Assembly: GCF_004134905.2 (NCBI RefSeq)
Contig: NZ_SDPQ02000002.1
Location: 1-64,000, forward strand
Reading direction: 5' to 3'
Length of the DNA: 64,000 nucleotides
Source of the DNA: Aeromicrobium ginsengisoli
GTDB lineage: Bacteria > Actinomycetota > Actinomycetes > Propionibacteriales > Nocardioidaceae
Shown: positions 1-64,000 of the stretch, piece by piece
How positions within the stretch are numbered: position 1 is the stretch's first letter
How the letters are laid out: each line of letters opens with the position of its first letter
Program-made: the position numbers and the translations under genes
The notes under the pieces: generated by a model
Seen by the model: only the letters and a program-made list of their open reading frames with translations
What the model was told of the DNA's origin: nothing
The model's database searches: none

Positions 1-124
1 GAGGCAACCATTCTGAGAGCCACACCAGCCCGGTGGGCAGCAAGAGGTGGGGCCTTCCCGACGACGTCGCGGGCCCGCACAGATACGTACGGACGAAACG
101 ACCCTCCCAGAAATGCAAGAGGTG

Positions 125-335
125 TGTCGGCGTGCGACTTCGTCGCTGCGTTGGGGGATGAGAATCGGGGTGGGTCGCTCGGCGACGTCGGCACACATTG
201 GTGCGGGTGAGCCCGTTCAGGTGTATGACGCGGGGTCTTCGGGTGCCTTTGGATTGTTGCTTCGAGCACGTGGGTCTGTATCCCGGCAGAAGACTCTCCG
301 AGCGGCTCCGGTCCGCCCGGCTGGGTGGGCCGCGG
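125..335 (+). ncRNA. candidate IS110 bridge RNA region
   Basis: IS110-group elements are known to encode a structured bridge RNA in the left non-coding end, which pairs with target and donor DNA. This segment holds a run of compact hairpins: GCGAC-TTC-GTCGC at 134-146, GTCGC-TCG-GCGAC at 174-186, GCAC/GTGC at 191-204 and CGGG-TGAG-CCCG at 204-215. The hairpins are seen directly. The function and the boundaries are inferred from family knowledge, and the guide loops were not identified. Confidence 0.35.
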
Positions 336-358
336 GTCGAGTGAGGGAGCTGATGGTG

Positions 359-1591
359 ATGGAAGTGCTCTATGACCGGGTCGCTGGTCTGGACGTGGGG
401 AAGGCGTCGGTGACGGTGTGTGTGCGGACCCCGGGCGCGAGACGTGGCCGGCGCACGGAGACGCGGACGTTCAAGACGACGTCGGGGTCGCTGAGGGTGA
501 TGCGGGACTGGCTGGTCGAGGCCGGTGTGTCGATCGCGGCGATCGAGTCGACGTCGACGTATTGGAAGCCGCCGTTCTACTGCCTGGAGGAGGTGATGGA
601 GATCTGGTTGCTGAACGCGGCTCACATGAAGGCGGTGCCGGGTCGCAAGACCGACGTCCGTGACGCGGAGTGGATCGCGCAGCTGCTCGAGCATGGGTTG
701 CTGACACCGTCGTTCGTGCCACCACCACCGGTGCGCAGGTTGCGGATGCTGACCCGGTATCGGGTCCAACTGCATGGCGACCGAACCAGGGAGACGGTCC
801 GGTTGGAGCTGATGCTCGAGGACGCGTCGATCAAGCTCTCGACCGTGGCGTCGTCGCTGAACACGGTGTCGGCCAGAGCGATGCTGGCCGCGATGATCGA
901 CGGTGAGACCGATGCCCGGGTGCTGGCCGAGATGGCCAAGGGCAAGATGCGCTCGAAGATCCCGGACCTGGCCCAGGCGTTGGAGGGCAATTTCGACATC
1001 CATCATGCGCAGCTGGCCCGGTCGATCCTCGGCCGGTTGGACCGGGTCGAGGAATCGATGCGCCAGCTCGACCAAGTCATCGAGTCGGCGTGTGAGCCGT
1101 GGGCCCATCAGATCGAGCTGCTGCAGACCATTCCCGGTGTCGGTCCACGGGTTGCGCAGGTCATCATCGCCGAGACCGGTGGCGACATGTCGAAGTTCCC
1201 GACTGCTGCGCATCTGGCGTCGTGGGCTGGTTTGGCGCCGGCGATGTATGAGTCGGCCGGCAGACGATCCCCGGCCGGACGTCGTCGGGGGAACAAGTGG
1301 TTGACCGGGATGCTGGTCGAGGCCGCCGGGTCCGTGGGGCGGATGCATGGCAAGAACTATCTGGCTGTGCAGCACTCGAGGATCACCCAGAGGCGCGGGA
1401 TGCGTCGAGCTCAGGTCGCGGTTGCTCACTCGATCCTGGTGATGGCTTACTACATGCTCGAACGCGATCAGCCCTACCAAGACCTCGGCCCGCAATGGTT
1501 GGTCAAACGCAACGAGGAAGCCCGCACCCACCGGCTGGTCAAGCAGCTGGAGAAGCTCGGACACACCGTGACCATCGACCCCGCAGCCTGA
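359..1591 (+). CDS. IS110-family transposase (DEDD recombinase)
   Basis: Recombinase of an IS110 element, about 410 residues. The N-terminal RuvC-like DEDD domain shows D12 in LDVGK, E63 in IESTSTYW, and D99 and D102 in GRKTDVRDAEW. A helix-hairpin-helix like stretch (IPGVGPRVAQVII, 258-270) opens the C-terminal Transposase_20 domain, which contains the candidate nucleophile Ser299 in YESAG and the conserved GNKWL. An open frame extends upstream to base 47, but GAGGGAG at 343-349 lies nine bases before ATG 359 and the family usually begins MxxxxxVAGLDVGK, so 359 is chosen (353 and 341 are alternatives). The gene is intact. Confidence 0.9.
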   Translation: MEVLYDRVAGLDVGKASVTVCVRTPGARRGRRTETRTFKTTSGSLRVMRDWLVEAGVSIAAIESTSTYWKPPFYCLEEVMEIWLLNAAHMKAVPGRKTDVRDAEWIAQLLEHGLLTPSFVPPPPVRRLRMLTRYRVQLHGDRTRETVRLELMLEDASIKLSTVASSLNTVSARAMLAAMIDGETDARVLAEMAKGKMRSKIPDLAQALEGNFDIHHAQLARSILGRLDRVEESMRQLDQVIESACEPWAHQIELLQTIPGVGPRVAQVIIAETGGDMSKFPTAAHLASWAGLAPAMYESAGRRSPAGRRRGNKWLTGMLVEAAGSVGRMHGKNYLAVQHSRITQRRGMRRAQVAVAHSILVMAYYMLERDQPYQDLGPQWLVKRNEEARTHRLVKQLEKLGHTVTIDPAA

Positions 1592-2017
1592 CGGTCACGG
1601 GCAGCTGCCCCGTCGGGCCCCGTCCGACGGCACTACCGCGCGCCCCGAGTCAGGCTATTCACGGGTCTGTGTGGATGTTGGGCGTGCGTTTCGCCGAGTG
1701 CCAGTATGGCCTTTACATGTCGGCGCCAACGCGCGATGAAGTGCTCTTGGAGACAGGACTGCTGGCGTTGATGTGCCGCAGTTTTCACTCGTGAAACGGC
1801 ATGGAGAGTGAGATGCTGGATCGGCCGCACGCCGCGTCAAGAAGGGAACGCTTCGATCAGTCGGATCCGACGGCGATGCTGTCCGAAGGCCCCTCGGCCC
1901 GCGCAGGTTTCGGCCCCATTTGCAGTCGGCTGAATAGCGTCGCCATGATGTGGCTGCGGTCACATGGACGGTGCTAACGGAGCTGCGCTCCGCGCGATCA
2001 TTCTGGAGGAACGGCGC
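1592..2017. other. intergenic region between IS110 and the catabolic operon
   Basis: Holds the unresolved right end of the IS110 element and the leader of the first catabolic operon. Open frames read on both strands here have no recognisable product. The only clear structure is the short dyad at 1783-1796, listed separately. No convincing -35/-10 pair was found. Confidence 0.5.
1783..1796. promoter_or_regulatory. dyad TTTCACTCGTGAAA, possible operator
   Basis: A perfect inverted repeat with six-base arms (TTTCAC/GTGAAA) and a two-base centre, about 220 bases upstream of the monooxygenase start. It could be an operator for the catabolic operon, perhaps of the IclR, TetR or BTAD-type regulator encoded further right. 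The symmetry is seen; the function is inferred. Confidence 0.3.
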
Positions 2018-3256
2018 ATGGCAACACTCAAGGGACGACGGATCGCCATCATCGGGGCAGGTCCGGGCGGACTGACGACGGCGTTGGGTCTCCACCAAGC
2101 AGGATTCGACGTCACAGTGTTTGAGCGCTGGCCCGAGGTCAAGTCGTTGGGTGGAGGCATCGCGTTGTGGCCGCCCCCGCTGAAGGCGCTCGAAATCCTG
2201 GGGATCGACATCGGCGCTCTCGGTGCCGATGCGGTACCCGTATTCACACGGCCGACCGGGAAGGTTATCGGCGCCTATCCGACGAAGGTCGACGACACGA
2301 TCGACACGCCGCTGTGGCTGGGTGCGATGAGGACGGGCTTGTACGAGGCGCTGCAGGACGCGCTCCCGGCAGGGATCCTTCAGCCGAACAAGCCGTGCGT
2401 ACGAGTTTCCCAGACCGACGCCAGTGCTAAGGCTCATTTCGCGGATGGAACGAGCTTCGAGGCCGATCTGATCATCGGCGCCGACGGCCTGAACTCGGTC
2501 GTCCGTCAGTATCTCGAGGGGGTCAAACCGGTCCGCGACAACCATTTGACTCTGTGGTTGGGGCACACGTTCGAAGAATTTCCTGACAGGTCCACCGCCA
2601 GGATGGCTCTCGACCCCCGCGGGTTCCAATGCAGCTACACCCCGATGGCGTACAACGGCCGGCCAGGGTGGCACTGGTGGGTCATGGAGCGACGTGACTC
2701 GTCGATCCCGACCGGGACACCCGAGGAGATGAAGGCCCGCGCGTTGGAGATCGCAACTGGGACTGCAGCGCCGTTGCCGGACATGATCCGCAGCACACCT
2801 GCAGACAATGTGATCAGTTGGGTCATCCGAGATCGGGAAGCCTTGCCGACGTGGTCGAAGGGCCGCATTGCGGTCATGGGAGACGCGGCACACGCGACGA
2901 ACCCTTACGCCGGTTACGGCGCAGGGATGGCGGTCGTGGACGGGCTCTACCTCGCCGGATCGCTCGTAGGCCACGACCTGTCAGATCTTGAGGGATTGAC
3001 CAGCGTGCTGGAGAAATACCAAAGTGACAGGAAGCCCGAGACCGATGAAGTCGTCGCCTTCGCCTACATGATGGGCCAGTTGATGCACACCGCCAATCCC
3101 TTCAAGAAGTTCGTGAGGGACTTGCTGTTGGATCGAACTCCCTTCCTGCACAAACAGCTGAAGAAGCAGTATGGCCAAGCCTTGACCGATGCCTACCAGA
3201 TGGTGGTGGAGCTCGGCGAGCGATTGGTCCGAGAGCGTCCCGCCGAGACTCGCTGA
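2018..3256 (+). CDS. FAD-dependent monooxygenase (PHBH/salicylate hydroxylase-like)
   Basis: Class A flavoprotein monooxygenase of 412 residues, expected to use NAD(P)H and O2 to hydroxylate an aromatic or heteroaromatic ring in the cytoplasm. The Rossmann dinucleotide motif GAGPGG is at residues 13-18, a GADGLNSVVRQ (DG-type) motif lies in the middle, and GDAAHATNPYAGYGAGMAVVDG marks the FAD-ribityl site. GGAGGA at 2005-2010, seven bases before ATG 2018, fixes the start over an in-frame ATG at 1964. It is the first gene of a set with a serine hydrolase and an NTF2-like protein. The substrate cannot be read from sequence; urate, salicylate and dihydroxypyridine hydroxylases share the fold. 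Confidence 0.85.
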   Translation: MATLKGRRIAIIGAGPGGLTTALGLHQAGFDVTVFERWPEVKSLGGGIALWPPPLKALEILGIDIGALGADAVPVFTRPTGKVIGAYPTKVDDTIDTPLWLGAMRTGLYEALQDALPAGILQPNKPCVRVSQTDASAKAHFADGTSFEADLIIGADGLNSVVRQYLEGVKPVRDNHLTLWLGHTFEEFPDRSTARMALDPRGFQCSYTPMAYNGRPGWHWWVMERRDSSIPTGTPEEMKARALEIATGTAAPLPDMIRSTPADNVISWVIRDREALPTWSKGRIAVMGDAAHATNPYAGYGAGMAVVDGLYLAGSLVGHDLSDLEGLTSVLEKYQSDRKPETDEVVAFAYMMGQLMHTANPFKKFVRDLLLDRTPFLHKQLKKQYGQALTDAYQMVVELGERLVRERPAETR

Positions 3257-3344
3257 GTTCTGGTGCTGGCTTCCCGAACCAACAGAGTCCCTGAACGAAA
3301 GAACGAGCGATCTGGCCGCATGGCCGTGAAGGAGTAAAGCGCAC

Positions 3345-4529
3345 ATGTCTATCCCGACTGTTGAAGACCCCCAGGAGGTGGGTCTCGACCCCGCAGCGCT
3401 GCAGCGCCTGACCGCGAGCGTTCGTGCGGATATCGATTCGGGGCTCCATCACGGCGCAGTCATGTTGGTGGCGCGAGCCGGACGGATCGGCTATCTGCAG
3501 ACGCTGGGGCACACAGATCTCGATCTCGGACGCGACGCATCGGCAGATGACCTGTTCATGCTGATGTCGACGGCGAAGTCGTACACGGCGGTCCTGGTCC
3601 TCCAAGCAGTCGACCGAGGTGCGCTGACGTTCGATACCAAGGTCGCGGAGATCATCCCCGAATTCGGCATCCGCGGAAAGCAGAACGTCACGGTGGCTCA
3701 CCTGTTGACTCACACGGGTGGCACGTGGGCCGGCTTCGTCCCGCCTCCGCCGCACCCTTGGGGACCCGTGTGGGGCGATCTGGAGACGATGACCGCGGCT
3801 ATCTGCGCGCAGCAGCTTGCAAACCGCCCGGGCGAACGCGTGGTGTACAACCCGTTCGCTAGCTTTGGGATCTTGGGGGAGATCGTCCGACGCCTAGACC
3901 CGAAGGGTCGCCGGTTCCTCGACATCGCACGAGAAGAGCTCTTTGAGCCGCTCGGGATGCTGGAGAGCTCATTCGGCCTGGCGCTGGATCACCCTCGCCG
4001 CGTTCCGTTGCGGATGGCGGAGACCACGCCGGGAGCCGCTGCGGTCTCGGTGATGGAGTCCCTCAACGACATTGTTGACGAGAATTTCGAGTTGCCGGCG
4101 GGGATGGCTTTTTCCTCGATCGGGGACGTCTTTACATTCGCCGAGATGCTACGCAACCGGGGTAGTGGCCATGGCGTCCGGCTGCTCTCGCCGGCGATCG
4201 TCGATTACGCGTTCAAGAATCACACGGGCGACAAGCCGAACGACTTCTGGGACTTCAACAAGGAAGCCCGCGGCCTGGCTGATTTCCCGGCCAACTTCAC
4301 CTATGGCGGAGGCTACGCCCGCGGGTCTGGGGACTACATGTCGCCCTTCGGCCTGACGGCATCTCCGCGAACGTTTGGTTCCGTCGGGTCCGGGTCGACG
4401 ATGTGGATGGTTGATCCCGAGCGTGACGTGACTTTCATCTTCCTGTCCTCTGGTCTCCTCGAGGGCCTCCATCACTTCACCCGTTTGCAGCGGCTGGCGG
4501 ACCTTGCCCTGGCTGCCGTGAACGATTGA
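3345..4529 (+). CDS. serine hydrolase, beta-lactamase/esterase (class C-like) family
   Basis: A 394-residue protein of the beta-lactamase-related family (EstB, 6-aminohexanoate-dimer hydrolase, DD-peptidase relatives). The SxxK nucleophile motif is S75-T-A-K78 and the second motif is Y168-N169. A C-terminal GSGST replaces the usual KTG/HxG. GAAGGAG at 3328-3334 lies ten bases before the start. No signal peptide is visible, so it is probably cytoplasmic and acts as an esterase or amidase on a pathway intermediate rather than on beta-lactams. It lies between a flavin monooxygenase and an NTF2-like gene in one direction, consistent with an operon. Confidence 0.8.
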   Translation: MSIPTVEDPQEVGLDPAALQRLTASVRADIDSGLHHGAVMLVARAGRIGYLQTLGHTDLDLGRDASADDLFMLMSTAKSYTAVLVLQAVDRGALTFDTKVAEIIPEFGIRGKQNVTVAHLLTHTGGTWAGFVPPPPHPWGPVWGDLETMTAAICAQQLANRPGERVVYNPFASFGILGEIVRRLDPKGRRFLDIAREELFEPLGMLESSFGLALDHPRRVPLRMAETTPGAAAVSVMESLNDIVDENFELPAGMAFSSIGDVFTFAEMLRNRGSGHGVRLLSPAIVDYAFKNHTGDKPNDFWDFNKEARGLADFPANFTYGGGYARGSGDYMSPFGLTASPRTFGSVGSGSTMWMVDPERDVTFIFLSSGLLEGLHHFTRLQRLADLALAAVND

Positions 4530-4554
4530 ACACTGGAACTCTGGGAGGTACAAG

Positions 4555-5043
4555 ATGACGCTGAGCAATGAGGACAAGATTTCGCTGCTGTTTGATCGCG
4601 CGATGATCTCTGATGCGATTCACCGCTTCTTCATGGCCCTCGACACCAAGGATTGGGAGGCTGTCCGGGGCGTCGTCGACGACCACTTCCTGATCGCTGC
4701 GCCCACGGTGATGGACGGCTCGCCTGAACCCGAACCGGTCGACGTGTTTCTTGAGGGTCTGATCGCTCGCAATGGTGGCTTCGCCGGCACGACCCACCTG
4801 AACCCAGGGCACATCGTTGAGATCGCCGGCAACGAGGCTCACGTCAAGGCGCACATGTACTGCCCGCACTGGGCCGACGACACCGATGAAGGGATGTACC
4901 TCGCCTACGGGCGGTACGACATCGATCTGGTGCGTCGAGGCGACGATTGGCGTATGACGCGTCTGCTCATCCACATCGACGGGGACCGCGGCAACGCTCA
5001 GCAGGTCTACGCTGCGGCCGCTGCCAACCTGACTAATCCGTAA
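4555..5043 (+). CDS. NTF2/SnoaL-like family protein
   Basis: A 162-residue single-domain protein of the SnoaL-like/NTF2 fold, beginning with the usual amphipathic helix (LFDRAMISDAIHRFFMALDTKDW) followed by beta strands including HLNPGHIVEI and DDWRMTRLLIHID. Relatives act as small cyclases, isomerases, dehydratases or scaffolds, often beside oxygenases. GGGAGG precedes ATG 4555. Only 25 bases separate it from the serine hydrolase, so the two are probably cotranscribed. Catalytic residues and substrate are not assignable. Confidence 0.75.
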   Translation: MTLSNEDKISLLFDRAMISDAIHRFFMALDTKDWEAVRGVVDDHFLIAAPTVMDGSPEPEPVDVFLEGLIARNGGFAGTTHLNPGHIVEIAGNEAHVKAHMYCPHWADDTDEGMYLAYGRYDIDLVRRGDDWRMTRLLIHIDGDRGNAQQVYAAAAANLTNP

Positions 5044-5419
5044 CCGCTGGCTGCGTCAGTTGGTCCGGCTCAGGCGGATGAGCGAGCCACGAGCGCAGTG
5101 CGGGAGCTTCCTCGACCGCGAGCTTTGCCTTCATCGCTGCGCAAGATCCGCCAGCCGATCCTGCTTCCACGTTGGCCTCGAGTGAGGTCGTCCTCCTCAT
5201 GCCCGTCGATCTCGGTAGCCGCTGAGCCGTTGGCTCTCAATGTGCCGATCACGCAATCGCAAGTTGTCGGGAACCGGCTGTCGACCGACACGTCTGGCTA
5301 GTCGCCGCTTCGGCGAACATTCGCTTATGCCCGCTCATTTCCGCCGCATTTCGCGCGCCGCACCTACGGTCCCGATGTGTTCCAGGTCACCACGATCGAA
5401 CAGATCCAAGGAGTTCAAC
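5044..5419. other. intergenic region upstream of the transporter operon
   Basis: No plausible gene is visible. It contains a small perfect hairpin, TCGCCG-CTT-CGGCGA at 5302-5316, which may be a weak terminator or a regulator site. The promoter for the binding-protein gene should lie in the last 100 bases, but no strong -35/-10 pair could be chosen. Confidence 0.5.
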
Positions 5420-6652
5420 ATGGCAAGCGCAACAAATCTAAGGAAGTCCGCGAAGCGACGAGCGAGCACGGCAATTTCGCTCGCGCTCGCCGCTTCGATG
5501 GGACTCGCGGCGTGCGGTTCGTCCGATGAGGGCAAGTCTGATGCAACCGGTCTCACCGGCACGTGCGGCACTGTTCCGAGCAAGGGATTGAAGGACACCA
5601 GCGGGGTGATCAAGAAGCTTGGCAGCGAGTACGTGAGTGCCTACGACGGGTATCCGAAGACGGTGGAGGCCAGCCCTTGGGCTGACTGGAAGCCTTCAGG
5701 ACCCGGACCGTACACGGTCGGCTTGTCGATCCAAGAGCCGAACAATCCGTACCTTCAGACACTCACGACGGCGCTCAAAGAGGCCCTCGCCAACGCGGAG
5801 AACGTCGGAGAGGTCAAGACCGTGCAGGCGCCGCTCGGCTCCACAGCGGCCCAATTGCAGCAGATCAACCAGCTGGTGCAGGAAAAGGTCGACTTGCTTG
5901 TCGTGGTGCCGAACTCGCCCGACGCGCTGGCGGCCGCTGCCGACAAGGCGGCCAAGCAGAACATCCCTACGATTGCGTTTGTTAACGTAACGCCGTCCAG
6001 GAACGTCATCAACATCGCAGAAAATACATACAAGAACGCAGCGAATGCCGCTGCGCAGATGGCGAAGAATATTGGCGGTAAGGGGAAGATCCTGGCGGTT
6101 CACGCCCTTCCGTCGGTGTCGCTCGACAAGGAGACGTTCGCCGGATGGAGGGCGGCGTGGGACCAGTGCCCAGGCATCACGGTTGATGACTCGCCGATCG
6201 GTGAGTTCAACCCCCCGGTCGCCAAGACCCAAGTGTCGACCTACTTGGGCTCGCACCCCCAGAAGGTAGCGGCATCTGCTCAAGTTGCCACCATGGGTGC
6301 GGCCGTCATCAGTGCTTTCGAGCAGTCGGGACGCCCTGTTCCGCCGATGGTGGACATGTCCGCCTCGGTCGGGTCGCTCGCTTACTGGAAGGCGCACAAG
6401 GCTGAGTTGAAGTCGGTTGCGATTGTCGACGGCCCGAAGGCGTCGTCGGAAGCTACCGGCCGCGTCGTTGCTCTGATGCTGGCAGGTCACGGGCCGAAGG
6501 TGACAGATCTCGTGTCATCGCTCCCTGTGGTGACAGGCCAGAATCTGGATGACTACGTCCCGGCAGGGGCGAAGGAGGACGACCTCGCACCGGCGGAACT
6601 CCCCTCGGGATCGTTCCTGCCGGACAGCTACCTCAGGAAGTTGTTCAACTAA
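5420..6652 (+). CDS. ABC transporter substrate-binding lipoprotein (ribose/sugar type)
   Basis: A 410-residue Peripla_BP_4 family solute-binding protein anchored outside the membrane. A basic N-terminus, a hydrophobic stretch and lipobox LAAC with Cys32 form a type II signal peptide. The mature part has the RbsB-like pattern YTVGLSIQEPNNPYLQTL followed by VDLLVVVPNSPDALAAAADKAAKQNIPTIAFVN. AAGGAG precedes ATG 5420, which is preferred over an in-frame ATG at 5240. It is followed by a strong hairpin and then the ATPase and two permeases. The ligand may be a sugar, a nucleoside-like compound or another cyclic molecule; the catabolic neighbours suggest it is the island's substrate. Confidence 0.88.
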   Translation: MASATNLRKSAKRRASTAISLALAASMGLAACGSSDEGKSDATGLTGTCGTVPSKGLKDTSGVIKKLGSEYVSAYDGYPKTVEASPWADWKPSGPGPYTVGLSIQEPNNPYLQTLTTALKEALANAENVGEVKTVQAPLGSTAAQLQQINQLVQEKVDLLVVVPNSPDALAAAADKAAKQNIPTIAFVNVTPSRNVINIAENTYKNAANAAAQMAKNIGGKGKILAVHALPSVSLDKETFAGWRAAWDQCPGITVDDSPIGEFNPPVAKTQVSTYLGSHPQKVAASAQVATMGAAVISAFEQSGRPVPPMVDMSASVGSLAYWKAHKAELKSVAIVDGPKASSEATGRVVALMLAGHGPKVTDLVSSLPVVTGQNLDDYVPAGAKEDDLAPAELPSGSFLPDSYLRKLFN

Positions 6653-6665
6653 CAGATCAATCAAT

Positions 6666-6713
6666 GCCCGGTTCGGCTGCGGGGGAGTTTGTGTCCCTGC
6701 AACCGAACCGGGC
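6666..6713 (+). terminator. long hairpin after the binding-protein gene
   Basis: Perfect 11-bp stem GCCCGGTTCGG (6666-6676) with CCGAACCGGGC (6703-6713) around a 26-base loop that can pair partly (TGC/GCA, GGGA/TCCC). It lies 13 bases after the binding-protein stop codon and about 240 bases before the ATPase. Such hairpins commonly terminate or stabilise the binding-protein mRNA so that it is made in excess of the membrane components. No T-tract follows. The remaining 6714-6951 shows no gene. Confidence 0.65.
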
Positions 6714-6951
6714 TTGCTGCTCTACGGCTGGCGTGTGTGGATGGCGCCAGCGGATTGAGGCCCGCACACGCCTAGATTTCGCTCGGCTTTGCTATGGCGT
6801 TCGTACGCTCCACTGCGTGACCACGGTCACAGCAATCGATGAATTCTAGGAGTGAGATTGTGTCCCGAGACGCGGGCAGGAGCATCGCGATGATCGCCAT
6901 GCTGTGTGACCTTCCATGCTGTGGCCGCGGTGCTGCGGATAGAGCCTTGCG

Positions 6952-8487
6952 ATGACCCCGCCTGCGCACGCTGTGCGTCTGAAAGCCCGGTCCCTCCGTA
7001 AGTCATTCGGCGCCAGCAAGGCTCTCCAAGGCTGCTCGCTCGACGTCCGTGCCGGCGAGATCCATGCCGTGTGTGGCGAAAACGGGTCCGGCAAGAGCAC
7101 CTTGGTGAAGATCCTGTCAGGGGTTCAACGCCCCGATGTCGGCGAATACGTGATCGGCGATCACCCGGATGGAACCATCGAGCGTCCTAGGGACGCTTTG
7201 CGCGCTGGAGTCGCGACGGTGTTCCAGGAGCTCCTGATGGTCGACACGGTTTCGGTGCTCGACAATCTCCAGCTCGGGATCCAGCCAGTTGCCTTGGGAG
7301 ATTCGTCGCCCGCAGAGTTCCGGCGTCGTGCGCAATCTGTCTTGGAGGAATTGTTGGGCTATTGCCCGGATCTGGACGGAGCCGCCGAGGGTCTGTCCCT
7401 GAGCGAGAAGCAAACGTGCAGCATCGCCCGCTCGTTGCTGAGGCAGCCGGATGTTCTCATCCTCGACGAGGCAACGTCGGCGCTGGACGCCGAAAGTCGG
7501 GATCGCTTGTTCGTGGTGCTGAATCGACTGCGTAGCAGGGGGGTCGGCATCGTGTTCATCTCCCACCGCATGGACGAGGTAGACGAGCTTGCAGATCGCA
7601 TCACCGTCCTCCGGTCCGGCGCAAGCGTCGCGACCTTGGAGCGCGGCAAGTTCACCCGCGAAGACCTGATTCATCACATGACTGGGGCCGACCAATTGAC
7701 TGCGGGGACCTCCGAGCGACAGAACCAACTCGATCCGGTCAGCACACATGCCGTCATGCGGATGCGCGGCGTGCGGATAAGGGAAAACTCGTACCCCGTC
7801 GACTTCACGCTTCGCCAGGGAGAGATTGTCGGCGTCGGCGGGCTGGATGGGCACGGCCAAGATGAGTTCCTGCTCGCCTTGTGGGGGCACCAATTCGGCT
7901 CGGCCGGCGGAGTCGTCGTGTTGGAGGACGAGCTCGAACGTCCCATAACAAGTGCGTCTGCTGCCGTCGCCAGTGGGATTGGTTACGTGCCCCGTGAGCG
8001 TAGAAGTCAAGCCCTTTTTCCAGCTCTCACCATTCGTGAGAACTTCGGAGTCCGGACACTCGAACGCGACACAGTCGGCCCGTTCCTGATGTGGTCGCGT
8101 ACGCATTTGCGCTTCGAGCACAACGCGAAAAAGTTGAACATCAAATTCGGGCAAGACACCGATCTGATCACCACCCTGAGCGGAGGCAACCAGCAGAAGG
8201 TGATCCTCGCGCGCTGGCTGGCGTCACATCCGCGTGTCCTCATTCTGAATGACCCGACTAGAGGCATCGACATCAATGCGAAACGGGATCTCTATGCACT
8301 GCTGGTGGAACTGGCAGATAGCGGGGTTGCGATTGTCATGAATTCAACCGAAATCGATGAACTGGTCGAGTTGGCCGATCGAGTTCTCGTATTTCGCGAG
8401 GGCGCGGTCGCACGGGAACTTCAACGAGAGGAGCTCTCGCGGACCACTCTGGTCGAGAGCTTCTTCGGGATGGGGCGGTCACGATGA
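6952..8487 (+). CDS. sugar-type ABC transporter ATP-binding protein (RbsA/XylG-like, two NBDs)
   Basis: A 511-residue tandem nucleotide-binding protein energising the importer. NBD1 has Walker A GENGSGKST (42-50), a divergent signature (LSLSEKQ) and Walker B VLILDEATSALD. NBD2 has the family's degenerate Walker A region (VGGLDGHGQDE), the signature LSGGNQQKVILARWL, and a Walker B reading LILND where LILDE is usual, so both acidic positions are altered. Only NBD1 probably hydrolyses ATP efficiently. The ATG at 6952 lacks a strong Shine-Dalgarno sequence. It overlaps the next permease gene by four bases (ATGA). Confidence 0.87.
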   Translation: MTPPAHAVRLKARSLRKSFGASKALQGCSLDVRAGEIHAVCGENGSGKSTLVKILSGVQRPDVGEYVIGDHPDGTIERPRDALRAGVATVFQELLMVDTVSVLDNLQLGIQPVALGDSSPAEFRRRAQSVLEELLGYCPDLDGAAEGLSLSEKQTCSIARSLLRQPDVLILDEATSALDAESRDRLFVVLNRLRSRGVGIVFISHRMDEVDELADRITVLRSGASVATLERGKFTREDLIHHMTGADQLTAGTSERQNQLDPVSTHAVMRMRGVRIRENSYPVDFTLRQGEIVGVGGLDGHGQDEFLLALWGHQFGSAGGVVVLEDELERPITSASAAVASGIGYVPRERRSQALFPALTIRENFGVRTLERDTVGPFLMWSRTHLRFEHNAKKLNIKFGQDTDLITTLSGGNQQKVILARWLASHPRVLILNDPTRGIDINAKRDLYALLVELADSGVAIVMNSTEIDELVELADRVLVFREGAVARELQREELSRTTLVESFFGMGRSR

Positions 8488-9443
8488 AGGGCTCGTTGCA
8501 GACGTGGCGTAGCCGTCCAGAAGCGCTCGCTCTGCTTCTCGCTCTCGGCCTCCTGGCGCTCAACGTGGTCGTCCGGCCCAGCTTTGGTTCAGCAGGTTCG
8601 ATACCTGCGAGCCTTGCTGCCTTCGCTCCCTTTGCGATCGCTGCGATGGCAAGCGCGCCGTCAGTCATCAGCGGGGGCGGCGGCATCGACATCTCAATCG
8701 GACCGCTTGTGAATTTGGTGACGATCGTCGTCGTTGTGACGTTGTTTGGACACGGCGTGACCCATCCCCTCGCCGTGATCCCGATTGCTTTGGCGCTCGG
8801 ATTGCTAGTGGGAGTCGTCAACGGATTGCTAGTCTCGGTCGTCCGCTACCAACCGGTCATCGCAACCTTGTGCGGCTACTTCATCCTCACAGGTGTCGGG
8901 CTGCAGATAGCCCCCAGCCCATCCTCAGCCACAACCTCATGGATGAACCATCTGGCCGACACCTTCGGCCCGGTCCCCGGTGCAGTCTTCCTGATCGGCC
9001 CACCGCTCGTTCTGTGGTGGCTCCTTGGCCGGGCCGGCTACGTCAAGCGACTTCGGGCCGTGGGTGGCGACGATGCGACAGCCTACGCGAACGGCGTGGG
9101 CGTCACTGCAGTCAGAGTGACGGCGTACGCCCTTGGTGGACTGGTGGCGGGTTTCGGCGGTATCGCGTCAGCTGCTCTGCTGCAGTCGGGGGATGCCGGG
9201 CTGGCCGGCCAGTACACACTTCCAGCCATCGCGGCAGTCGTCATCGGCGGAACCTCGCTGCTGGGAGGGCGAGGGGGGCTCGCCGGTCCGCTGGCGGGCG
9301 CGGCTTGCATCTTCCTGGTGCAGACGCTCCTGAGTTCCCTCTACGTCAGTGATTCATGGCTTCAGGTCGCGTATGGATCGATGCTGATCGGCGCGGTGAT
9401 TTTCAGTGGACGAGTACCTCAGTTGAGAAGGTCAAACGCATGA
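8484..9443 (+). CDS. ABC transporter permease (RbsC/BPD_transp_2 family)
   Basis: A 319-residue integral membrane protein with about eight to nine hydrophobic segments and the family hallmarks SVISGGGGIDISIGPLVNL, GLLVGVVNGLLVSV and AVVIGGTSLLGGRGGLAGPLAGA. It forms half of the translocation channel. It overlaps the ATPase upstream and the second permease downstream by four bases each, so translation is coupled and the two permeases probably form a heterodimer. Confidence 0.87.
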   Translation: MKGSLQTWRSRPEALALLLALGLLALNVVVRPSFGSAGSIPASLAAFAPFAIAAMASAPSVISGGGGIDISIGPLVNLVTIVVVVTLFGHGVTHPLAVIPIALALGLLVGVVNGLLVSVVRYQPVIATLCGYFILTGVGLQIAPSPSSATTSWMNHLADTFGPVPGAVFLIGPPLVLWWLLGRAGYVKRLRAVGGDDATAYANGVGVTAVRVTAYALGGLVAGFGGIASAALLQSGDAGLAGQYTLPAIAAVVIGGTSLLGGRGGLAGPLAGAACIFLVQTLLSSLYVSDSWLQVAYGSMLIGAVIFSGRVPQLRRSNA

Positions 9444-10474
9444 ACATTGCTGACACAGATCCGGACCGTCAGTCGCTCGAGATGCAGGGCTCGGATCGAT
9501 GGGGTCTGATCGCCGGCAAGGTGAGGAGCACGCAGTCCCGGCTGCCCCTTCTCCAAATGGTGACGACCCTCCTCCTCATCACCTACGGTGTCGTGGCCAT
9601 CCCGGACTTCGCCTCCAAACCGAGCATTATCTCGATGCTGGTCACGGCCTCATTTGTCGGGATCGCCTCGGCCGGTCAGACTTTGGTCGTTCTCATTGGA
9701 GGACTGGATCTGTCGGTTCCGGCCTTCATCGCCGTCGGATCGATCCTCACGGCGGACCTCATCGGAGGGAGAGGCTGGCCGGTCCTCTACGCGTTCGCGG
9801 TCATTTTGTTGATCTCTGCAGTGCTCGGTGGCACCAGCGGATTCATCTCTCATCGTTTCGGGGTTCAACCTCTTGTCGTCACACTGGGCACGTCCGCCAT
9901 CGTGACGGGGTGCCTCACGGTTTGGACCAGGCACGGCGTCAACGGCAGCGCGCCGCCATGGTTGGTCAACTTCAGCTCGGCGATCGGTCACACGTTCGGC
10001 TTCGCGGTGCCCCCGGTGATCGTTTTTTGGGGCGCAGCGGCAATCGTGTTGACGGTCGTGCTTCACAGGACGAGGACGGGAAGACATCTGTACCAGACGG
10101 GTGCCAACCCCATAGCTGCGAGATTGGCGCTGGTGCCCGCGCGACGTGTTTGGGTCGGAGTGTTTGCGTTCAGTGCCGTGTCGGGAGCGCTTCTCGGCAT
10201 CATCCTTGCGGGGTTCAGCGGTTCTGGATCGATCACGTCGGGCAATACGTACCTCTTCCAGAGCCTCGCAGCCGTCATCGTGGGAGGAACAGGGTTCGGC
10301 GCACGCGGAGACTACGCGCGGACTGTCGTTGGAACGGTCTTGTTGACGGTCCTGACCACGATTCTCATCACCGAGGGCCTCGCCTTCTCCATCCAGCAGA
10401 TCATCTACGGCGTCATCATTTTGGTAGTCGTGGCCGGATATGGACGTGACATGAAGGTGGGGGATCGACTGTGA
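9440..10474 (+). CDS. second ABC transporter permease (RbsC/BPD_transp_2 family)
   Basis: A 344-residue membrane protein with multiple transmembrane helices and the family motifs LVVLIGGLDLSVPAFIAVGSI, GFISHRFGVQPLVVTLGTSAIVTG and SLAAVIVGGTGFGARGDYA. The cytoplasmic N-terminus of about 50 residues is longer than in the partner permease. ATG 9440 overlaps the preceding stop codon by four bases; an earlier in-frame start at 9356 would lie inside the first permease gene. It is the last gene of the importer operon and ends 27 bases from a convergent regulator gene. Confidence 0.86.
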   Translation: MNIADTDPDRQSLEMQGSDRWGLIAGKVRSTQSRLPLLQMVTTLLLITYGVVAIPDFASKPSIISMLVTASFVGIASAGQTLVVLIGGLDLSVPAFIAVGSILTADLIGGRGWPVLYAFAVILLISAVLGGTSGFISHRFGVQPLVVTLGTSAIVTGCLTVWTRHGVNGSAPPWLVNFSSAIGHTFGFAVPPVIVFWGAAAIVLTVVLHRTRTGRHLYQTGANPIAARLALVPARRVWVGVFAFSAVSGALLGIILAGFSGSGSITSGNTYLFQSLAAVIVGGTGFGARGDYARTVVGTVLLTVLTTILITEGLAFSIQQIIYGVIILVVVAGYGRDMKVGDRL

Positions 10475-10501
10475 ACCGCGCGCTGGCTGAACGCCAAACC
10501 T

Positions 10502-13498
10502 CTATCGGTGGAGGGTCGCGAACAACTTGCGAGTCGCTTCTGAGGGGGAGGTCGACAGCTCTTTGAGCGCGAGCTCGCACGATCGGTACGAGCCGATGAC
10601 TCGGTCCGTGTCGCCGACTGCATCGGCGACCTTCATAGCCAGCCGCCAGGCACGCTCTCGGTATGGATCCGCGGCGAGGACCTGACGGACGAAGCGGTGT
10701 GCGACTCCATAATCAGCAGTGTCGAACGCTGCCTCGGCAGCGGCGTGCCGGATGTCAAGGACCAGCGCGGCCCAACGTTCTCGATGGTCAGTGACCCAGG
10801 GGGAACGGGTTCCCGGCAGGACTTCCTTGCCGTCGACGTCCTGCAGGACCTTCATGGCTAGCTCGAGTCGCTGTTGTCCCGTCACAGTGCGCAACCGTTT
10901 GTAGCTGGTCGTCGCTTCGACATAGGTACTACTCAGGGAGCCGCGATTCCACACCACACGAGCTGGCTCCAGAGTTATGCACTCGGGGTCCTTCATGAGG
11001 TCGCGCACCCCGTTGGCTGCCATGCGAAGGTAGGAACTGGCCGACTTGTCGTTCTTGCTGGGGAACAGGGCCGCTGTGAGGTCGGAGCGATGCGCGGATC
11101 CGCCGGCGGCTGCGAGGTAGGCCATCAACTCAACACTTTTCAAGAGGCGCGGCTCGTGCCTCCGGCCCGAGATGACGAGGGCACAGCGGGACAGTTCTTC
11201 AACAAACACCTCGCCCACCGGCTGAAATGTCGTCAGCGAGTCTGAGTTGACGATCATCGACCGTCCGATGTCGTGCCACGGACCGTCGGGGTCGTCCTCG
11301 AGATCCAGCCGACGAGACAACACAGCCGGAAACTCCGCGAGTGCACGTCCGAGCACGAACATCGAGCCGGTGTTGACGGCGGTTTCCAGGGCGAGGTCGG
11401 TGGCAGCGTCGGACCGCGACTCCTCGCCGATCCTCCACTCGGCCTCGGCCAGGTAGACCGCCGCGGTCGGCAAGAGGAGGCGCCTGTCCCACTCCGTCAT
11501 GATCGCTACGGCGTCGCGCAGATGTTGAGTCGCCTTGATGTCGTCGTTCTCGTACAGCCCGATCAGGCCGCTCCACAGCGCCAGCTGTTCCAGAACCCGC
11601 ACCCGCTGCTGTGCAGTGGGCTCCTTGGCGGCCGTGCGCAACGCGGCTTGAGCCTGCGGAACGTCCCGATGGAATCGAAGTGCCAACATGGCCTCGGTGA
11701 GCAACGAGAAGATGCGGTACAGCGGCGACTCCGAGCGGACCAGTCGTTCTCGGCCGGAGATCAGCTCGGACCAGGCCTCTTGCGGAAGGCCGCAATCTGC
11801 CAAGAGTTCCGCGCGGATCCGGACCCCGGTCCATCCGGCGTACGGGGCTGCGGCGCCCGCTTGCGCCTCCTCGAGTCGTCCAAGATTGCTCAGAGCACCG
11901 ACCCGCGACAGACGGATCGCGCCATGAGACACGTCCTCGCGCTCGGCGAGCTCGCTGAATCGCCCATGAGCAAGGTCTACACGTGCGAGGAGACCGTCGA
12001 TTTCCGTGTCGGTATCTCGAGGGCGGTCCCGATAATGCGTTGAGTCGTTCGAAAGCTCGACTCCGATGCAGAATCGCATGGCTTCGATCCGCTGGTCCGA
12101 CTCGATCAGGTCGAGGACTTGAAATGCATCTTCAATGCGGCAGACGATGAAGTAGCACCACGCCATAGCTGCGATCAAGCGGGAATCGAGGGCGATCGTG
12201 TCGGCCTGCTGCGTCAGATCAATGAGCCGGTCGGCCGCGGCTGCGCCACGACCGAACTCCTCGCGATCGATAGCGGCCAGCATCTCGGCGGCGGTCAAGG
12301 CCACGGAATTCTCAATTCGGGATCGTGAGAACGATGACAGCCATCGATCCACGACCTCGATGTCGAGGCGTGCGGCTACATCGAGAATTACCTCTGTCGC
12401 AACATCCTCGGCGGCCTCATGGCGGCCCGCGAGGATGTACTCGTCGACCGCGTCCTCGAGACGGTCCTCGGCAACTAACAGTTCGCCGTGTTGGACTCGG
12501 AGGCGCTTTTGCTCGATTGAGTCCAGTTCACGCCAGCGCTCGTTCAGGAATTCACGAAACCGAGCGTGGCATCGCATGTTGTATGGGCCGTCGAACTCGA
12601 CCGGCAGATGTGCCTGTTCGAGGCGGCCGAGGAGCTCGCCCGCTCTGATGAAACCGAGGCGGCTAGCGCGCTCGGGCGTCACCAAGTCGAGGATCGACGT
12701 CTTGACCAGGAACGTCTGGAGCTCCGGATCGAGCGTGCCCATGATCTCGCTGGACAGATAGCTGCGCAGGGGATCGGCCTCGCCGCCCGATCCGTGGACG
12801 TGCGCTGCGGAGCGCCATGAATCGAACAAAACTCCAGTGACCCACCCGCCGGTGGCCTGGACTGCCTGCGCGGCGTCCGCGTTCGGACGTGCCAGGTCTT
12901 CGAGGGCTTTCTGAGCCTCGGCGACCGTGAACGCCAGGTCGCTCTCCTCGATGAAGCCCAAGGTTTCGTCGACCTCAGCTCGTGCAAGATCGAGGCGGAC
13001 CGGGCGGCGCGACACCAAGATCACCCGGGCATGAGCGGGGACGTGCGTGAGAAATGCGCTCAACGTGGCCAACGCGCTGGGCGAGGACTCGAGTCGCTCC
13101 ACCTCGTCGATCACAACGGTGAGTGGTGAACCATCGAGCGACTCGGCCAAAAGGGAGGCGACCTCAGGGTGCGCGACGTCGCGCGCGAGTACCTGCGATA
13201 CGAGAGGCGACTTTTCGGGCAGGGCCTGACCAATGGCGTGTTCCAGGTACACCAAGAATCTGCCAGGGGCGACGTCACCGTCGTCCGCGCGCAACCACGC
13301 TGTGGGGATTGGGGAGTTCGCCAACGCATGGACCACGGCCGTCGTCTTTCCCGCACCTGCGGTGGCAACGATCCACAGGATTCCGTACTGCTCAAGTCGC
13401 GCCACGATCAACGCGTTGAGCCGGTGGCGCGACCTCGAGGATCCGCGCGCCTTGGGCACGCGGATCTTCGACTGGATCACTCGCCGCTGATCGCTCAT
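10502..13498 (-). CDS. STAND-type NTPase / BTAD-domain transcriptional regulator
   Basis: A very large regulator of about 998 residues. The N-terminal MalT-like P-loop NTPase has Walker A ATAGAGKTT near residues 45-53 and Walker B VVIDEVE. A long helical TPR-like middle follows. Near the C-terminus a winged-helix-like segment (LLKSVELMAYLAAAGGSAHRSDL) leads into a bacterial transcriptional activator domain ending in FVRQVLAADPYRERAWRLAM. This is the inverted-SARP layout, with the DNA-binding part at the C-terminus and no LuxR-type HTH. ATG 13498 is chosen; ATG 13534 and further upstream starts are possible. It lies convergent to the transporter and divergent from the crotonase, so it probably activates one or both in response to the imported compound. 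Confidence 0.75.
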   Translation of the reverse strand: MSDQRRVIQSKIRVPKARGSSRSRHRLNALIVARLEQYGILWIVATAGAGKTTAVVHALANSPIPTAWLRADDGDVAPGRFLVYLEHAIGQALPEKSPLVSQVLARDVAHPEVASLLAESLDGSPLTVVIDEVERLESSPSALATLSAFLTHVPAHARVILVSRRPVRLDLARAEVDETLGFIEESDLAFTVAEAQKALEDLARPNADAAQAVQATGGWVTGVLFDSWRSAAHVHGSGGEADPLRSYLSSEIMGTLDPELQTFLVKTSILDLVTPERASRLGFIRAGELLGRLEQAHLPVEFDGPYNMRCHARFREFLNERWRELDSIEQKRLRVQHGELLVAEDRLEDAVDEYILAGRHEAAEDVATEVILDVAARLDIEVVDRWLSSFSRSRIENSVALTAAEMLAAIDREEFGRGAAAADRLIDLTQQADTIALDSRLIAAMAWCYFIVCRIEDAFQVLDLIESDQRIEAMRFCIGVELSNDSTHYRDRPRDTDTEIDGLLARVDLAHGRFSELAEREDVSHGAIRLSRVGALSNLGRLEEAQAGAAAPYAGWTGVRIRAELLADCGLPQEAWSELISGRERLVRSESPLYRIFSLLTEAMLALRFHRDVPQAQAALRTAAKEPTAQQRVRVLEQLALWSGLIGLYENDDIKATQHLRDAVAIMTEWDRRLLLPTAAVYLAEAEWRIGEESRSDAATDLALETAVNTGSMFVLGRALAEFPAVLSRRLDLEDDPDGPWHDIGRSMIVNSDSLTTFQPVGEVFVEELSRCALVISGRRHEPRLLKSVELMAYLAAAGGSAHRSDLTAALFPSKNDKSASSYLRMAANGVRDLMKDPECITLEPARVVWNRGSLSSTYVEATTSYKRLRTVTGQQRLELAMKVLQDVDGKEVLPGTRSPWVTDHRERWAALVLDIRHAAAEAAFDTADYGVAHRFVRQVLAADPYRERAWRLAMKVADAVGDTDRVIGSYRSCELALKELSTSPSEATRKLFATLHR

Positions 13499-13550
13499 CG
13501 ATTCATCCGCCAGATCATGAGGACAGCCACTCATCGTGAGTGCAAATAAA

Positions 13551-13562
13551 CCCGAAATCGGG
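13551..13562. promoter_or_regulatory. dyad CCCGAAATCGGG in divergent promoter region
   Basis: A 12-bp dyad with five-base arms (CCCGA/TCGGG) lies in the roughly 190-base space between the BTAD regulator and the crotonase gene. Read on the minus strand it is followed by TTTATTT, so it could also be a small terminator. An operator for the regulator is the simplest reading from position. The symmetry is seen; the role is inferred. Confidence 0.35.
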
Positions 13563-13691
13563 ATGTTCAGCAAGCCGTGTTCGAGGAATTCGATTTCGAC
13601 TCGTTTTGCGGGCGAGTCCGCATGCTCGGGGTTGCCAATAGCCAAACCGACATCGAGGGTGCCGCGATCGGCGCCCGATAACGGAGGAAAC

Positions 13692-14555
13692 ATGCCTGAA
13701 GCCTGGTCGCGTACCAAGATGTATCGGACCTACCTCGACGAGTACTCCGCAAAGTGGGCAGAGTACTTCAGCTTCAAGCGCGAGGACGGAATCCTCGAGA
13801 TGCGCATGCACACGCTGAACGGGCCCGCGAAATGGAGTCTGGAGCTGCACCGTGCCTTCATTCCGGCCCTGGCCGACGTGCACCACGACCCTGAGAACGA
13901 GATCCTGATCTTCTCGGGCACCGGCGACAAGTTCCTCGACACGATGGACCCCGAGGGGTGGGAACGCTACGACTTCAAGCAGGACATGACCTTCGATCGC
14001 GGCTACGACTTCTGGTACAAGGACCAGGTCCATGAGCCGTTCAGCTTCCTCAACCTGGAGATCCCGGTCATCGCGGCCATCAACGGCCCATGCTTTATCC
14101 ATCAGGAACTGGCACTGCTCAACGACATCGTGATCGCATCAGAGAGCACGACAATGGCCGACGGCCACTACACCGGCATGGGCATCGTCCCGGGCGATGG
14201 AGTTCAGACGATCTTCCGCGAGCTGATGGGCGTCAATCGTGCGAAGTACTTCCTGCTGACCGGCCAGGTGCTGTCTGCCCAAGAGCTTCTTGACCTGGGG
14301 CTGGTCGGCGAGGTTGTCCCCGACGACCAAGTCATCGACCGCGCTTGGGAGATTGCGCGCACGGTCTTCAAGCCGCGAGCGCGCTCGACCAGGGTCATGA
14401 CACGTGCGCTCCTGGTACAGCCGTGGCGCGAGATCCTAGTTCGCGAGCTCCCCGCCGGCATGGCGAACGAGAGCTGGGCCGTACATGGGTACTGGGGCAT
14501 GGCTCAAGACGGCTTCGACATCGAGACACTGACGTCCTCGGAGGACGAAGAATGA
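13692..14555 (+). CDS. crotonase-superfamily hydrolase resembling 6-oxocamphor hydrolase
   Basis: A 287-residue enoyl-CoA hydratase/isomerase-fold protein. From memory, its closest named relative is Rhodococcus 6-oxocamphor hydrolase (CamK), a beta-diketone hydrolase doing retro-Claisen C-C cleavage. Shared stretches are EIPVIAAINGP, DIVIASEST, GIVPGDG, NRAKYFLLTGQ and a late NES glutamate. The catalytic-region Asp of GIVPGDG, a His in ADGHY (one position off the CamK His) and the C-terminal Glu are present. GGAGGA directly precedes ATG 13692. It overlaps the glyoxalase gene by four bases. It suggests that a cyclic 1,3-dicarbonyl is cleaved in this pathway; a CoA-thioester substrate is less likely but possible. 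Confidence 0.75.
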   Translation: MPEAWSRTKMYRTYLDEYSAKWAEYFSFKREDGILEMRMHTLNGPAKWSLELHRAFIPALADVHHDPENEILIFSGTGDKFLDTMDPEGWERYDFKQDMTFDRGYDFWYKDQVHEPFSFLNLEIPVIAAINGPCFIHQELALLNDIVIASESTTMADGHYTGMGIVPGDGVQTIFRELMGVNRAKYFLLTGQVLSAQELLDLGLVGEVVPDDQVIDRAWEIARTVFKPRARSTRVMTRALLVQPWREILVRELPAGMANESWAVHGYWGMAQDGFDIETLTSSEDEE

Positions 14556-14983
14556 CGAGCCGACTGCACCACGTCAACATCAGGATCACCGATTTGGACC
14601 GCTCACTGGCGTTCTACGCCGCCCTGGGTCTGACGCACGAGGGCACCTTGGTTCTGGGGCCGGGGTACACCTTGGTGTACGTCGGTGACGCCCGTGGCGG
14701 AGTCCTCGAATTGGTGCTGAACGAAACCGATGATCCGGACTACGACAGGTACCCGGGCGCAGGGCATCTCGGTTTCGAGGTCGACGACATCCACGCGTCG
14801 TTGACTGCCCTTGCCCGTCTGGGGGTGACACCGGAGGCGGCTCCCACGCATCCCGGTGGCCGTACGGATCTCAACGAAATCGTCTTCGTGCGTGACCCGG
14901 ACGGAGTCCGGGTCGAGTTACTTCAGGCGGACTGGCCGCTGCCGCAGGATCCGTCACCGGCCGGTCTCGGCCTCGACGCCTGA
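14552..14983 (+). CDS. VOC-family protein (glyoxalase/lyase type)
   Basis: A 143-residue vicinal-oxygen-chelate protein with the two betaalphabetabetabeta modules expected of glyoxalase I-like enzymes. Candidate metal ligands are an early His in LHHVNI, Glu in VLELVL, His in GHLGFEV and Glu in VRVELLQ. It could be a lactoylglutathione-lyase relative, an isomerase or a small extradiol dioxygenase. It starts by ATGA overlap with the crotonase gene and is followed within ten bases by the FAH-family gene, so the three are translationally linked. Confidence 0.8.
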   Translation: MTSRLHHVNIRITDLDRSLAFYAALGLTHEGTLVLGPGYTLVYVGDARGGVLELVLNETDDPDYDRYPGAGHLGFEVDDIHASLTALARLGVTPEAAPTHPGGRTDLNEIVFVRDPDGVRVELLQADWPLPQDPSPAGLGLDA

Positions 14984-14993
14984 GCGGGGAACG

Positions 14994-16010
14994 ATGAAAC
15001 TCGCGCGACAGGTCGTCGAAGACGTCGACGGCAAGAGCTCTCGCATCCTTGTTATGGGTGAGCATGCGTGGATCGACGTGAGATCGGCTGTGCGACACGA
15101 AGCGGAAAGCCGAGGCGCAACGCCCGGCGGAGCGCGCCGTCTAGCTGAGGCGCTGGTGCCGTCAAGCATGTCGGCGGCCCTCGCCGGGGGTGCTGCGTTT
15201 CTCGACGCGGCACGCGCGGCCGCAGAGGATGAGCCCGAGATGGCGAGAGTAGTCCACCCGAACCTGACCAATGCGCTGGACCCGGCCACGTACCGGGACT
15301 TCATGGTTTTCGAGGAACACTTCTCTTTCGGTTATCGCTGGCAGGACAAGCCAGTCCCAGATGTGCTCTATCAAATGCCGATCAGCTACGCGGGTGATCC
15401 GCGGTCCTTCATCGGTCCAGGTGAGGAGATCCCGTGGCCTGGCTACACCGAGCGACTGGACTACGAGCTCGAGCTGGGAATTGTGATCGGTGCGCCGGGC
15501 ACGGACCTGACACCCGATGAAGCGCTCGATCATGTCCTGGGACTCACGATCCTGAACGACGTGAGCGCCCGCGACATCCAGGCCCGTGAAATGACCGGGG
15601 CGCTGGGACCGTCGAAGGGAAAACACTTCGCGTGCGTGACGGGTCCGCTCATCGTGACCCTGGACGAGCTCTCACGAGATGGTCTGCGAATGACCGCGCG
15701 CGTCAACGGTGAGACCACATGCGAGACATCCAGCGCTGAGATGGTGTGGTCGGTGGCCGAGATCGTGGCCTGGGCGTCGCAGGGCGAGCAGCTGCTGCCC
15801 GGAACGTTGCTCGGCAGCGGCACGTGCAACGGCGGATCGACGATCGAGACGGGGCGCGTCTTGGCGCCCGGGGACGTGATCGAGCTGGAAATCGAGGGGC
15901 TCGGGGTGTTGTCCAACGTGCTGGGGACTCCAGCTTCCGCTGGCTGGGCGCCCACGGAGCGTGAGCGCACACCGGACGGGAAGGCCGCGAGGCACAGGTT
16001 CCTGCGTTAA
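14994..16010 (+). CDS. fumarylacetoacetate hydrolase-family protein
   Basis: A 338-residue FAH-fold hydrolase. The C-terminal catalytic domain shows the metal ligands E158 and E160 in DYELELG and D189 in LNDVSARDIQ, followed by KGKHFACVTGP and GTCNGGSTIE. Relatives hydrolyse acylpyruvates, decarboxylate or hydrate 2-oxo acids. ATG 14994 with GGGGA a few bases upstream follows the VOC gene by ten bases. In context it probably cuts the open-chain diketo acid made by the crotonase. It ends convergent to the FAD/Fe-S oxidoreductase. Confidence 0.82.
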   Translation: MKLARQVVEDVDGKSSRILVMGEHAWIDVRSAVRHEAESRGATPGGARRLAEALVPSSMSAALAGGAAFLDAARAAAEDEPEMARVVHPNLTNALDPATYRDFMVFEEHFSFGYRWQDKPVPDVLYQMPISYAGDPRSFIGPGEEIPWPGYTERLDYELELGIVIGAPGTDLTPDEALDHVLGLTILNDVSARDIQAREMTGALGPSKGKHFACVTGPLIVTLDELSRDGLRMTARVNGETTCETSSAEMVWSVAEIVAWASQGEQLLPGTLLGSGTCNGGSTIETGRVLAPGDVIELEIEGLGVLSNVLGTPASAGWAPTERERTPDGKAARHRFLR

Positions 16011-16039
16011 CGCGACACTTGACGCGCCAGGGGCGTTGC

Positions 16040-18841
16040 TCAGCGTGTGAGCCGTTCCAAGACCACCAGCACGTGCTCGAACGCCTGGCCGGTCGCGCGA
16101 GACATGCCCATCTCGCACGTCAGGTTCGACGACACGTAGGCGTCGAAGTGGGTTGCGCTGATCTCGTCCGACTCGGCCTTGGTGGCGGACTGGGTGAGTT
16201 CTGGTTGCAAAAGGCCGCGATCGCCTGCGAAACCGCAGCATCCCCAGGCGTCCGGCACCGTCACGGAGTCGCTCAGATAATGAGCGATCGCGGTGAGGTC
16301 CTCAGTGTTGCCCAGGTGGACGCTCGAGCAGGTTGGATGGACGACGACGGTCGACAGGCGCTGCTTCACCTGCAGAGCGGGCAAGAGCTCGGCGCGTGCG
16401 AACGTGACGGCATCAACCAGGCGAAGTGACTCGAATCGAGCGCGTTCCTCGGCATCGAGCACCTCACGGGACGCATGCAGACCCTGAGTGCAGCTGGTGG
16501 CGTCGCACACGATAGGGAGCCGTCCGGCATCGGACGCTTCCCACAATGCGCCAAGTGTCCGAGCGGCCATGATCGGATGTCCATCAACAAAGCCTTTGGA
16601 CTGCCATGGTGTTCCGCAGCACAAACCCGCGATCGCGTCCGGGACTACGAACGAGCGGCCCACCCGGGCGGCCAGTGTTGTTAGTGCCCCGGTGACCCCG
16701 TCCGCCGGAGCGGCGAAGATCGATCCCACGCAGGCTGGGAACAGCACGAACGATGCGCCGGGATCCGATCGTGCCTGGCGCCGCGGTCCTGGCCCGGGCA
16801 GGTTCGCGCCGGCAGCAGGTATCCAGTCGTCGGATCCCCAGCGGCGGGCGGTGGCGGTGAGAGGATCCAAGACGTCCTCGGGCAGCTTCGAGGCGATTGT
16901 GAGCGCACCACGCGCGCCCGCGACGACGCTGCCGAAATGGCGCGCCGCGAACACCCCACCCCGCTGGGCGATCGTCCCCAGGCGGTCACGCCGCAGTTCC
17001 TTCATAGCGGCTCCGGTGTCGATGCCTACGGGGCACGCGGTCACGCACAAGGAATCTGCCGCGCATGTGGCGACTGCGTCATGCTGAAAAGCTGATTCGA
17101 GCTCGGCCCGGTCGGCGGGTGAGGCCAGCGAGATGTCCCGGAGCAAGGCGATGCGCTGGCGCGGCGTTGTCGTGAGGTCGGCTGAAGGACAAACGGGCTC
17201 GCAGTAGCCGCACTCCACGCACGAGTCGACCAGAGGATTGACCATCGGAACCGGCTTGATGTCGGTGACGTGGATTCTCTCGTCGTCGGTCAGGACGACG
17301 CCGGGGCTCAGCAGTAAATCTGGATCGAACAAGCGCTTGACCTGGCGCATGACAGAGTACAGTTCAGAACCGAACTGACGCTCGACGAACGGCGCCATCA
17401 TGCGTCCAGTCCCGTGCTCTGCCTTCAATGACCCCCGATGTCCCAAAATCATGTCGACGAGGTCCTCGGTGAAAGCCTCGTACGTGCGCAGCTCCGCAGG
17501 GTCGTCGAGGCGCGGGTTGATCATGAAATGAAGGTTCCCGTCCTTGGCATGGCCGAAGATCACAGCGCCGTTGTAGCCGTGGACATCGAATAGATTTGTG
17601 AGGTCTGCCGTCGCGTCCGACAGTGCGGCAACCGGCACCACAACATCCTCAAGCAGCGCGGTCGAGCCAGGAGGACGCGCCGCAGCGACCGCGGTGTACA
17701 AGCCCTTCCGGAGCTTCCACAGTGCTGCGCGAGACTTCGGGTCACGAGTAAAACGCGTCGGTCGGACGAGTTCGAGTTCGGGCAGAAGCGAGGTCATCAC
17801 GTTTAGCCGGGCGGACAGCGCCTCGTGGGTGGCGCCTTGAATCTCCACCAGCAGACCAGTGTGCTGATCCACGGCGATGTCGGCGAGCTCGGGGAGGGCG
17901 GCAGTGCCGGTCTGGGAAACCCGAAGCGAGGTGGCGTCGAGGAGCTCAATGGCCGCCGCGCCGTGCTCAACAAGCGCGGGCAACGCCCGCGTTGCGGCGA
18001 TCACGTCGGGGAAGATCAACAGCGCGGTGGCCGCACTCGGGCGGAGCGCAACAGTGCGGAACGTGGCCTCGGCGATCCACGCGAGCGTCCCCTCCGATCC
18101 GACCATCAGATGGGTCAAGATGTCCGAAGGTTCCGAGAATTCCGTGAAGGCGTTCAGCGAGTAGCCCATGGTGTTCTTCATCGAGTACTGCTGGGCGATC
18201 CGATCGCGGGAAGCCGAATTCGCGACGATTCGTCCACGCAGATCGAGAAGACCGCGGTACAGATCGGGTTCTGTTAGGCGCAGACGATCGTCGGCGTCAC
18301 GCGCGCCGGTGTCGAGCTGGATTCCACTGGGGAGGATCACTCGCATCGACTCGATTGTCTGGAAGGCGTTGGTGTCGATGCCGCACTCCATGCCCGACGA
18401 GTTGTTGGCCAGGATTCCTCCCACCGTGCACGCTACTTCGCTTGCCGGATCTGGTCCTAGCTTGTGCCCCGTGCGCGACAGGCGCAGATTCACAGCGCGG
18501 ACGGTCGCGCCGGGCTCGACCGTGACACGTCCCCCGTCGGCCGACGGGTCGATCGCCCGGAAGTGACGTCGCGTGTCCAGCAGGACCCCGGAAGTTCCCG
18601 CCTGTCCCGACAGGCTCGTCCCGCCTGACCTGAACGTGACGCTGGTCTTGAGTTCCTTAGCCCGCCGAAACGCGGTGGCGACGTCGTCGCTGGTGCGCGG
18701 TCGGACGACGGCAGTGGGCGTCATCAGGAAGTGCGAGGCGTCATGCGCCATAGCCCTGCGGTCCACGAGTGACACTGAGACGTCAGCGTCCCCCCACCCG
18801 TGAGCAAGCGCGGCAGTTTTGTCCGTCGAGAGGTCAGGCAT
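16040..18841 (-). CDS. FAD- and Fe-S-binding D-2-hydroxyacid (D-lactate-type) dehydrogenase
   Basis: About 933 residues, the length and layout of Dld-II/YdiJ-type respiratory dehydrogenases. An N-terminal FAD_binding_4 domain (VTFRSGGTSLSGQAG, GLGPDPAS-like region, VGGILANNSSGMECG) is followed by the FAD-oxidase C-terminal domain (HAKDGNLHF, EHGTGRMMAP). Two ferredoxin-type clusters come next (CVECGYCEPVCP; CAADSLCVTACPVGID), then CCG domains (LCCGTPW, GCCGFAGDRGLL). It should oxidise a D-2-hydroxyacid from the pathway and pass electrons to quinone. ATG 18841 is chosen over GTG 18940, which would leave almost no room for the divergent amidohydrolase promoter. Neither has a clear Shine-Dalgarno sequence. 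Confidence 0.82.
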   Translation of the reverse strand: MPDLSTDKTAALAHGWGDADVSVSLVDRRAMAHDASHFLMTPTAVVRPRTSDDVATAFRRAKELKTSVTFRSGGTSLSGQAGTSGVLLDTRRHFRAIDPSADGGRVTVEPGATVRAVNLRLSRTGHKLGPDPASEVACTVGGILANNSSGMECGIDTNAFQTIESMRVILPSGIQLDTGARDADDRLRLTEPDLYRGLLDLRGRIVANSASRDRIAQQYSMKNTMGYSLNAFTEFSEPSDILTHLMVGSEGTLAWIAEATFRTVALRPSAATALLIFPDVIAATRALPALVEHGAAAIELLDATSLRVSQTGTAALPELADIAVDQHTGLLVEIQGATHEALSARLNVMTSLLPELELVRPTRFTRDPKSRAALWKLRKGLYTAVAAARPPGSTALLEDVVVPVAALSDATADLTNLFDVHGYNGAVIFGHAKDGNLHFMINPRLDDPAELRTYEAFTEDLVDMILGHRGSLKAEHGTGRMMAPFVERQFGSELYSVMRQVKRLFDPDLLLSPGVVLTDDERIHVTDIKPVPMVNPLVDSCVECGYCEPVCPSADLTTTPRQRIALLRDISLASPADRAELESAFQHDAVATCAADSLCVTACPVGIDTGAAMKELRRDRLGTIAQRGGVFAARHFGSVVAGARGALTIASKLPEDVLDPLTATARRWGSDDWIPAAGANLPGPGPRRQARSDPGASFVLFPACVGSIFAAPADGVTGALTTLAARVGRSFVVPDAIAGLCCGTPWQSKGFVDGHPIMAARTLGALWEASDAGRLPIVCDATSCTQGLHASREVLDAEERARFESLRLVDAVTFARAELLPALQVKQRLSTVVVHPTCSSVHLGNTEDLTAIAHYLSDSVTVPDAWGCCGFAGDRGLLQPELTQSATKAESDEISATHFDAYVSSNLTCEMGMSRATGQAFEHVLVVLERLTR

Positions 18842-18978
18842 TGCGCAACTGTCGCGCGTCGCGCGAAAAGCAGGCGAAAGGCGTAGAGCAATTTGTCGTG
18901 TGTTTACGGGTGTCCTCGTAGCATCCGAAATGCGCGGCACCGACGAGCGGTGTCGGCTGGAGCGCAGTCAGGGGAATC

Positions 18979-20373
18979 ATGGTGAACCGTCAGCGAACCC
19001 TGCTCGTCGGAGGTCTGGTCGTTGCCGTCGACCCAGGGCAGCCCGAGTCGGCGGTGCTGGATGTCCTGGTCGAGGACGGCGTCATCGTGCAGATGGCTCC
19101 AAGCATCACGGTCGACCAAGGTGCCTGCGAGGTGCTGGACATGCGTGGCCGGATCCTGATACCGGGGCTGGTCGACACTCATCGACACCTTTGGCAGTCG
19201 CTGTTCCGGTATGCCGGGGCAGACTGGACCATCGAGAACTACGTACAAGCGATGTGGGGCAAACTCGGGCCGGCCTACACCCCCGAGGACGTGTACATCG
19301 CGCTGCGCATCGGGCTGGCCGAGGCACTGGACGCCGGTTGCACGCAGATCTTCGACTGGAACCACAATCACCTCACTCCCGAGCACAGTGACGCCGCGGT
19401 CGCAGCACACATGGAGTCTGGCGCGCGGTCGATCCTGGGTTACGGCCAGTCGATGACGACCCTCGGTGAGTTCCTGCGCACGGGTCCCGGCAACGGCTCG
19501 ATTCCTCCGTCGGAGGACATACGTCGGCTGCGGGAGACCTATTACTCGTCCGACGACCAGTTGAATCGCCTTGCGATGGCTGCAAGAGGCGGGGAGGTAG
19601 CCACGACCGAGGTGATCGCGACGGAAGCCCGTCAGGCGCGTGAGCTCGGTCTCCGTAGCAGCATTCATGCGGGCAACGCCAATTGGGCCAAGCTGCGTCC
19701 TGTTGAGAAGCAGCAGGCGGCCGCCGGTCTCACGGATGACACGACGTGGGTGCACTGCAATGCGTTGAGCGACGATGAGTTGCGCCTCATCGCCGATAGC
19801 GGTGGAACGGTCTCGGTGTCGCCAGAACTTGAACTGCACATGGCCATCGGACCCGTGGCTATTCGACGGCTGCTCGCACTGGGGATCCGTCCTAGCATCT
19901 CGGTGGACACCTGCTTGAACGTGAGCGGAGAACTGTTCAGCGTTATGCGAGCAGCCCTGTCGAGCGTTCGCGGCGACGCCAATGCCGAAGTCATCGCCAG
20001 CGGCATCAATCCGCTCGAACTTCCGCTCAGCACGCGTGACGTTCTTCAGTTCGCGACCTGGGAGGGCGCGCGAGCAAACGGGCTCTTGGAGCGAACGGGC
20101 TCTCTCACGGTGGGCAAGGAGGCCGACATCGTCGCGATCAACACGCACCGCGCCAATCTCATGCCAGTGTCGTACCCGACGGGCGCAGTTGTCGTGGGAG
20201 CCAATCCAGCAAACGTCGAGCTCGTCATGGTGCGAGGGAGGGTCGTCAAGCGAGACTTCGCCCTGGTCGACGTGAATCTCGCGGCGCTGTTGGATCGTGC
20301 TCAGGTTCAGAACGAAGCGTTGTTGCGACGCATCGGTTCTCGCTTTGAGACCGGCCTGCTTGTGGATAGTTGA
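18979..20373 (+). CDS. amidohydrolase, TRZ/ATZ (chlorohydrolase/deaminase) family
   Basis: A 464-residue metal-dependent hydrolase of the cytosine-deaminase/atrazine-chlorohydrolase group. The first metal ligands are H68 and H70 in DTHRH. Later His residues lie in SIHAGN and WVHCN, and the catalytic Asp in SVDTC. The small beta-sandwich is formed by both ends (PGLVDTHRH; GKEADIVAINT). The HxxE signature after the second His is not seen, because the motif reads HAGN. AGGGGA precedes ATG 18979. It probably deaminates or dechlorinates an N-containing ring, which hints that the island's substrate is a nitrogen heterocycle. The gene is divergent from the FAD/Fe-S dehydrogenase. Confidence 0.82.
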   Translation: MVNRQRTLLVGGLVVAVDPGQPESAVLDVLVEDGVIVQMAPSITVDQGACEVLDMRGRILIPGLVDTHRHLWQSLFRYAGADWTIENYVQAMWGKLGPAYTPEDVYIALRIGLAEALDAGCTQIFDWNHNHLTPEHSDAAVAAHMESGARSILGYGQSMTTLGEFLRTGPGNGSIPPSEDIRRLRETYYSSDDQLNRLAMAARGGEVATTEVIATEARQARELGLRSSIHAGNANWAKLRPVEKQQAAAGLTDDTTWVHCNALSDDELRLIADSGGTVSVSPELELHMAIGPVAIRRLLALGIRPSISVDTCLNVSGELFSVMRAALSSVRGDANAEVIASGINPLELPLSTRDVLQFATWEGARANGLLERTGSLTVGKEADIVAINTHRANLMPVSYPTGAVVVGANPANVELVMVRGRVVKRDFALVDVNLAALLDRAQVQNEALLRRIGSRFETGLLVDS

Positions 20374-20681
20374 AGCATCATGTCGAAAGGAAGACGCGTG
20401 GCACGAAAGAATCGTGGACGGCTTGGACCCGGTCGAGTCGGTCTGGAACCTTCGCGGCCGTCCGTTTCAGTGTCTGACCTCAATGCTTGGGCTATCGCTT
20501 GGGGAGTGCCCGAACGAGCCGTGACCCATCGACATCATGAGACAGACTCGGTGCGCGAGACCAATCTGTGAGCTGCCGCTCGCCCGGGTGTCCCGCAGTC
20601 GACCGAGTCTGATCTATTTCACGCGACGAGATCCGTGATCGTTGGAATGCGCTGGAAAGCGCGGACTGTCCAGCGTCACCG
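20374..20681. other. intergenic region with no supported gene
   Basis: It lies between convergent genes for the amidohydrolase and the CoA-transferase B subunit. A 63-codon plus-strand frame at 20380-20571 has no Shine-Dalgarno sequence and no recognisable domain. No clear terminator hairpin was found by eye. Confidence 0.5.
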
Positions 20682-21319
<638 letters not shown>

Positions 21320-21323
<4 letters not shown>

Positions 21324-22039
21324 GCCAGAGCTCCTTCGGCACGTGCGGGTCGGGAACGGACGGTTCTCTGCTCTATCGGCTTCGCTCGCGCCCTAGCCCG
21401 CACGGTGTGAGTGATGTAGACGCCCGGGGTCTGAACCAGCTCGGGATCGATCTCGTCGACCAGGTGCTCGACCTCGGCGACAGTTACGCGGCCGCTGGCA
21501 GCGACAGCAGGGTTGAAGTTGCGGGCCGCCAGGCGGTATCTCAGATTGCCGGACCGGTCCCCAGTGTGGGCGTGGACGAGGGACAGGTCGGCCACGATAC
21601 TGCGCTCCTGGACGTACTCAGTGCCGTCGAACACGGCGGTGGGCTTGCCCTCGGCAACGGCGGTGCCGACCCCGGTACGGGTATAGAACGCGGGGATGCC
21701 CGCGCCGCCGGCCCGCAATCGTTCGGCCAGTGTGCCTTGCGGGTTGAACTCGACCTCGAGTTCGCCGGCGAGGTACTGCGCCGCGAACAGTTTGTTTTCG
21801 CCGACGTAAGACGCGACGACCTTGGAGACTTGATTGTTCTCCAGCAAGAGCCCCAGGCCTACGCCGTCCACTCCCATGTTGTTGGACACGATCGTCAAGT
21901 CCTTGACTCCGGATTCGCGGACGGCCTCGATCAGGTCGTGCGGAGTGCCGCACAGCCCGAAACCCCCGACGGCGATGGTCATGCCATCGTGCAACTGCGG
22001 GATCAAGGGTCTGTCATCTACGCGTTCGGTCGCCAACAT
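21320..22039 (-). CDS. 3-oxoacid CoA-transferase subunit A
   Basis: Alpha subunit (239 residues) of the same CoA-transferase (ScoA/PcaI type). It carries the CoA-binding motif GGFGLCGTP near residue 25 and the family blocks [16 protein letters not shown] and [33 protein letters not shown] immediately precedes ATG 22039. Transcription is divergent from the IclR regulator gene, which is its likely controller, as for many pca and related aromatic-catabolic operons. Confidence 0.9.
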
Positions 22040-22109
22040 CTTTTCCTTTGCTCACTCAGCGAACTTGCTTGTGCAATGCCCGGAGTTAACGCGATGCCTG
22101 CAATCACCG

Positions 22110-22120
22110 TCAACAGTTGA
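22110..22120. promoter_or_regulatory. dyad TCAACAGTTGA between CoA-transferase and iclR
   Basis: A perfect inverted repeat with five-base arms in the divergent intergenic region. It is short, so it could arise by chance, but its position fits an IclR operator. Confidence 0.25.
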
Positions 22121-22205
22121 AGCCAGCCTCATGAGCAACTGGTCCGTCATTGATCGCCGGAGCCGCAGTACGCTCACTGAGTGGACGCTCGAGTATTGTG
22201 ACGCT

Positions 22206-22997
22206 GTGACCCGTGAACCTGGAATGGTCGAAAAAGTCGCGACAGTGCTAAGAGTGCTTGCCAGCTCATCTCAGAGCGCCGACCTGAAGACGGCCGAGAT
22301 TGCGAGACGATGCGGTATCCCGCGTGCTACCACACACCGCCTTCTGACCTCGTTGGAGCATCAGGGGCTCGCAGAACGAGATAGGCGCTCGGGATGTTGG
22401 TATCTCGGTCCCGACGTGTATTTGCTTGGGCGCGCGGCTGCTCCCAGGTACGACATCACGTCGGTCGGTCGAGAGGCAGTCCACCGACTAGCTCTGGAGA
22501 CTGGGGAGAGTGCGTTCTTGTCCGTCCGCCGCGGGGATGAGACTGTGTGCCTGATACGAGAAGACGGCAGCTTCCCACTGAGGTCGTTCGTTCTCTATGA
22601 GGGCGCGCGGTTCCCATTGGGTGTCGTGTCGGCCGGCCTCGTGACGTTGGCAATGATGCCGGATCGGGAGGTCCTCGACTACCTCGATCGTGTCGATCTC
22701 GCATCGGACTGGGGTCAGTCGCACAGCCGGCCGGAACTGATGGCCCGCCTGCATGAAACGCGCCGAAAGGGCTACGCGGTCAACCCAGGCCTCGTGGTGG
22801 AGGGGAGCTGGGGAATGGCGGCCGCGGTTTTTGATGACAACGGGCAACCGGCGTGGGCCCTAACGCTCACCGGGGTGGCTACGAGGTTTCAACCGGGCCG
22901 CCAGAAAGAGCTGGGGAGGTTGTTGCTCGATGCGGCTCACAATCTCACGGTAAGTCTGCAATCGAGCGGAACGACCGTGAAGGGCCCGCACTTGTGA
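22206..22997 (+). CDS. IclR-family transcriptional regulator
   Basis: About 263 residues from GTG 22206. An N-terminal winged helix (VEKVATVLRVLASS, TAEIARRCGIPRATTHRLLTSLEHQGLAER) is followed by the IclR effector domain (VHRLALETGESAFLSVRRGDETVCL, GVVSAGLVTLAMM, GYAVNPGLVVEGSWGMAAAVFDDNG). Starts at ATG 22131 and ATG 22224 are also in frame, and none has a clear Shine-Dalgarno sequence; 22206 or 22224 gives the usual family length. It is divergent from the CoA-transferase genes and probably regulates them and perhaps the wider island. Confidence 0.85.
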   Translation: MTREPGMVEKVATVLRVLASSSQSADLKTAEIARRCGIPRATTHRLLTSLEHQGLAERDRRSGCWYLGPDVYLLGRAAAPRYDITSVGREAVHRLALETGESAFLSVRRGDETVCLIREDGSFPLRSFVLYEGARFPLGVVSAGLVTLAMMPDREVLDYLDRVDLASDWGQSHSRPELMARLHETRRKGYAVNPGLVVEGSWGMAAAVFDDNGQPAWALTLTGVATRFQPGRQKELGRLLLDAAHNLTVSLQSSGTTVKGPHL

Positions 22998-23069
22998 CCC
23001 TCGAACGGGCGGGAGTGGTGACGAAGGGGGAACGCGGCGGCACATCGCGTCATCCCTGGGCTGGGGAGC

Positions 23070-23753
23070 ATGTTTGGCCGGGATTTCGGGGCGAGTTGTT
23101 CTACTGAGCGGGTGATCGCCCCCACTCCCGCGTCGCCGCCGCGCGCCACGCCGACAGGCGGCGCAGACTTTGTCGATGGGTGCGCTAGGAGTCGGGGTCG
23201 GCCACTGGATCCAGAGGTCGAGTCAGCGCTGCTGCGCGCCACACGGGAGCTCCTGGTTGAGACAGGCTTTGACCGGCTGACGATCGAAGCTGTCGCGAAG
23301 CGGTGTGGTGCAGGAAAAGGCTCGGTCTACCGCCGATGGACAAGCAAGACCGAACTCGTTTGCGCCGCGATGCGTGATGCGTTCCCCGAACGCCGAGTCC
23401 CTGAGTCCGGGGATCTGCGGGCTGATCTTCTCCGCGCTGCTCGGATGCCGGGAGAAGGGGCCGGGCAGGGGCAATTGGCGTGGGTGAGGGTGATGGCAGC
23501 CGCTCCGCAAGATCCCCGAATTCGGCAATTCGTGGAGGAGTGGCTCAGCCCACGACTGGCGCATCCCTTGGTCGAGGTGCTGAGCCGCGCGGCGCAACGG
23601 GAAGAAATAGAGCGATCTATCAACGTCGATCTGATAGCGGACATCTTCGTCAGCTTGACCCTCAACCGGCTAATCACTCGTGGAGCAAACCTTCAGGAGC
23701 AGGAGCTTGAGCAGATGATCGACTTGATCGTGCGGCCGACCGGACTCGGATAG
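23070..23753 (+). CDS. TetR/AcrR-family transcriptional regulator
   Basis: About 227 residues. The DNA-binding domain starts late (ATRELLVETGFDRLTIEAVAKRCGAGKGSVYRRWTSKTELVCAAM) after an unusual basic, proline-rich leader of about 45 residues, so the true start may be GTG 23112 rather than ATG 23070. A TetR_C-like ligand domain follows (QLAWVRVMAAAPQDPRIRQFVEEWL). It is the last gene before the attachment site. Its target is not evident, and it may control the island operons or a neighbour beyond the window. Confidence 0.8.
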   Translation: MFGRDFGASCSTERVIAPTPASPPRATPTGGADFVDGCARSRGRPLDPEVESALLRATRELLVETGFDRLTIEAVAKRCGAGKGSVYRRWTSKTELVCAAMRDAFPERRVPESGDLRADLLRAARMPGEGAGQGQLAWVRVMAAAPQDPRIRQFVEEWLSPRLAHPLVEVLSRAAQREEIERSINVDLIADIFVSLTLNRLITRGANLQEQELEQMIDLIVRPTGLG

Positions 23754-23967
23754 GGCACACGAAGAGCCACGTGTCGTCTTGGGCGTGCGTAAACGCTGGA
23801 AGCCGGAACGCCGTGTACGCATTCTTTCCGTGTACCCCCGGCGCACCCCCAGGACGAAACCGGCAACTCCGGAGGCGCGAATACAACTGAAATGACGGGC
23901 AAAACAAAGCCCCTGAGTCACTAGTCGTGAGGATGTCAGATTCCCATATGGTCCAGCACCCTTGCTT

Positions 23968-23990
23968 GGGCGCGCGCCCCCGGCGCGCCC
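23968..23990. repeat. GC-rich hairpin near the island end
   Basis: Perfect eight-base arms GGGCGCGC and GCGCGCCC around a seven-base loop. No T-tract follows on either strand, so a simple Rho-independent terminator is not certain. It could be a terminator for the tetR transcript or a structural element of the attachment region. Confidence 0.45.
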
Positions 23991-24028
23991 CCACGGTGAG
24001 AATCCATGCAATCGGAGGCATGTATGGG

Positions 24029-24042
24029 CCTGCAATTGCAGG
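24029..24042. repeat. 14-bp perfect palindrome CCTGCAATTGCAGG
   Basis: A perfect uninterrupted 14-bp palindrome 22 bases before the tRNA fragment. It could be a recombinase or excisionase arm site, or an operator. The palindrome is seen; the function is inferred from its place beside the attachment core. Confidence 0.45.
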
Positions 24043-24063
24043 GAAAAATGGCCGCAACGACCC

Positions 24064-24108
24064 CTCGTAATGAAAAGGTCGTCAGTTCGATTCTGACAAG
24101 CGGCTCCA
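24064..24108 (+). other. 3' fragment of tRNA-Thr(CGT); presumed att site of the island
   Basis: Forty-five bases match the 3' part of a tRNA-Thr with anticodon CGT. They comprise the anticodon loop CTCGTAA (24064-24070), 3' anticodon stem TGAAA, variable loop AGGTC, T stem GTCAG (24081-24085), T loop TTCGATT, CTGAC, 3' acceptor strand AAGCGGC (24098-24104), the discriminator base and an encoded CCA (24106-24108). The five bases before it (GACCC) cannot pair with TGAAA, and no D arm or 5' acceptor strand is present, so the gene is truncated. Integrases that target tRNA genes leave exactly such a displaced 3' copy at the far end of an island. The base order is seen; the att role is inferred. 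Confidence 0.8.
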
Positions 24109-24176
24109 CGAATCATTGATGTTCCCCCGCGTGCCGTGCGCGCCACGCTGATCAGCCTCTGGGCTCGGCTCGGCAG

Positions 24177-25217
24177 TCAGTCGGGGACGATGAACGGGAT
24201 GTCACCAAGCACGAGCATCTGTGCCGCGGTGCCCGCGGACTCCGTGGGTGCGATCTTCACCGTGACGACGCTGCCTGCGGTGGAGACGTCCTCGACGTCC
24301 AGAATCTCGGCGAACCACGCGTTCGAGCGGATCGCGAAGTCGTCCTCCCAGACGGCTCTGATTCTGCTCTCGGCACCGGCGATGTCCTTCACGCGGTACG
24401 CGATGTATTCGACCGCCTTGCCGTCCTCAACGGCTTGGGCGACGCCGACCGCGTCGAATGCGGGCATCGTCGCGGGCATGTGCTCGGCCAGCTGCCCGCC
24501 GAAAGCTGCATCGGCGGGGCGGTCGCTGAGCACCACGTCGTAGACGCGGTGGGTGCCGAGCGCCTTGGCGACGTCGAGCAAGGGCTCGTGGTCGGCCAGC
24601 GACCTCTGGCCGCGGGCCCTCCAGGCAGCCAAGGCCTTCTGCGTCTTGGCGAGGGCGATCTGCTGGTCTCTCCGCGCCACCCCGAAGACCTGAGGGAAGG
24701 GCGCGTCACTCGCGCCGGCCGGGTCGAGGTCGCCGATCTTTCCGGCGCCGGTCGTGGACACGTCTTTCGAGCTCACCCCGTCCGCAAGGTGAACCACGGT
24801 GACCGCATCGGGGAGTGACTCGACGGATGAGGTCGTGGTGATGTCGCGGGCGTCGAAGCCCAACGCTTTCCGCATCGCACCCGTCTGCAGGCGCGGTAGT
24901 CCGAGCCCCTCGCCGCCCGCGATGTAGACCTCGGGGCCGTTCAGGCGTTGGATCCATGTCGCCGTGGACTGCGGGTCGCGCGGCTTCGGCAGCTTGCCGA
25001 GCTCAGAGGCCTGCGCGAGGTCGCTGGCGAAGACCTGGAGCGGCCGGTCGGGCGAAGGCTCGATGGGTGGGAGCTCGCGCAGTGCCGACTCGACGGTGAA
25101 GCTGCTGGCGCTCGGCTTTGGCTTCGCTGCGGAGTCGTCGCTGCCGCCACCGCTGCAGCCGGCGAGGGCACACGCGCCGATCATTGCCGTGACCAGAGCA
25201 GCACCGAGTCGTCGCAT
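24177..25217 (-). CDS. putative lipoprotein of unknown function
   Basis: A 346-residue exported protein. A type II signal peptide ends in lipobox ALAGC with Cys21, followed by a Gly/Ser/Asp linker and an extracytoplasmic domain with no recognised family. ATG 25217 with a GGGGGG run a few bases upstream is preferred over an in-frame ATG at 25259. It is divergent from the siderophore operon and shares its 208-base upstream region, including the iron box. It does not look like the TroA-type ferrioxamine-binding lipoprotein often found beside des genes. It is the first core gene after the att site. Confidence 0.75.
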   Translation of the reverse strand: MRRLGAALVTAMIGACALAGCSGGGSDDSAAKPKPSASSFTVESALRELPPIEPSPDRPLQVFASDLAQASELGKLPKPRDPQSTATWIQRLNGPEVYIAGGEGLGLPRLQTGAMRKALGFDARDITTTSSVESLPDAVTVVHLADGVSSKDVSTTGAGKIGDLDPAGASDAPFPQVFGVARRDQQIALAKTQKALAAWRARGQRSLADHEPLLDVAKALGTHRVYDVVLSDRPADAAFGGQLAEHMPATMPAFDAVGVAQAVEDGKAVEYIAYRVKDIAGAESRIRAVWEDDFAIRSNAWFAEILDVEDVSTAGSVVTVKIAPTESAGTAAQMLVLGDIPFIVPD

Positions 25218-25374
25218 CAGTCGTCCCCCCAGACATGCTCCGGCAGGTTCCGGAGTCATCGGACGAGGCTAGGGCATACGTCGATACTGCTCGGCAGATT
25301 GTGGACAGGACGTGGAAGCAACCCCGCCTGCTGGTGTGAGCAAACTCCCAAGCGGTTGCATTCGCATGGCGGCG

Positions 25375-25401
25375 TTGCTTAGGTAAGGCTGTCCTAAGCA
25401 A
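25375..25401. promoter_or_regulatory. iron box (IdeR/DmdR1/DtxR-type operator)
   Basis: Nine-base perfect arms TTGCTTAGG and CCTAAGCAA flank a nine-base centre. The core 25379-25397 closely follows the IdeR/DtxR consensus (TTAGGTTAGGCTnACCTAA). It lies 25 bases upstream of the siderophore operon start, so iron-bound repressor would block transcription. The divergent lipoprotein gene may also respond. Confidence 0.88.
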
Positions 25402-25425
25402 CACATCTTCGGGGAAGGAGTGGTG

Positions 25426-26889
25426 GTGCGCCACCACCTGTTCAACACACGCAATCTCGACCGCTATCGCGAAGACATGGGACGGGGGCTCGACGCCCTC
25501 ATCTCGCACGTCGCCAGCGTCAGCCAGCCGTTCTCCGGCGCTGGAGTGCACGGGGTGTCGGAGCGGGTGGCCGGGGTCGACCTCGACCGTCCCTTGGAGG
25601 ACCTCGACGCGGTGCTCGACGAGCTGCGAGACGTGTACCTCGACGACGCGGTCTGGTTCCATGAGCCGCGATATCTGGCGCACCTCAACTGCCCCGTCGT
25701 GATCCCGGCACTGGTCGCCGAGCTCTTCGTCTCGGCGGTCAACTCGTCGCTGGACACCTGGGACCAGAGCGCAGGCGGCACCTTCGTGGAGCGTCGGTTG
25801 GTCGACTGGGCCGCGGGCCGCATCGGATTCGACGGCAACGCGGACGGGGTGTTCACCAGCGGCGGTACGCAGTCCAACCTGCAGGCCCTGCTGATCGCCC
25901 GCGGGCAGGCGTACCTCTCCGGAGATGCCGACCCGGCCGAGCCGCTGGGGCAGACCCTCGGTCGGTTCAGGATCTTCGCGTCGTGCGACAGCCACTTCAG
26001 CGTGCAGAAGTCCGCGAACGTCCTGGGCCTCGGCCTCGACGCCGTGGTGACGATTCCGACCGATGAGCGACGCCGGATGGATCCGTGGCTGCTCGACCAG
26101 GAGATCGCCCGGGTGCGGGCAGCCGGACTGATCCCGATGGCGGTCGTGGCGACCGCCGGCACCACGGACTTCGGGAGCATCGATCCGCTGAACCGGGTCG
26201 CCGACGTCTGCGCGGAGCACGGGGTGTGGCTGCACGTCGATGCGGCATACGGCGGAGGTCTGCTGGTCTCGACCCGGCGCCGGCACCTCATCGACGGCAT
26301 CGAGCGCGCGGACTCGGTGACGATCGACTTCCACAAGACGTTCTTCCAGCCGGTCAGCTCGAGCGCCGTGATCGTCCGCCGCGGCGACGACCTGAGGCAC
26401 GTGACCTATCACGCCGACTACCTCAACCCGCGGTCCGCGGCGTTGCCGAACCAGGTCGACAAGAGTCTGCAGACCACGCGCCGCTTCGACGCGCTCAAGC
26501 TGTGGCTCACGCTGCGCACGATGGGCGCCGACGCGATCGGTGACTACTTCGACGCCGTCATCGACCTGGCTGCCGTCGGTCATGGACTGCTGCGCGACGA
26601 CCCTGACTTCGAGGTCGTGGTGGCACCAGCGCTGAGCACGCTGGTGTTCCGCTTCCGCCCCGAGGAGGTGCCCGAGGGGGTCGCCGACGAGGTCAACCCG
26701 CGGATCCGCCGTACGATCGCCGGCCGTGGCGACGCGGTCATGGCGGGCACCGTGGTGGGTGGGCGGGCGTGGCTCAAGTTCACCCTGCTCAACCCCGAGA
26801 CGACGGTCGGCGACGTACGCTCCGTGCTCGACCTGATCCGCGAGATCGGCCGTGAGCTGCTCGACGAGCTGCGTACGGAGGTCCGCTGA
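25426..26889 (+). CDS. desA: PLP-dependent L-lysine decarboxylase of siderophore synthesis (DesA)
   Basis: A group II PLP decarboxylase of 487 residues closely resembling Streptomyces DesA, which turns lysine into cadaverine for desferrioxamine. Hallmarks are PRYLAHLNCPVVIPAL, NSSLDTWDQSAGGT, FTSGGTQSNLQALL, D272 in HVDAAYG and the Schiff-base lysine K304 in DFHKTFFQPVSSSA. Three GTG codons follow one another at 25420, 25423 and 25426. GAAGGAG (25414-25420) favours 25426 and the start MRHHLF. It is the first gene of the iron-controlled operon and overlaps desB by one base. Confidence 0.92.
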   Translation: MRHHLFNTRNLDRYREDMGRGLDALISHVASVSQPFSGAGVHGVSERVAGVDLDRPLEDLDAVLDELRDVYLDDAVWFHEPRYLAHLNCPVVIPALVAELFVSAVNSSLDTWDQSAGGTFVERRLVDWAAGRIGFDGNADGVFTSGGTQSNLQALLIARGQAYLSGDADPAEPLGQTLGRFRIFASCDSHFSVQKSANVLGLGLDAVVTIPTDERRRMDPWLLDQEIARVRAAGLIPMAVVATAGTTDFGSIDPLNRVADVCAEHGVWLHVDAAYGGGLLVSTRRRHLIDGIERADSVTIDFHKTFFQPVSSSAVIVRRGDDLRHVTYHADYLNPRSAALPNQVDKSLQTTRRFDALKLWLTLRTMGADAIGDYFDAVIDLAAVGHGLLRDDPDFEVVVAPALSTLVFRFRPEEVPEGVADEVNPRIRRTIAGRGDAVMAGTVVGGRAWLKFTLLNPETTVGDVRSVLDLIREIGRELLDELRTEVR

Positions 26890-28178
26890 TGAGGACGTAC
26901 GACTTTGCTGCCGTCGGGCTCGGTCCGTTCAACCTCGGACTGGCCTGCCTCGCCGAGCCGGTCGACGGTCTCGACGGGATCTTCCTCGAGGCGCGCGACG
27001 ACTTCAGCTGGCATCCCGGCATGCTGCTCGCCGACGCAACGTTGCAGGTCCCGTTCATGGCGGATCTGGTCACGATGGCGGATCCGACGTCGCGGTTCTC
27101 GTTCCTCGAGTTCCTCAAGAGCACCGGCCGGCTCTACGCGTTCTACATCCGCGAGTCCTTCTATCCGCTGCGCGCCGAGTACGACCAGTACTGCCGCTGG
27201 GCTGCTGCGCAGATCGCGGGCATCCGTTTCGGGCGGCACGTGGACCGCGTGCAGCACGACGGCGAGGCGTACGTGCTGACCGCCAGGCTCCGGGGCGGCG
27301 GCACCGAGACGTACCGCGCGCATCGCCTGGTGCTCGGGACCGGGACGCAACCCCACGTCCCGGCGGCTGTGCAGGGGCTCGAGGGACCGATGATCCACAC
27401 CGCCGACTACCTCACGCACAAGGCGGCGCTGCAGGCGACGAGGTCCATCACGATCGTCGGCAGCGGCCAGAGCGCCGCCGAGGCCTACCTCGACCTGCTC
27501 GACGACATCGACTCGTTCGACTACGAGCTCACCTGGGCCACGCGATCGCCGCGGTTCTTCCCGATGGAGTACACCAAGCTGACGCTCGAGATGACCTCGC
27601 CGGAGTACACGGCGTACTTCCACAGGCTGCCGATGGAGACGCGCGACGCTCTCCTGCGGGAGCAGCGGCAGCTCTACAAGGGCATCAGCGCCGACCTGAT
27701 CGACACGATCTACGACACCCTCTACCGCCAGCAGGTCCAGGGCGAGGTGCCCACACGGCTGCTGACCAACGCCGAGCTGTCCGGTGCGGCGTGGGACGAG
27801 GCCAGAGGTGCGTACGACCTCGCGTTCCGGCACGTCGAGCTCGACGCGCCCTTCGCCCTGGAGACCGAGGCGTTGGTCCTCGCGACGGGATACCGGCCGC
27901 AGGTGCCGGGGTTCGTCGCTTCGATCGCCGACCGCATCCGGTGGGACGCGAAGCGTCGATACGCCGTGGCGGCCGGCTACACGATCGACGACGACGCGCA
28001 GATCTTCGTGCAGAACGCCGAGGAGCACACGCACGGTCTCGTGGCGCCCGACCTCGGGATGGGCGCGTTCCGCAACTCCGTCATCCTCAACGCGATGTGC
28101 GGGCGCGAGGTCTATCCGGTCGAGGAGCGGATCGCGTTCCAGGAGTTCGGGGTCGCCCGGACAGAGGTGCCGGTATGA
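26889..28178 (+). CDS. desB: cadaverine/lysine N-monooxygenase of siderophore synthesis (DesB)
   Basis: A flavin N-hydroxylating monooxygenase of the IucD/SidA/PvdA family, 429 residues. It should hydroxylate the free amine of cadaverine using FAD and NADPH. FAD motif AVGLGPFNLGL lies near residue 8, the family block WHPGMLLADATLQVPFMADLVTMADPTS follows, then the NADPH motif IVGSGQSAAE and the C-terminal ATGYRPQVPGF. ATG 26889 shares a base with the desA stop codon, and the end overlaps the fused desCD gene by four bases. Confidence 0.93.
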   Translation: MRTYDFAAVGLGPFNLGLACLAEPVDGLDGIFLEARDDFSWHPGMLLADATLQVPFMADLVTMADPTSRFSFLEFLKSTGRLYAFYIRESFYPLRAEYDQYCRWAAAQIAGIRFGRHVDRVQHDGEAYVLTARLRGGGTETYRAHRLVLGTGTQPHVPAAVQGLEGPMIHTADYLTHKAALQATRSITIVGSGQSAAEAYLDLLDDIDSFDYELTWATRSPRFFPMEYTKLTLEMTSPEYTAYFHRLPMETRDALLREQRQLYKGISADLIDTIYDTLYRQQVQGEVPTRLLTNAELSGAAWDEARGAYDLAFRHVELDAPFALETEALVLATGYRPQVPGFVASIADRIRWDAKRRYAVAAGYTIDDDAQIFVQNAEEHTHGLVAPDLGMGAFRNSVILNAMCGREVYPVEERIAFQEFGVARTEVPV

Positions 28179-30520
28179 CGACGTCGACCCTGTTCGCTCG
28201 CGTCACCCACCTCGGCCGGGTGACGCTGGAACCGCTCGAGGTGGACCGCGATGCCGAGACGCTGCACACGTGGGTGACGCATCCGCGAGCCGTCTACTGG
28301 GGCATGCAGGCCGCGAGCCTTGAGGAGGTCCGTGAGGCGTACGCCGACATCGTCGCCGACCCGCACCACGACGCCTGGCTCGGCCGGGTCGACGGCGAGC
28401 CCGCGTTCCTCGCCGAGACGTACGATCCGGCGCACGGTGAGCTCGCCGACGCCTACGACGTGCTCGACGGCGACATCGGCATGCACGTGCTGGTCGCACC
28501 GACCGACCAGCCGCGGTCCGGGTTCACGTCCGCCGTGTTCCGCACCGTGATGGAGCTCTGTTTCGACGATCCGCGCCACCGTCGGGTCGTCGTCGAGCCA
28601 GACGTCCGCAACGACCGCATCGCGGTGCTCAACGCAGCGGCGGGCTTTCGCGTCGAGCGTGAGGTCCGGCTCGCCGGCAAGACGGCGGCGCTCAGCACGT
28701 GCACCCGCGATCAGTTCGCGCGCAGCGAGATGGTGCGGGGACGTGCGACAGACGGTGACGACCCACGTGTCGCGAGCGAGCACCTGACCCCGGAGGCCAT
28801 GCAGGTCGCCCATCGGTTCCTCGTCGCCAAGGCCCTCGCCGAGTTCTCGCACGAGCGGCTGCTCGTGCCCGAGCCCGTCGGTCACGACCATCAGGTGACG
28901 ATCGGCGATGCCCGATACCGATTTCACGCCCGCCGCTACGAGCTCGAGCACTGGGTTGTCGAGCCGTGGTCCGTGACGCGCGACGTCGGTGGCGAACCGG
29001 CCGAGCTGGACGCCCTGGCCTTCATCGCCGAGCACGCCGAGGTCCTCGGCATACCCGACGCGCTGTTGCCCACGTACCTCGAGGAGATCAGCAGCACGCT
29101 CGCCAGCGCGGCCTGGAAGTACGTGCACGCCACGCTGTCCTCGGCCGACCTGGTGGATGCGGACTTCCAGGCGATCGAGGCGGCGATGACCGAGGGACAC
29201 CCCGCGTTCGTCGCCAACAACGGCCGCATCGGCTTCTCGGCCTCGGAGTACGCGTCGTACGCGCCCGAGGCCGGCCGGCCCTTCGCGGTGGTGTGGCTCG
29301 CGGTGCGCCGCACCAAGGCGCATCTCTCGCTGGGCGAGGGGATCGATGAGGAAGCCCTGTACGCCGGTGAGCTCGACGCTGCGACCCGCGCGCGGTTCGA
29401 CGCCGAGCTGCGCGGGCTCGACCTCGACCCGGACGACTACCTGCTGATGCCGGCGCATCCGTGGCAGTGGCAGCACAAGCTGGCGATCACGTTCGCTCCG
29501 GACATCGCCCGGCGGGACATCGTGTGCCTCGGCCACAGCGCCGACCGCTATCGGGCACAACAGTCGATCCGTACGTTCTTCAACGCCGACCGGCCGGAGC
29601 GGCACTACGTCAAGACCGCTCTCTCGATCCAGAACATGGGGTTCATGCGTGGCCTGTCGCCGCGCTACATGCGGGCGACGCCGGCGATCAACGACTGGGT
29701 CGCCGGGCTCTTGGAGGAGGATGACGAGCTGCGCAACTGCGGATTCGGTGTGCTGCGCGAGCGGGCGGCGATCGGCTACACCGGGGACGCCTATCACCGG
29801 CTCGGCGCGCCGTCGGCGTACACCAAGATGTTGGCCGCGCTGTGGCGTGAGAGTCCCGTCCCGCAGGTCGCAGCCGGCGAACGACTCGCCACGATGGCCT
29901 CGCTCCTGCACCGGGACCGCGACGGACGGCACCTGGTCTCCGAGCTCATCGCCGCGTCAGCCGTGTCGCCGCGCGACTGGGTCGCGAGCTATCTGCGGGC
30001 GTACGTGCGACCCGTCGTGCACTGCCTGCACCGCTACGAGCTGGCGTTCATGCCGCACGGTGAGAATCTGATCCTGGTGCTGCAGGACCACGTGCCGACG
30101 CGGGTGCTCATGAAGGACATCGGTGAGGAGATCGCCGTGATGGGTGACCTACTGCTGCCGGCCGAGGTCGAGCGCGTACGTGCGGCGGTGCCCGACCGGG
30201 TCAAGCCCCTGGCGGTGCTGACGGATGTCTTCGACGGGTTCCTGCGCTTCCTCGCCGGCATCCTCGCTGAGGACCGGTTGCTCGGCGAGGACGAGTTCTG
30301 GTCACTGGTCGCCGGCACGATCGTCGAGCATCAGGCCGCCCACCCGGAGCTGGCCGACGCGTTCGCCCGGATCGACCTGTTCGCGGCCGAGTTCGACCAC
30401 TCCTGCCTCAACCGGCTCCAGCTGCGGGACACGCGGCAGATGGTCGACCTGTCGGACCAGGCCGAGTCGCTGATCTTCGCTGGCACCCTGGTCAACCCGA
30501 TCGCCCGGTTCGCCCCGTGA
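28175..30520 (+). CDS. fused acyltransferase-NIS siderophore synthetase (DesC-DesD)
   Basis: A 781-residue fusion. Residues 1 to about 190 are a GNAT acyltransferase (LEPLEVDRDAETLHTWVTHP, GDIGMHVLVAP, GFRVEREVRL) equivalent to DesC, which acylates N-hydroxycadaverine. Residues from about 210 are an IucA/IucC synthetase equivalent to DesD, with GHPAFVANNGRIGFS, AHPWQWQH, KTALSIQNMGFMRGLS, HGENLILVL and KDIGEEIAVM. Streptomyces makes these as two proteins. The start at ATG 28175 overlaps desB; the frame is open further upstream only as an out-of-phase reading of desB. The product is probably a ferrioxamine-type trihydroxamate. Confidence 0.92.
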   Translation: MTTSTLFARVTHLGRVTLEPLEVDRDAETLHTWVTHPRAVYWGMQAASLEEVREAYADIVADPHHDAWLGRVDGEPAFLAETYDPAHGELADAYDVLDGDIGMHVLVAPTDQPRSGFTSAVFRTVMELCFDDPRHRRVVVEPDVRNDRIAVLNAAAGFRVEREVRLAGKTAALSTCTRDQFARSEMVRGRATDGDDPRVASEHLTPEAMQVAHRFLVAKALAEFSHERLLVPEPVGHDHQVTIGDARYRFHARRYELEHWVVEPWSVTRDVGGEPAELDALAFIAEHAEVLGIPDALLPTYLEEISSTLASAAWKYVHATLSSADLVDADFQAIEAAMTEGHPAFVANNGRIGFSASEYASYAPEAGRPFAVVWLAVRRTKAHLSLGEGIDEEALYAGELDAATRARFDAELRGLDLDPDDYLLMPAHPWQWQHKLAITFAPDIARRDIVCLGHSADRYRAQQSIRTFFNADRPERHYVKTALSIQNMGFMRGLSPRYMRATPAINDWVAGLLEEDDELRNCGFGVLRERAAIGYTGDAYHRLGAPSAYTKMLAALWRESPVPQVAAGERLATMASLLHRDRDGRHLVSELIAASAVSPRDWVASYLRAYVRPVVHCLHRYELAFMPHGENLILVLQDHVPTRVLMKDIGEEIAVMGDLLLPAEVERVRAAVPDRVKPLAVLTDVFDGFLRFLAGILAEDRLLGEDEFWSLVAGTIVEHQAAHPELADAFARIDLFAAEFDHSCLNRLQLRDTRQMVDLSDQAESLIFAGTLVNPIARFAP

Positions 30521-30524
30521 CGGC

Positions 30525-31484
30525 CTACGGGATCAGCAGGACCTTGCCGGTGGCGCGGCGCTCGTCGAGGGTCAGGAGTGCCTGCGCGGCCTCGGCGAGG
30601 GGGAACGTCGGGCCGACGACGGGGCGCAGCGCGCCGCTCTCGAGATGTGGCGCGAGTGCAGCCCACTCCGTCGCGATGTGACCCGGGCGCGAGAGGGCGT
30701 AAGCACCCCAACCGACGCCGACGACCGAGACGTTGTTGAGCAGCAGGCGGTTGACCTTGACGGTCGGGATCTCGCCGGCCGTGAACCCGATCACCAGCAG
30801 CCGGCCGTTCTCGTTGAGGCAGCGCAGCGAGTCGGTGAACCGGTCGCCGCCCACGGGATCGACCACGATGTCGACGCCGCCCTGCTCCTTGACGGCGTCC
30901 TTGAAGCCGTCCGGCAGCACGAACGCGTCGGCGCCGGCGGCCAGCGCGATCGCACCCTTCTCGGGTGTCGACGTGACGGCGATGACCCGCCCCGCGCCGA
31001 AGGCCTTGGCCACTTGAATGGCGGCCGTGCCCACGCCACCGGCGGCGCCGTGCACCAGCACCGACTCGCCGGCCTGGAGGTGGCCACGCTCGACGAGGGC
31101 GAAGTAGGCCGTGCCGTAGTTGAAGACGATCGCGGCACCCTGCTCGTACGAGATGCCGTCCGGGATCGGGAACGTCAGGTCGAGCGAGGCCAAGGCCTCC
31201 TCGGCGAATCCGCCCAGTAGGCAGAGTGCCGCGACCCGGTCGCCGGGGGAGAAGCCGGAGCCGTCGGGAGCGCTGATGACCTCGCCGGCGATCTCGGCGC
31301 CCGGCGTGAACGGCAGCTCGGGCTTGAGCTGGTAGAGCCCGCGGCTCTGCAGCACCTCGGGGAACGCGACGCCGGCCGCGCGCACCCGGATCAGGACCTG
31401 GTCGTCACCGGGTTCGGGGCTGGGCAGCTCGACCAGCTCGATCGCTTCAGGGCCGTCGAGGGTCGTGATCTGTACGGCTTTCAT
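30525..31484 (-). CDS. NADPH:quinone oxidoreductase (MDR superfamily)
   Basis: A 319-residue zinc-independent medium-chain dehydrogenase/reductase of the quinone oxidoreductase (zeta-crystallin) group. It has the GroES-like N-terminus (VRAAGVAFPEVLQSRGLY), NADPH-binding VHGAAGGVGTAAIQVAKAFGA and AVTSTPEKGAIALAAGAD. The usual structural zinc cysteines are absent. It ends four bases from the siderophore operon, convergent with it. An 18-bp TetR-type dyad sits directly upstream of its start and probably regulates it. Confidence 0.85.
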   Translation of the reverse strand: MKAVQITTLDGPEAIELVELPSPEPGDDQVLIRVRAAGVAFPEVLQSRGLYQLKPELPFTPGAEIAGEVISAPDGSGFSPGDRVAALCLLGGFAEEALASLDLTFPIPDGISYEQGAAIVFNYGTAYFALVERGHLQAGESVLVHGAAGGVGTAAIQVAKAFGAGRVIAVTSTPEKGAIALAAGADAFVLPDGFKDAVKEQGGVDIVVDPVGGDRFTDSLRCLNENGRLLVIGFTAGEIPTVKVNRLLLNNVSVVGVGWGAYALSRPGHIATEWAALAPHLESGALRPVVGPTFPLAEAAQALLTLDERRATGKVLLIP

Positions 31485-31504
31485 GCCGCGACCTTAGCGC
31501 ACTG

Positions 31505-31522
31505 ACTAAGCGAGCGCTTAGT
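31505..31522. promoter_or_regulatory. TetR-type operator ACTAAGCGAGCGCTTAGT
   Basis: Eight-base perfect arms with a two-base centre lie in the 55-base space between the divergent oxidoreductase and PAP2 genes. The sequence has the AAGCG-N2-CGCTT pattern common to TetR-family operators in actinobacteria. No TetR gene adjoins it. The symmetry is seen; the binding family is inferred. Confidence 0.6.
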
Positions 31523-31539
31523 GCTCGTACGCTTGACCC

Positions 31540-32076
31540 ATGCATCGGTCGGTCGACATCGAGGTCGCGCGCTGGTGCGCAGACCATCGCAACGGAACCG
31601 TGACCGATGTCTTCCGATTCCTCGAGGACGTCGGCGAGTCCACGGCGTTCTTCGTCGTCGCCGGGATCGTCGCGGTGATCCTGATCCTTCTGCTCCGGCT
31701 GCGCACCGGGCTGGCTCGCATCCTGATCTCGATGGCCGTGACCTCCACGGCGACCGGTTGGCTCAAGGAGTGGATCGACCGGCCGCGGCCGCCGTACGAC
31801 CTCGCGATCACGCACCTCTCGGGTCCGGCGATGCCGTCGTCCCACGCGATCCTGACCTCGACCATCGTGACCGCGCTGGTGCTGGCGCCGTGGTGGACCT
31901 CGCAGCGGCTGCGGGTCGCTGTCGGCGTGCTCGGTGCCGCCGGCTGCCTGCTCTCCGGCGTGGCCATGATCTACCTCGGTGGCCACTGGTTGACCGACGT
32001 GCTGGTCGGCTGGGCCCTGGGCACGGGCATCACCGGAGGCATGATGCTGCTGCTCAAGCGCACGCGCCTGACCTGA
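31540..32076 (+). CDS. PAP2-family membrane protein with altered motif 3
   Basis: A 178-residue protein with about five transmembrane helices and PAP2 phosphatase motifs: KEWIDRPRP (motif 1) and PSSHA (motif 2, normally PSGH). In motif 3 the usual SRxxxxxHxxxD reads AMIYLGGHWLTD, so the phosphate-binding Arg is Met while the catalytic His and Asp remain. It may act on undecaprenyl or phosphatidyl phosphates at the membrane with altered activity. ATG 31540 lacks a Shine-Dalgarno sequence. Divergent from the quinone oxidoreductase gene. Confidence 0.8.
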   Translation: MHRSVDIEVARWCADHRNGTVTDVFRFLEDVGESTAFFVVAGIVAVILILLLRLRTGLARILISMAVTSTATGWLKEWIDRPRPPYDLAITHLSGPAMPSSHAILTSTIVTALVLAPWWTSQRLRVAVGVLGAAGCLLSGVAMIYLGGHWLTDVLVGWALGTGITGGMMLLLKRTRLT

Positions 32077-32128
32077 CCTCGCCAGTGCCGCCCGCCTCGC
32101 TCGGGCTTACGCGGGAGACAATGCACGG

Positions 32129-34648
32129 GTGAGACTCATCGACCTGCTGCCCAAGGGCGTGACGGACGATGAGGACGTCGTCTACGACGCGATCACGCAA
32201 TGGGTCGAGCACCGCGGGCTGACGCTTTACCCGGCACAGGACGAGGCGATTCTCGAGTGCGTCGCCGGGTCCAACGTGATCCTCGCGACGCCGACCGGCT
32301 CCGGCAAGAGCCTCGTGGCGACCGGTGCCATGGCGGCGGCGTTGGCGCGCGGCGAGTGCAGCGTCTACACCGCGCCGATCAAGGCCCTCGTCAGCGAGAA
32401 GTTCTTCGACCTCTGCGAGATCTTCGGCGCCGACAACGTCGGGATGGTGACCGGCGACGCCGCGGTCAACGCCGATGCCCCGATCATCGCCGCGACCGCA
32501 GAGATTCTCGCCAACATGGCGCTCCGCGAGGGTGCCGGCGCCGACATCGGCCTGGTCGTGATGGACGAGTTCCACTTCTACGCCGACCCCGACCGCGGCT
32601 GGGCGTGGCAGGTGCCGCTGATCGAGCTGCCCAAGGCGCAGTTCCTGCTGATGTCGGCGACGCTGGGCGACACGACCCGGTTCGAGGCGGATCTCTCCAG
32701 GCGTACGGGCCGGGAGACCGCGCTCGTCACGACGTCGGAGCGACCCGTCCCCTTGATCTCCGAGTACGTCTCGACGCCGATCCAGGAGACGCTCGAGCAG
32801 CTGATCGAGACGCACCAGACGCCGGTCTACGTCGTGCACTTCACGCAGGTCTCGGCGCTCGAGCGGGCTCAGGCGCTGACCAGCATCAAGGTCGCCACGC
32901 GCGAGGAGCGCGACGTCATCGCCGAGCACCTCGGTGACTTCCGGTTCTCCTCGGCGTTCGGCAAGACGCTGTCGCGGCTCATCCGCATGGGTGTCGGCGT
33001 GCACCACGCGGGCATGCTGCCGCGCTACCGCCGGCTCGTCGAGACGTTGACCCAGGCCGGGCTGCTCAAGGTCGTCTGCGGCACCGACACCCTCGGCGTC
33101 GGCATCAACGTGCCGATCCGCACCGTGCTGTTCAGCGGGTTGTCGAAGTACGACGGGGTCCGCCAGCGGCAGCTCCAGGTGCGCGAGTTCCAGCAGATCG
33201 CCGGGCGCGCGGGGCGGGCCGGCTTCGACACCGTCGGGCACGTCATCGTCGAGGCGCCCGAGCACGACATCGAGAATGCCCGCCTCGTCCGCAAGGCCGG
33301 CGACGACGTCAAGAAGCAGCGCAAGATCCAGCGCAAGAAGGCGCCCGAGGGCTTCGTGTCGTGGGGCGAGGGCACGTTCACCAAGCTCTCGACCGGCACG
33401 CCCGAAGCGCTCGTCTCCCGTATGCGCGTCAGCCACGCCATGGTGCTCGACGTCGTCTCGCGGCCCGGCGACGCACGTGCCTCGCTCGAACGGCTGCTGC
33501 GCGAGAGCGACGAGACCGAGGAGTCGCAGGACCGTCTGCTCGCCGAGGTCGACGAGATCATCGACGCCCTGCTCGCGGGCGGCGTCGTCGAGCCCGTCGA
33601 CCCGCCGGACGCCGACGGTCGTACGCTCCGGCTGACGGTCGACCTGCAGGCCAACTTTGCCCTCAACCAGCCGCTGTCGCCGTTCGCCGTCGCAGCGTTC
33701 GACCTGCTCGACCGCGACGATCCGGCGTACGCGCTCGACATGGTCTCGGTCGTCGAGTCCACGCTCGACGACCCGCGGCCCATCATCAACGCGCAACGTC
33801 ATCGGGCCCGGGGCGAGGCCATCAACGAGATGAAGATGGACGGCATCGAGTACGACGAGCGGATGGAGCTGCTCGAGGAGATCACCCACCCCAAGCCGCT
33901 CGAGGAGCTGCTCACCGCGGCGTACGAGTCCTATCGCAAGGGTCACCCGTGGGTCGCCGACCACGAGCTGCGGCCCAAGTCGGTCGTCCGTGAGATGTGG
34001 GAGCGGGCGATGACGTTCTCGGAGCTGATCGGCGACTACCAGCTCGCGCGGTCCGAAGGCCTCGTCCTGCGCTATCTCTCCGACGTCTACAAGACGCTGC
34101 TGCGCACGGTGCCCGAGCAGCTGCGCAACGAGGAGCTCATCGACCTCACGGAGTGGCTCGGCGAGCTCGTGCGCCAGACCGACTCGAGCCTGCTCGACGA
34201 GTGGGAGCAGCTCATCAACCCCGACACCGACCCCGTCGAGGTGCGCGCCAAGGCCGAGGGCAGCGCGCCGCCGCGGCCGGTCACCGGCAACGCGCGGGCG
34301 TTCCGGGTGCTCGTGCGCAATGCGCTGTTCCGCCGGGTCGAGCTCGCGGCGCTCGGGCGCTGGAGCGCTTTGGGTGACCTTGACGGCGAGGACGGCTGGG
34401 ACGCCGCGGCGTGGATGGAGGCGATGGCGGCCTATCGCGAGGAGTACGAGTCGCTCGGCACCGGTCCGGCCGCGCGTGGCCCCGACCTGTTCATGGTCGA
34501 GGAGGGTTCGACGACGTGGAACGTACGCCAGACGTTCGACGACCCCGAGGGCGATCGCGACTGGGGCATCACGGCCCAGGTCGACCTCGCCGAGAGCGAC
34601 GAGATCGGCGAAGCCGCCGTGACCATCCTGGAGGTCGGGCCTCGCTGA
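32129..34648 (+). CDS. DExH-box helicase with DUF3516 domain
   Basis: An 839-residue Ski2/Mtr4-like superfamily 2 helicase, probably acting on RNA. Motif I is ATPTGSGKS, motif Ia TAPIKALVSEK, motif II DEFH, motif III LMSATLGD and motif VI QQIAGRAGRAGFD. The C-terminal half carries the actinobacterial DUF3516 region (GEAINEMKMDGIEYDERMELLEEITHPKPLEELL). GTG 32129 with GGGAGA about ten bases upstream is the start; the ATG at 32121 is out of frame and stops at once. It follows the PAP2 gene by about 50 bases. Confidence 0.88.
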   Translation: MRLIDLLPKGVTDDEDVVYDAITQWVEHRGLTLYPAQDEAILECVAGSNVILATPTGSGKSLVATGAMAAALARGECSVYTAPIKALVSEKFFDLCEIFGADNVGMVTGDAAVNADAPIIAATAEILANMALREGAGADIGLVVMDEFHFYADPDRGWAWQVPLIELPKAQFLLMSATLGDTTRFEADLSRRTGRETALVTTSERPVPLISEYVSTPIQETLEQLIETHQTPVYVVHFTQVSALERAQALTSIKVATREERDVIAEHLGDFRFSSAFGKTLSRLIRMGVGVHHAGMLPRYRRLVETLTQAGLLKVVCGTDTLGVGINVPIRTVLFSGLSKYDGVRQRQLQVREFQQIAGRAGRAGFDTVGHVIVEAPEHDIENARLVRKAGDDVKKQRKIQRKKAPEGFVSWGEGTFTKLSTGTPEALVSRMRVSHAMVLDVVSRPGDARASLERLLRESDETEESQDRLLAEVDEIIDALLAGGVVEPVDPPDADGRTLRLTVDLQANFALNQPLSPFAVAAFDLLDRDDPAYALDMVSVVESTLDDPRPIINAQRHRARGEAINEMKMDGIEYDERMELLEEITHPKPLEELLTAAYESYRKGHPWVADHELRPKSVVREMWERAMTFSELIGDYQLARSEGLVLRYLSDVYKTLLRTVPEQLRNEELIDLTEWLGELVRQTDSSLLDEWEQLINPDTDPVEVRAKAEGSAPPRPVTGNARAFRVLVRNALFRRVELAALGRWSALGDLDGEDGWDAAAWMEAMAAYREEYESLGTGPAARGPDLFMVEEGSTTWNVRQTFDDPEGDRDWGITAQVDLAESDEIGEAAVTILEVGPR

Positions 34649-34654
34649 GGAGCC

Positions 34655-35971
34655 TCAGCGCATCGTCAGCCTCAGGGGGGCCTTGTCGCCCGGGACGTTC
34701 GTGATGTTGCGCAGCTTGTTGGGCGACGGCGCCTCGGCCGTGACCGCATAGCGCTGCAGCACCTCGCGCAGCACGACGGTGCCCTCCATCAGCGAGAACG
34801 CGGCGCCGATGCAGCGGCGTACGCCACCGCCGAACGGGATCCACGTGTTCGGCGCGACCTTGTCGACCGTGAACCGCTCGGGCTTGAACAGGTGCGAGTC
34901 GGCGAAGCTCGCCTCGCGGCTGTGCGACAGCATGATCGACGGTGTGACGGTCGTGCCGCGCGGCAGGTGACGACCGGCGACGACCTGGTCGCTCTGCAAC
35001 GTACGGGCGACGAAGTCGATGATCGGATGCAGCCGCATCGACTCCTTGAGGCAGGCCTCGAGGTAGGCGTCATCGCCCGTGTCGGCGGCGTCGAGGGCGC
35101 GCGCGTGGATCTCGGGATTGCGGCCCAGCTCGTGCAGCGTCCACGACAGCGCCGAGGCCGTCGTCTCGTGCCCGGCGAGCAGCAGCGTGACGAGCTGGTC
35201 GCGCATCTCGGCATCGGTCAACGGGGTTTCGACGGGCTCAACCGACGAGGAGCTCGTGGCACCGACCCGCAGCAGCCGCGAGAGAACGTCGTCGCGTCCG
35301 TCGAGGTCGTGCGCCTCGCGCCGCTCGGCGATCTCGGCATAGAGGAGCTTGTCGACCTCCTGCTGGTTCTTGAAGTAGCCGCGCCACGGCGGCAGGGCGA
35401 ACAGTCGCGGGTAGGACCAGGCGAGCAGCATCTTGGCGTCGATGTTGACCATGCGGTTGACCTTGGGCCGCAGCACCGCGAGGCGTGACTCGTCGGTCAC
35501 GCCGAAGACGACCTGCAGGATCACGTCGAGGGTGATTGCGTTCATCCGGTCGAGGGCGATCACGGTGTCGCCGTCGTGCCACGAGTCGACCTCGACCTTG
35601 GCGATGGCCTCGACGAGCGGCTGGTAGGCCCGCATCGACGGACCCGTGAACGCCGGCATCAGCAGCTTGCGGGCTCGCTGGTGCTCCGCATCGTCGGTCA
35701 ACAGCACCGAGTGCTCGCCCATCACGGGCTTGAGGATCTCGTTGCCCTTGCCGGCGTGGAACTGCGACGGGTCGGCGGCGAAGATCTCCTTGATGTCGGC
35801 CGGATCGCTGAACACGACGAGCGTACGAGGGCCGGGCAGGATCTTCAGGGAGAACGTGTCGCCGAACTCCTCGTGATAGGCCGGGATCGTCCCGGCGCGG
35901 TCGCGCAGGAACTTCCACGTCATCCTGGCGGGCGAGAGCGAGGGCCCGGCCGGGATGTCGTACGTCGTCAT
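34655..35971 (-). CDS. cytochrome P450
   Basis: A 438-residue bacterial P450. Hallmarks are the I-helix AGHETTAS, the K-helix ExxR in LKESMR, and heme-binding FGGGVRRCIG with Cys387. ATG 35971 overlaps the stop codon of the upstream Baeyer-Villiger monooxygenase gene by four bases, so the two are coupled. An acidic/serine loop around VGATSSSSVEPVETPL is encoded by a REP-like repeat embedded in the gene (35225-35243). The substrate is probably a hydrophobic ketone, sterol or terpenoid. An open frame extends upstream to 36085, but that part lies within the monooxygenase gene. Confidence 0.9.
   Translation of the reverse strand: MTTYDIPAGPSLSPARMTWKFLRDRAGTIPAYHEEFGDTFSLKILPGPRTLVVFSDPADIKEIFAADPSQFHAGKGNEILKPVMGEHSVLLTDDAEHQRARKLLMPAFTGPSMRAYQPLVEAIAKVEVDSWHDGDTVIALDRMNAITLDVILQVVFGVTDESRLAVLRPKVNRMVNIDAKMLLAWSYPRLFALPPWRGYFKNQQEVDKLLYAEIAERREAHDLDGRDDVLSRLLRVGATSSSSVEPVETPLTDAEMRDQLVTLLLAGHETTASALSWTLHELGRNPEIHARALDAADTGDDAYLEACLKESMRLHPIIDFVARTLQSDQVVAGRHLPRGTTVTPSIMLSHSREASFADSHLFKPERFTVDKVAPNTWIPFGGGVRRCIGAAFSLMEGTVVLREVLQRYAVTAEAPSPNKLRNITNVPGDKAPLRLTMR
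35225..35243. repeat. REP-like repeat inside the P450 gene
   Basis: GGTTTCGACGGGCTCAACC has the core TTTCGACRGGCTCAA also present in the intergenic copy at 43579-43599. Its outer arms GGTT/AACC replace CCTT/AAGG there, so arm pairing is kept while the bases differ. Read in the P450 frame it encodes VEPVET within a serine-rich loop. Confidence 0.55.
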
Positions 35972-37434
35972 GCCGTCTTCTCCCAGACGAAGTCGGGCGC
36001 GTTGACCTTCCGCGTCTCCCACCAGTACTGGAACGTGAACTTGGGCCAGATCGTCCGGTTCTTGCCCTGGCTGTCGAGGTACCACGACGTGCAGCCGCCC
36101 TGCGTCCAGATGCCCTTCTCCACGAGCCGCTGGATCTCCTCGTTGAAGTCGTCCTGCGCAGCCTGCGTCGGCTCGGCCGAGACCGCGCCGCGGCGATCCA
36201 TCTCGTCGAGCATGCGGACGATGAACTTGGTCTGCTGCTCGATCATGAACACCACCGAGTTGTGGCCGAGAGCGGTGTTGGGGCCGAGCATGAAGTAGAG
36301 GTTGGGGAACCCGTGGATCGTCATCCCCATGTAGGTCTCGACGCCCTGCTCGCGGAACTGGGTCGCGAGGTCAACGCCGTTCTTGCCCTTGACGTCGAGG
36401 TAGTCGAACGCGTCGATGACGTGGAACCCGGTGCCGTAGATGATGATGTCGGCCTCGTGCTTGACCCCGTTGCCGTCGATCACGCCGTCGGCGACGATCT
36501 CCTGGACGCCGTCCGTGCTGAGCTCGACGTCGTCGCGCAAGTACGTCTTGTAGTACGTGTTGGACTGCAGCACGCGCTTGCAGCCGAGCCGGTAGTCCGG
36601 CGTCAGCTTGGCCCGCAGCTCGGGGTCCGGGATCGTCTTGTCGATGTAGCGCGTGACGATCTTCTCGGCGAACGGCAACACGTTGAGGTGGCCGTTGAAC
36701 GCGATCGCCCGCGCCTCGAGCGACCAGTAGAGCGCATTGCGGTATGCCCGGGTGGCGCCGGGGACGGTTGCGAACAGCTTCTTGCGCCACTCCGGCGTCG
36801 GCCGGTCCTTCTTGGGCAGGACCCAGGCCGGCGTGCGCTGGAACACCGTGAGGTGCTCGGTCTCCTGCGCGATGATCGGGATGAACTGGATCGCGCTGGC
36901 GCCGGTGCCGATGACGACGACCTTCTTGCCCTTGAGGTCGACCGTGTGGTCCCACTGGGCGGAGTGGAAGCGCGGCCCCTCGAACGTGTCCGCGCCGGCG
37001 ATCTCGGGGACGTTGGGGATGTGCAGGCCGCCGACGCCGGCGACCACGACGCGCGCCTCGTAGTCGTCGCCGGAGCGCGTACGGACGGTCCAGACGCTGC
37101 GGTCCTCGTCCCACTCGGCTCCGGTGACCTCGACGCCGAAGTCGATGTAGGGGCGGATGCCCTGCTCGTCGGCGACCTTGCGCATGTAGGCCCAGATCTC
37201 CTCCTGGCCCGAGAAGCTCTTGCTCCACTCGGGGTTGAGCTCGTAGGAGAACGAGTACATGTGGCTCGGGATGTCGCACTCGCAGCCGGGGTAGGTGTTG
37301 TCTCGCCACGTCCCGCCGACGTCATGCGCCTTCTCGAGGATCACGAAGTCCTCGCGGCCGGACTCGCGCAGCTTCATCGCGGCGCCCATGCCGGAGAAGC
37401 CGGTTCCGATGATGACGACATCCTTTTTGATCAT
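35968..37434 (-). CDS. flavin-containing Baeyer-Villiger-type monooxygenase
   Basis: A 488-residue class B flavoprotein monooxygenase. The FAD motif IGTGFSGMG is at residues 9-17, the BVMO fingerprint FxGxxxHxxxWD at F151-D162 (FEGPRFHSAQWD), and the NADPH motif GTGASA near 176. It should insert oxygen next to a ketone to give an ester or lactone. It is the promoter-proximal gene of an operon with the P450. A 19-bp TetR-type operator lies five bases upstream of ATG 37434. Confidence 0.9.
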   Translation of the reverse strand: MIKKDVVIIGTGFSGMGAAMKLRESGREDFVILEKAHDVGGTWRDNTYPGCECDIPSHMYSFSYELNPEWSKSFSGQEEIWAYMRKVADEQGIRPYIDFGVEVTGAEWDEDRSVWTVRTRSGDDYEARVVVAGVGGLHIPNVPEIAGADTFEGPRFHSAQWDHTVDLKGKKVVVIGTGASAIQFIPIIAQETEHLTVFQRTPAWVLPKKDRPTPEWRKKLFATVPGATRAYRNALYWSLEARAIAFNGHLNVLPFAEKIVTRYIDKTIPDPELRAKLTPDYRLGCKRVLQSNTYYKTYLRDDVELSTDGVQEIVADGVIDGNGVKHEADIIIYGTGFHVIDAFDYLDVKGKNGVDLATQFREQGVETYMGMTIHGFPNLYFMLGPNTALGHNSVVFMIEQQTKFIVRMLDEMDRRGAVSAEPTQAAQDDFNEEIQRLVEKGIWTQGGCTSWYLDSQGKNRTIWPKFTFQYWWETRKVNAPDFVWEKTA

Positions 37435-37438
37435 TTTT

Positions 37439-37457
37439 CAGATACTATCGGTATCTG
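37439..37457. promoter_or_regulatory. TetR-type operator CAGATACTATCGGTATCTG
   Basis: Seven-base perfect arms CAGATAC/GTATCTG with a five-base centre, in the short space between the divergent monooxygenase and tetR genes. The position overlaps both leaders, so the TetR protein probably represses both operons. The symmetry is seen; the role is inferred from gene order. Confidence 0.72.
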
Positions 37458-37488
37458 AGTACGATGCAAAGGGATGAAGGAGAGCTTT

Positions 37489-39482
<1,994 letters not shown>

Positions 39483-40346
39483 TCAGCGGCTGTCGGGGTC
39501 GTACGGCTGACCCGTCGGAGCCGGCGGCGACGCCACGTCACCGCGAGAGTAGTCCGTGACGCCCGCCCCCCATCGCGCCATCACGCCGTACACGTACAGG
39601 TCGTGGAAGAGCCTGAGGTTCCCGGCGTAGTTGGGGTGCACGCCGTCGTCGGTGCGGTCGCCGTCGAGCGTGCCGCGCGACGTGTCGACGTAGCGAAAGC
39701 CGGCGGCCAGGGCCTCGGCCTTGATCAGCGGGACGATCCAGGTCTTGGCCGCCGCGCCGGCGGCGTAGGGCCCGTAGGGAGCGGTGATGTAGACCGACGA
39801 ACGGCGGGTGGGCCGCAGCTCGGCGAGGCGGAGCATCGTGCGGTGGACGTCGCGCTTGAGTTGCCCTTCGGTGGTCGGCACCTGCGACCAGGCGCCGTTG
39901 CGATAGACGCAGCGATACATGTCGTTGACCCCGCCGGCGACGATCACCAGGCGCGCGGTCTTGACGTCGGCGGCGACCTCCGGCCTGGCGAGGCGGCCGT
40001 AGAACGTGGACCCGCCGCAGACCGACGTGCCGTCAGCGGCTTTGCCCCGCTTGCCGAAACCCGATCCTCGCTCGGCGTGCCGAATGATGCGGAGCTCCAG
40101 CTCCCGGCCGAGGTAGGACCACCAGCCACGGTTGGTGCTGCCGGGGATGTTGTCGCCGCGCCACGTGATCGAGTCGCCGATCACGACCATCGTCGGGGTC
40201 GTCGTGGCCTGGCTCGGAGGAGCCAGCAGAGCGCTGCCCAGCGCGACCGCGGTTGCGGTCACGACGGCAAGAGTGGTCCTGAGGATGTGGCGTGGGAGTG
40301 TGATGGTTCGGCGTCCTTGCAGGGTGATGCGTCTGTCGCACCCCAT
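39483..40346 (-). CDS. secreted SGNH/GDSL-family hydrolase
   Basis: A 287-residue exported esterase/lipase-like protein. An N-terminal basic and hydrophobic signal segment ends near SQATT. Block I GDS nucleophile is in VVIGDSITWRGD, block III GGVND is present, and block V catalytic DxxH is in DDGVHPNYAG. Two Cys residues (VCGG, RCVY) may form a disulfide. The substrate could be an acylated cell-wall sugar or a lipid. Confidence 0.82.
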   Translation of the reverse strand: MGCDRRITLQGRRTITLPRHILRTTLAVVTATAVALGSALLAPPSQATTTPTMVVIGDSITWRGDNIPGSTNRGWWSYLGRELELRIIRHAERGSGFGKRGKAADGTSVCGGSTFYGRLARPEVAADVKTARLVIVAGGVNDMYRCVYRNGAWSQVPTTEGQLKRDVHRTMLRLAELRPTRRSSVYITAPYGPYAAGAAAKTWIVPLIKAEALAAGFRYVDTSRGTLDGDRTDDGVHPNYAGNLRLFHDLYVYGVMARWGAGVTDYSRGDVASPPAPTGQPYDPDSR

Positions 40347-40401
40347 GCAACCTGATGCGCGACGGGAAATCCGGGAAATCCGGCGATCCGTCGTGTGGTC
40401 A

Positions 40402-41556
40402 TCAGGTCGACGGCGTGATCTTCAGGATCTTGTCGTTGCTGCCGTTGGACGTCGTCACGTAGAGCGCGCCATCGGGTCCCTGCACGGCACCGCGCAGTCG
40501 CCCGTACGTGTGGTTGAGCTCGGCAGGCTTCCACGTCTCGAGCAGCGTGCCGGTCGAGCTGAACCGCAGCATCCGCAGCGAGGTGTCCTTGAGCGCGGTG
40601 ACCGCCAGTGCCCCGCGCCAGCCGCCCCACCCGGAGCTGCTGACGAACGTCGCCCCGCTGATCGCCTTGGTCGGGTCGCCCGAACGCCAGCGCGCATCGA
40701 CCTGGGTCCCGGGCAGGCTGTGGTCGGTCATCGGGGAATCGGCGCCCTCGTTGTACGACGCGTCGCCGGGCTCGCGCGGCACCGGGTTCCAGCCGTAGTT
40801 GCCGCCGTTGCGCAGCAGGTTGATCTCGTCGTCGCGATAGCTGCCGTGCTCGACCGACCAGATCGGGCCGTCGGCACGCCGGGCGAGGCCCTGCACGTTG
40901 CGGTGCCCGTAGGTGTAGATCTTGCGCTTCATGAGGTTGGCGCTGGAGTGGAACGGGTTGCCCGGCACCGTGCCGCCGGTCGTGGCGTCGACCCGCAGCA
41001 CCTTGCCGCCACCGGAGAACAGGCTCTGCGGGTTGCGCCCCGTTGCGGCGTCGCCGGTGCCGATGAAGAGCATGTTGCCCGAGCCCCGGAGCAGCGCGCA
41101 GCCACCGTGCCGGCCGCTCGTCGAAGGCAGCCCGCTGACGAGCGTACGTTTGAGAGTCGCGTGCGAGAGGGTGTCGTCGAGGTGCCAGCGCACGACGCGT
41201 ACGTCCTGGGTCGTGCCGGACTGATAGCCGTGGCACGTGATGATGTCGTGCGTCGTGGCGAAGTCGGCCGGCACCTCGACCGACATCAGCCCGGTCTCGC
41301 CCGACGCCCACATCCCCGCCGGCGAGTCGAGCAGGACCCGCTCGGTCCCGCCGGGCGTGCGGAGGGTCAGCCGCTTGAGGGAGCGTTCGGTGTAGAGCAT
41401 CGACCCGTCAGGCAGGAAGGCGAGGTCCCAGGGGATCGCGAGGCCCGACCTGACGACCGTGACGTCGATCGTGGGGCGGGTCGTCGCCGCTGAGGCGGGC
41501 GAGACGACGGTGGACAGCAGGACGACCGCCATGGCCGCGAGACACCAGCGCTTCAT
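40402..41556 (-). CDS. secreted glucose/sorbosone dehydrogenase-family protein (PQQ-type beta-propeller)
   Basis: A 384-residue exported protein with a clear signal peptide (MKRWCLAAMAVVLLSTVVSPASA). The GSDH beta-propeller signatures are IPWDLAFLPDGSMLYTER, GETGLMSVEV, GRHGGCALL, TYGHRNVQGLARR and WSVEHGSYRDDEINLL. Relatives are soluble PQQ aldose dehydrogenases. No PQQ biosynthesis genes are in the window. It is followed by the SGNH hydrolase gene on the same strand. Confidence 0.86.
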   Translation of the reverse strand: MKRWCLAAMAVVLLSTVVSPASAATTRPTIDVTVVRSGLAIPWDLAFLPDGSMLYTERSLKRLTLRTPGGTERVLLDSPAGMWASGETGLMSVEVPADFATTHDIITCHGYQSGTTQDVRVVRWHLDDTLSHATLKRTLVSGLPSTSGRHGGCALLRGSGNMLFIGTGDAATGRNPQSLFSGGGKVLRVDATTGGTVPGNPFHSSANLMKRKIYTYGHRNVQGLARRADGPIWSVEHGSYRDDEINLLRNGGNYGWNPVPREPGDASYNEGADSPMTDHSLPGTQVDARWRSGDPTKAISGATFVSSSGWGGWRGALAVTALKDTSLRMLRFSSTGTLLETWKPAELNHTYGRLRGAVQGPDGALYVTTSNGSNDKILKITPST

Positions 41557-41595
41557 CGCACCAGTGTGCGCCGGGGGTGGACCAGGCGCGACCGC

Positions 41596-42087
41596 TCAGT
41601 AGCCGCCGTTGGCCTTGAAGCGGTCGTAGCTGGCCTGGATCTCGGCCTCGGCCTCGACCCGGCCGGTCCACGTGGAGCCCTCGACGGACTTGCCGGGCTC
41701 GAGGTCCTTGTAGACCGTGAAGAAGTGCTCGATCTCGAGACGGTCGAACTCGGGCACGTGATGGATGTCGCGCAGGTGCTCCTGGCGCGGGTCCTTGGCC
41801 GGCACGCAGAGGACCTTGTCGTCGCCGCCGGCCTCGTCGGTCATGCGGAACATGCCGATCGTGCGGCACGAGATCACGCAGCCGGGGAACGTCGGCTCCG
41901 ACAGCAGCACGAGAGCGTCGAGCGGATCGCTGTCGAGGCCGAGCGTGTCGTCGATGAAGCCGTAGTCAGCCGGGTACTGCGTCGCGGTGAACAGCGTGCG
42001 GTCGAGGCGGATGCGATGCGTCGCGTGGTCGACCTCGTACTTGTTGCGGCTGCCCTTGGGGATCTCCACGGTGACGTCGAAAATCAC
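41596..42087 (-). CDS. ppa: inorganic pyrophosphatase, family I
   Basis: A 163-residue soluble pyrophosphatase. Conserved residues are [23 protein letters not shown] and the signature [10 protein letters not shown] with the Mg-binding aspartates. It hydrolyses PPi from biosynthesis. GTG 42087, five bases after GGAGG (42093-42097), fixes the start; upstream in-frame sequence is the divergent leader. It is divergent from the PBP4 gene, with 75 bases between. Confidence 0.93.
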
Positions 42088-42147
42088 TGGTGCCTCCGGC
42101 TGTTGAATGTGGGGGGCGCGGGCCATGAAGGCCGCGCAACGGGTTTC

Positions 42148-42153
42148 TATAGT
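42148..42153 (+). promoter_or_regulatory. -10 element TATAGT of a probably leaderless transcript
   Basis: TATAGT lies nine bases before GTG 42163, so transcription should begin at or within a few bases of the start codon. No Shine-Dalgarno sequence precedes the gene. A -35 hexamer is not obvious. Confidence 0.45.
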
Positions 42154-42162
42154 CTGGCGCAT

Positions 42163-43572
42163 GTGCCGTCTCACGGGGAAACCAGGGTCTCGAAGCCTCG
42201 CGGCGCGATCGCGATCCCGACGCTGGTCCTCGCGCTCGTCGTAGCGCTCGGCATCGTCCTGTGGTCCCGCGGCGACCTCAACAGCCTGATCTGCGACGGC
42301 GACTGCGGGCCGGCCAACGTCATCCCGCCACGCTCGCTGACGTCCGACACGCAGCCTGCCGAGCCGGGGCCGCGACTGCCGAAGCCCGGTGACGTCGATC
42401 CGGCCAAGCTCAAGGCCGCCGTCACGCCGATGCTGGACGCCGGCGTGCTCGGCCCGCACGTCGGCTTCTCCGCCGTCACACCCTCGAACGGCACCGAGCT
42501 CGCGTCGTCGGGCTCCGGGGCGTATGTCCCGGCGTCGACGACCAAGGTGCTGACGAGCTTCGCGGCGCTGTCGCTGATCGACTCGCAGCGCCGCTTCACG
42601 ACTCGCGTCGTCGGGTCGGGCGACCGCATCGTGCTGGTCGGCGGCGGCGACCCCTACCTCGCGGTCAAGCGTACGAAGACCAGCGATCCGGTCATCCGCG
42701 CCGACCTGACGACGCTGGCCAAGCGCACCGCTGCAGCCCTCGACAGGACCGGGACGACGAGCGTCCGCGTCGGCTTCGACGCGTCGTTGTTCAGCGGCCC
42801 CGATGCCAGCCCCGCATGGGAGTCCTCGTACGTCAGCCAGAACATCGTCACGCCGGTCAGCGCTTTGTGGGCCGACCAAGGGGAGGCGAACGGCATACGT
42901 GCGAAGGATCCAGCCGCCAGTGCCGCGCGTACGTTCGCGGGTCTCCTGGAGGATCGCGGCATCACGGTCACCGGCGAGCCGTCAGCGACCACCGCGGCGG
43001 ACGACGCCACGACGCTGGCTGCCGTGCGCAGTGCGACGGTCGCCCGCATCGTCGCGACGCTGATCCGGGTGAGTGACAACCAGGCGGCCGAGGTCATGCT
43101 GCGGCAGCTGGCGATCGCGGCCGGCAAGCCGGCGACGTTCGACGGCGGCACCGAGGCCGTGACCGACGTCCTCGAGCAGGCCGACATCGACACGCAAGGA
43201 CTCGTGCTGCACGACGGCAGCGGGCTCTCGCGCCGCAACCGGATCGCGCCGCTGACCCTGGCGCAGACCGTCAACGTCGCGGCGTCGACACCGCGCACGG
43301 CACAGCTGGTCGCGGACCTGCCGGTGAGCGGGTTCACCGGCACCCTGGTCGACCGGTTCGCCAAGCTCAAGACTTCGCTCGGGACAGTCCGCGCCAAGAC
43401 CGGCACGCTGACGGGGGTCCACTCGCTCGCGGGCTACGCGCTCGACGCCGAGGGTCGCCCGGTCGTGTTCGCCGTGATGGCGGACCGCACGAGCAAGGTC
43501 GCGCCGCTCGAGGCGCAGGCCGCCCTCGACAAGGTCGCCGCTGCGATAGCCGCCTGCCGGTGCGGTCAGTAA
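42163..43572 (+). CDS. dacB: D-alanyl-D-alanine carboxypeptidase/endopeptidase (PBP4, DacB)
   Basis: A 469-residue class C penicillin-binding protein anchored by a single N-terminal transmembrane helix (about 14-34). Active-site motifs are SxxK S125TTK128, SxN S304DN306 and KTG K412TG, in family S13 order. It trims peptidoglycan peptides outside the membrane. The family's extra domain between SxxK and SxN is present (GGGDPYL). GTG 42163 appears leaderless. In-frame sequence upstream belongs to the ppa region. Confidence 0.9.
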
Positions 43573-43578
43573 CCCGAG

Positions 43579-43678
43579 CCCTTTCGACAGGCTCAAGGGG
43601 CAATGACCCGGATTTCGAGAGGACGCTCGACCCTGGGTCCTTGAGCTTGTCGCCTGGGTCCTTGAGCTTGTCGAAGGG
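43579..43678. repeat. REP-like inverted and tandem repeat cluster
   Basis: A forward copy CCCTTTCGACAGGCTCAAGG with AAGGG/CCCTT arms (43579-43599) is followed by two perfect tandem 21-bp units in opposite orientation (43632-43652 and 43653-43673), each containing CCTTGAGCTTGTCG. The second continues into AAGGG (43674-43678). The cluster lies between dacB and the metalloprotease gene and could form a large stem-loop, as REP/BIME units do. Confidence 0.75.
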
Positions 43679-43709
43679 ACATCTCCCACGCCACGCGTAC
43701 CGTAGGCCC

Positions 43710-44756
43710 ATGATCGATTGGAAGCTCGCGCTCTCGACGGCGACGAAGCTGTCGAAGCCCGGCCCTGACCTCTCGGCGGCCGAGGTCGCCGAAGCCGTGG
43801 CCGAGCTCCGCGAGGGTGCCGCCAGGTCGGAGGGGCCGGTCCGCGAGTTCAGCGACCTGCACGCGACCTCGGCCACCGCGCCGGTCCTGGTCGTCGACCG
43901 CCCGCGCTGGGTCGAGGCCAACCTCGACACGTTCAAGATCATGATGGACCCGGTCATGGCCAAGCTTGCGGCCGCCAACAAGATGCCGTCGGGCGTCGGC
44001 CGGGTCGTCGGCGAGAAGATCAGCGGCGCCGAGCTGGGTGCGCTGATGTCGTTCATGTCGACCAAGGTGCTGGGCCAGTTCGACCCGTTCTGGGACGGCC
44101 CCGACGGCGAGGGCGGCCGTCTCCTGCTGGTCGCGCCCAACATCGTGCAGGCCGAGCGGCAGCTCGACGTCGATCCCCACGACTTCCGCCTCTGGGTGTG
44201 CCTGCACGAGGAGACCCACCGGGTGCAGTTCACCGCGGTCGACTGGATGCGCGACCACATGCGCTCCCTGCTCGACGAGTTCGTCGAGGCGACCGATCTC
44301 GACGCCTCTGCGCTCTCCTCGCTCGTCACGGACGGGCTCGGCGAGGCGATCCGGATCGCCCGCGGCGACTCCGAGGCGTCGCTGGCCGATCTGTTCCAGA
44401 ACGAGCGTCAGCGCGAGATCGTCGACCGGTTGACGGGCATCATGTCGCTGCTCGAGGGCCACGCCGACGTGGTGATGGACGGCGTGGGCCCCGAGGTCAT
44501 CCCGACCGTCGCCGAGATCCGGCGCAAGTTCACGCAGCGCCGCAAGGGCGCCGGCACGTTCGACCGCCTGTTGCGACGCCTGCTCGGCCTCGACGCCAAG
44601 ATGCGCCAGTACCGCGACGGCGCCGAGTTCGTCCGCGAGGTCAACGACAAGGTCGGCCTCTCGGGCTTCAACGCCGTGTGGGCCGAACCGGCCAACCTGC
44701 CCACCAAGTCCGAGATCCTCGACCCGTCCTCGTGGGTCGCCCGCGTGCACGGCTGA
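43710..44756 (+). CDS. zinc-dependent metalloprotease (zincin, F420-associated/DUF2342-type)
   Basis: A 348-residue actinobacterial zincin-like protein. The HExxH motif is CLHEETHRVQF, with a downstream LEGHADVVMDG that likely supplies a third ligand. It is widely conserved directly upstream of tilS and hpt in this phylum, as here, but its substrate is unknown. ATG 43710 is chosen; in-frame upstream codons lie in the REP cluster. It ends ten bases before tilS. Confidence 0.85.
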   Translation: MIDWKLALSTATKLSKPGPDLSAAEVAEAVAELREGAARSEGPVREFSDLHATSATAPVLVVDRPRWVEANLDTFKIMMDPVMAKLAAANKMPSGVGRVVGEKISGAELGALMSFMSTKVLGQFDPFWDGPDGEGGRLLLVAPNIVQAERQLDVDPHDFRLWVCLHEETHRVQFTAVDWMRDHMRSLLDEFVEATDLDASALSSLVTDGLGEAIRIARGDSEASLADLFQNERQREIVDRLTGIMSLLEGHADVVMDGVGPEVIPTVAEIRRKFTQRRKGAGTFDRLLRRLLGLDAKMRQYRDGAEFVREVNDKVGLSGFNAVWAEPANLPTKSEILDPSSWVARVHG

Positions 44757-44766
44757 GCGCAGCACC

Positions 44767-45720
44767 ATGGGCGGCGCACTCGACCCTGCGGTCGCGACGG
44801 GACGCAACCTCGCACGTGCTGCGCTGGCCGACCTCGGGCCCGGCAGCCGGATCGTCGTCGCGGTCTCCGGCGGCGCCGACTCGCTGGCGCTCGCGGCGGT
44901 GACCGCATTCGTGGCCGAGCGCGAGGCGTACGAGCTGTCGGGCATGGTCGTCGACCACCAGCTGCAGGACGGCTCCGCGGCCGTCGCGGCCCGGGCCGCC
45001 GAGCAGCTCGCCGGCCTGGGGATCCCCTCCGAGGTCGTCGCCGTCGACGTCGGCACCGCGGGCGGGCCGGAGGCCTCCGCGCGCCGGGCGCGCTACGCAG
45101 CCCTCGAACGTACGGCTGCCGAAGCGATCCTGCTGGCGCACACGCTCGACGACCAGGCAGAGACGGTCCTGCTGGGACTCGGCCGCGGCTCCGGTCCGCG
45201 CTCGATCGCCGGCATGTCTCCGGTCGACGGCGTGCTCCGGCGGCCGTTCCTGACGCTCCGGCGGGTCGACACCGAGCGCATCTGCCAGGCGTACGGGCTG
45301 CAGTGGTGGACCGACCCGCACAACAGCGACCCGGGTTACCGACGGTCACGGCTCCGCGCCGAACTGATGCCGCTGCTGGAGGACGTCCTCGGTGGGGGCG
45401 TCGCCGAGGCGCTCGCGCGCACGGCCGACCAGGTGCGGAGCGACTCCCTGTACCTCGACGATGCTGCGGCGGCCGTCGAGCTGCCCCTGGATGTCCCGAC
45501 CCTGACGGATCTGCACCCGGCCCTGCGCTCGCGGGTGCTCCGCCGCGGTGCCCTCGAGGCCGGCGCCGACGGGTCCGCGCTGACCGCCGCGCACCTCGCC
45601 GCGCTCGACCGGCTGGTCACCGACTGGCACGGCCAGGTGCGGATCGAGCTGCCCGGAGGAATCGCCTGCGTACGGGAGGGGGATTCCCTGTCGTACGTCA
45701 GGACCCCTGTGGGAGGCTGA
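44767..45720 (+). CDS. tilS: tRNA(Ile)-lysidine synthetase
   Basis: A 317-residue ATP pyrophosphatase that converts C34 of tRNA-Ile(CAU) to lysidine. The PP-loop is VVAVSGGADSLAL near residue 32. HTLDDQAETVLLGLGRGSGPRSIAGM and the downstream WWTDPHNSDPGYRRSRLRAELMP are the family signatures. Essential for decoding AUA. It lies in the conserved tilS-hpt-ftsH order. Confidence 0.93.
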   Translation: MGGALDPAVATGRNLARAALADLGPGSRIVVAVSGGADSLALAAVTAFVAEREAYELSGMVVDHQLQDGSAAVAARAAEQLAGLGIPSEVVAVDVGTAGGPEASARRARYAALERTAAEAILLAHTLDDQAETVLLGLGRGSGPRSIAGMSPVDGVLRRPFLTLRRVDTERICQAYGLQWWTDPHNSDPGYRRSRLRAELMPLLEDVLGGGVAEALARTADQVRSDSLYLDDAAAAVELPLDVPTLTDLHPALRSRVLRRGALEAGADGSALTAAHLAALDRLVTDWHGQVRIELPGGIACVREGDSLSYVRTPVGG

Positions 45721-45724
45721 TCCC

Positions 45725-46282
45725 GTGGACCTGACGCATGTCGAAGACGACCTCGAGCTCGATCAGACGCTGTTCACCGAAGAACAGATCGTGAGCCGGC
45801 TCAAGGAGATGGCCGCGGACATCGAGCGCGACTACGAGGGCAAGGACATCCTCCTCGTGGGCGTGCTCAAGGGGGCGGTGATGGTCATGGCCGACCTCGC
45901 CCGCAGCCTCGACCGCCACGTCGAGATGGACTGGATGGCGGTGTCGTCCTACGGCTCGGGCACCAAGTCGTCCGGCGTGGTCCGGATCCTCAAGGACCTC
46001 GACACCGACCTGCAGGGCCGGCACGTGCTGATCGTCGAGGACATCATCGACACCGGCCTGACCCTGTCGTGGCTCATCACCAACCTCCGCTCGCGCGGCC
46101 CGGCGTCGGTCGAGATCGCGACGCTCCTGCGCAAGCCCGAGGCGCAGCAGATGGAGGTCGAGGTCAAGTACGTCGGCTTCGACATCCCCAATGCCTTCGT
46201 GGTCGGCTACGGCCTCGACTACAACGAGCAGTACCGCAACCTGCGGTGCATCGGCACGCTCTCCCCGCACGTCTATTCCTAG
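45725..46282 (+). CDS. hpt: hypoxanthine phosphoribosyltransferase
   Basis: A 185-residue purine salvage enzyme making IMP or GMP from hypoxanthine or guanine and PRPP. The PRPP loop is VLIVEDIIDTGLTL, with YGSGTKSSGVVRILKD and the base-binding VKYVGFDIPNAFVVGYGLDYNE. GTG 45725 follows the tilS stop by four bases. HPRT and the following FtsH are neighbours across actinobacteria. Confidence 0.94.
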   Translation: MDLTHVEDDLELDQTLFTEEQIVSRLKEMAADIERDYEGKDILLVGVLKGAVMVMADLARSLDRHVEMDWMAVSSYGSGTKSSGVVRILKDLDTDLQGRHVLIVEDIIDTGLTLSWLITNLRSRGPASVEIATLLRKPEAQQMEVEVKYVGFDIPNAFVVGYGLDYNEQYRNLRCIGTLSPHVYS

Positions 46283-46427
46283 CAATACGAGGGATGGTTC
46301 GCTGCGGGCGAACGCATACGGGGAACGTTGAACGGCTGGATACTCGTTCAACTGGGAGACGGCGCTGCGTGTACCGTCTCATTACCGACCAGCACACCAG
46401 GAGGAGTGGACCCGCTCCACGCCGTAC

Positions 46428-48446
46428 ATGAACTTCAAACGCCTCTTCAAGGGCCCGTGGCTCTGGATCATCCTGATCACGTTGGCTGTCATCGCGATCA
46501 TCAGCCTGTCCTCCAACGCCGACGGCTACAAGTCGGTCACGACCGGCACGATGGTGAGCTACCTCGACGACAACAAGGTCAAGGACGTCACGTTCGTCGA
46601 CGGTGACCAGCAGATCCAGGCGACGCTCGATGACGGCAAGAAGGTCAAGAGCAAGTACCTCGGCGACCAGGGCGCACGCCTCGTCGAGCAGGCCGAGAAG
46701 GCCAAGGCGGGCAAGCAGCTCAAGTCGTTCGACGTCAAGGTGCCCAAGTCCAACCCCGTGCTGTCGGTGCTGTTCAGCCTCCTGCCGATCATCCTGATCT
46801 TCCTGCTGATCATCTACATGATGAACAACGCCGCGGGCGGTGGCGGCCGCGTCATGCAGTTCGCCAAGTCCAAAGCCAAGCTCATGACCAAGGACACCCC
46901 CAAGACGACGTTCGCCGACGTCGCGGGTGTCAACGAGGCGATCGAGGAGCTCGGCGAGATCAAGGAGTTCCTCCAGGAGCCGGCCAAGTTCCAGGCCGTC
47001 GGCGCCAAGATCCCCAAGGGCGTCCTGCTCTACGGCCCTCCCGGCACTGGCAAGACGCTGCTCGCCCGTGCGGTCGCGGGTGAGGCGGGCGTCCCGTTCT
47101 ACTCGATCTCCGGCTCCGACTTCGTCGAGATGTTCGTGGGTGTCGGCGCGAGCCGCGTCCGCGACCTGTTCGAGCAGGCCAAGGAGAACGCCCCGGCGAT
47201 CGTCTTCATCGACGAGATCGACGCCGTCGGACGCCACCGCGGCACCGGCATGGGCGGCGGCCACGACGAGCGCGAACAGACGCTCAACCAGCTGCTCGTC
47301 GAGATGGACGGGTTCGACGTACGCGGCGGGGTCATCCTGATCGCGGCGACCAACCGTCCCGACGTGCTCGACCCGGCGCTGCTGCGCCCGGGCCGCTTCG
47401 ACCGGCAGATCGGCGTCGAGGCGCCCGACCTCGCCGGACGTACGCAGATCCTCAAGGTGCACTCGCGCGGCAAGCCGATCGCACCCGGCGTCGACCTCGA
47501 GGCCATCGGCCGCCGTACCCCCGGGTTCAGCGGTGCCGACCTGGCCAACGTGCTCAACGAGGCAGCGCTGCTGACCGCTCGCAACAACGAGAAGACGATC
47601 ACCAACACGTCGCTCGACGAGGCGATCGACCGCGTCATCTCCGGCCCGCAGAAGCGCAGCCGTCTGATGAACGAGGACGAGCGGCGGATCACGGCCTATC
47701 ACGAGGGTGGCCACGCGCTCGTCGCCGCGGCACTGCCGCAGAGCGATCCCGTCCACAAGATCACGATCCTGCCGCGCGGCCGGGCGCTGGGCTACACGAT
47801 GGTGCTGCCCGACGAGGACAAGTACTCCCAGACGCGGGCCGAGCTGCTCGACAAGCTCGCCTACATGATGGGCGGCCGGGCGGCCGAGGAGCTCGTGTTC
47901 CACGACCCGACCACCGGCGCCGGCAACGACATCGAGAAGGCCACCGGCCTGGCTCGCGCCATGGTGACGCAGTACGGCATGACCGAGCGCCTCGGTGCCG
48001 TACGCCTTGGCGAGAACGAGTCGCAGCCGTTCCTGGGCCGCGACATCGGCCACGCGCGCAACTACTCCGAAGCCGTCGCCGCCGTCGTGGACGAGGAGAT
48101 CAACAAGCTGATCTCCTACGCCCACCAAGAGGCGTTCGACATCCTCAACGAGAACCGCGACGTGCTCGACGCCCTGGTGACCGAGCTGCTCGAGAAGGAG
48201 ACGCTCGACAAGTCGCAGGTCGCCGAGATCTTCAAGCCGCTCCGCCGGCGCGAGGTGCGTCCGGCCTGGACCGGCTCGGAGACCCGCGTGCCGTCGACGC
48301 GTCCGCCGGTCGCCACGATTCCGGGCAAGTCCTACAGCGGCACCAACGGCACCAACGGGACGCCGGTCGTGATCGGGCCCGACAGTGGATCTGACGCCCC
48401 GACACCCGCCGCCGGCGACGTGCACGGCGACCCCGAGCTGCCATGA
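46428..48446 (+). CDS. ftsH: ATP-dependent zinc metalloprotease FtsH
   Basis: A 672-residue membrane AAA+ protease that degrades unassembled or damaged membrane and regulatory proteins. Transmembrane helices lie at about 11-27 and 111-131. Walker A is GPPGTGKT (203-210), Walker [11 protein letters not shown], the second region of homology [22 protein letters not shown], and the zinc site H425EGGH429. The C-terminal tail is long and low-complexity (THR/Gly/Asn), probably disordered. The 145-base gap before it can hold its own promoter. It overlaps folE by four bases. Confidence 0.95.
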
Positions 48447-49009
48447 CGGTGGACCGGCCGCGGGCCGAGGCGGCCATTCGCGAGCTGTTGCTCGCGGTCG
48501 GTGAGGACCCGGACCGTGAGGGTCTGCGGGACACGCCTGCGCGGGTCGCCAAGTCGTACGAGGAGCTGCTGGCGGGGCTCGACCAGGACCCCGAAGAGGT
48601 CCTGACCGCGGTCTTCGACGTCGGCCACGACGAGCTGGTCCTGGTCAAGGACATCGAGATGTGGTCGATGTGCGAGCACCACCTGGTGCCGTTCTTCGGC
48701 GTGGCTCACGTCGGCTACATCCCGACTGACGGCGGCCGCGTCACCGGGCTGTCCAAGCTCGCGCGGGTCGTCGACGTCTTCGCGCGCCGTCCGCAGGTGC
48801 AGGAACGCCTGACGACGCAGATCGCCGACGCCCTGATCACGCACCTCAACCCGCGCGGCGTCATCGTCGTGATCGAGGCCGAGCACCTCTGCATGACGAT
48901 GCGCGGCGTACGCAAGGGTGGCGCCAAGACGATCACCAGCGCTGTCCGCGGCCAGCTGCGCGATCCGGCGACCAGGGCCGAGGCCATGGGCCTCATCACG
49001 GCGCGCTAG
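48443..49009 (+). CDS. folE: GTP cyclohydrolase I
   Basis: A 188-residue enzyme making dihydroneopterin triphosphate, the first step of folate synthesis. Zinc ligands are in [14 protein letters not shown] and [11 protein letters not shown]. The conserved [17 protein letters not shown] and [12 protein letters not shown] are present. ATG overlaps the ftsH stop codon (ATGA). It begins a compact folate operon with folP, folB and folK. Confidence 0.95.
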
Positions 49010-49016
49010 GGGCGTC

Positions 49017-49850
49017 GTGCTGCCCGGACTCCCCGAGGACCGCTGCCTCGTGATGGGCGTCGTCAACGTCACGCCCGACTCGTTCTCCGACGGCGGCAAG
49101 TGGCTCGATGCGCCGACGGCGATCCAGCACGGCATCGACCTCGTACGCGACGGCGCCGACCTGGTCGACGTCGGCGGCGAGTCGACCCGGCCCGGCGCGA
49201 GCCGCATCGACGGCGACGAGGAGCTCCGCCGGGTCATCCCGGTGATCGAGGGCCTGGTGGCCGAGGGCATCACCGTCTCGGTCGACACGATGCGGGCCTC
49301 GACAGCGCAGCGGGCGCTCGACGCCGGTGCCGTGCTCGTCAACGACGTGTCGGGTGGCCGCGCCGATCCCGAGATGGTGCGCCTCGCCGCGCGGGCGCAC
49401 GCGCCGATCGTCCTGATGCACTGGCGGGCGCACTCGGCCCTGATGCAGCACCACACGCACTACGACGACCTCGTCGACGACATCGTCCGTGAGCTGATGG
49501 TGCAGCTCAACGCCGCGGTGCACGCGGGGGTCGACCCCGAGCGGATCGTGCTCGACCCGGGCCTGGGCTTCTCCAAGACCGGCGAGCAGAACTGGACCGT
49601 CCTGGCGCACCTCGACGCGTTCGTGGAGCTGCGCCACCCCGTGCTGGTCGCCGCCTCGCGCAAGCGGTTCCTCGGCGAGCTGCTGGCCGACGGCGACGAG
49701 CTGCGCCCCACGGACGGCCGTGACGACGCGACGGCCGCGATCACCACGATCGCCGCCCAGGCCGGCGCGTGGTGCGTCCGTGTGCACGAGCCCGCGGCCT
49801 CCGCCGATGCCGTACGCGTGGTGGCCCGGCTCGCCCAGGAGGCGGAGTGA
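49017..49850 (+). CDS. folP: dihydropteroate synthase
   Basis: A 277-residue enzyme joining p-aminobenzoate to dihydropterin pyrophosphate. Family signatures are VMGVVNVTPDSFSDGG near the N-terminus, DVGGESTRPGA, NDVSGG and DPGLGFSKT. GTG 49017, with AGGGG just upstream, starts seven bases after folE ends. It overlaps the next gene by four bases (GTGA). This is the target enzyme of sulfonamides. Confidence 0.94.
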   Translation: MLPGLPEDRCLVMGVVNVTPDSFSDGGKWLDAPTAIQHGIDLVRDGADLVDVGGESTRPGASRIDGDEELRRVIPVIEGLVAEGITVSVDTMRASTAQRALDAGAVLVNDVSGGRADPEMVRLAARAHAPIVLMHWRAHSALMQHHTHYDDLVDDIVRELMVQLNAAVHAGVDPERIVLDPGLGFSKTGEQNWTVLAHLDAFVELRHPVLVAASRKRFLGELLADGDELRPTDGRDDATAAITTIAAQAGAWCVRVHEPAASADAVRVVARLAQEAE

Positions 49851-50281
49851 GCGACTACCTCACGTCGCACCGGCTGTTCTACGACGCCGTCGAGACCGGC
49901 GACGTCGACCTCATGGCGTCGTTGTGGGTCGACGATGCGGACACCTCGTGCATCCATCCCGGCGCCCTGCCCTTGCGCGGCACGGCCCAGGTGCTGCGGT
50001 CGTGGACCGTGTTGATGGCCAACGTCGGCTACATCCAGTTCTTCCTCACCGATGTCGAGGTCACGACGTTCCCGCGCGGCGACGCCGAGCCGACCACGGC
50101 CGTCATCACCTGCACCGAGAACATCCTGTCGGGTGAGGGACTGTCGTCCGCCGAGGCCTTCGCGGGGGGCAAGGCGGTGTGCACCAGTATCTTGGTCAAG
50201 GAACACGGGGGCTGGAAGTTCTGGTCGCGCCACGCCTCCCCGATCGCCGAGCTGCACATCGATGACGAGGACTCTGCATGA
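49847..50281 (+). CDS. NTF2-like (SnoaL/DUF4440-type) protein in the folate operon
   Basis: A 144-residue small protein of the NTF2 fold (FYDAVETGDVDLMASLWVDDADTSCIHPGA, TCTENIL, GGWKFWSRHASPI). It has four-base overlaps with folP and folB on both sides, so it is cotranscribed and translationally coupled. Similar genes occur between folP and folB in related actinobacteria, but no role in folate synthesis is established. It may be an accessory or scavenging enzyme. Confidence 0.82.
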   Translation: MSDYLTSHRLFYDAVETGDVDLMASLWVDDADTSCIHPGALPLRGTAQVLRSWTVLMANVGYIQFFLTDVEVTTFPRGDAEPTTAVITCTENILSGEGLSSAEAFAGGKAVCTSILVKEHGGWKFWSRHASPIAELHIDDEDSA

Positions 50282-50652
50282 TCCCGAACGGCCTGGACCG
50301 CATCGACCTGCGCGGCATTGCGGCGACGGGTTTCCATGGCGTGTTTCCCGAAGAGCGCCAGAACGGGCAGACCTTCATCGCCGACGTCAGCCTCGGCCTC
50401 GACCTCGGCCCGGCGGCTCGCGAGGGCGACCTGACCAAGACGGTCCACTACGGCGTCCTCGCCCAGCAGATACACGATGCCATCGTGGGGGAGCCGGTCG
50501 ACCTGATTGAGTCGCTCGCGCTCCGTATGGTGGACTTGTGCCTGGCCGAAGAGTCGGTCCAATGGGTTAGCGTGACGGTGCACAAACCGGAAGCGCCCAT
50601 CGAGGTGACGTTCGAAGATGTCGCCGTCACGATAGAGCGGAGCAAACTGTGA
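50278..50652 (+). CDS. folB: dihydroneopterin aldolase
   Basis: A 124-residue enzyme that cleaves dihydroneopterin to 6-hydroxymethyl-dihydropterin. Signatures are DRIDLRGIAATGFHGVFPEER and the lysine/pterin-binding region VHKPEAPIEVTFEDVAVTIER. Start and stop codons overlap neighbouring genes by four bases each. Confidence 0.93.
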   Translation: MIPNGLDRIDLRGIAATGFHGVFPEERQNGQTFIADVSLGLDLGPAAREGDLTKTVHYGVLAQQIHDAIVGEPVDLIESLALRMVDLCLAEESVQWVSVTVHKPEAPIEVTFEDVAVTIERSKL

Positions 50653-51212
50653 CCGAAGCGCCCACCCCGTACGTCCTGGACGCCGACACGATGACCGGCG
50701 GGATGCGTCCCATCCGCCAGGCCGTCCTGTCCCTCGGCTCCAACCTGGGCGATCGGCATGGCAAGCTTCAGGGCGCGGTCTCGGCCCTCGAGGACACCCC
50801 TGAGGTCACGGTCGTCGCGATCTCCTCGGTCTACGAGACGGACCCGGTCGACACACCTGCCGACTCCGGCAAGTTCCTCAACGCCGTGGTGCTGATCGAC
50901 ACGACGCTGACGGTCCACACGCTGCTCGACCGGGCGCTGGCGATCGAGGACGCGTTCGGCCGCGAGCGCTCCGAGCCCGGCGCCCCGCGCACGCTCGACG
51001 TCGACCTGATCGTCGTCGGCCCGCGCGTCGCCGACGACGAGTCCCTCAAGCTCCCGCACCCCCGCGCTCACGAGCGTGGCTTCGTCCTCGTGCCGTGGCT
51101 CGAGATCGACCCCGAGGGCGAGATCCCCGGCCGCGGGTTCGTCGCCGACCTGCTTGGAGGCGTCGACACCAAGGGCGTACACAAGCGCGAGGACCTCGAG
51201 ATCATCCTGTGA
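50649..51212 (+). CDS. folK: 2-amino-4-hydroxy-6-hydroxymethyldihydropteridine pyrophosphokinase
   Basis: A 187-residue enzyme that pyrophosphorylates the pterin for FolP. Motifs are LSLGSNLGDRHGKL, VYETDPVDTP, the catalytic loop FGRERSEPGAPRTLDVDLIVVG and LPHPRAHERGFVLVPWLEIDP. The N-terminus is about 20 residues longer than minimal FolK. GTG 50649 overlaps folB by four bases. Confidence 0.93.
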   Translation: MTEAPTPYVLDADTMTGGMRPIRQAVLSLGSNLGDRHGKLQGAVSALEDTPEVTVVAISSVYETDPVDTPADSGKFLNAVVLIDTTLTVHTLLDRALAIEDAFGRERSEPGAPRTLDVDLIVVGPRVADDESLKLPHPRAHERGFVLVPWLEIDPEGEIPGRGFVADLLGGVDTKGVHKREDLEIIL

Positions 51213-51225
51213 TCTCGTCTCGCGC

Positions 51226-51729
51226 ATGAACCGGGTCCGGCCCACCTCGACGCTCCTGGTCGTGGCGTTGGTCGGCTCGGGGTTGGTGATCGGCCGGCTG
51301 ATCCCGCCGCTGATCATCCGGCTCGACGGCAATGTGCCGCGGCTCGGCTGGGCCGCGCCGCTCACGCTGCTGCTTGCGGCGATCCTGGTCGGCACGTTCG
51401 CCTGGAACACGTGGCAGACGCTGCACAAGAAGCACGAACGCATGACCGCCGACCACGGCATCAGGATGCTCTCGATCGCCAAGTCCTGCATCACCGTCGG
51501 GGCGCTCGTCGCCGGCCTCTACGGTGGTTTCGCGCTGGCCTACCTCGATGCGATGGACTCGCCGTTGGGCAAGGAAAGGGTCGTCCGCGGTGGAGCGGCA
51601 GCGATCGCCAGCCTGTTGCTGATGACCGCGGCGCTGCTGCTGGAGCGGGCCTGCCGCCTGCCGGGCGACGACGACGAGGGCGAGAGCGGCAAGGCCAAGA
51701 ACGGCCGCCCCAACCCCACCCCCGCCTGA
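51226..51729 (+). CDS. DUF3180 membrane protein
   Basis: A 167-residue protein with about four transmembrane helices (two near the N-terminus, two after residue 80) and a charged Pro/Gly C-terminal tail. DUF3180 proteins sit directly after folK in many actinobacteria; their function is unknown. It follows folK by 13 bases and ends near a convergent DUF885 gene. Confidence 0.85.
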   Translation: MNRVRPTSTLLVVALVGSGLVIGRLIPPLIIRLDGNVPRLGWAAPLTLLLAAILVGTFAWNTWQTLHKKHERMTADHGIRMLSIAKSCITVGALVAGLYGGFALAYLDAMDSPLGKERVVRGGAAAIASLLLMTAALLLERACRLPGDDDEGESGKAKNGRPNPTPA

Positions 51730-51744
51730 CCCCGTCAGCGGAGG

Positions 51745-53397
51745 TCAGCTCAGGAGCGTGTCACGGAGGGTGCCGAGGCCGACGCTGCCGACGGCGAGCG
51801 CCTGGCGGTGGAACTCCTTGAGGTCGGTGCCGTTGGTGGCGACCCATTCGTCGCGGAGCCGCTCCCACATGCGCTGGCCGACCTTGTAGGACGGCGCCTG
51901 TCCGGGCCAGCCGAGGTAGCGGTTGGACTCGAAGCGGATGAACGGCTCGTTCATGTTGACGTGCTGTGACAGGAACGGGAACGCGTCGTCGCCGCTCCAC
52001 GTGCCGGTGCCGTCGGGCTTGGGCTTGCCGAGGTGGACGCCCAGGTCGATCACGACCCGAGCGGCCCGCATGCGCTGCCCGTCGAGCATCCCGAGCCGGT
52101 TGGCGGGGTCGTCGAGATAGCCGAGGTCGGACATGAGCCGCTCGGCGTAGAGCGCCCAGCCCTCACCGTGGCCGGAGTTCCAGTTGACGCGGCGCCAGCC
52201 GTTGAGCTCGGCGCTGTTGTGGACCGCGAGGCCGCACTGGAGGTGATGGCCGGGCACGCCCTCGTGGTAGACCGTCGTCAGCTCGCGCCACGTGTCGAAC
52301 TCGGTGATGCCCTCGGGCACGCTCCACCACATGCGTCCTGCGCGCTCGAAGTCCTCGCTCGGCGGCGTGTAGTAGATGCCGCCCTCCTGCGTCGGGGCGA
52401 TCCTGCACTCGAGGCGGCGCATCGGCTCGGGGATGTCGAAGTGCGTACGCCCCAGGTCGGCGACGGCACGATCGCTCGTCTCCTGCATCCACGCCTGCAG
52501 CGCGTCGGTGCCGTGCAGCTTGCGCGCCGGATCGGCGTCGAGGTGCTGGATCGCCTCGGCGACCGTGGCGCCCGGCAGGATCTGGTCGGCGATCCGCTCC
52601 TGCTCGGCGACCATGCGGGCGAGCTCGTCGATGCCCCACTCGTAGGTCTCGTCGAGGTCGATCTCCACTCCGACGAAGTAGCGCGAGGCGATGGCGTAGT
52701 GCTCGCGCCCGACGCCGTCCGCCTCGGGCGCGTGCGGCGCGAGCTCCTGGTCGAGGAACTCCGCCATGCCCGCGTACGCCGCGGTGGCTGCACGGGCTCC
52801 CGCCTCCAGCTCGCCCTTGAGTGAATCGGGCACGTCGGCGCCGGCCGCCATGGCCAGGAAGAAGCTGTCGGCACCGGCCTGCTTGCGGGCCTGGTCGGCG
52901 ACCTCGCGCACCTGACGGACTGCCGGGACGTTGCCGGCCGCGATGCCGGCGCGCAGCGACTCGAGGTAGCCGGCCATCGCCCCGGGGATGTTGTGCATCC
53001 GGCGGGCGACGTGTGCCCAGTCGTCGTCGGTGTCGGTGCTCATGAGGTCGAAGATGTCGCGGAGGTCCTGGCCCGGCGAGGCGATGACGTTGAGGTCACG
53101 CTGCCAGAAGCCGGCATCATGCTTCTCGACGTCGAGGCTCAGTATGCGGATGAGCTCGGCCTGCGTGACGCGATCGACCTGGTCGACCGGGACGGCGGAG
53201 CGTACGCGCGCCAGCATCGCCTTGGCCGCATCGGCGGCCGCGGCGGCGCCGTCGGGGGAGCGGTCGGCGTAGTCGGCCTCGCGGCCGGGACGACCGAGAT
53301 GGATGTGCAGCTCGGGCTCGAGCTCGAGCATGGTGTCGAGCCATGCTTCGGCGAGCGTGTCGATCGGGGTCGGGATGCGGGGCGTGGAGTCGGCCAT
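51745..53397 (-). CDS. DUF885-family protein, putative metallopeptidase
   Basis: A 550-residue DUF885 protein. A zinc-binding-like HExxxHH motif is in VYHEGVPGHHLQCG and a downstream GEGWALYAERLMSDLGY resembles peptidase ligands. Relatives include bacterial exported and cytosolic peptidase-like proteins of uncertain substrate. No signal peptide is visible. It is divergent from the DUF1330-like gene and convergent with DUF3180. Confidence 0.85.
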   Translation of the reverse strand: MADSTPRIPTPIDTLAEAWLDTMLELEPELHIHLGRPGREADYADRSPDGAAAAADAAKAMLARVRSAVPVDQVDRVTQAELIRILSLDVEKHDAGFWQRDLNVIASPGQDLRDIFDLMSTDTDDDWAHVARRMHNIPGAMAGYLESLRAGIAAGNVPAVRQVREVADQARKQAGADSFFLAMAAGADVPDSLKGELEAGARAATAAYAGMAEFLDQELAPHAPEADGVGREHYAIASRYFVGVEIDLDETYEWGIDELARMVAEQERIADQILPGATVAEAIQHLDADPARKLHGTDALQAWMQETSDRAVADLGRTHFDIPEPMRRLECRIAPTQEGGIYYTPPSEDFERAGRMWWSVPEGITEFDTWRELTTVYHEGVPGHHLQCGLAVHNSAELNGWRRVNWNSGHGEGWALYAERLMSDLGYLDDPANRLGMLDGQRMRAARVVIDLGVHLGKPKPDGTGTWSGDDAFPFLSQHVNMNEPFIRFESNRYLGWPGQAPSYKVGQRMWERLRDEWVATNGTDLKEFHRQALAVGSVGLGTLRDTLLS

Positions 53398-53419
53398 GAT
53401 CCGACCTTACGATGACCCC

Positions 53420-53722
53420 ATGTCACTAACGCTGTGTGTACAGCTCTGGGCGGTGCCGGGCAACGAGGGACTCCTCGCGACGTACGAGGACGAGGTCCTG
53501 AGCCTGCTGGGCGATCACGGCGCCCGGCTGCTCCAGCGCGTACGCACGGTCGAGCGAAGCGACGGTCCCTACGAGGTGCAGATCATCGAGCTGCCCGACG
53601 ACGCCGCTCTCGAGGCGTACATGGCCGATCCCCGTCGCCTGGCCGCCGCACCGCTCCGCGACCGCTCCGTGGCCCGCACCGAGATCACCAGAGTCACCGA
53701 GGTCGCGACATCAGGTCAGTGA
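53420..53722 (+). CDS. small DUF1330-like (dimeric alpha/beta barrel) protein
   Basis: A 100-residue protein with the ferredoxin-like pattern of DUF1330/YCII-type dimeric barrels (LCVQLWAVPGNEGLLATYEDEVLSLLGDHG, VRTVERSDGPYEVQIIELPDDAALEAYMADPRRLA). Function is unknown. ATG 53420 is chosen because its leader faces the divergent DUF885 gene. The gap to the next gene is about 100 bases. Confidence 0.75.
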   Translation: MSLTLCVQLWAVPGNEGLLATYEDEVLSLLGDHGARLLQRVRTVERSDGPYEVQIIELPDDAALEAYMADPRRLAAAPLRDRSVARTEITRVTEVATSGQ

Positions 53723-53823
53723 GGTGGCGAGCTCGGCCGTTCCCGCAAAGAGCCCAGCGAGAGTCTCTGGGTTGGCGGACGTCACCGATCGAGGCAAGAA
53801 GCGACCTCAACGCGATGCGATCG

Positions 53824-54966
53824 CTATTTGTCCACGTCGCCGACGACGAAGAACGTCGAGCCGAGGATCGCAACGAGGTCGGCCACCACTGCGCCGCCGA
53901 CGATCTCGGGCAGCACCGCGACGTTGTTGAACGACGCGGTGCGCAGCTTGAGCCGCCACGGCGTCTTCTCGCCCCGCGACACGAGGTAGTAGCCGTTGAG
54001 CCCCAGCGGGTTCTCGGTCCACACGTACGTCGAGCCCTCGGGCGCCTTGAGGATCTTGGGCAGCCGCACGTTGACTGGCCCCGGCGCGATGTTCGCGAGC
54101 CGCGCGAGGCACGCGTCGGCGAGGTCGAGCGACACCTTGGTCTGCTCCAGCAGGATCGCGAACCGGGCGTGGCAGTCGCCGTCGGTCAGCACGGGCACGC
54201 GCAGCACGTCCTGCAGCTCGCCGTACGCGAGATAGGGCTCGTCGCGCCGCAGGTCCATGTCGAGGCCCGATGCGCGCGCGATCGGCCCGGACACGCCGTA
54301 CGCCTCGACCAGCTCCTTCGACAGCACACCGACGTCACAGGTGCGGGCCCGGAAGATCTCGTTGCCGAAGATCAGGTCCTCGAGCTCCTGCAGACGCGTC
54401 CGTACGGTCGAGATGGCCGCCGACGCCCGCCCGGTCCAGCCCGCCGGGATGTCCTCCTTGAGCCCGCCGACGCGGTTGAACATGTAGTGCATCCGCCCGC
54501 CGGAGACCTCCTCCATGACCTCCTGGATCGTCTCGCGCTCACGGAACGCGTAGAAGATCGGCGTGATGGCACCGAGCTCGAGCGGGTAGGAGCCGAGGAA
54601 CATCAGGTGGTTGAGCACCCGGTTGAGCTCGGCGAGGAGCGTACGGATCCAGGTCGCGCGCTCCGGTACCTCCATGCCGAGCATGTCCTCGACCGCGAGC
54701 ACGACGCCCAGCTCGTTGGAGAACGCGCTGAGCCAGTCGTGCCGGTTGGCCAGCATGATGATCTGGCGGTAGTCGCGGACCTCGAACAGCTTCTCCGCAC
54801 CGCGGTGCATGTAGCCGATGATCGGCTCGCACGCCACGACCCGCTCGCCGTCGAGGGTCAGCCGCAGGCGCAGGACACCGTGCGTCGCCGGGTGCTGCGG
54901 ACCGATGTTGAGCACCATGTCGGTCGTGGCGAAGCCGGTGCCGACGCTGGCGGTGACCTCGGTCAT
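53824..54966 (-). CDS. stand-alone NuoD-like (49-kDa) subunit, NuoD2
   Basis: A 380-residue homologue of complex I subunit D encoded away from any nuo operon. Conserved parts are [16 protein letters not shown] (His29 aligns with Thermus Nqo4 His38), [29 protein letters not shown] and the C-terminal [18 protein letters not shown]. At the position of quinone-binding Tyr87 of Nqo4 it has Trp78 (NRHDWL), judged by an ungapped comparison from memory. The gene is last in an operon with a pyruvyl transferase and a MidA-like methyltransferase. It may be a specialised paralogue rather than a working complex I subunit. Confidence 0.85.
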
Positions 54967-56441
54967 CGGCGCCGCCTGACCAGCTGCTGCACGTATCGGA
55001 TCAGCCGCTTGGTGAGGCCACGCGGTGAGTTGCGCTCAACCCGTTCGAGTCGGGCATAGAGCTCGTCGATCTGCCGCTTCTGCGTCGCGAGCTTCTCAGC
55101 CGTCGTCGTCTGGATGCGGGCGTGCCGGCTGCCGGCGCCGCTCCACGGCGGGTGCGGGAAGGGGTGCTCGTACGCCTGGGGGTGGCGCGTGATGTCGAGG
55201 ACCATGCCGTCGCGCAGCCACTTGAGCCGGGACGCGACCTCGTGACCGTCCGAGGCGATCAGGGGATGAACGGGTCGCGGAAACGTCGCTGCGGCGAGGC
55301 GTTCGTCGAAGTCGCCGGTGCCGTTGCCCTCGGTCCAGATGTGCTCGAGGCCGTTGCGCTCGAGGAACGCGGTGTAGCGGTCGAACCCCTCGGGCAGTGC
55401 GGCGTTGAACTCGGCCATGTCGGTCGACTCGTAGAGGTCCTCGGCCTTGAGCTCGGAGGTGAACTCCGGCATCAGGGTGTAGGGCATCCGGTGGTACTCG
55501 GCGAGCTCGAGCGTCCGCGAGTCGTGGGCCAGCAGCAGCGCCGGCGTACGTCCGAGGAGCGCTGCGACGTTGCCGTGGAACCGGGTGCCGTAGGCGAAGT
55601 CCTGCGTGGCCAGGAAGTCGTACCAGGTCCAGGTGTCGAGGAAGAGCCTGATGCGGTCCGACTGGTAGAGCGGGTGGTCGAGGTGCACCGGCACGAGGGG
55701 GTCGTGCACGTGCGGGAACGGGGTGCCCCACAGCAGCATGCGCAGGTCATGGGCGTCCTGGCCGATGTAGGTGAGGTTGGGGTGCCGGGCCGCCTGTGCC
55801 GTCGCGAACGCCCCGATGCCGGCCACCTCGGGTGTCAGGTTGAGCGCCAGCGGGCTGTCGATCGAGATCGAGTCGACCAGCTTGTCGACCCGGAAGTCGC
55901 GGCCGTGCAGGAACAGCGACGGGCAGCCGATGACCTCGACGGACGACTCGGGGAAGCCGAGGCCGAGCAGGTAGGACCGGGTGAACTCCCCGCGTACGCC
56001 GATGGAGGCCGACCGGTCGAGCACGAGTCCCACGAACTTCTTGACCGTGTCGGCAATCGGCTCGAGCGACTCGACGCCCTGGCCGTGCGCGGCCTGCGCG
56101 CCGATGCCGACGACCGTGACGGGGATCGTCAGGTCCTCGAGCAGCTCGCTGAGCCGGTCAAGACGGGGCGCGAACTCCGGCCGGAACGCGTTGGCCATCG
56201 GGATGACGAAGTGGTCGAACTCGTCGTTGATGCGGCGCGCGTCGCGGGGCTCAGGGGGCACGCGCTCCGAGAGGGTGCCGTTGGAGACGAGCTCCGCGCT
56301 GTCGGTCGAGAGCGCCTTCCAGACCGAGTGCTGGAACAGGTAGTTGCCGCTGTTGCTGTTGAACACGTCCTGCGTCAACGTCGACTCGGCGACCACGGGG
56401 GTGAACGGGTCCTTGCCGGAACGGACCAACAGCCGTGTCAT
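54963..56441 (-). CDS. polysaccharide pyruvyl transferase-family protein
   Basis: A 492-residue protein of the PS_pyruv_trans family that adds pyruvate ketals to surface glycans. The [15 protein letters not shown] and [16 protein letters not shown] blocks match the family, as does [37 protein letters not shown]. The C-terminal 60 residues form a coiled coil followed by a very basic tail (QQLVRRRR), perhaps for membrane contact. It overlaps midA-like and nuoD2 genes by four bases each; this placement is odd for a glycan enzyme. A longer reading frame upstream is antisense within the methyltransferase gene. Confidence 0.82.
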
Positions 56442-57364
56442 GGGGTCAGTCTTCCATGGTCGAGGGTGCCCGTGACGAGCCACCAGAAGTCGCCGAGCCC
56501 GCCACTTGCCATGAGCTCGCCTGCTTCGCCCGCGGCCGACAGCGCGCGGACGTAGGCACCGGGATCCGAGTGTGCGAGCTCGAGCGCCGGGCGCGCGCCG
56601 TCGAGTCCGAGCCGGGCCAACGCGTCGGCCTGCCGGATCAACGTCGCTCCAGTCGTCGCGGCGACCGAGTCGACGGCGACGTGGGCCGTGACGTCGCGGC
56701 TGCCGTCGGGCACGACATCGACCTCGCGGCCGTCGGCGTACGACCGCAGGCTGCCGAACGGTGGCCGGTCGTCGCGGGTGTGGCCGTAGTCGATCGCGAT
56801 GGCCGTCCCTGTCACCCGTGACACGGCGTCGGCCCACGCGGCGTCGCGGGTCTCGCCGACCTCGGCTCGGTCGCCGGGCTCGACCAGCGGCCACCACTCG
56901 CGCAGCCACGCGGAGTCGTACGCGTTGCCGTGGGTCTCCTCGCCGGTCACCGGGTCGACGAGCACCTCGCGTACGACGCCCTCGTCGTCGAGCTCGACGA
57001 CGTCGCACGGAATGTTGTCGAGCCACTCGTTGGCGATCAGCAGTCCGTCGACGTGGTCGGGTAGGGCGGGCTGCCAGGCGATCGACTCGGGCAGGTCAGC
57101 GGGCCTGGCGGCCAGCTCGACACCGACCAGCTCGACATCGATGAGCGGCTGCAACGCGGTCAACAGCTCACCACCACCGGCTGCGAGGTCCACGACCTGA
57201 CGTGCGCCTGTGCGTCGTACAACCTCGGCGATCGCGCCCGCGAACGCTGGGATGTGGACGCTGGTGCGGAAGTGCTCGGCGGGCCTCGAGGTCCGGAAGA
57301 AGCCACCCTCGGCGTACAGCGCCCGCTCCCACGCCTCACGCCACGGGAGCGGCCTTCTCGTCAT
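56438..57364 (-). CDS. SAM-dependent methyltransferase, MidA/NDUFAF7-like
   Basis: A 308-residue class I methyltransferase. The SAM-binding motif is VVDLAAGGGELLTAL, and ALYAEGGFFRTSRPAEHFRTS and GLLIANEWLDNIPCDVVEL match COG1565 (MidA/NDUFAF7). NDUFAF7 dimethylates an arginine of the NDUFS2 subunit of complex I, the NuoD homologue. That arginine lies in the HRG motif kept in the NuoD2 encoded two genes downstream. ATG 57364 is 36 bases from the divergent glycosyltransferase start. The product starts with MTRRPLPW. Confidence 0.78.
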   Translation of the reverse strand: MTRRPLPWREAWERALYAEGGFFRTSRPAEHFRTSVHIPAFAGAIAEVVRRTGARQVVDLAAGGGELLTALQPLIDVELVGVELAARPADLPESIAWQPALPDHVDGLLIANEWLDNIPCDVVELDDEGVVREVLVDPVTGEETHGNAYDSAWLREWWPLVEPGDRAEVGETRDAAWADAVSRVTGTAIAIDYGHTRDDRPPFGSLRSYADGREVDVVPDGSRDVTAHVAVDSVAATTGATLIRQADALARLGLDGARPALELAHSDPGAYVRALSAAGEAGELMASGGLGDFWWLVTGTLDHGRLTP

Positions 57365-57388
57365 GCGATCACGGTACGCACTCGTCGC

Positions 57389-57394
57389 TATGCT
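57389..57394 (+). promoter_or_regulatory. -10 element TATGCT of a probably leaderless transcript
   Basis: TATGCT lies six bases before GTG 57401, which fits transcription starting at the start codon. No Shine-Dalgarno sequence precedes the gene. The element overlaps the leader of the divergent methyltransferase operon. Confidence 0.45.
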
Positions 57395-57400
57395 CGGCGC

Positions 57401-58864
57401 GTGGCTCGACTTCGGAGGCGTCTGCGGCGGGCTGTGACGATGCCGCTGGACCGGTGGCGCCAGCGCTCGCGGCCGTTGCTGACGATCGTCGTGCCGGTCT
57501 ACAACGGCGAGGCCTACCTCGACGAGTGCCTGATCTCGGCGCGCAAGCAGGACTATCGCCGGGTCGAGATCGTCGTGATCGATGACGGCTCGACCGACGG
57601 CAGCCTCGCCGTCGCCCACCGGCACGCCAAGGCCGACGCGCGGGTGACCGTGCTGAGCCAGGCCAATGCCGGCGTCGGCGAGGCCCGGCGGGCGGCCGTC
57701 GCGGTGGCGACGGGGGAGTTCCTGACGTTCCTCGACGCGGACGACTCGCTGACTCGCGGCGGCCTCAGGGCGGCGATGGACGTGCTCGAGGTGACCGGCT
57801 CCGACGTCTCGGTGATGCCCTATCAGCGGCAGGAGGGCACGGCGATCCGTCCGCCCGCGCCGTGGATCCGCAACCTGCACGCCCACCCGGCTCGGCACAC
57901 GACTCTCGTCGAGCGGCCCGACGTGCTCGTCAACGCCGTCGCGTGCGCCAAGATCTTCCGGCGTACGTTCTGGGATGCCACCCAGCTGTCGTTCCCCACG
58001 GTGCTGCTCGCCGGCGACCAGATCGTCACGGCGACGGCCTACCGCGACGCCCACGGCATCGACATCTCGGGGGTCATGGGCTACACGTGGCGCCGCCAGG
58101 AGTCGTCGATCTCGCAGGGGCAGGTGACCGCCGAGGCCGTGCACGCCCGCCAGGACGCGATCGACGCGGTGCTCGAGGTGCTCGCGCCGCTGCCGGACGT
58201 ACGAGCCGAGCGGGCGCTGCAGTATCTCCGCTACAACATCCCCAACTCCGTGCTGAAGCTCGAGCGCGCGGACGACACCTACCTCGACGCGCTCGTCGCG
58301 CGCGTGCCGCGCATCGTCGAGGCCGCGCCCGCTGACCGCTATGCGCGTGAGGTCCCGGCCCAGTACCGCGTGCTCTACGCGCTGTTCGCGACCGGCGACC
58401 GCGAGGCGATCTGGCGCTACGTACGTGCTGAAGGCATGCAATCGGAGATGCATCCTTCGGGCTTTGAGCCGTCCGGCCTCACGTCGTACCTGCCGGGCTG
58501 GCAGAGCGACCCGGTGCCGCCTGAGGCGTACGTGCTGACGGCCGAGCAGACCGCGCTGAAGGCGACCGTGCGGGCGATCCACCACGACGGCGCCAACCTG
58601 GTCCTCGATGTCGCGGCGTGGTTCCCCAACGTCGACCCGAGCGAGCCGTCGCTGACGATCAAGACCGACGGCGACCTCGTCGACGTCGTCCAGTGGGGCG
58701 AGCCGGTGGTCTTCACGTCGCGAACGGGCAGCGAGCGGGCCTACCCGGGCTCCGGCTGGATCGTGACCCTCCGCGGCGCGGCTCGTCGGGCCCCGCGGGC
58801 CATCACGGTGACGCTGCAGGACGGCCCGCTCGAGGGCACCGCCACTGCCAAGATCCCCATGTGA
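57401..58864 (+). CDS. glycosyltransferase family 2 protein
   Basis: A 487-residue protein. The GT2 domain covers about residues 25-270 with LLTIVVPVYNGEAYLDECL, VIDDGSTDGS, and the DxD-like DADDS. The remaining 200 residues form a second region with a beta-rich C-terminus of unknown role. A basic segment (VARLRRRLRRA) may bind membrane. It should add sugars to a cell-surface glycan and may act with the divergent pyruvyl transferase. GTG 57401 appears leaderless. Confidence 0.85.
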   Translation: MARLRRRLRRAVTMPLDRWRQRSRPLLTIVVPVYNGEAYLDECLISARKQDYRRVEIVVIDDGSTDGSLAVAHRHAKADARVTVLSQANAGVGEARRAAVAVATGEFLTFLDADDSLTRGGLRAAMDVLEVTGSDVSVMPYQRQEGTAIRPPAPWIRNLHAHPARHTTLVERPDVLVNAVACAKIFRRTFWDATQLSFPTVLLAGDQIVTATAYRDAHGIDISGVMGYTWRRQESSISQGQVTAEAVHARQDAIDAVLEVLAPLPDVRAERALQYLRYNIPNSVLKLERADDTYLDALVARVPRIVEAAPADRYAREVPAQYRVLYALFATGDREAIWRYVRAEGMQSEMHPSGFEPSGLTSYLPGWQSDPVPPEAYVLTAEQTALKATVRAIHHDGANLVLDVAAWFPNVDPSEPSLTIKTDGDLVDVVQWGEPVVFTSRTGSERAYPGSGWIVTLRGAARRAPRAITVTLQDGPLEGTATAKIPM

Positions 58865-58909
58865 CTCATGGCATAGGTCGTAGCCCTGTCGCCAGAGCCT
58901 CTCGAAGGT

Positions 58910-58928
58910 AAACTGAAGTCGTCAGTTT
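58910..58928. promoter_or_regulatory. dyad AAACTGAAGTCGTCAGTTT upstream of the pantothenate operon
   Basis: Seven-base perfect arms AAACTGA/TCAGTTT around five bases, 42 bases before the DUF2520 gene. GTAAACT at its left end could serve as a -10 element. The position fits an operator for the pan operon. The symmetry is seen; the regulator is unknown. Confidence 0.5.
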
Positions 58929-58970
58929 GTCTGGTACCCGCTCGCGGGACTGGAACGAAAGGCACCACGC

Positions 58971-59873
58971 ATGCAGCGTTTCTCCATGGGCGTCATCGGA
59001 GCCGGCAGGGTCGGCGCCGTTCTCGCTTCACGATTCCGTTCCGCCGGCTATCCCCTCGTGGGCGTGTCCGGCCGGTCCGAGGCCTCACAGCTTCGCATCA
59101 CCACGCTGCTGCCCGGCGTCGCCGTACGCACGCCCGTCGAGCTCGCTGCCGCCAGTGACATCCTCGTGCTCGCCGTCCCCGACGACGACCTCATCGCGAT
59201 CGCCGAGGAGCTTGCCGCCTCCGGCGCCGTCCGCCCCGGCCAATACGTGCTGCACACCAGCGGCCGCCACGGGCTCGACGCGCTCGCCTCGCTGACCCGC
59301 CTCGGCGCGCGGCCCATCGCGTTCCACCCCGCCATGACGTTCACCGGCACCCCGGTCGACCTCGACCGTGCACCGGTCTTCGGCCTGACCGCCGCCGCGG
59401 CTGAGCGCCCGCTCGCCGAGGAGCTCGTCGCAGCACTCGGTGGCACTCCGATGTGGGTCGACGAGGCCGATCGCGTGCTCTATCACGCCGCCCTCGCCCA
59501 CGGGGCCAACCACCTCGTCACCCTCGTCGCCCAGTCCATGGACCTGCTCCGCACGGCCGGCGCCGCCGATCCCGCCGCGGTGCTCCGGCCCCTGCTGACC
59601 GCGGCCCTCGACAACGTTCTCGCCTACGGCGATGCCGCGCTCACCGGGCCGGTCGTCCGCGGCGACGTCACCACGATCCGCGCGCACGTCGACGCACTCG
59701 CCGCCGCTGATGTCGACGACGCAACGGTCGACGCCTATCTCGAGATGGCCCGCGCCACGGCCGGCCGCGCCGAGTCCGACGGCCGCCTCGCCCCGGTCCA
59801 GGCCAGCACGATCCGCCAGGTGCTCGACGAGGCCGACTGGGACACGCTCGCCGAGATCGCCGCCGGGATCTGA
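58971..59873 (+). CDS. Rossmann-fold/DUF2520 protein, possible ketopantoate reductase
   Basis: A 300-residue protein with an N-terminal NAD(P)-binding Rossmann domain (MGVIGAGRVGAVLASRFRSAGY) and a C-terminal helical DUF2520 domain (YHAALAHGANHLVTLVAQSMDLL). It starts the operon DUF2520-panC-panD-coaX. Proteins with this layout include PanG, a non-orthologous ketopantoate reductase described in Francisella; a like role here is inferred from the layout and the operon. No panB or panE is in the window. Confidence 0.8.
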   Translation: MQRFSMGVIGAGRVGAVLASRFRSAGYPLVGVSGRSEASQLRITTLLPGVAVRTPVELAAASDILVLAVPDDDLIAIAEELAASGAVRPGQYVLHTSGRHGLDALASLTRLGARPIAFHPAMTFTGTPVDLDRAPVFGLTAAAAERPLAEELVAALGGTPMWVDEADRVLYHAALAHGANHLVTLVAQSMDLLRTAGAADPAAVLRPLLTAALDNVLAYGDAALTGPVVRGDVTTIRAHVDALAAADVDDATVDAYLEMARATAGRAESDGRLAPVQASTIRQVLDEADWDTLAEIAAGI

Positions 59874-59876
59874 GCC

Positions 59877-60710
59877 GTGGCAACGCCGGCCATCGCGCGT
59901 ACGCGCGCGGAGCTCGACGCCGCGCACGGTGACTCGACCGTGTCGTTCGTGCCCACGATGGGCGCGCTGCACGACGGTCACCTGCAGCTGCTCAAGCACG
60001 CCCGGCCGCTCGGCGAGACGCTCGTCGCGTCGATCTTCGTCAACCCGACCCAGTTCGCGCCCGGCGAGGACTTCGACGCCTATCCCCGTACGTTCGACGC
60101 CGACCTCGAGCGTTGTGCGGAGGCGGGCGTCGACATCGTGTTCGCGCCGACCGTCGAGACGATGTATCCGACCGGTCTCGTCGACACGGTCACGGTCGAC
60201 CCGGGCCCGCTCGGCTCGGTGCTCGAAGGCGCCGTACGCCCGACGCACTTCCGCGGCGTGCTGACCGTCGTGGCCAAGCTGTTCGGACTCGTACGCCCCG
60301 ACGTCGCGGTGTTCGGCGAGAAGGACTATCAGCAGCTCACCCTGATCCGGCACATGGCACGCGAGCTCGCCCTGGGCGTCGAGATCGTGGGCTGCCCGAC
60401 CGTACGCGAGCATGACGGCCTGGCGATGAGCTCCCGCAATCGTTACCTCTCGGCCGACGAGCGTCGGCAGGCTGCCTACCTGTCCGCCGCCCTCCGGGCC
60501 GGCGTCGCCGCGGGACCCGACGGCGCCGACGCCGTCCTCGCCGAGGCGCACGCTGTGCTCGAGTCCGCCGGCATCACGCCCGACTATCTCGTCCTCACCG
60601 ACGCCGACATGGGCGAGCCCCGGCCTGGCGTCGACGCCCACCTGCTCGTGGCCGCCAAGGTCGGCACCCCACGACTCCTCGACAACACCGCCCTCACGCT
60701 AGGAGCCTGA
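59877..60710 (+). CDS. panC: pantothenate synthetase (pantoate-beta-alanine ligase)
   Basis: A 277-residue enzyme ligating pantoate and beta-alanine with ATP. HIGH-like motif is [16 protein letters not shown], with [15 protein letters not shown] and the KMSKS-like [12 protein letters not shown] 59877 follows the DUF2520 stop by three bases, so the genes are tightly coupled. Confidence 0.94.
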
Positions 60711-60712
60711 CG

Positions 60713-61147
<435 letters not shown>

Positions 61148-61151
61148 TCAC

Positions 61152-61931
61152 ATGACTCTGTTGTGTCTGGACGTCAGCAACAGCCACACGACGATCGGCG
61201 CGTTCGACGACGACGAGCTGATCGCGCACTGGCAGGTGTCGTCGGACGAGCGGCGTACGTCCGACGAGTGGTACATGCTGCTGATGGGCCTGGTCGACCA
61301 GGAGGGCATCTCGCACATCAGCGCAGTGGCGTTGTGCTGCACCGTGCCGGCGATCCTCGTCGAGCTGCGATCCATGCAGGACCGCTATTGGACCGATCTC
61401 CCCGTCGCGATCGTCGGGCCCGGCGTCAAGACCGGCGTACCGATCCACACCGACAACCCCCGCGAGGTCGGCGCTGACCGCATCGTCAACGCCCTCGCGG
61501 CTGCCGAGCTCTACGGCGGACCCGCGATCGTCGTCGACCTCAACGGCACCGCCACGATCTTCGACGTGGTCGACGACGCCAACCGCTACATCGGTGGCGC
61601 CATCGCTCCCGGCGTCGAGCTCTCCCTCGAGGCTCTGGCCCGTCGCGGTGCCCAGCTCCGCAGCGTCGAGCTCGCCCTGCCGCGCGACGTCATCGGCAAG
61701 AACACCGTCGAGGCCCTGCAGTCCGGCATCGTCTACGGCTTCGCGGGCCTCGTCGACGGCCTCGTCACCCGCATCATCGAGTCCCTCGACGCCGATCCCG
61801 ACCACGTCACGGTCATCGCCACCGGCTCCTATCCCGAGGCCGTCGTCGACCACTGCGCCACCATCACGACTCGCGACCCCTGGCTGACCCTCACGGGCCT
61901 GCGCCTCATCCACGAGAAGAACCACGAGTGA
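61152..61931 (+). CDS. coaX: type III pantothenate kinase
   Basis: A 259-residue ASKHA-fold kinase for the first step of CoA synthesis. Motifs are LDVSNSHTTIGAF (the usual DVGN reads DVSN), GADRIVNALAA and DLNGTATIFDVV with an extra residue in the adenosine motif, then GGAIAPGVELSLEAL. It directly follows panD in the same operon. The variant motifs are worth checking, but the length and order of motifs are normal. Confidence 0.9.
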   Translation: MTLLCLDVSNSHTTIGAFDDDELIAHWQVSSDERRTSDEWYMLLMGLVDQEGISHISAVALCCTVPAILVELRSMQDRYWTDLPVAIVGPGVKTGVPIHTDNPREVGADRIVNALAAAELYGGPAIVVDLNGTATIFDVVDDANRYIGGAIAPGVELSLEALARRGAQLRSVELALPRDVIGKNTVEALQSGIVYGFAGLVDGLVTRIIESLDADPDHVTVIATGSYPEAVVDHCATITTRDPWLTLTGLRLIHEKNHE

Positions 61932-61950
61932 TGCTGGCTGTCTGACGAGA

Positions 61951-61994
61951 GAATCTGGTTTTGTCCGCCCATAGCCGGACAAAACCAGATTCTT
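61951..61994. terminator. 18-bp perfect inverted repeat after coaX
   Basis: Perfect 18-bp arms (61951-61968 and 61977-61994), each starting or ending with the AGAATCTGG/CCAGATTCT ends, around an eight-base loop CCCATAGC. It lies 19 bases after the coaX stop codon. It is likely a terminator, although no T-tract follows on either strand. The long perfect arms also resemble a small palindromic mobile or repeat element. Confidence 0.65.
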
Positions 61995-62071
61995 CGGTCC
62001 GGGACCGCGAGCCGGAGCTCTGCGCGGCCGCCGGCTGAGGGCCACCGCCCGCACCGATAGGATCGACCCTC

Positions 62072-63580
62072 GTGAGCGACGCGACCAGCACCCCTGCCCC
62101 CGAGGACGACCTCCCCGAGCAGATGCGCGTGCGGTTGGACAAGCGCCAGCAGCTCATCGACCGCGGCGAGGAGCCCTATCCCGTCGTCGTCGGCCGCACC
62201 CACACGCTCAAGCAGATCGTCGACACGTACGACGCAGAGGCGCTCGGCCCGGACACCCAGACCGGCGACACCGTGACCGTCGCGGGCCGGGTCATCTTCG
62301 TCCGCGGCACCGGCAAGCTCGTGTTCGTCGCGCTCCGCGAGGGCGACGGCACACCGCTGCAGGCCATGATCTCGCTCGACGGCGTCGGCGAGGACCGGCT
62401 CGCGGCGTTCAAGTCGACGGTCGACATCGGCGACCACCTCGCGGTCACCGGCGAGGTCATCACCAGCAAGCGCGGCGAGCTGTCCGTCATGGCGAGCTCG
62501 TGGCAGATCGCCGCCAAGACGGTCCGCCCGCTGCCCAACGAGCACAACCCGTTGTCCGACGAGGCCCGTAGCCGCATGCGCTACGTCGACCTGATCGTGC
62601 GGCCCGAGGCCCGCGAGAACGTACGCGTCAAGGCCAAGGTCCTGCAGTCGCTCCGCTCGACCCTCGACGCGCACGAGTTCATCGAGGTCGACACCCCGGT
62701 CCTGCAGCACACCAACGGTGGCGCGGCGGCCCGGCCGTTCGAGACGCACACCAACGCGTTCGACGAGGACATGCTCCTGCGCATCGCGATCGAGCTCGAC
62801 CTCAAGCGCGCGCTCGTCGGCGGCGTCGACCGGGTCTACGAGATCGGCAAGACGTTCCGCAACGAAGGCGTCGACAACACCCACAACCCCGAGTTCATGA
62901 TGCTCGAGGCCTACGAGGCCTACGGCTCGTACGACACGATGGCCGAGCTCACGCGAGACCTGGTCGTCAATGCCGCACGCGCAATCGGCAAGACCGTGGT
63001 CCCGGGTCGCGACGGCTCGCAGATCGACCTCGAGGGCGAGTGGAAGCACGCCACGATCCACGAGCTCGTCTCCGCCGCGACCGGCGCGACGGTCGACAAC
63101 GACACGTCCGCCGACGACCTCAAGGCGCTGGCGGCCAAGCACGAGGTCGCGCTCCAGCCGCACTGGGTCGCAGGCGACATCGTGCTCGAGCTCTACGAGA
63201 AGCTCGTCGAGCACACGCTGATCCAGCCGACATTCGTCCGCGACTACCCCGAGGCCGTGCGCCCGCTCGCCAAGAAGCACCGCACCAAGCCGGGCCTGGT
63301 CGAGGCGTGGGACCTCATCATCAACGGCGTCGAGCTGGCCCCGGCCTACTCCGAGCTCAACGACCCCGTCATCCAGCGCGAACGGCTCGAGGAGCAGTCG
63401 CGGCTCGCCGCTGCGGGTGACCCCGAGGCGATGGACGTCGACGAGGACTTCTTGCGCGCCCTCGAGTTCGGCATGCCGCCGGCCGGTGGCATGGGGCTCG
63501 GCGTCGACCGGCTCGTCATGCTGCTGCAGGGCATCGGCATCCGTGAGGCCATCCTGTTCCCGTTGTCACGGGCCGAATAG
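62072..63580 (+). CDS. lysS: lysine-tRNA ligase, class II
   Basis: A 502-residue lysyl-tRNA synthetase. An N-terminal OB-fold anticodon-binding domain (VTVAGRVIFVRGTGKLVFVALREGDG) is followed by the class II core: VDTPVLQHTNGGAAARPFETH (motif 1), FRNEGVDNTHNPEFMMLEAYEAY (motif 2) and GMGLGVDRLVMLLQG (motif 3). GTG 62072 gives MSDATS. It lies downstream of the pan genes and upstream of clpC. Confidence 0.95.
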   Translation: MSDATSTPAPEDDLPEQMRVRLDKRQQLIDRGEEPYPVVVGRTHTLKQIVDTYDAEALGPDTQTGDTVTVAGRVIFVRGTGKLVFVALREGDGTPLQAMISLDGVGEDRLAAFKSTVDIGDHLAVTGEVITSKRGELSVMASSWQIAAKTVRPLPNEHNPLSDEARSRMRYVDLIVRPEARENVRVKAKVLQSLRSTLDAHEFIEVDTPVLQHTNGGAAARPFETHTNAFDEDMLLRIAIELDLKRALVGGVDRVYEIGKTFRNEGVDNTHNPEFMMLEAYEAYGSYDTMAELTRDLVVNAARAIGKTVVPGRDGSQIDLEGEWKHATIHELVSAATGATVDNDTSADDLKALAAKHEVALQPHWVAGDIVLELYEKLVEHTLIQPTFVRDYPEAVRPLAKKHRTKPGLVEAWDLIINGVELAPAYSELNDPVIQRERLEEQSRLAAAGDPEAMDVDEDFLRALEFGMPPAGGMGLGVDRLVMLLQGIGIREAILFPLSRAE

Positions 63581-63608
63581 TCGGTTCTGCCGACAGCGAA
63601 CTCCGGAA

Positions 63609-63624
63609 CACCAGGACCCTGGTG
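63609..63624 (+). terminator. hairpin CACCAG-GACC-CTGGTG after lysS
   Basis: A six-base perfect stem with a four-base loop, 29 bases after the lysS stop codon. It could end the lysS transcript before the clpC promoter. No T-tract follows, so the call is tentative. The remainder of the gap to clpC must hold its promoter; TAAACTGAAC lies near 63677. Confidence 0.45.
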
Positions 63625-63711
63625 AAGGTTGGGTTACACATATGGACATCGATGCGTGCAGATTTCCATACCCGACTAAACTGAACTGATAGTCCAGCAG
63701 AGGGGGACGCC

Positions 63712-64000
63712 ATGTTCGAAAGATTCACCGACCGTGCTCGTCGCGTGGTCGTGCTTGCCCAAGAAGAGGCACGCATGCTCAGCCACAACTACATCGGCAC
63801 GGAGCACATCCTCCTCGGCCTCATCCACGAAGGTGAGGGCGTTGCGGCCAAGGCTCTCGAGAGCCTCGACATCTCACTTGAAGCCGTCCGCGGCCAGGTC
63901 GAGGACATCATCGGCCAGGGCCAGCAGGCTCCGAGCGGGCACATCCCGTTCACGCCCCGCGCCAAGAAGGTCCTCGAGCTCAGCCTCCGCGAGGCGCTGC
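63712..64000 (+). CDS. clpC: ATP-dependent Clp protease ATP-binding subunit ClpC (N-terminal part)
   Basis: Partial: the gene runs off the window, and about 96 codons are seen. The sequence [42 protein letters not shown] and [17 protein letters not shown] is the Clp R (N-domain) repeat used for adaptor and substrate binding. AGGGGGA lies a few bases before ATG 63712. ClpC unfolds substrates for ClpP. Placement after lysS is common in actinobacteria. Confidence 0.95.

Follow-up and report, generated by a model that had tools for sequence, protein, structure and literature searches.

A truncated tRNA-Thr(CGT) in Aeromicrobium ginsengisoli as the probable attR of a genomic island

The window analysed here comprises 64,000 nucleotides, bases 1-64000 of contig C2 in the 4.0-Mb, seven-contig genome of Aeromicrobium ginsengisoli (G000). 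Other G-numbers (G003, G023 and so on) denote the genomes compared with it, among which G026 is Aeromicrobium sp. Root344 (NZ_LMDH01000001.1), and L-numbers denote loci. To the left of a tRNA fragment at 24 kb, Pfam and NCBIfam assign an FAD oxidoreductase, a beta-lactamase-fold protein, a sugar-type ABC transporter, an FAD/Fe-S oxidase, an enoyl-CoA hydratase, an FAA hydrolase, an amidohydrolase, a CoA transferase pair, and MalT-like, IclR and TetR regulators. To its right stand an ORF to which no family could be assigned and a group of siderophore genes (Table 1). GC content steps up at 24 kb, from 61-65% in the 12 two-kb segments to 24,000 to 66-73% in the 20 segments thereafter.

The letters at 24064-24108 can be read as an anticodon loop (CTCGTAA), a T-arm (GTCAG-TTCGATT-CTGAC), the 3' strand of an acceptor stem, and CCA. 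As the original prediction held, this is a truncated tRNA-Thr(CGT) that lacks its 5' half, and ARAGORN calls no tRNA anywhere in the 64-kb window. A possible acceptor-like GCCGC lies left of the core. Rfam gives no match for the fragment at gathering thresholds; at a lax threshold it returns two sub-threshold matches, to an antisense tRNA-like plastid family and to a microRNA family, which we set aside as cross-hits or chance, the plastid match being a cross-hit with a tRNA 3' half.

Table 1. Features of the island ends and of their surroundings; coordinates without a prefix are window positions.
Feature	Position	Strand	Basis or remark
Right end of repeated element, IS110-type in G035	1..127		Identical at C2 start, C4 start and in G035 island
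IS110 transposase ORF (second IS)	47..1591	+	NCBIfam transpos_IS110, 3.6e-72
Island cargo	1964..23753		Pfam/NCBIfam
Putative integrase arm-type site pair 1	23832..23850	+	GYRCCCCC-N3-GYRCCCCC
Att left arm (island right end), conserved between islands	23834..24063	+	Alignments that include the core: G035, 82% (293 bp); G026, 85% (142 bp)
Putative integrase arm-type site pair 2	23974..23992	+	GYRCCCCC-N3-GYRCCCCC
Palindrome CCTGCAATTGCAGG, putative accessory site	24029..24042	none	21 bp left of core
Probable att core (attR), tRNA-Thr(CGT) 3' half from anticodon-loop position 32	24064..24106	+	43/43 identity to intact C3 tRNA-Thr
Remnant of 3' end of a second integrase gene	24107..24148	-	34/42 bases identical to integrase end beside intact tRNA
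First ORF right of junction, no family assigned	24177..25259	-	G035 homologues ~0.88 Mb from tRNA
Siderophore genes (diaminobutyrate decarboxylase-like, IucA/IucC)	25420..30520	+	In inversion-moved block; also in G023
Intact tRNA-Thr(cgt), attL	C3:1079258-1079331 = L003:9259-9332		ARAGORN
Tyrosine integrase gene	L003:9339-10415 (C3)		Reads toward tRNA-Thr
Inversion junction	C3:291164-291675 (L065); G026 near 1773661 (L091)

The first 17 bases of the fragment occur exactly twice in the A. ginsengisoli genome, once in the window and once inside an intact tRNA-Thr(cgt) on contig C3, and a DNA search of the genome with the fragment likewise yields two matches; the count leaves out three small contigs (3.3 kb in all, reading N). 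The second copy of a supposed 45-base direct repeat is therefore present, but only 43 bases repeat exactly (24064-24106), because the intact copy has CAA where the fragment encodes CCA. Weaker similarity extends beyond the tRNA, to 85 bp at 91% in all.

C3 is 1,086,022 bases long and ends 6.7 kb past the intact tRNA-Thr, whose core starts at C3:1079289; just six bases separate the end of this tRNA from the stop codon of a tyrosine integrase gene. The corresponding ORF (L003:9339-10616) matches Pfam Phage_integrase at 3.6e-18. The integrase frame itself, which has 358 residues and starts MGIRQ, begins at the end of an HTH_17 gene directly upstream, whose product is perhaps Xis-like; it contains the motifs GLRWSE, HDLRHT and GHADLKTTQRY, which we take to hold the catalytic residues. 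Beyond the HTH_17 gene, inside the island, lie an exonuclease-domain protein and then a 703-residue AAA ATPase (L003:13019-15130); PDC-S06, a candidate defence family of PADLOC, matches it at 5.9e-268. Both the intact tRNA-Thr sharing these bases and the tyrosine recombinase beside it had been expected, and both are found near the end of C3. They had also been expected left of window base 1; their existence is established, and that placement depends on a join across a contig gap, to which we return below.

Relatives lacking the island had been anticipated too. We searched 98 genomes, A. ginsengisoli included, with the fragment, and 46 of them matched. G023 and G027 carry the same tRNA-Thr and the same left flank with no integrase adjacent to it; that is, their site is unoccupied. 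The intact tRNA and the displaced half of G026 are separated by 11.4 kb, which delimits an 11.4-kb island, and from the core onward its right flank matches that of G023 over 5,476 bp at 92%. Judged by this alignment, G026 and G023 form a clean pair of occupied and empty sites. The tRNA halves of G035 are 66.7 kb apart, delimiting a 66.7-kb island, and in G024 a related integrase adjoins the same tRNA, with a second half 7.6 kb on. At its tRNA-Thr(CGT), G019 has a 0.98-kb mini-island or remnant (L023:525-1577) that is too short for an integrase and has kept an arm-type motif.

A second integrase, at the start of C3, is 62% identical to the first and adjoins an intact tRNA-Thr(TGT), where it marks a paralogous island. 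Searched with 27 bases from the 3' half of this tRNA (at most 2 mismatches), the genome contains one other copy, at C4:113067, where no tRNA is called. By att pairing this second island comprises C3:1-8186 (L119) and C4:1-113093 (L117, L130), about 121 kb plus a gap, and a tRNA-Trp gene lies inside its C3 part.

Close to the core, the arm left of it is conserved between islands. The pattern GYRCCCCC-N3-GYRCCCCC matches twice in the window, against 0.01 matches expected, and both matches fall within 235 bp left of the core. A C-rich pair aligns at the place of pair 2 in 5/5 att sites compared, of which G003 departs from the strict motif. On the integrase side the motif is present in all three of G000, G026 and G035, and G026 and G035 carry it on the opposite side as well; the tRNA-Thr(TGT) att pair has it at either side. 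Altogether 19/130 loci contain it, several of which overlap and represent the same place, and the placements given here are for loci other than L110 and L111. We infer that the GYRCCCCC pairs are arm-type sites of the integrase. The palindrome CCTGCAATTGCAGG stands unchanged at this position in G035 and G003, has an imperfect counterpart in G026, and is not kept in the tRNA-Thr(TGT) island.

When 11 integrases are placed in a tree, those at tRNA-Thr(CGT) in G000, G026 and G035 form a trio (100/100) apart from a tRNA-Thr(TGT) trio (90/100) that falls below the tool's starred level and includes one partial sequence, two rows of the tree being long. Integrases at 45-51% identity adjoin tRNA-Thr(CGT) in G024, tRNA-Ala(CGC) in G046 and tRNA-Ile(GAT) in a Leucobacter MAG; the tree has no resolved branching among the two trios and these members. 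It is an evenly balanced proposition, in our judgement, that one integrase family switched among these four tRNA genes, and that between the Thr(CGT) and Thr(TGT) arms compared the same paired arm-type sites were kept and only the anticodon-loop core changed. If this is true, such a series of target switches could teach which integrase residues set core specificity, and integrase paralogues at sister tRNA genes, together with conserved arm motifs, make up a small natural data set on target change.

Because C3 and C2 are separate contigs in the assembly, the two ends of the island lie on two contigs. The end of C3 and the start of C2 correspond to the two sides of an IS110-type element seen in the G035 island, where the transposase (Pfam DEDD_Tnp_IS110, 1.6e-26) of the copy has a broken frame and the sequence contains ambiguous bases. 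This repeated element, whose right end opens the window, likely caused the contig break. No copy of its body was found in the A. ginsengisoli genome, and an IS110-type element is presumed to fill the C3-C2 gap. These flanks recur at the start of C4 and, in mirror orientation, at that of C3, so that two contig orders are possible. Since the Thr(CGT) pair links the end of C3 with C2, and the Thr(TGT) pair, intact on C3 and represented on C4 by a 3' half, links the start of C3 with C4, the order rc(C4)-C3-C2 is the sole one that fits, if each pair bounds one island.

Under the other order, rc(C2)-C3-C4, the window cargo would belong to the tRNA-Thr(TGT) island, and recombination between IS copies would have swapped the right halves of the two islands. 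It is true that C2 and C4 open with the same 127 bp and that the ends of C3 share a flank in mirror orientation. However, core identity pairs the end of C3 with C2 and the start of C3 with C4. Furthermore, the tRNA and the block from window 30.5 kb onward, which we call W, are near neighbours in G026: on a single contig, 33 kb separate the tRNA-Thr (985.0 kb) from the sequence, reaching to 952.4 kb, that corresponds to window 30.5-34.6 kb. We therefore regard the order rc(C2)-C3-C4 as improbable, and consider it very likely, from these sequence comparisons, that the end of C3 joins base 1 of C2 through the gap. In the two paralogous islands, one in each tRNA-Thr gene, the IS seems to have entered at a common point. 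The joining of contigs C4, C3 and C2 is suggested by the two att pairs.

The sequenced part of the island amounts to about 31 kb. As a whole, the cargo block at 4600-23700 was not found in any of the 48 other genomes of the genus searched, and three genomes give no match at all. Among the matches listed, the longest partial ones reach about 1.2-1.6 kb, and many are CoA-transferase genes elsewhere.

The right side of the junction has a more involved history. Immediately right of the core lies a 42-base stump with 81% identity to the end of the C3 integrase, which reads RHAGEHQ-stop on the minus strand; the integrases themselves end RPAGEHQ (G026, G035) or RPAGEDQ (C3). Positions 24107-24148 are unlike the host flanks of G023, G026, G027 and G035. 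Short as it is, such a stump suggests that a second element of this integrase family probably stood right of the core and is now gone, and hence that the core would once have separated two tandem islands. In G003 (L017; G003:C183:248-487), too, a truncated integrase end comes after an att core, much as in the window. Simple host DNA as the right flank was considered and rejected, since the homologues in G035 are far from the tRNA. A named-genome search with the right-flank protein returned no relatives; the same search was productive with the integrase.

Let R0 denote the 5.5 kb that in relatives adjoin the tRNA on its right, R what follows R0, and N the block adjoining W in G035. With R0 of G023 as query, A. 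ginsengisoli gives only two 38-bp matches (E ~5e-4 to 9e-4); the tRNA's own right flank R0 was thus not found in G000. A query from farther right (30530-34600) matches in 49/49 genomes, A. ginsengisoli included, a few of them weakly. A tRNA-half match and an R match share one contig in 26 genomes of the genus (search results read by eye), and in 22 of these R lies downstream of the tRNA half, on the same strand and within 40 kb, though some tRNA-half matches (G009, G046) may come from a further copy. Four genomes depart from this pattern: G000, G026 and the ambiguous G011 and G045. W lies beside N in at least 19 genomes, the N matches of the others being weak, elsewhere or on other contigs. 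In G000 and G026, by contrast, R lies beside N, and W adjoins the tRNA, directly in G026 and by the inferred join in G000; in G026 R meets N within about 30 bp. This rearranged order amounts to one inversion of about 0.79 Mb common to G000 and G026.

Given the shared inversion, the genes to the right, though conserved across the genus, are not the tRNA's ancestral neighbours. The original prediction had catabolic and regulatory genes giving way to conserved core genes at the fragment: the conservation stands, but the first bases beyond the core are integrase stump rather than host DNA, and the genes after them are not ancestral neighbours. More generally, caution is due, in that genes adjoining a displaced tRNA fragment need not have stood there ancestrally.

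Recombination between att sites by the integrase itself might have produced the 0.8-Mb inversion, an origin that may hold beside our preferred reading, and the junction in the window is indeed close to one inversion endpoint. We consider this very unlikely, however: the G026 breakpoint lies at least 5.5 kb beyond attR, past the host flank and with that tight R-N contact, both core matches of G026 sit at its island, and G000 is without a third core. An inversion breaking at the att site is set aside because in G026 the att site and the breakpoint are 5.5 kb apart, with host flank in between.

Our preferred reading, to which we assign a probability of roughly 0.87 with the C3-C2 join included, is that a genomic island occupies tRNA-Thr(CGT) and that the fragment is its attR. 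The tyrosine integrase on C3 would have acted on the anticodon-loop core of the tRNA gene, recombining it with the attP of the island. The copy of the 3' half that came with the island would have made the tRNA whole again at the left end (attL), and the earlier 3' half would have been displaced to the right end, at window 24064. The island would run from C3:1079289 to the contig end, through the IS110-type element presumed in the gap, and on to window 24106; the right-hand tandem island would have disappeared, and at least 5.5 kb of the host flank with it. The present island may still be mobile. The proposal that an integrase targeting a tRNA gene left a displaced 3' copy thus gains support from the intact partner tRNA, the integrase and the empty sites; within our search, no intact tRNA was found at the fragment, a second copy of the core was found elsewhere, and no relative shared the genes on both sides. 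That the fragment is instead a drifted partial tandem duplicate of the tRNA gene is scarcely credible, for although tRNA-Thr 3'-half arrays exist in the genus (G032 and G046), the island-end sequence left of the copy recurs in G026, G035 and partly in G003, an integrase is attached to the partner tRNA, and GC content changes at about the copy. The arrays, of tRNA-Thr(CGT) 3' halves with an altered anticodon region, lie at L034:1486-2376 in G032 (126-bp unit, about 7 copies) and at L015:6-255 in G046 (86-bp unit). On the preferred reading, an exact border is set between acquired and inherited DNA in this strain of A. ginsengisoli.

The closest comparison is with the island of Root344, which shares with that of A. 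ginsengisoli the same tRNA, the same core, a conserved arm and the same large inversion, and whose integrase is 97.5% identical to the C3 integrase over 358 residues. The Root344 island differs in being 11.4 kb long, in that the window cargo block was not found there, and in keeping the host flank R0 right of attR, unlike A. ginsengisoli. Our literature search returned no paper on an Aeromicrobium genomic island with tRNA-Thr, and, by title, none on this subject for integrase and genomic island.

Integrative and conjugative elements of actinobacteria have their integrase at a tRNA gene and are defined by a replication initiator and an FtsK-type transfer protein. Unlike these elements, the subject of PMC3218068, the island shows no replication initiator or FtsK-type transfer protein among the ORFs scanned with Pfam (10 window ORFs, further sets of 5 and 4, and the first five L003 ORFs), a scan that covers part of the ORFs on the two sides of the contig gap. 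Phage structural or packaging genes were likewise not found among these ORFs.

The principle of tRNA-gene islands, namely that the target is restored and a 3' fragment displaced, is set out in the pertinent passages of the Islander paper (PMC4383910), which give 3919 islands, 3760 of them with a 3' fragment and 2083 with an anticodon-centred site, and place 125 under tandems of two or more. As far as those passages go, Islander islands and the present one have in common an intact target restored by island sequence, a displaced 3' fragment at the other end, an integrase beside the tRNA, and an anticodon-centred crossover (class A), and tandem arrays are known among them; here, in contrast, an integrase stump lies right of the core and the island extends over two contigs. 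The island at tRNA-Thr(CGT) is in this respect a well-supported member of a known textbook class.
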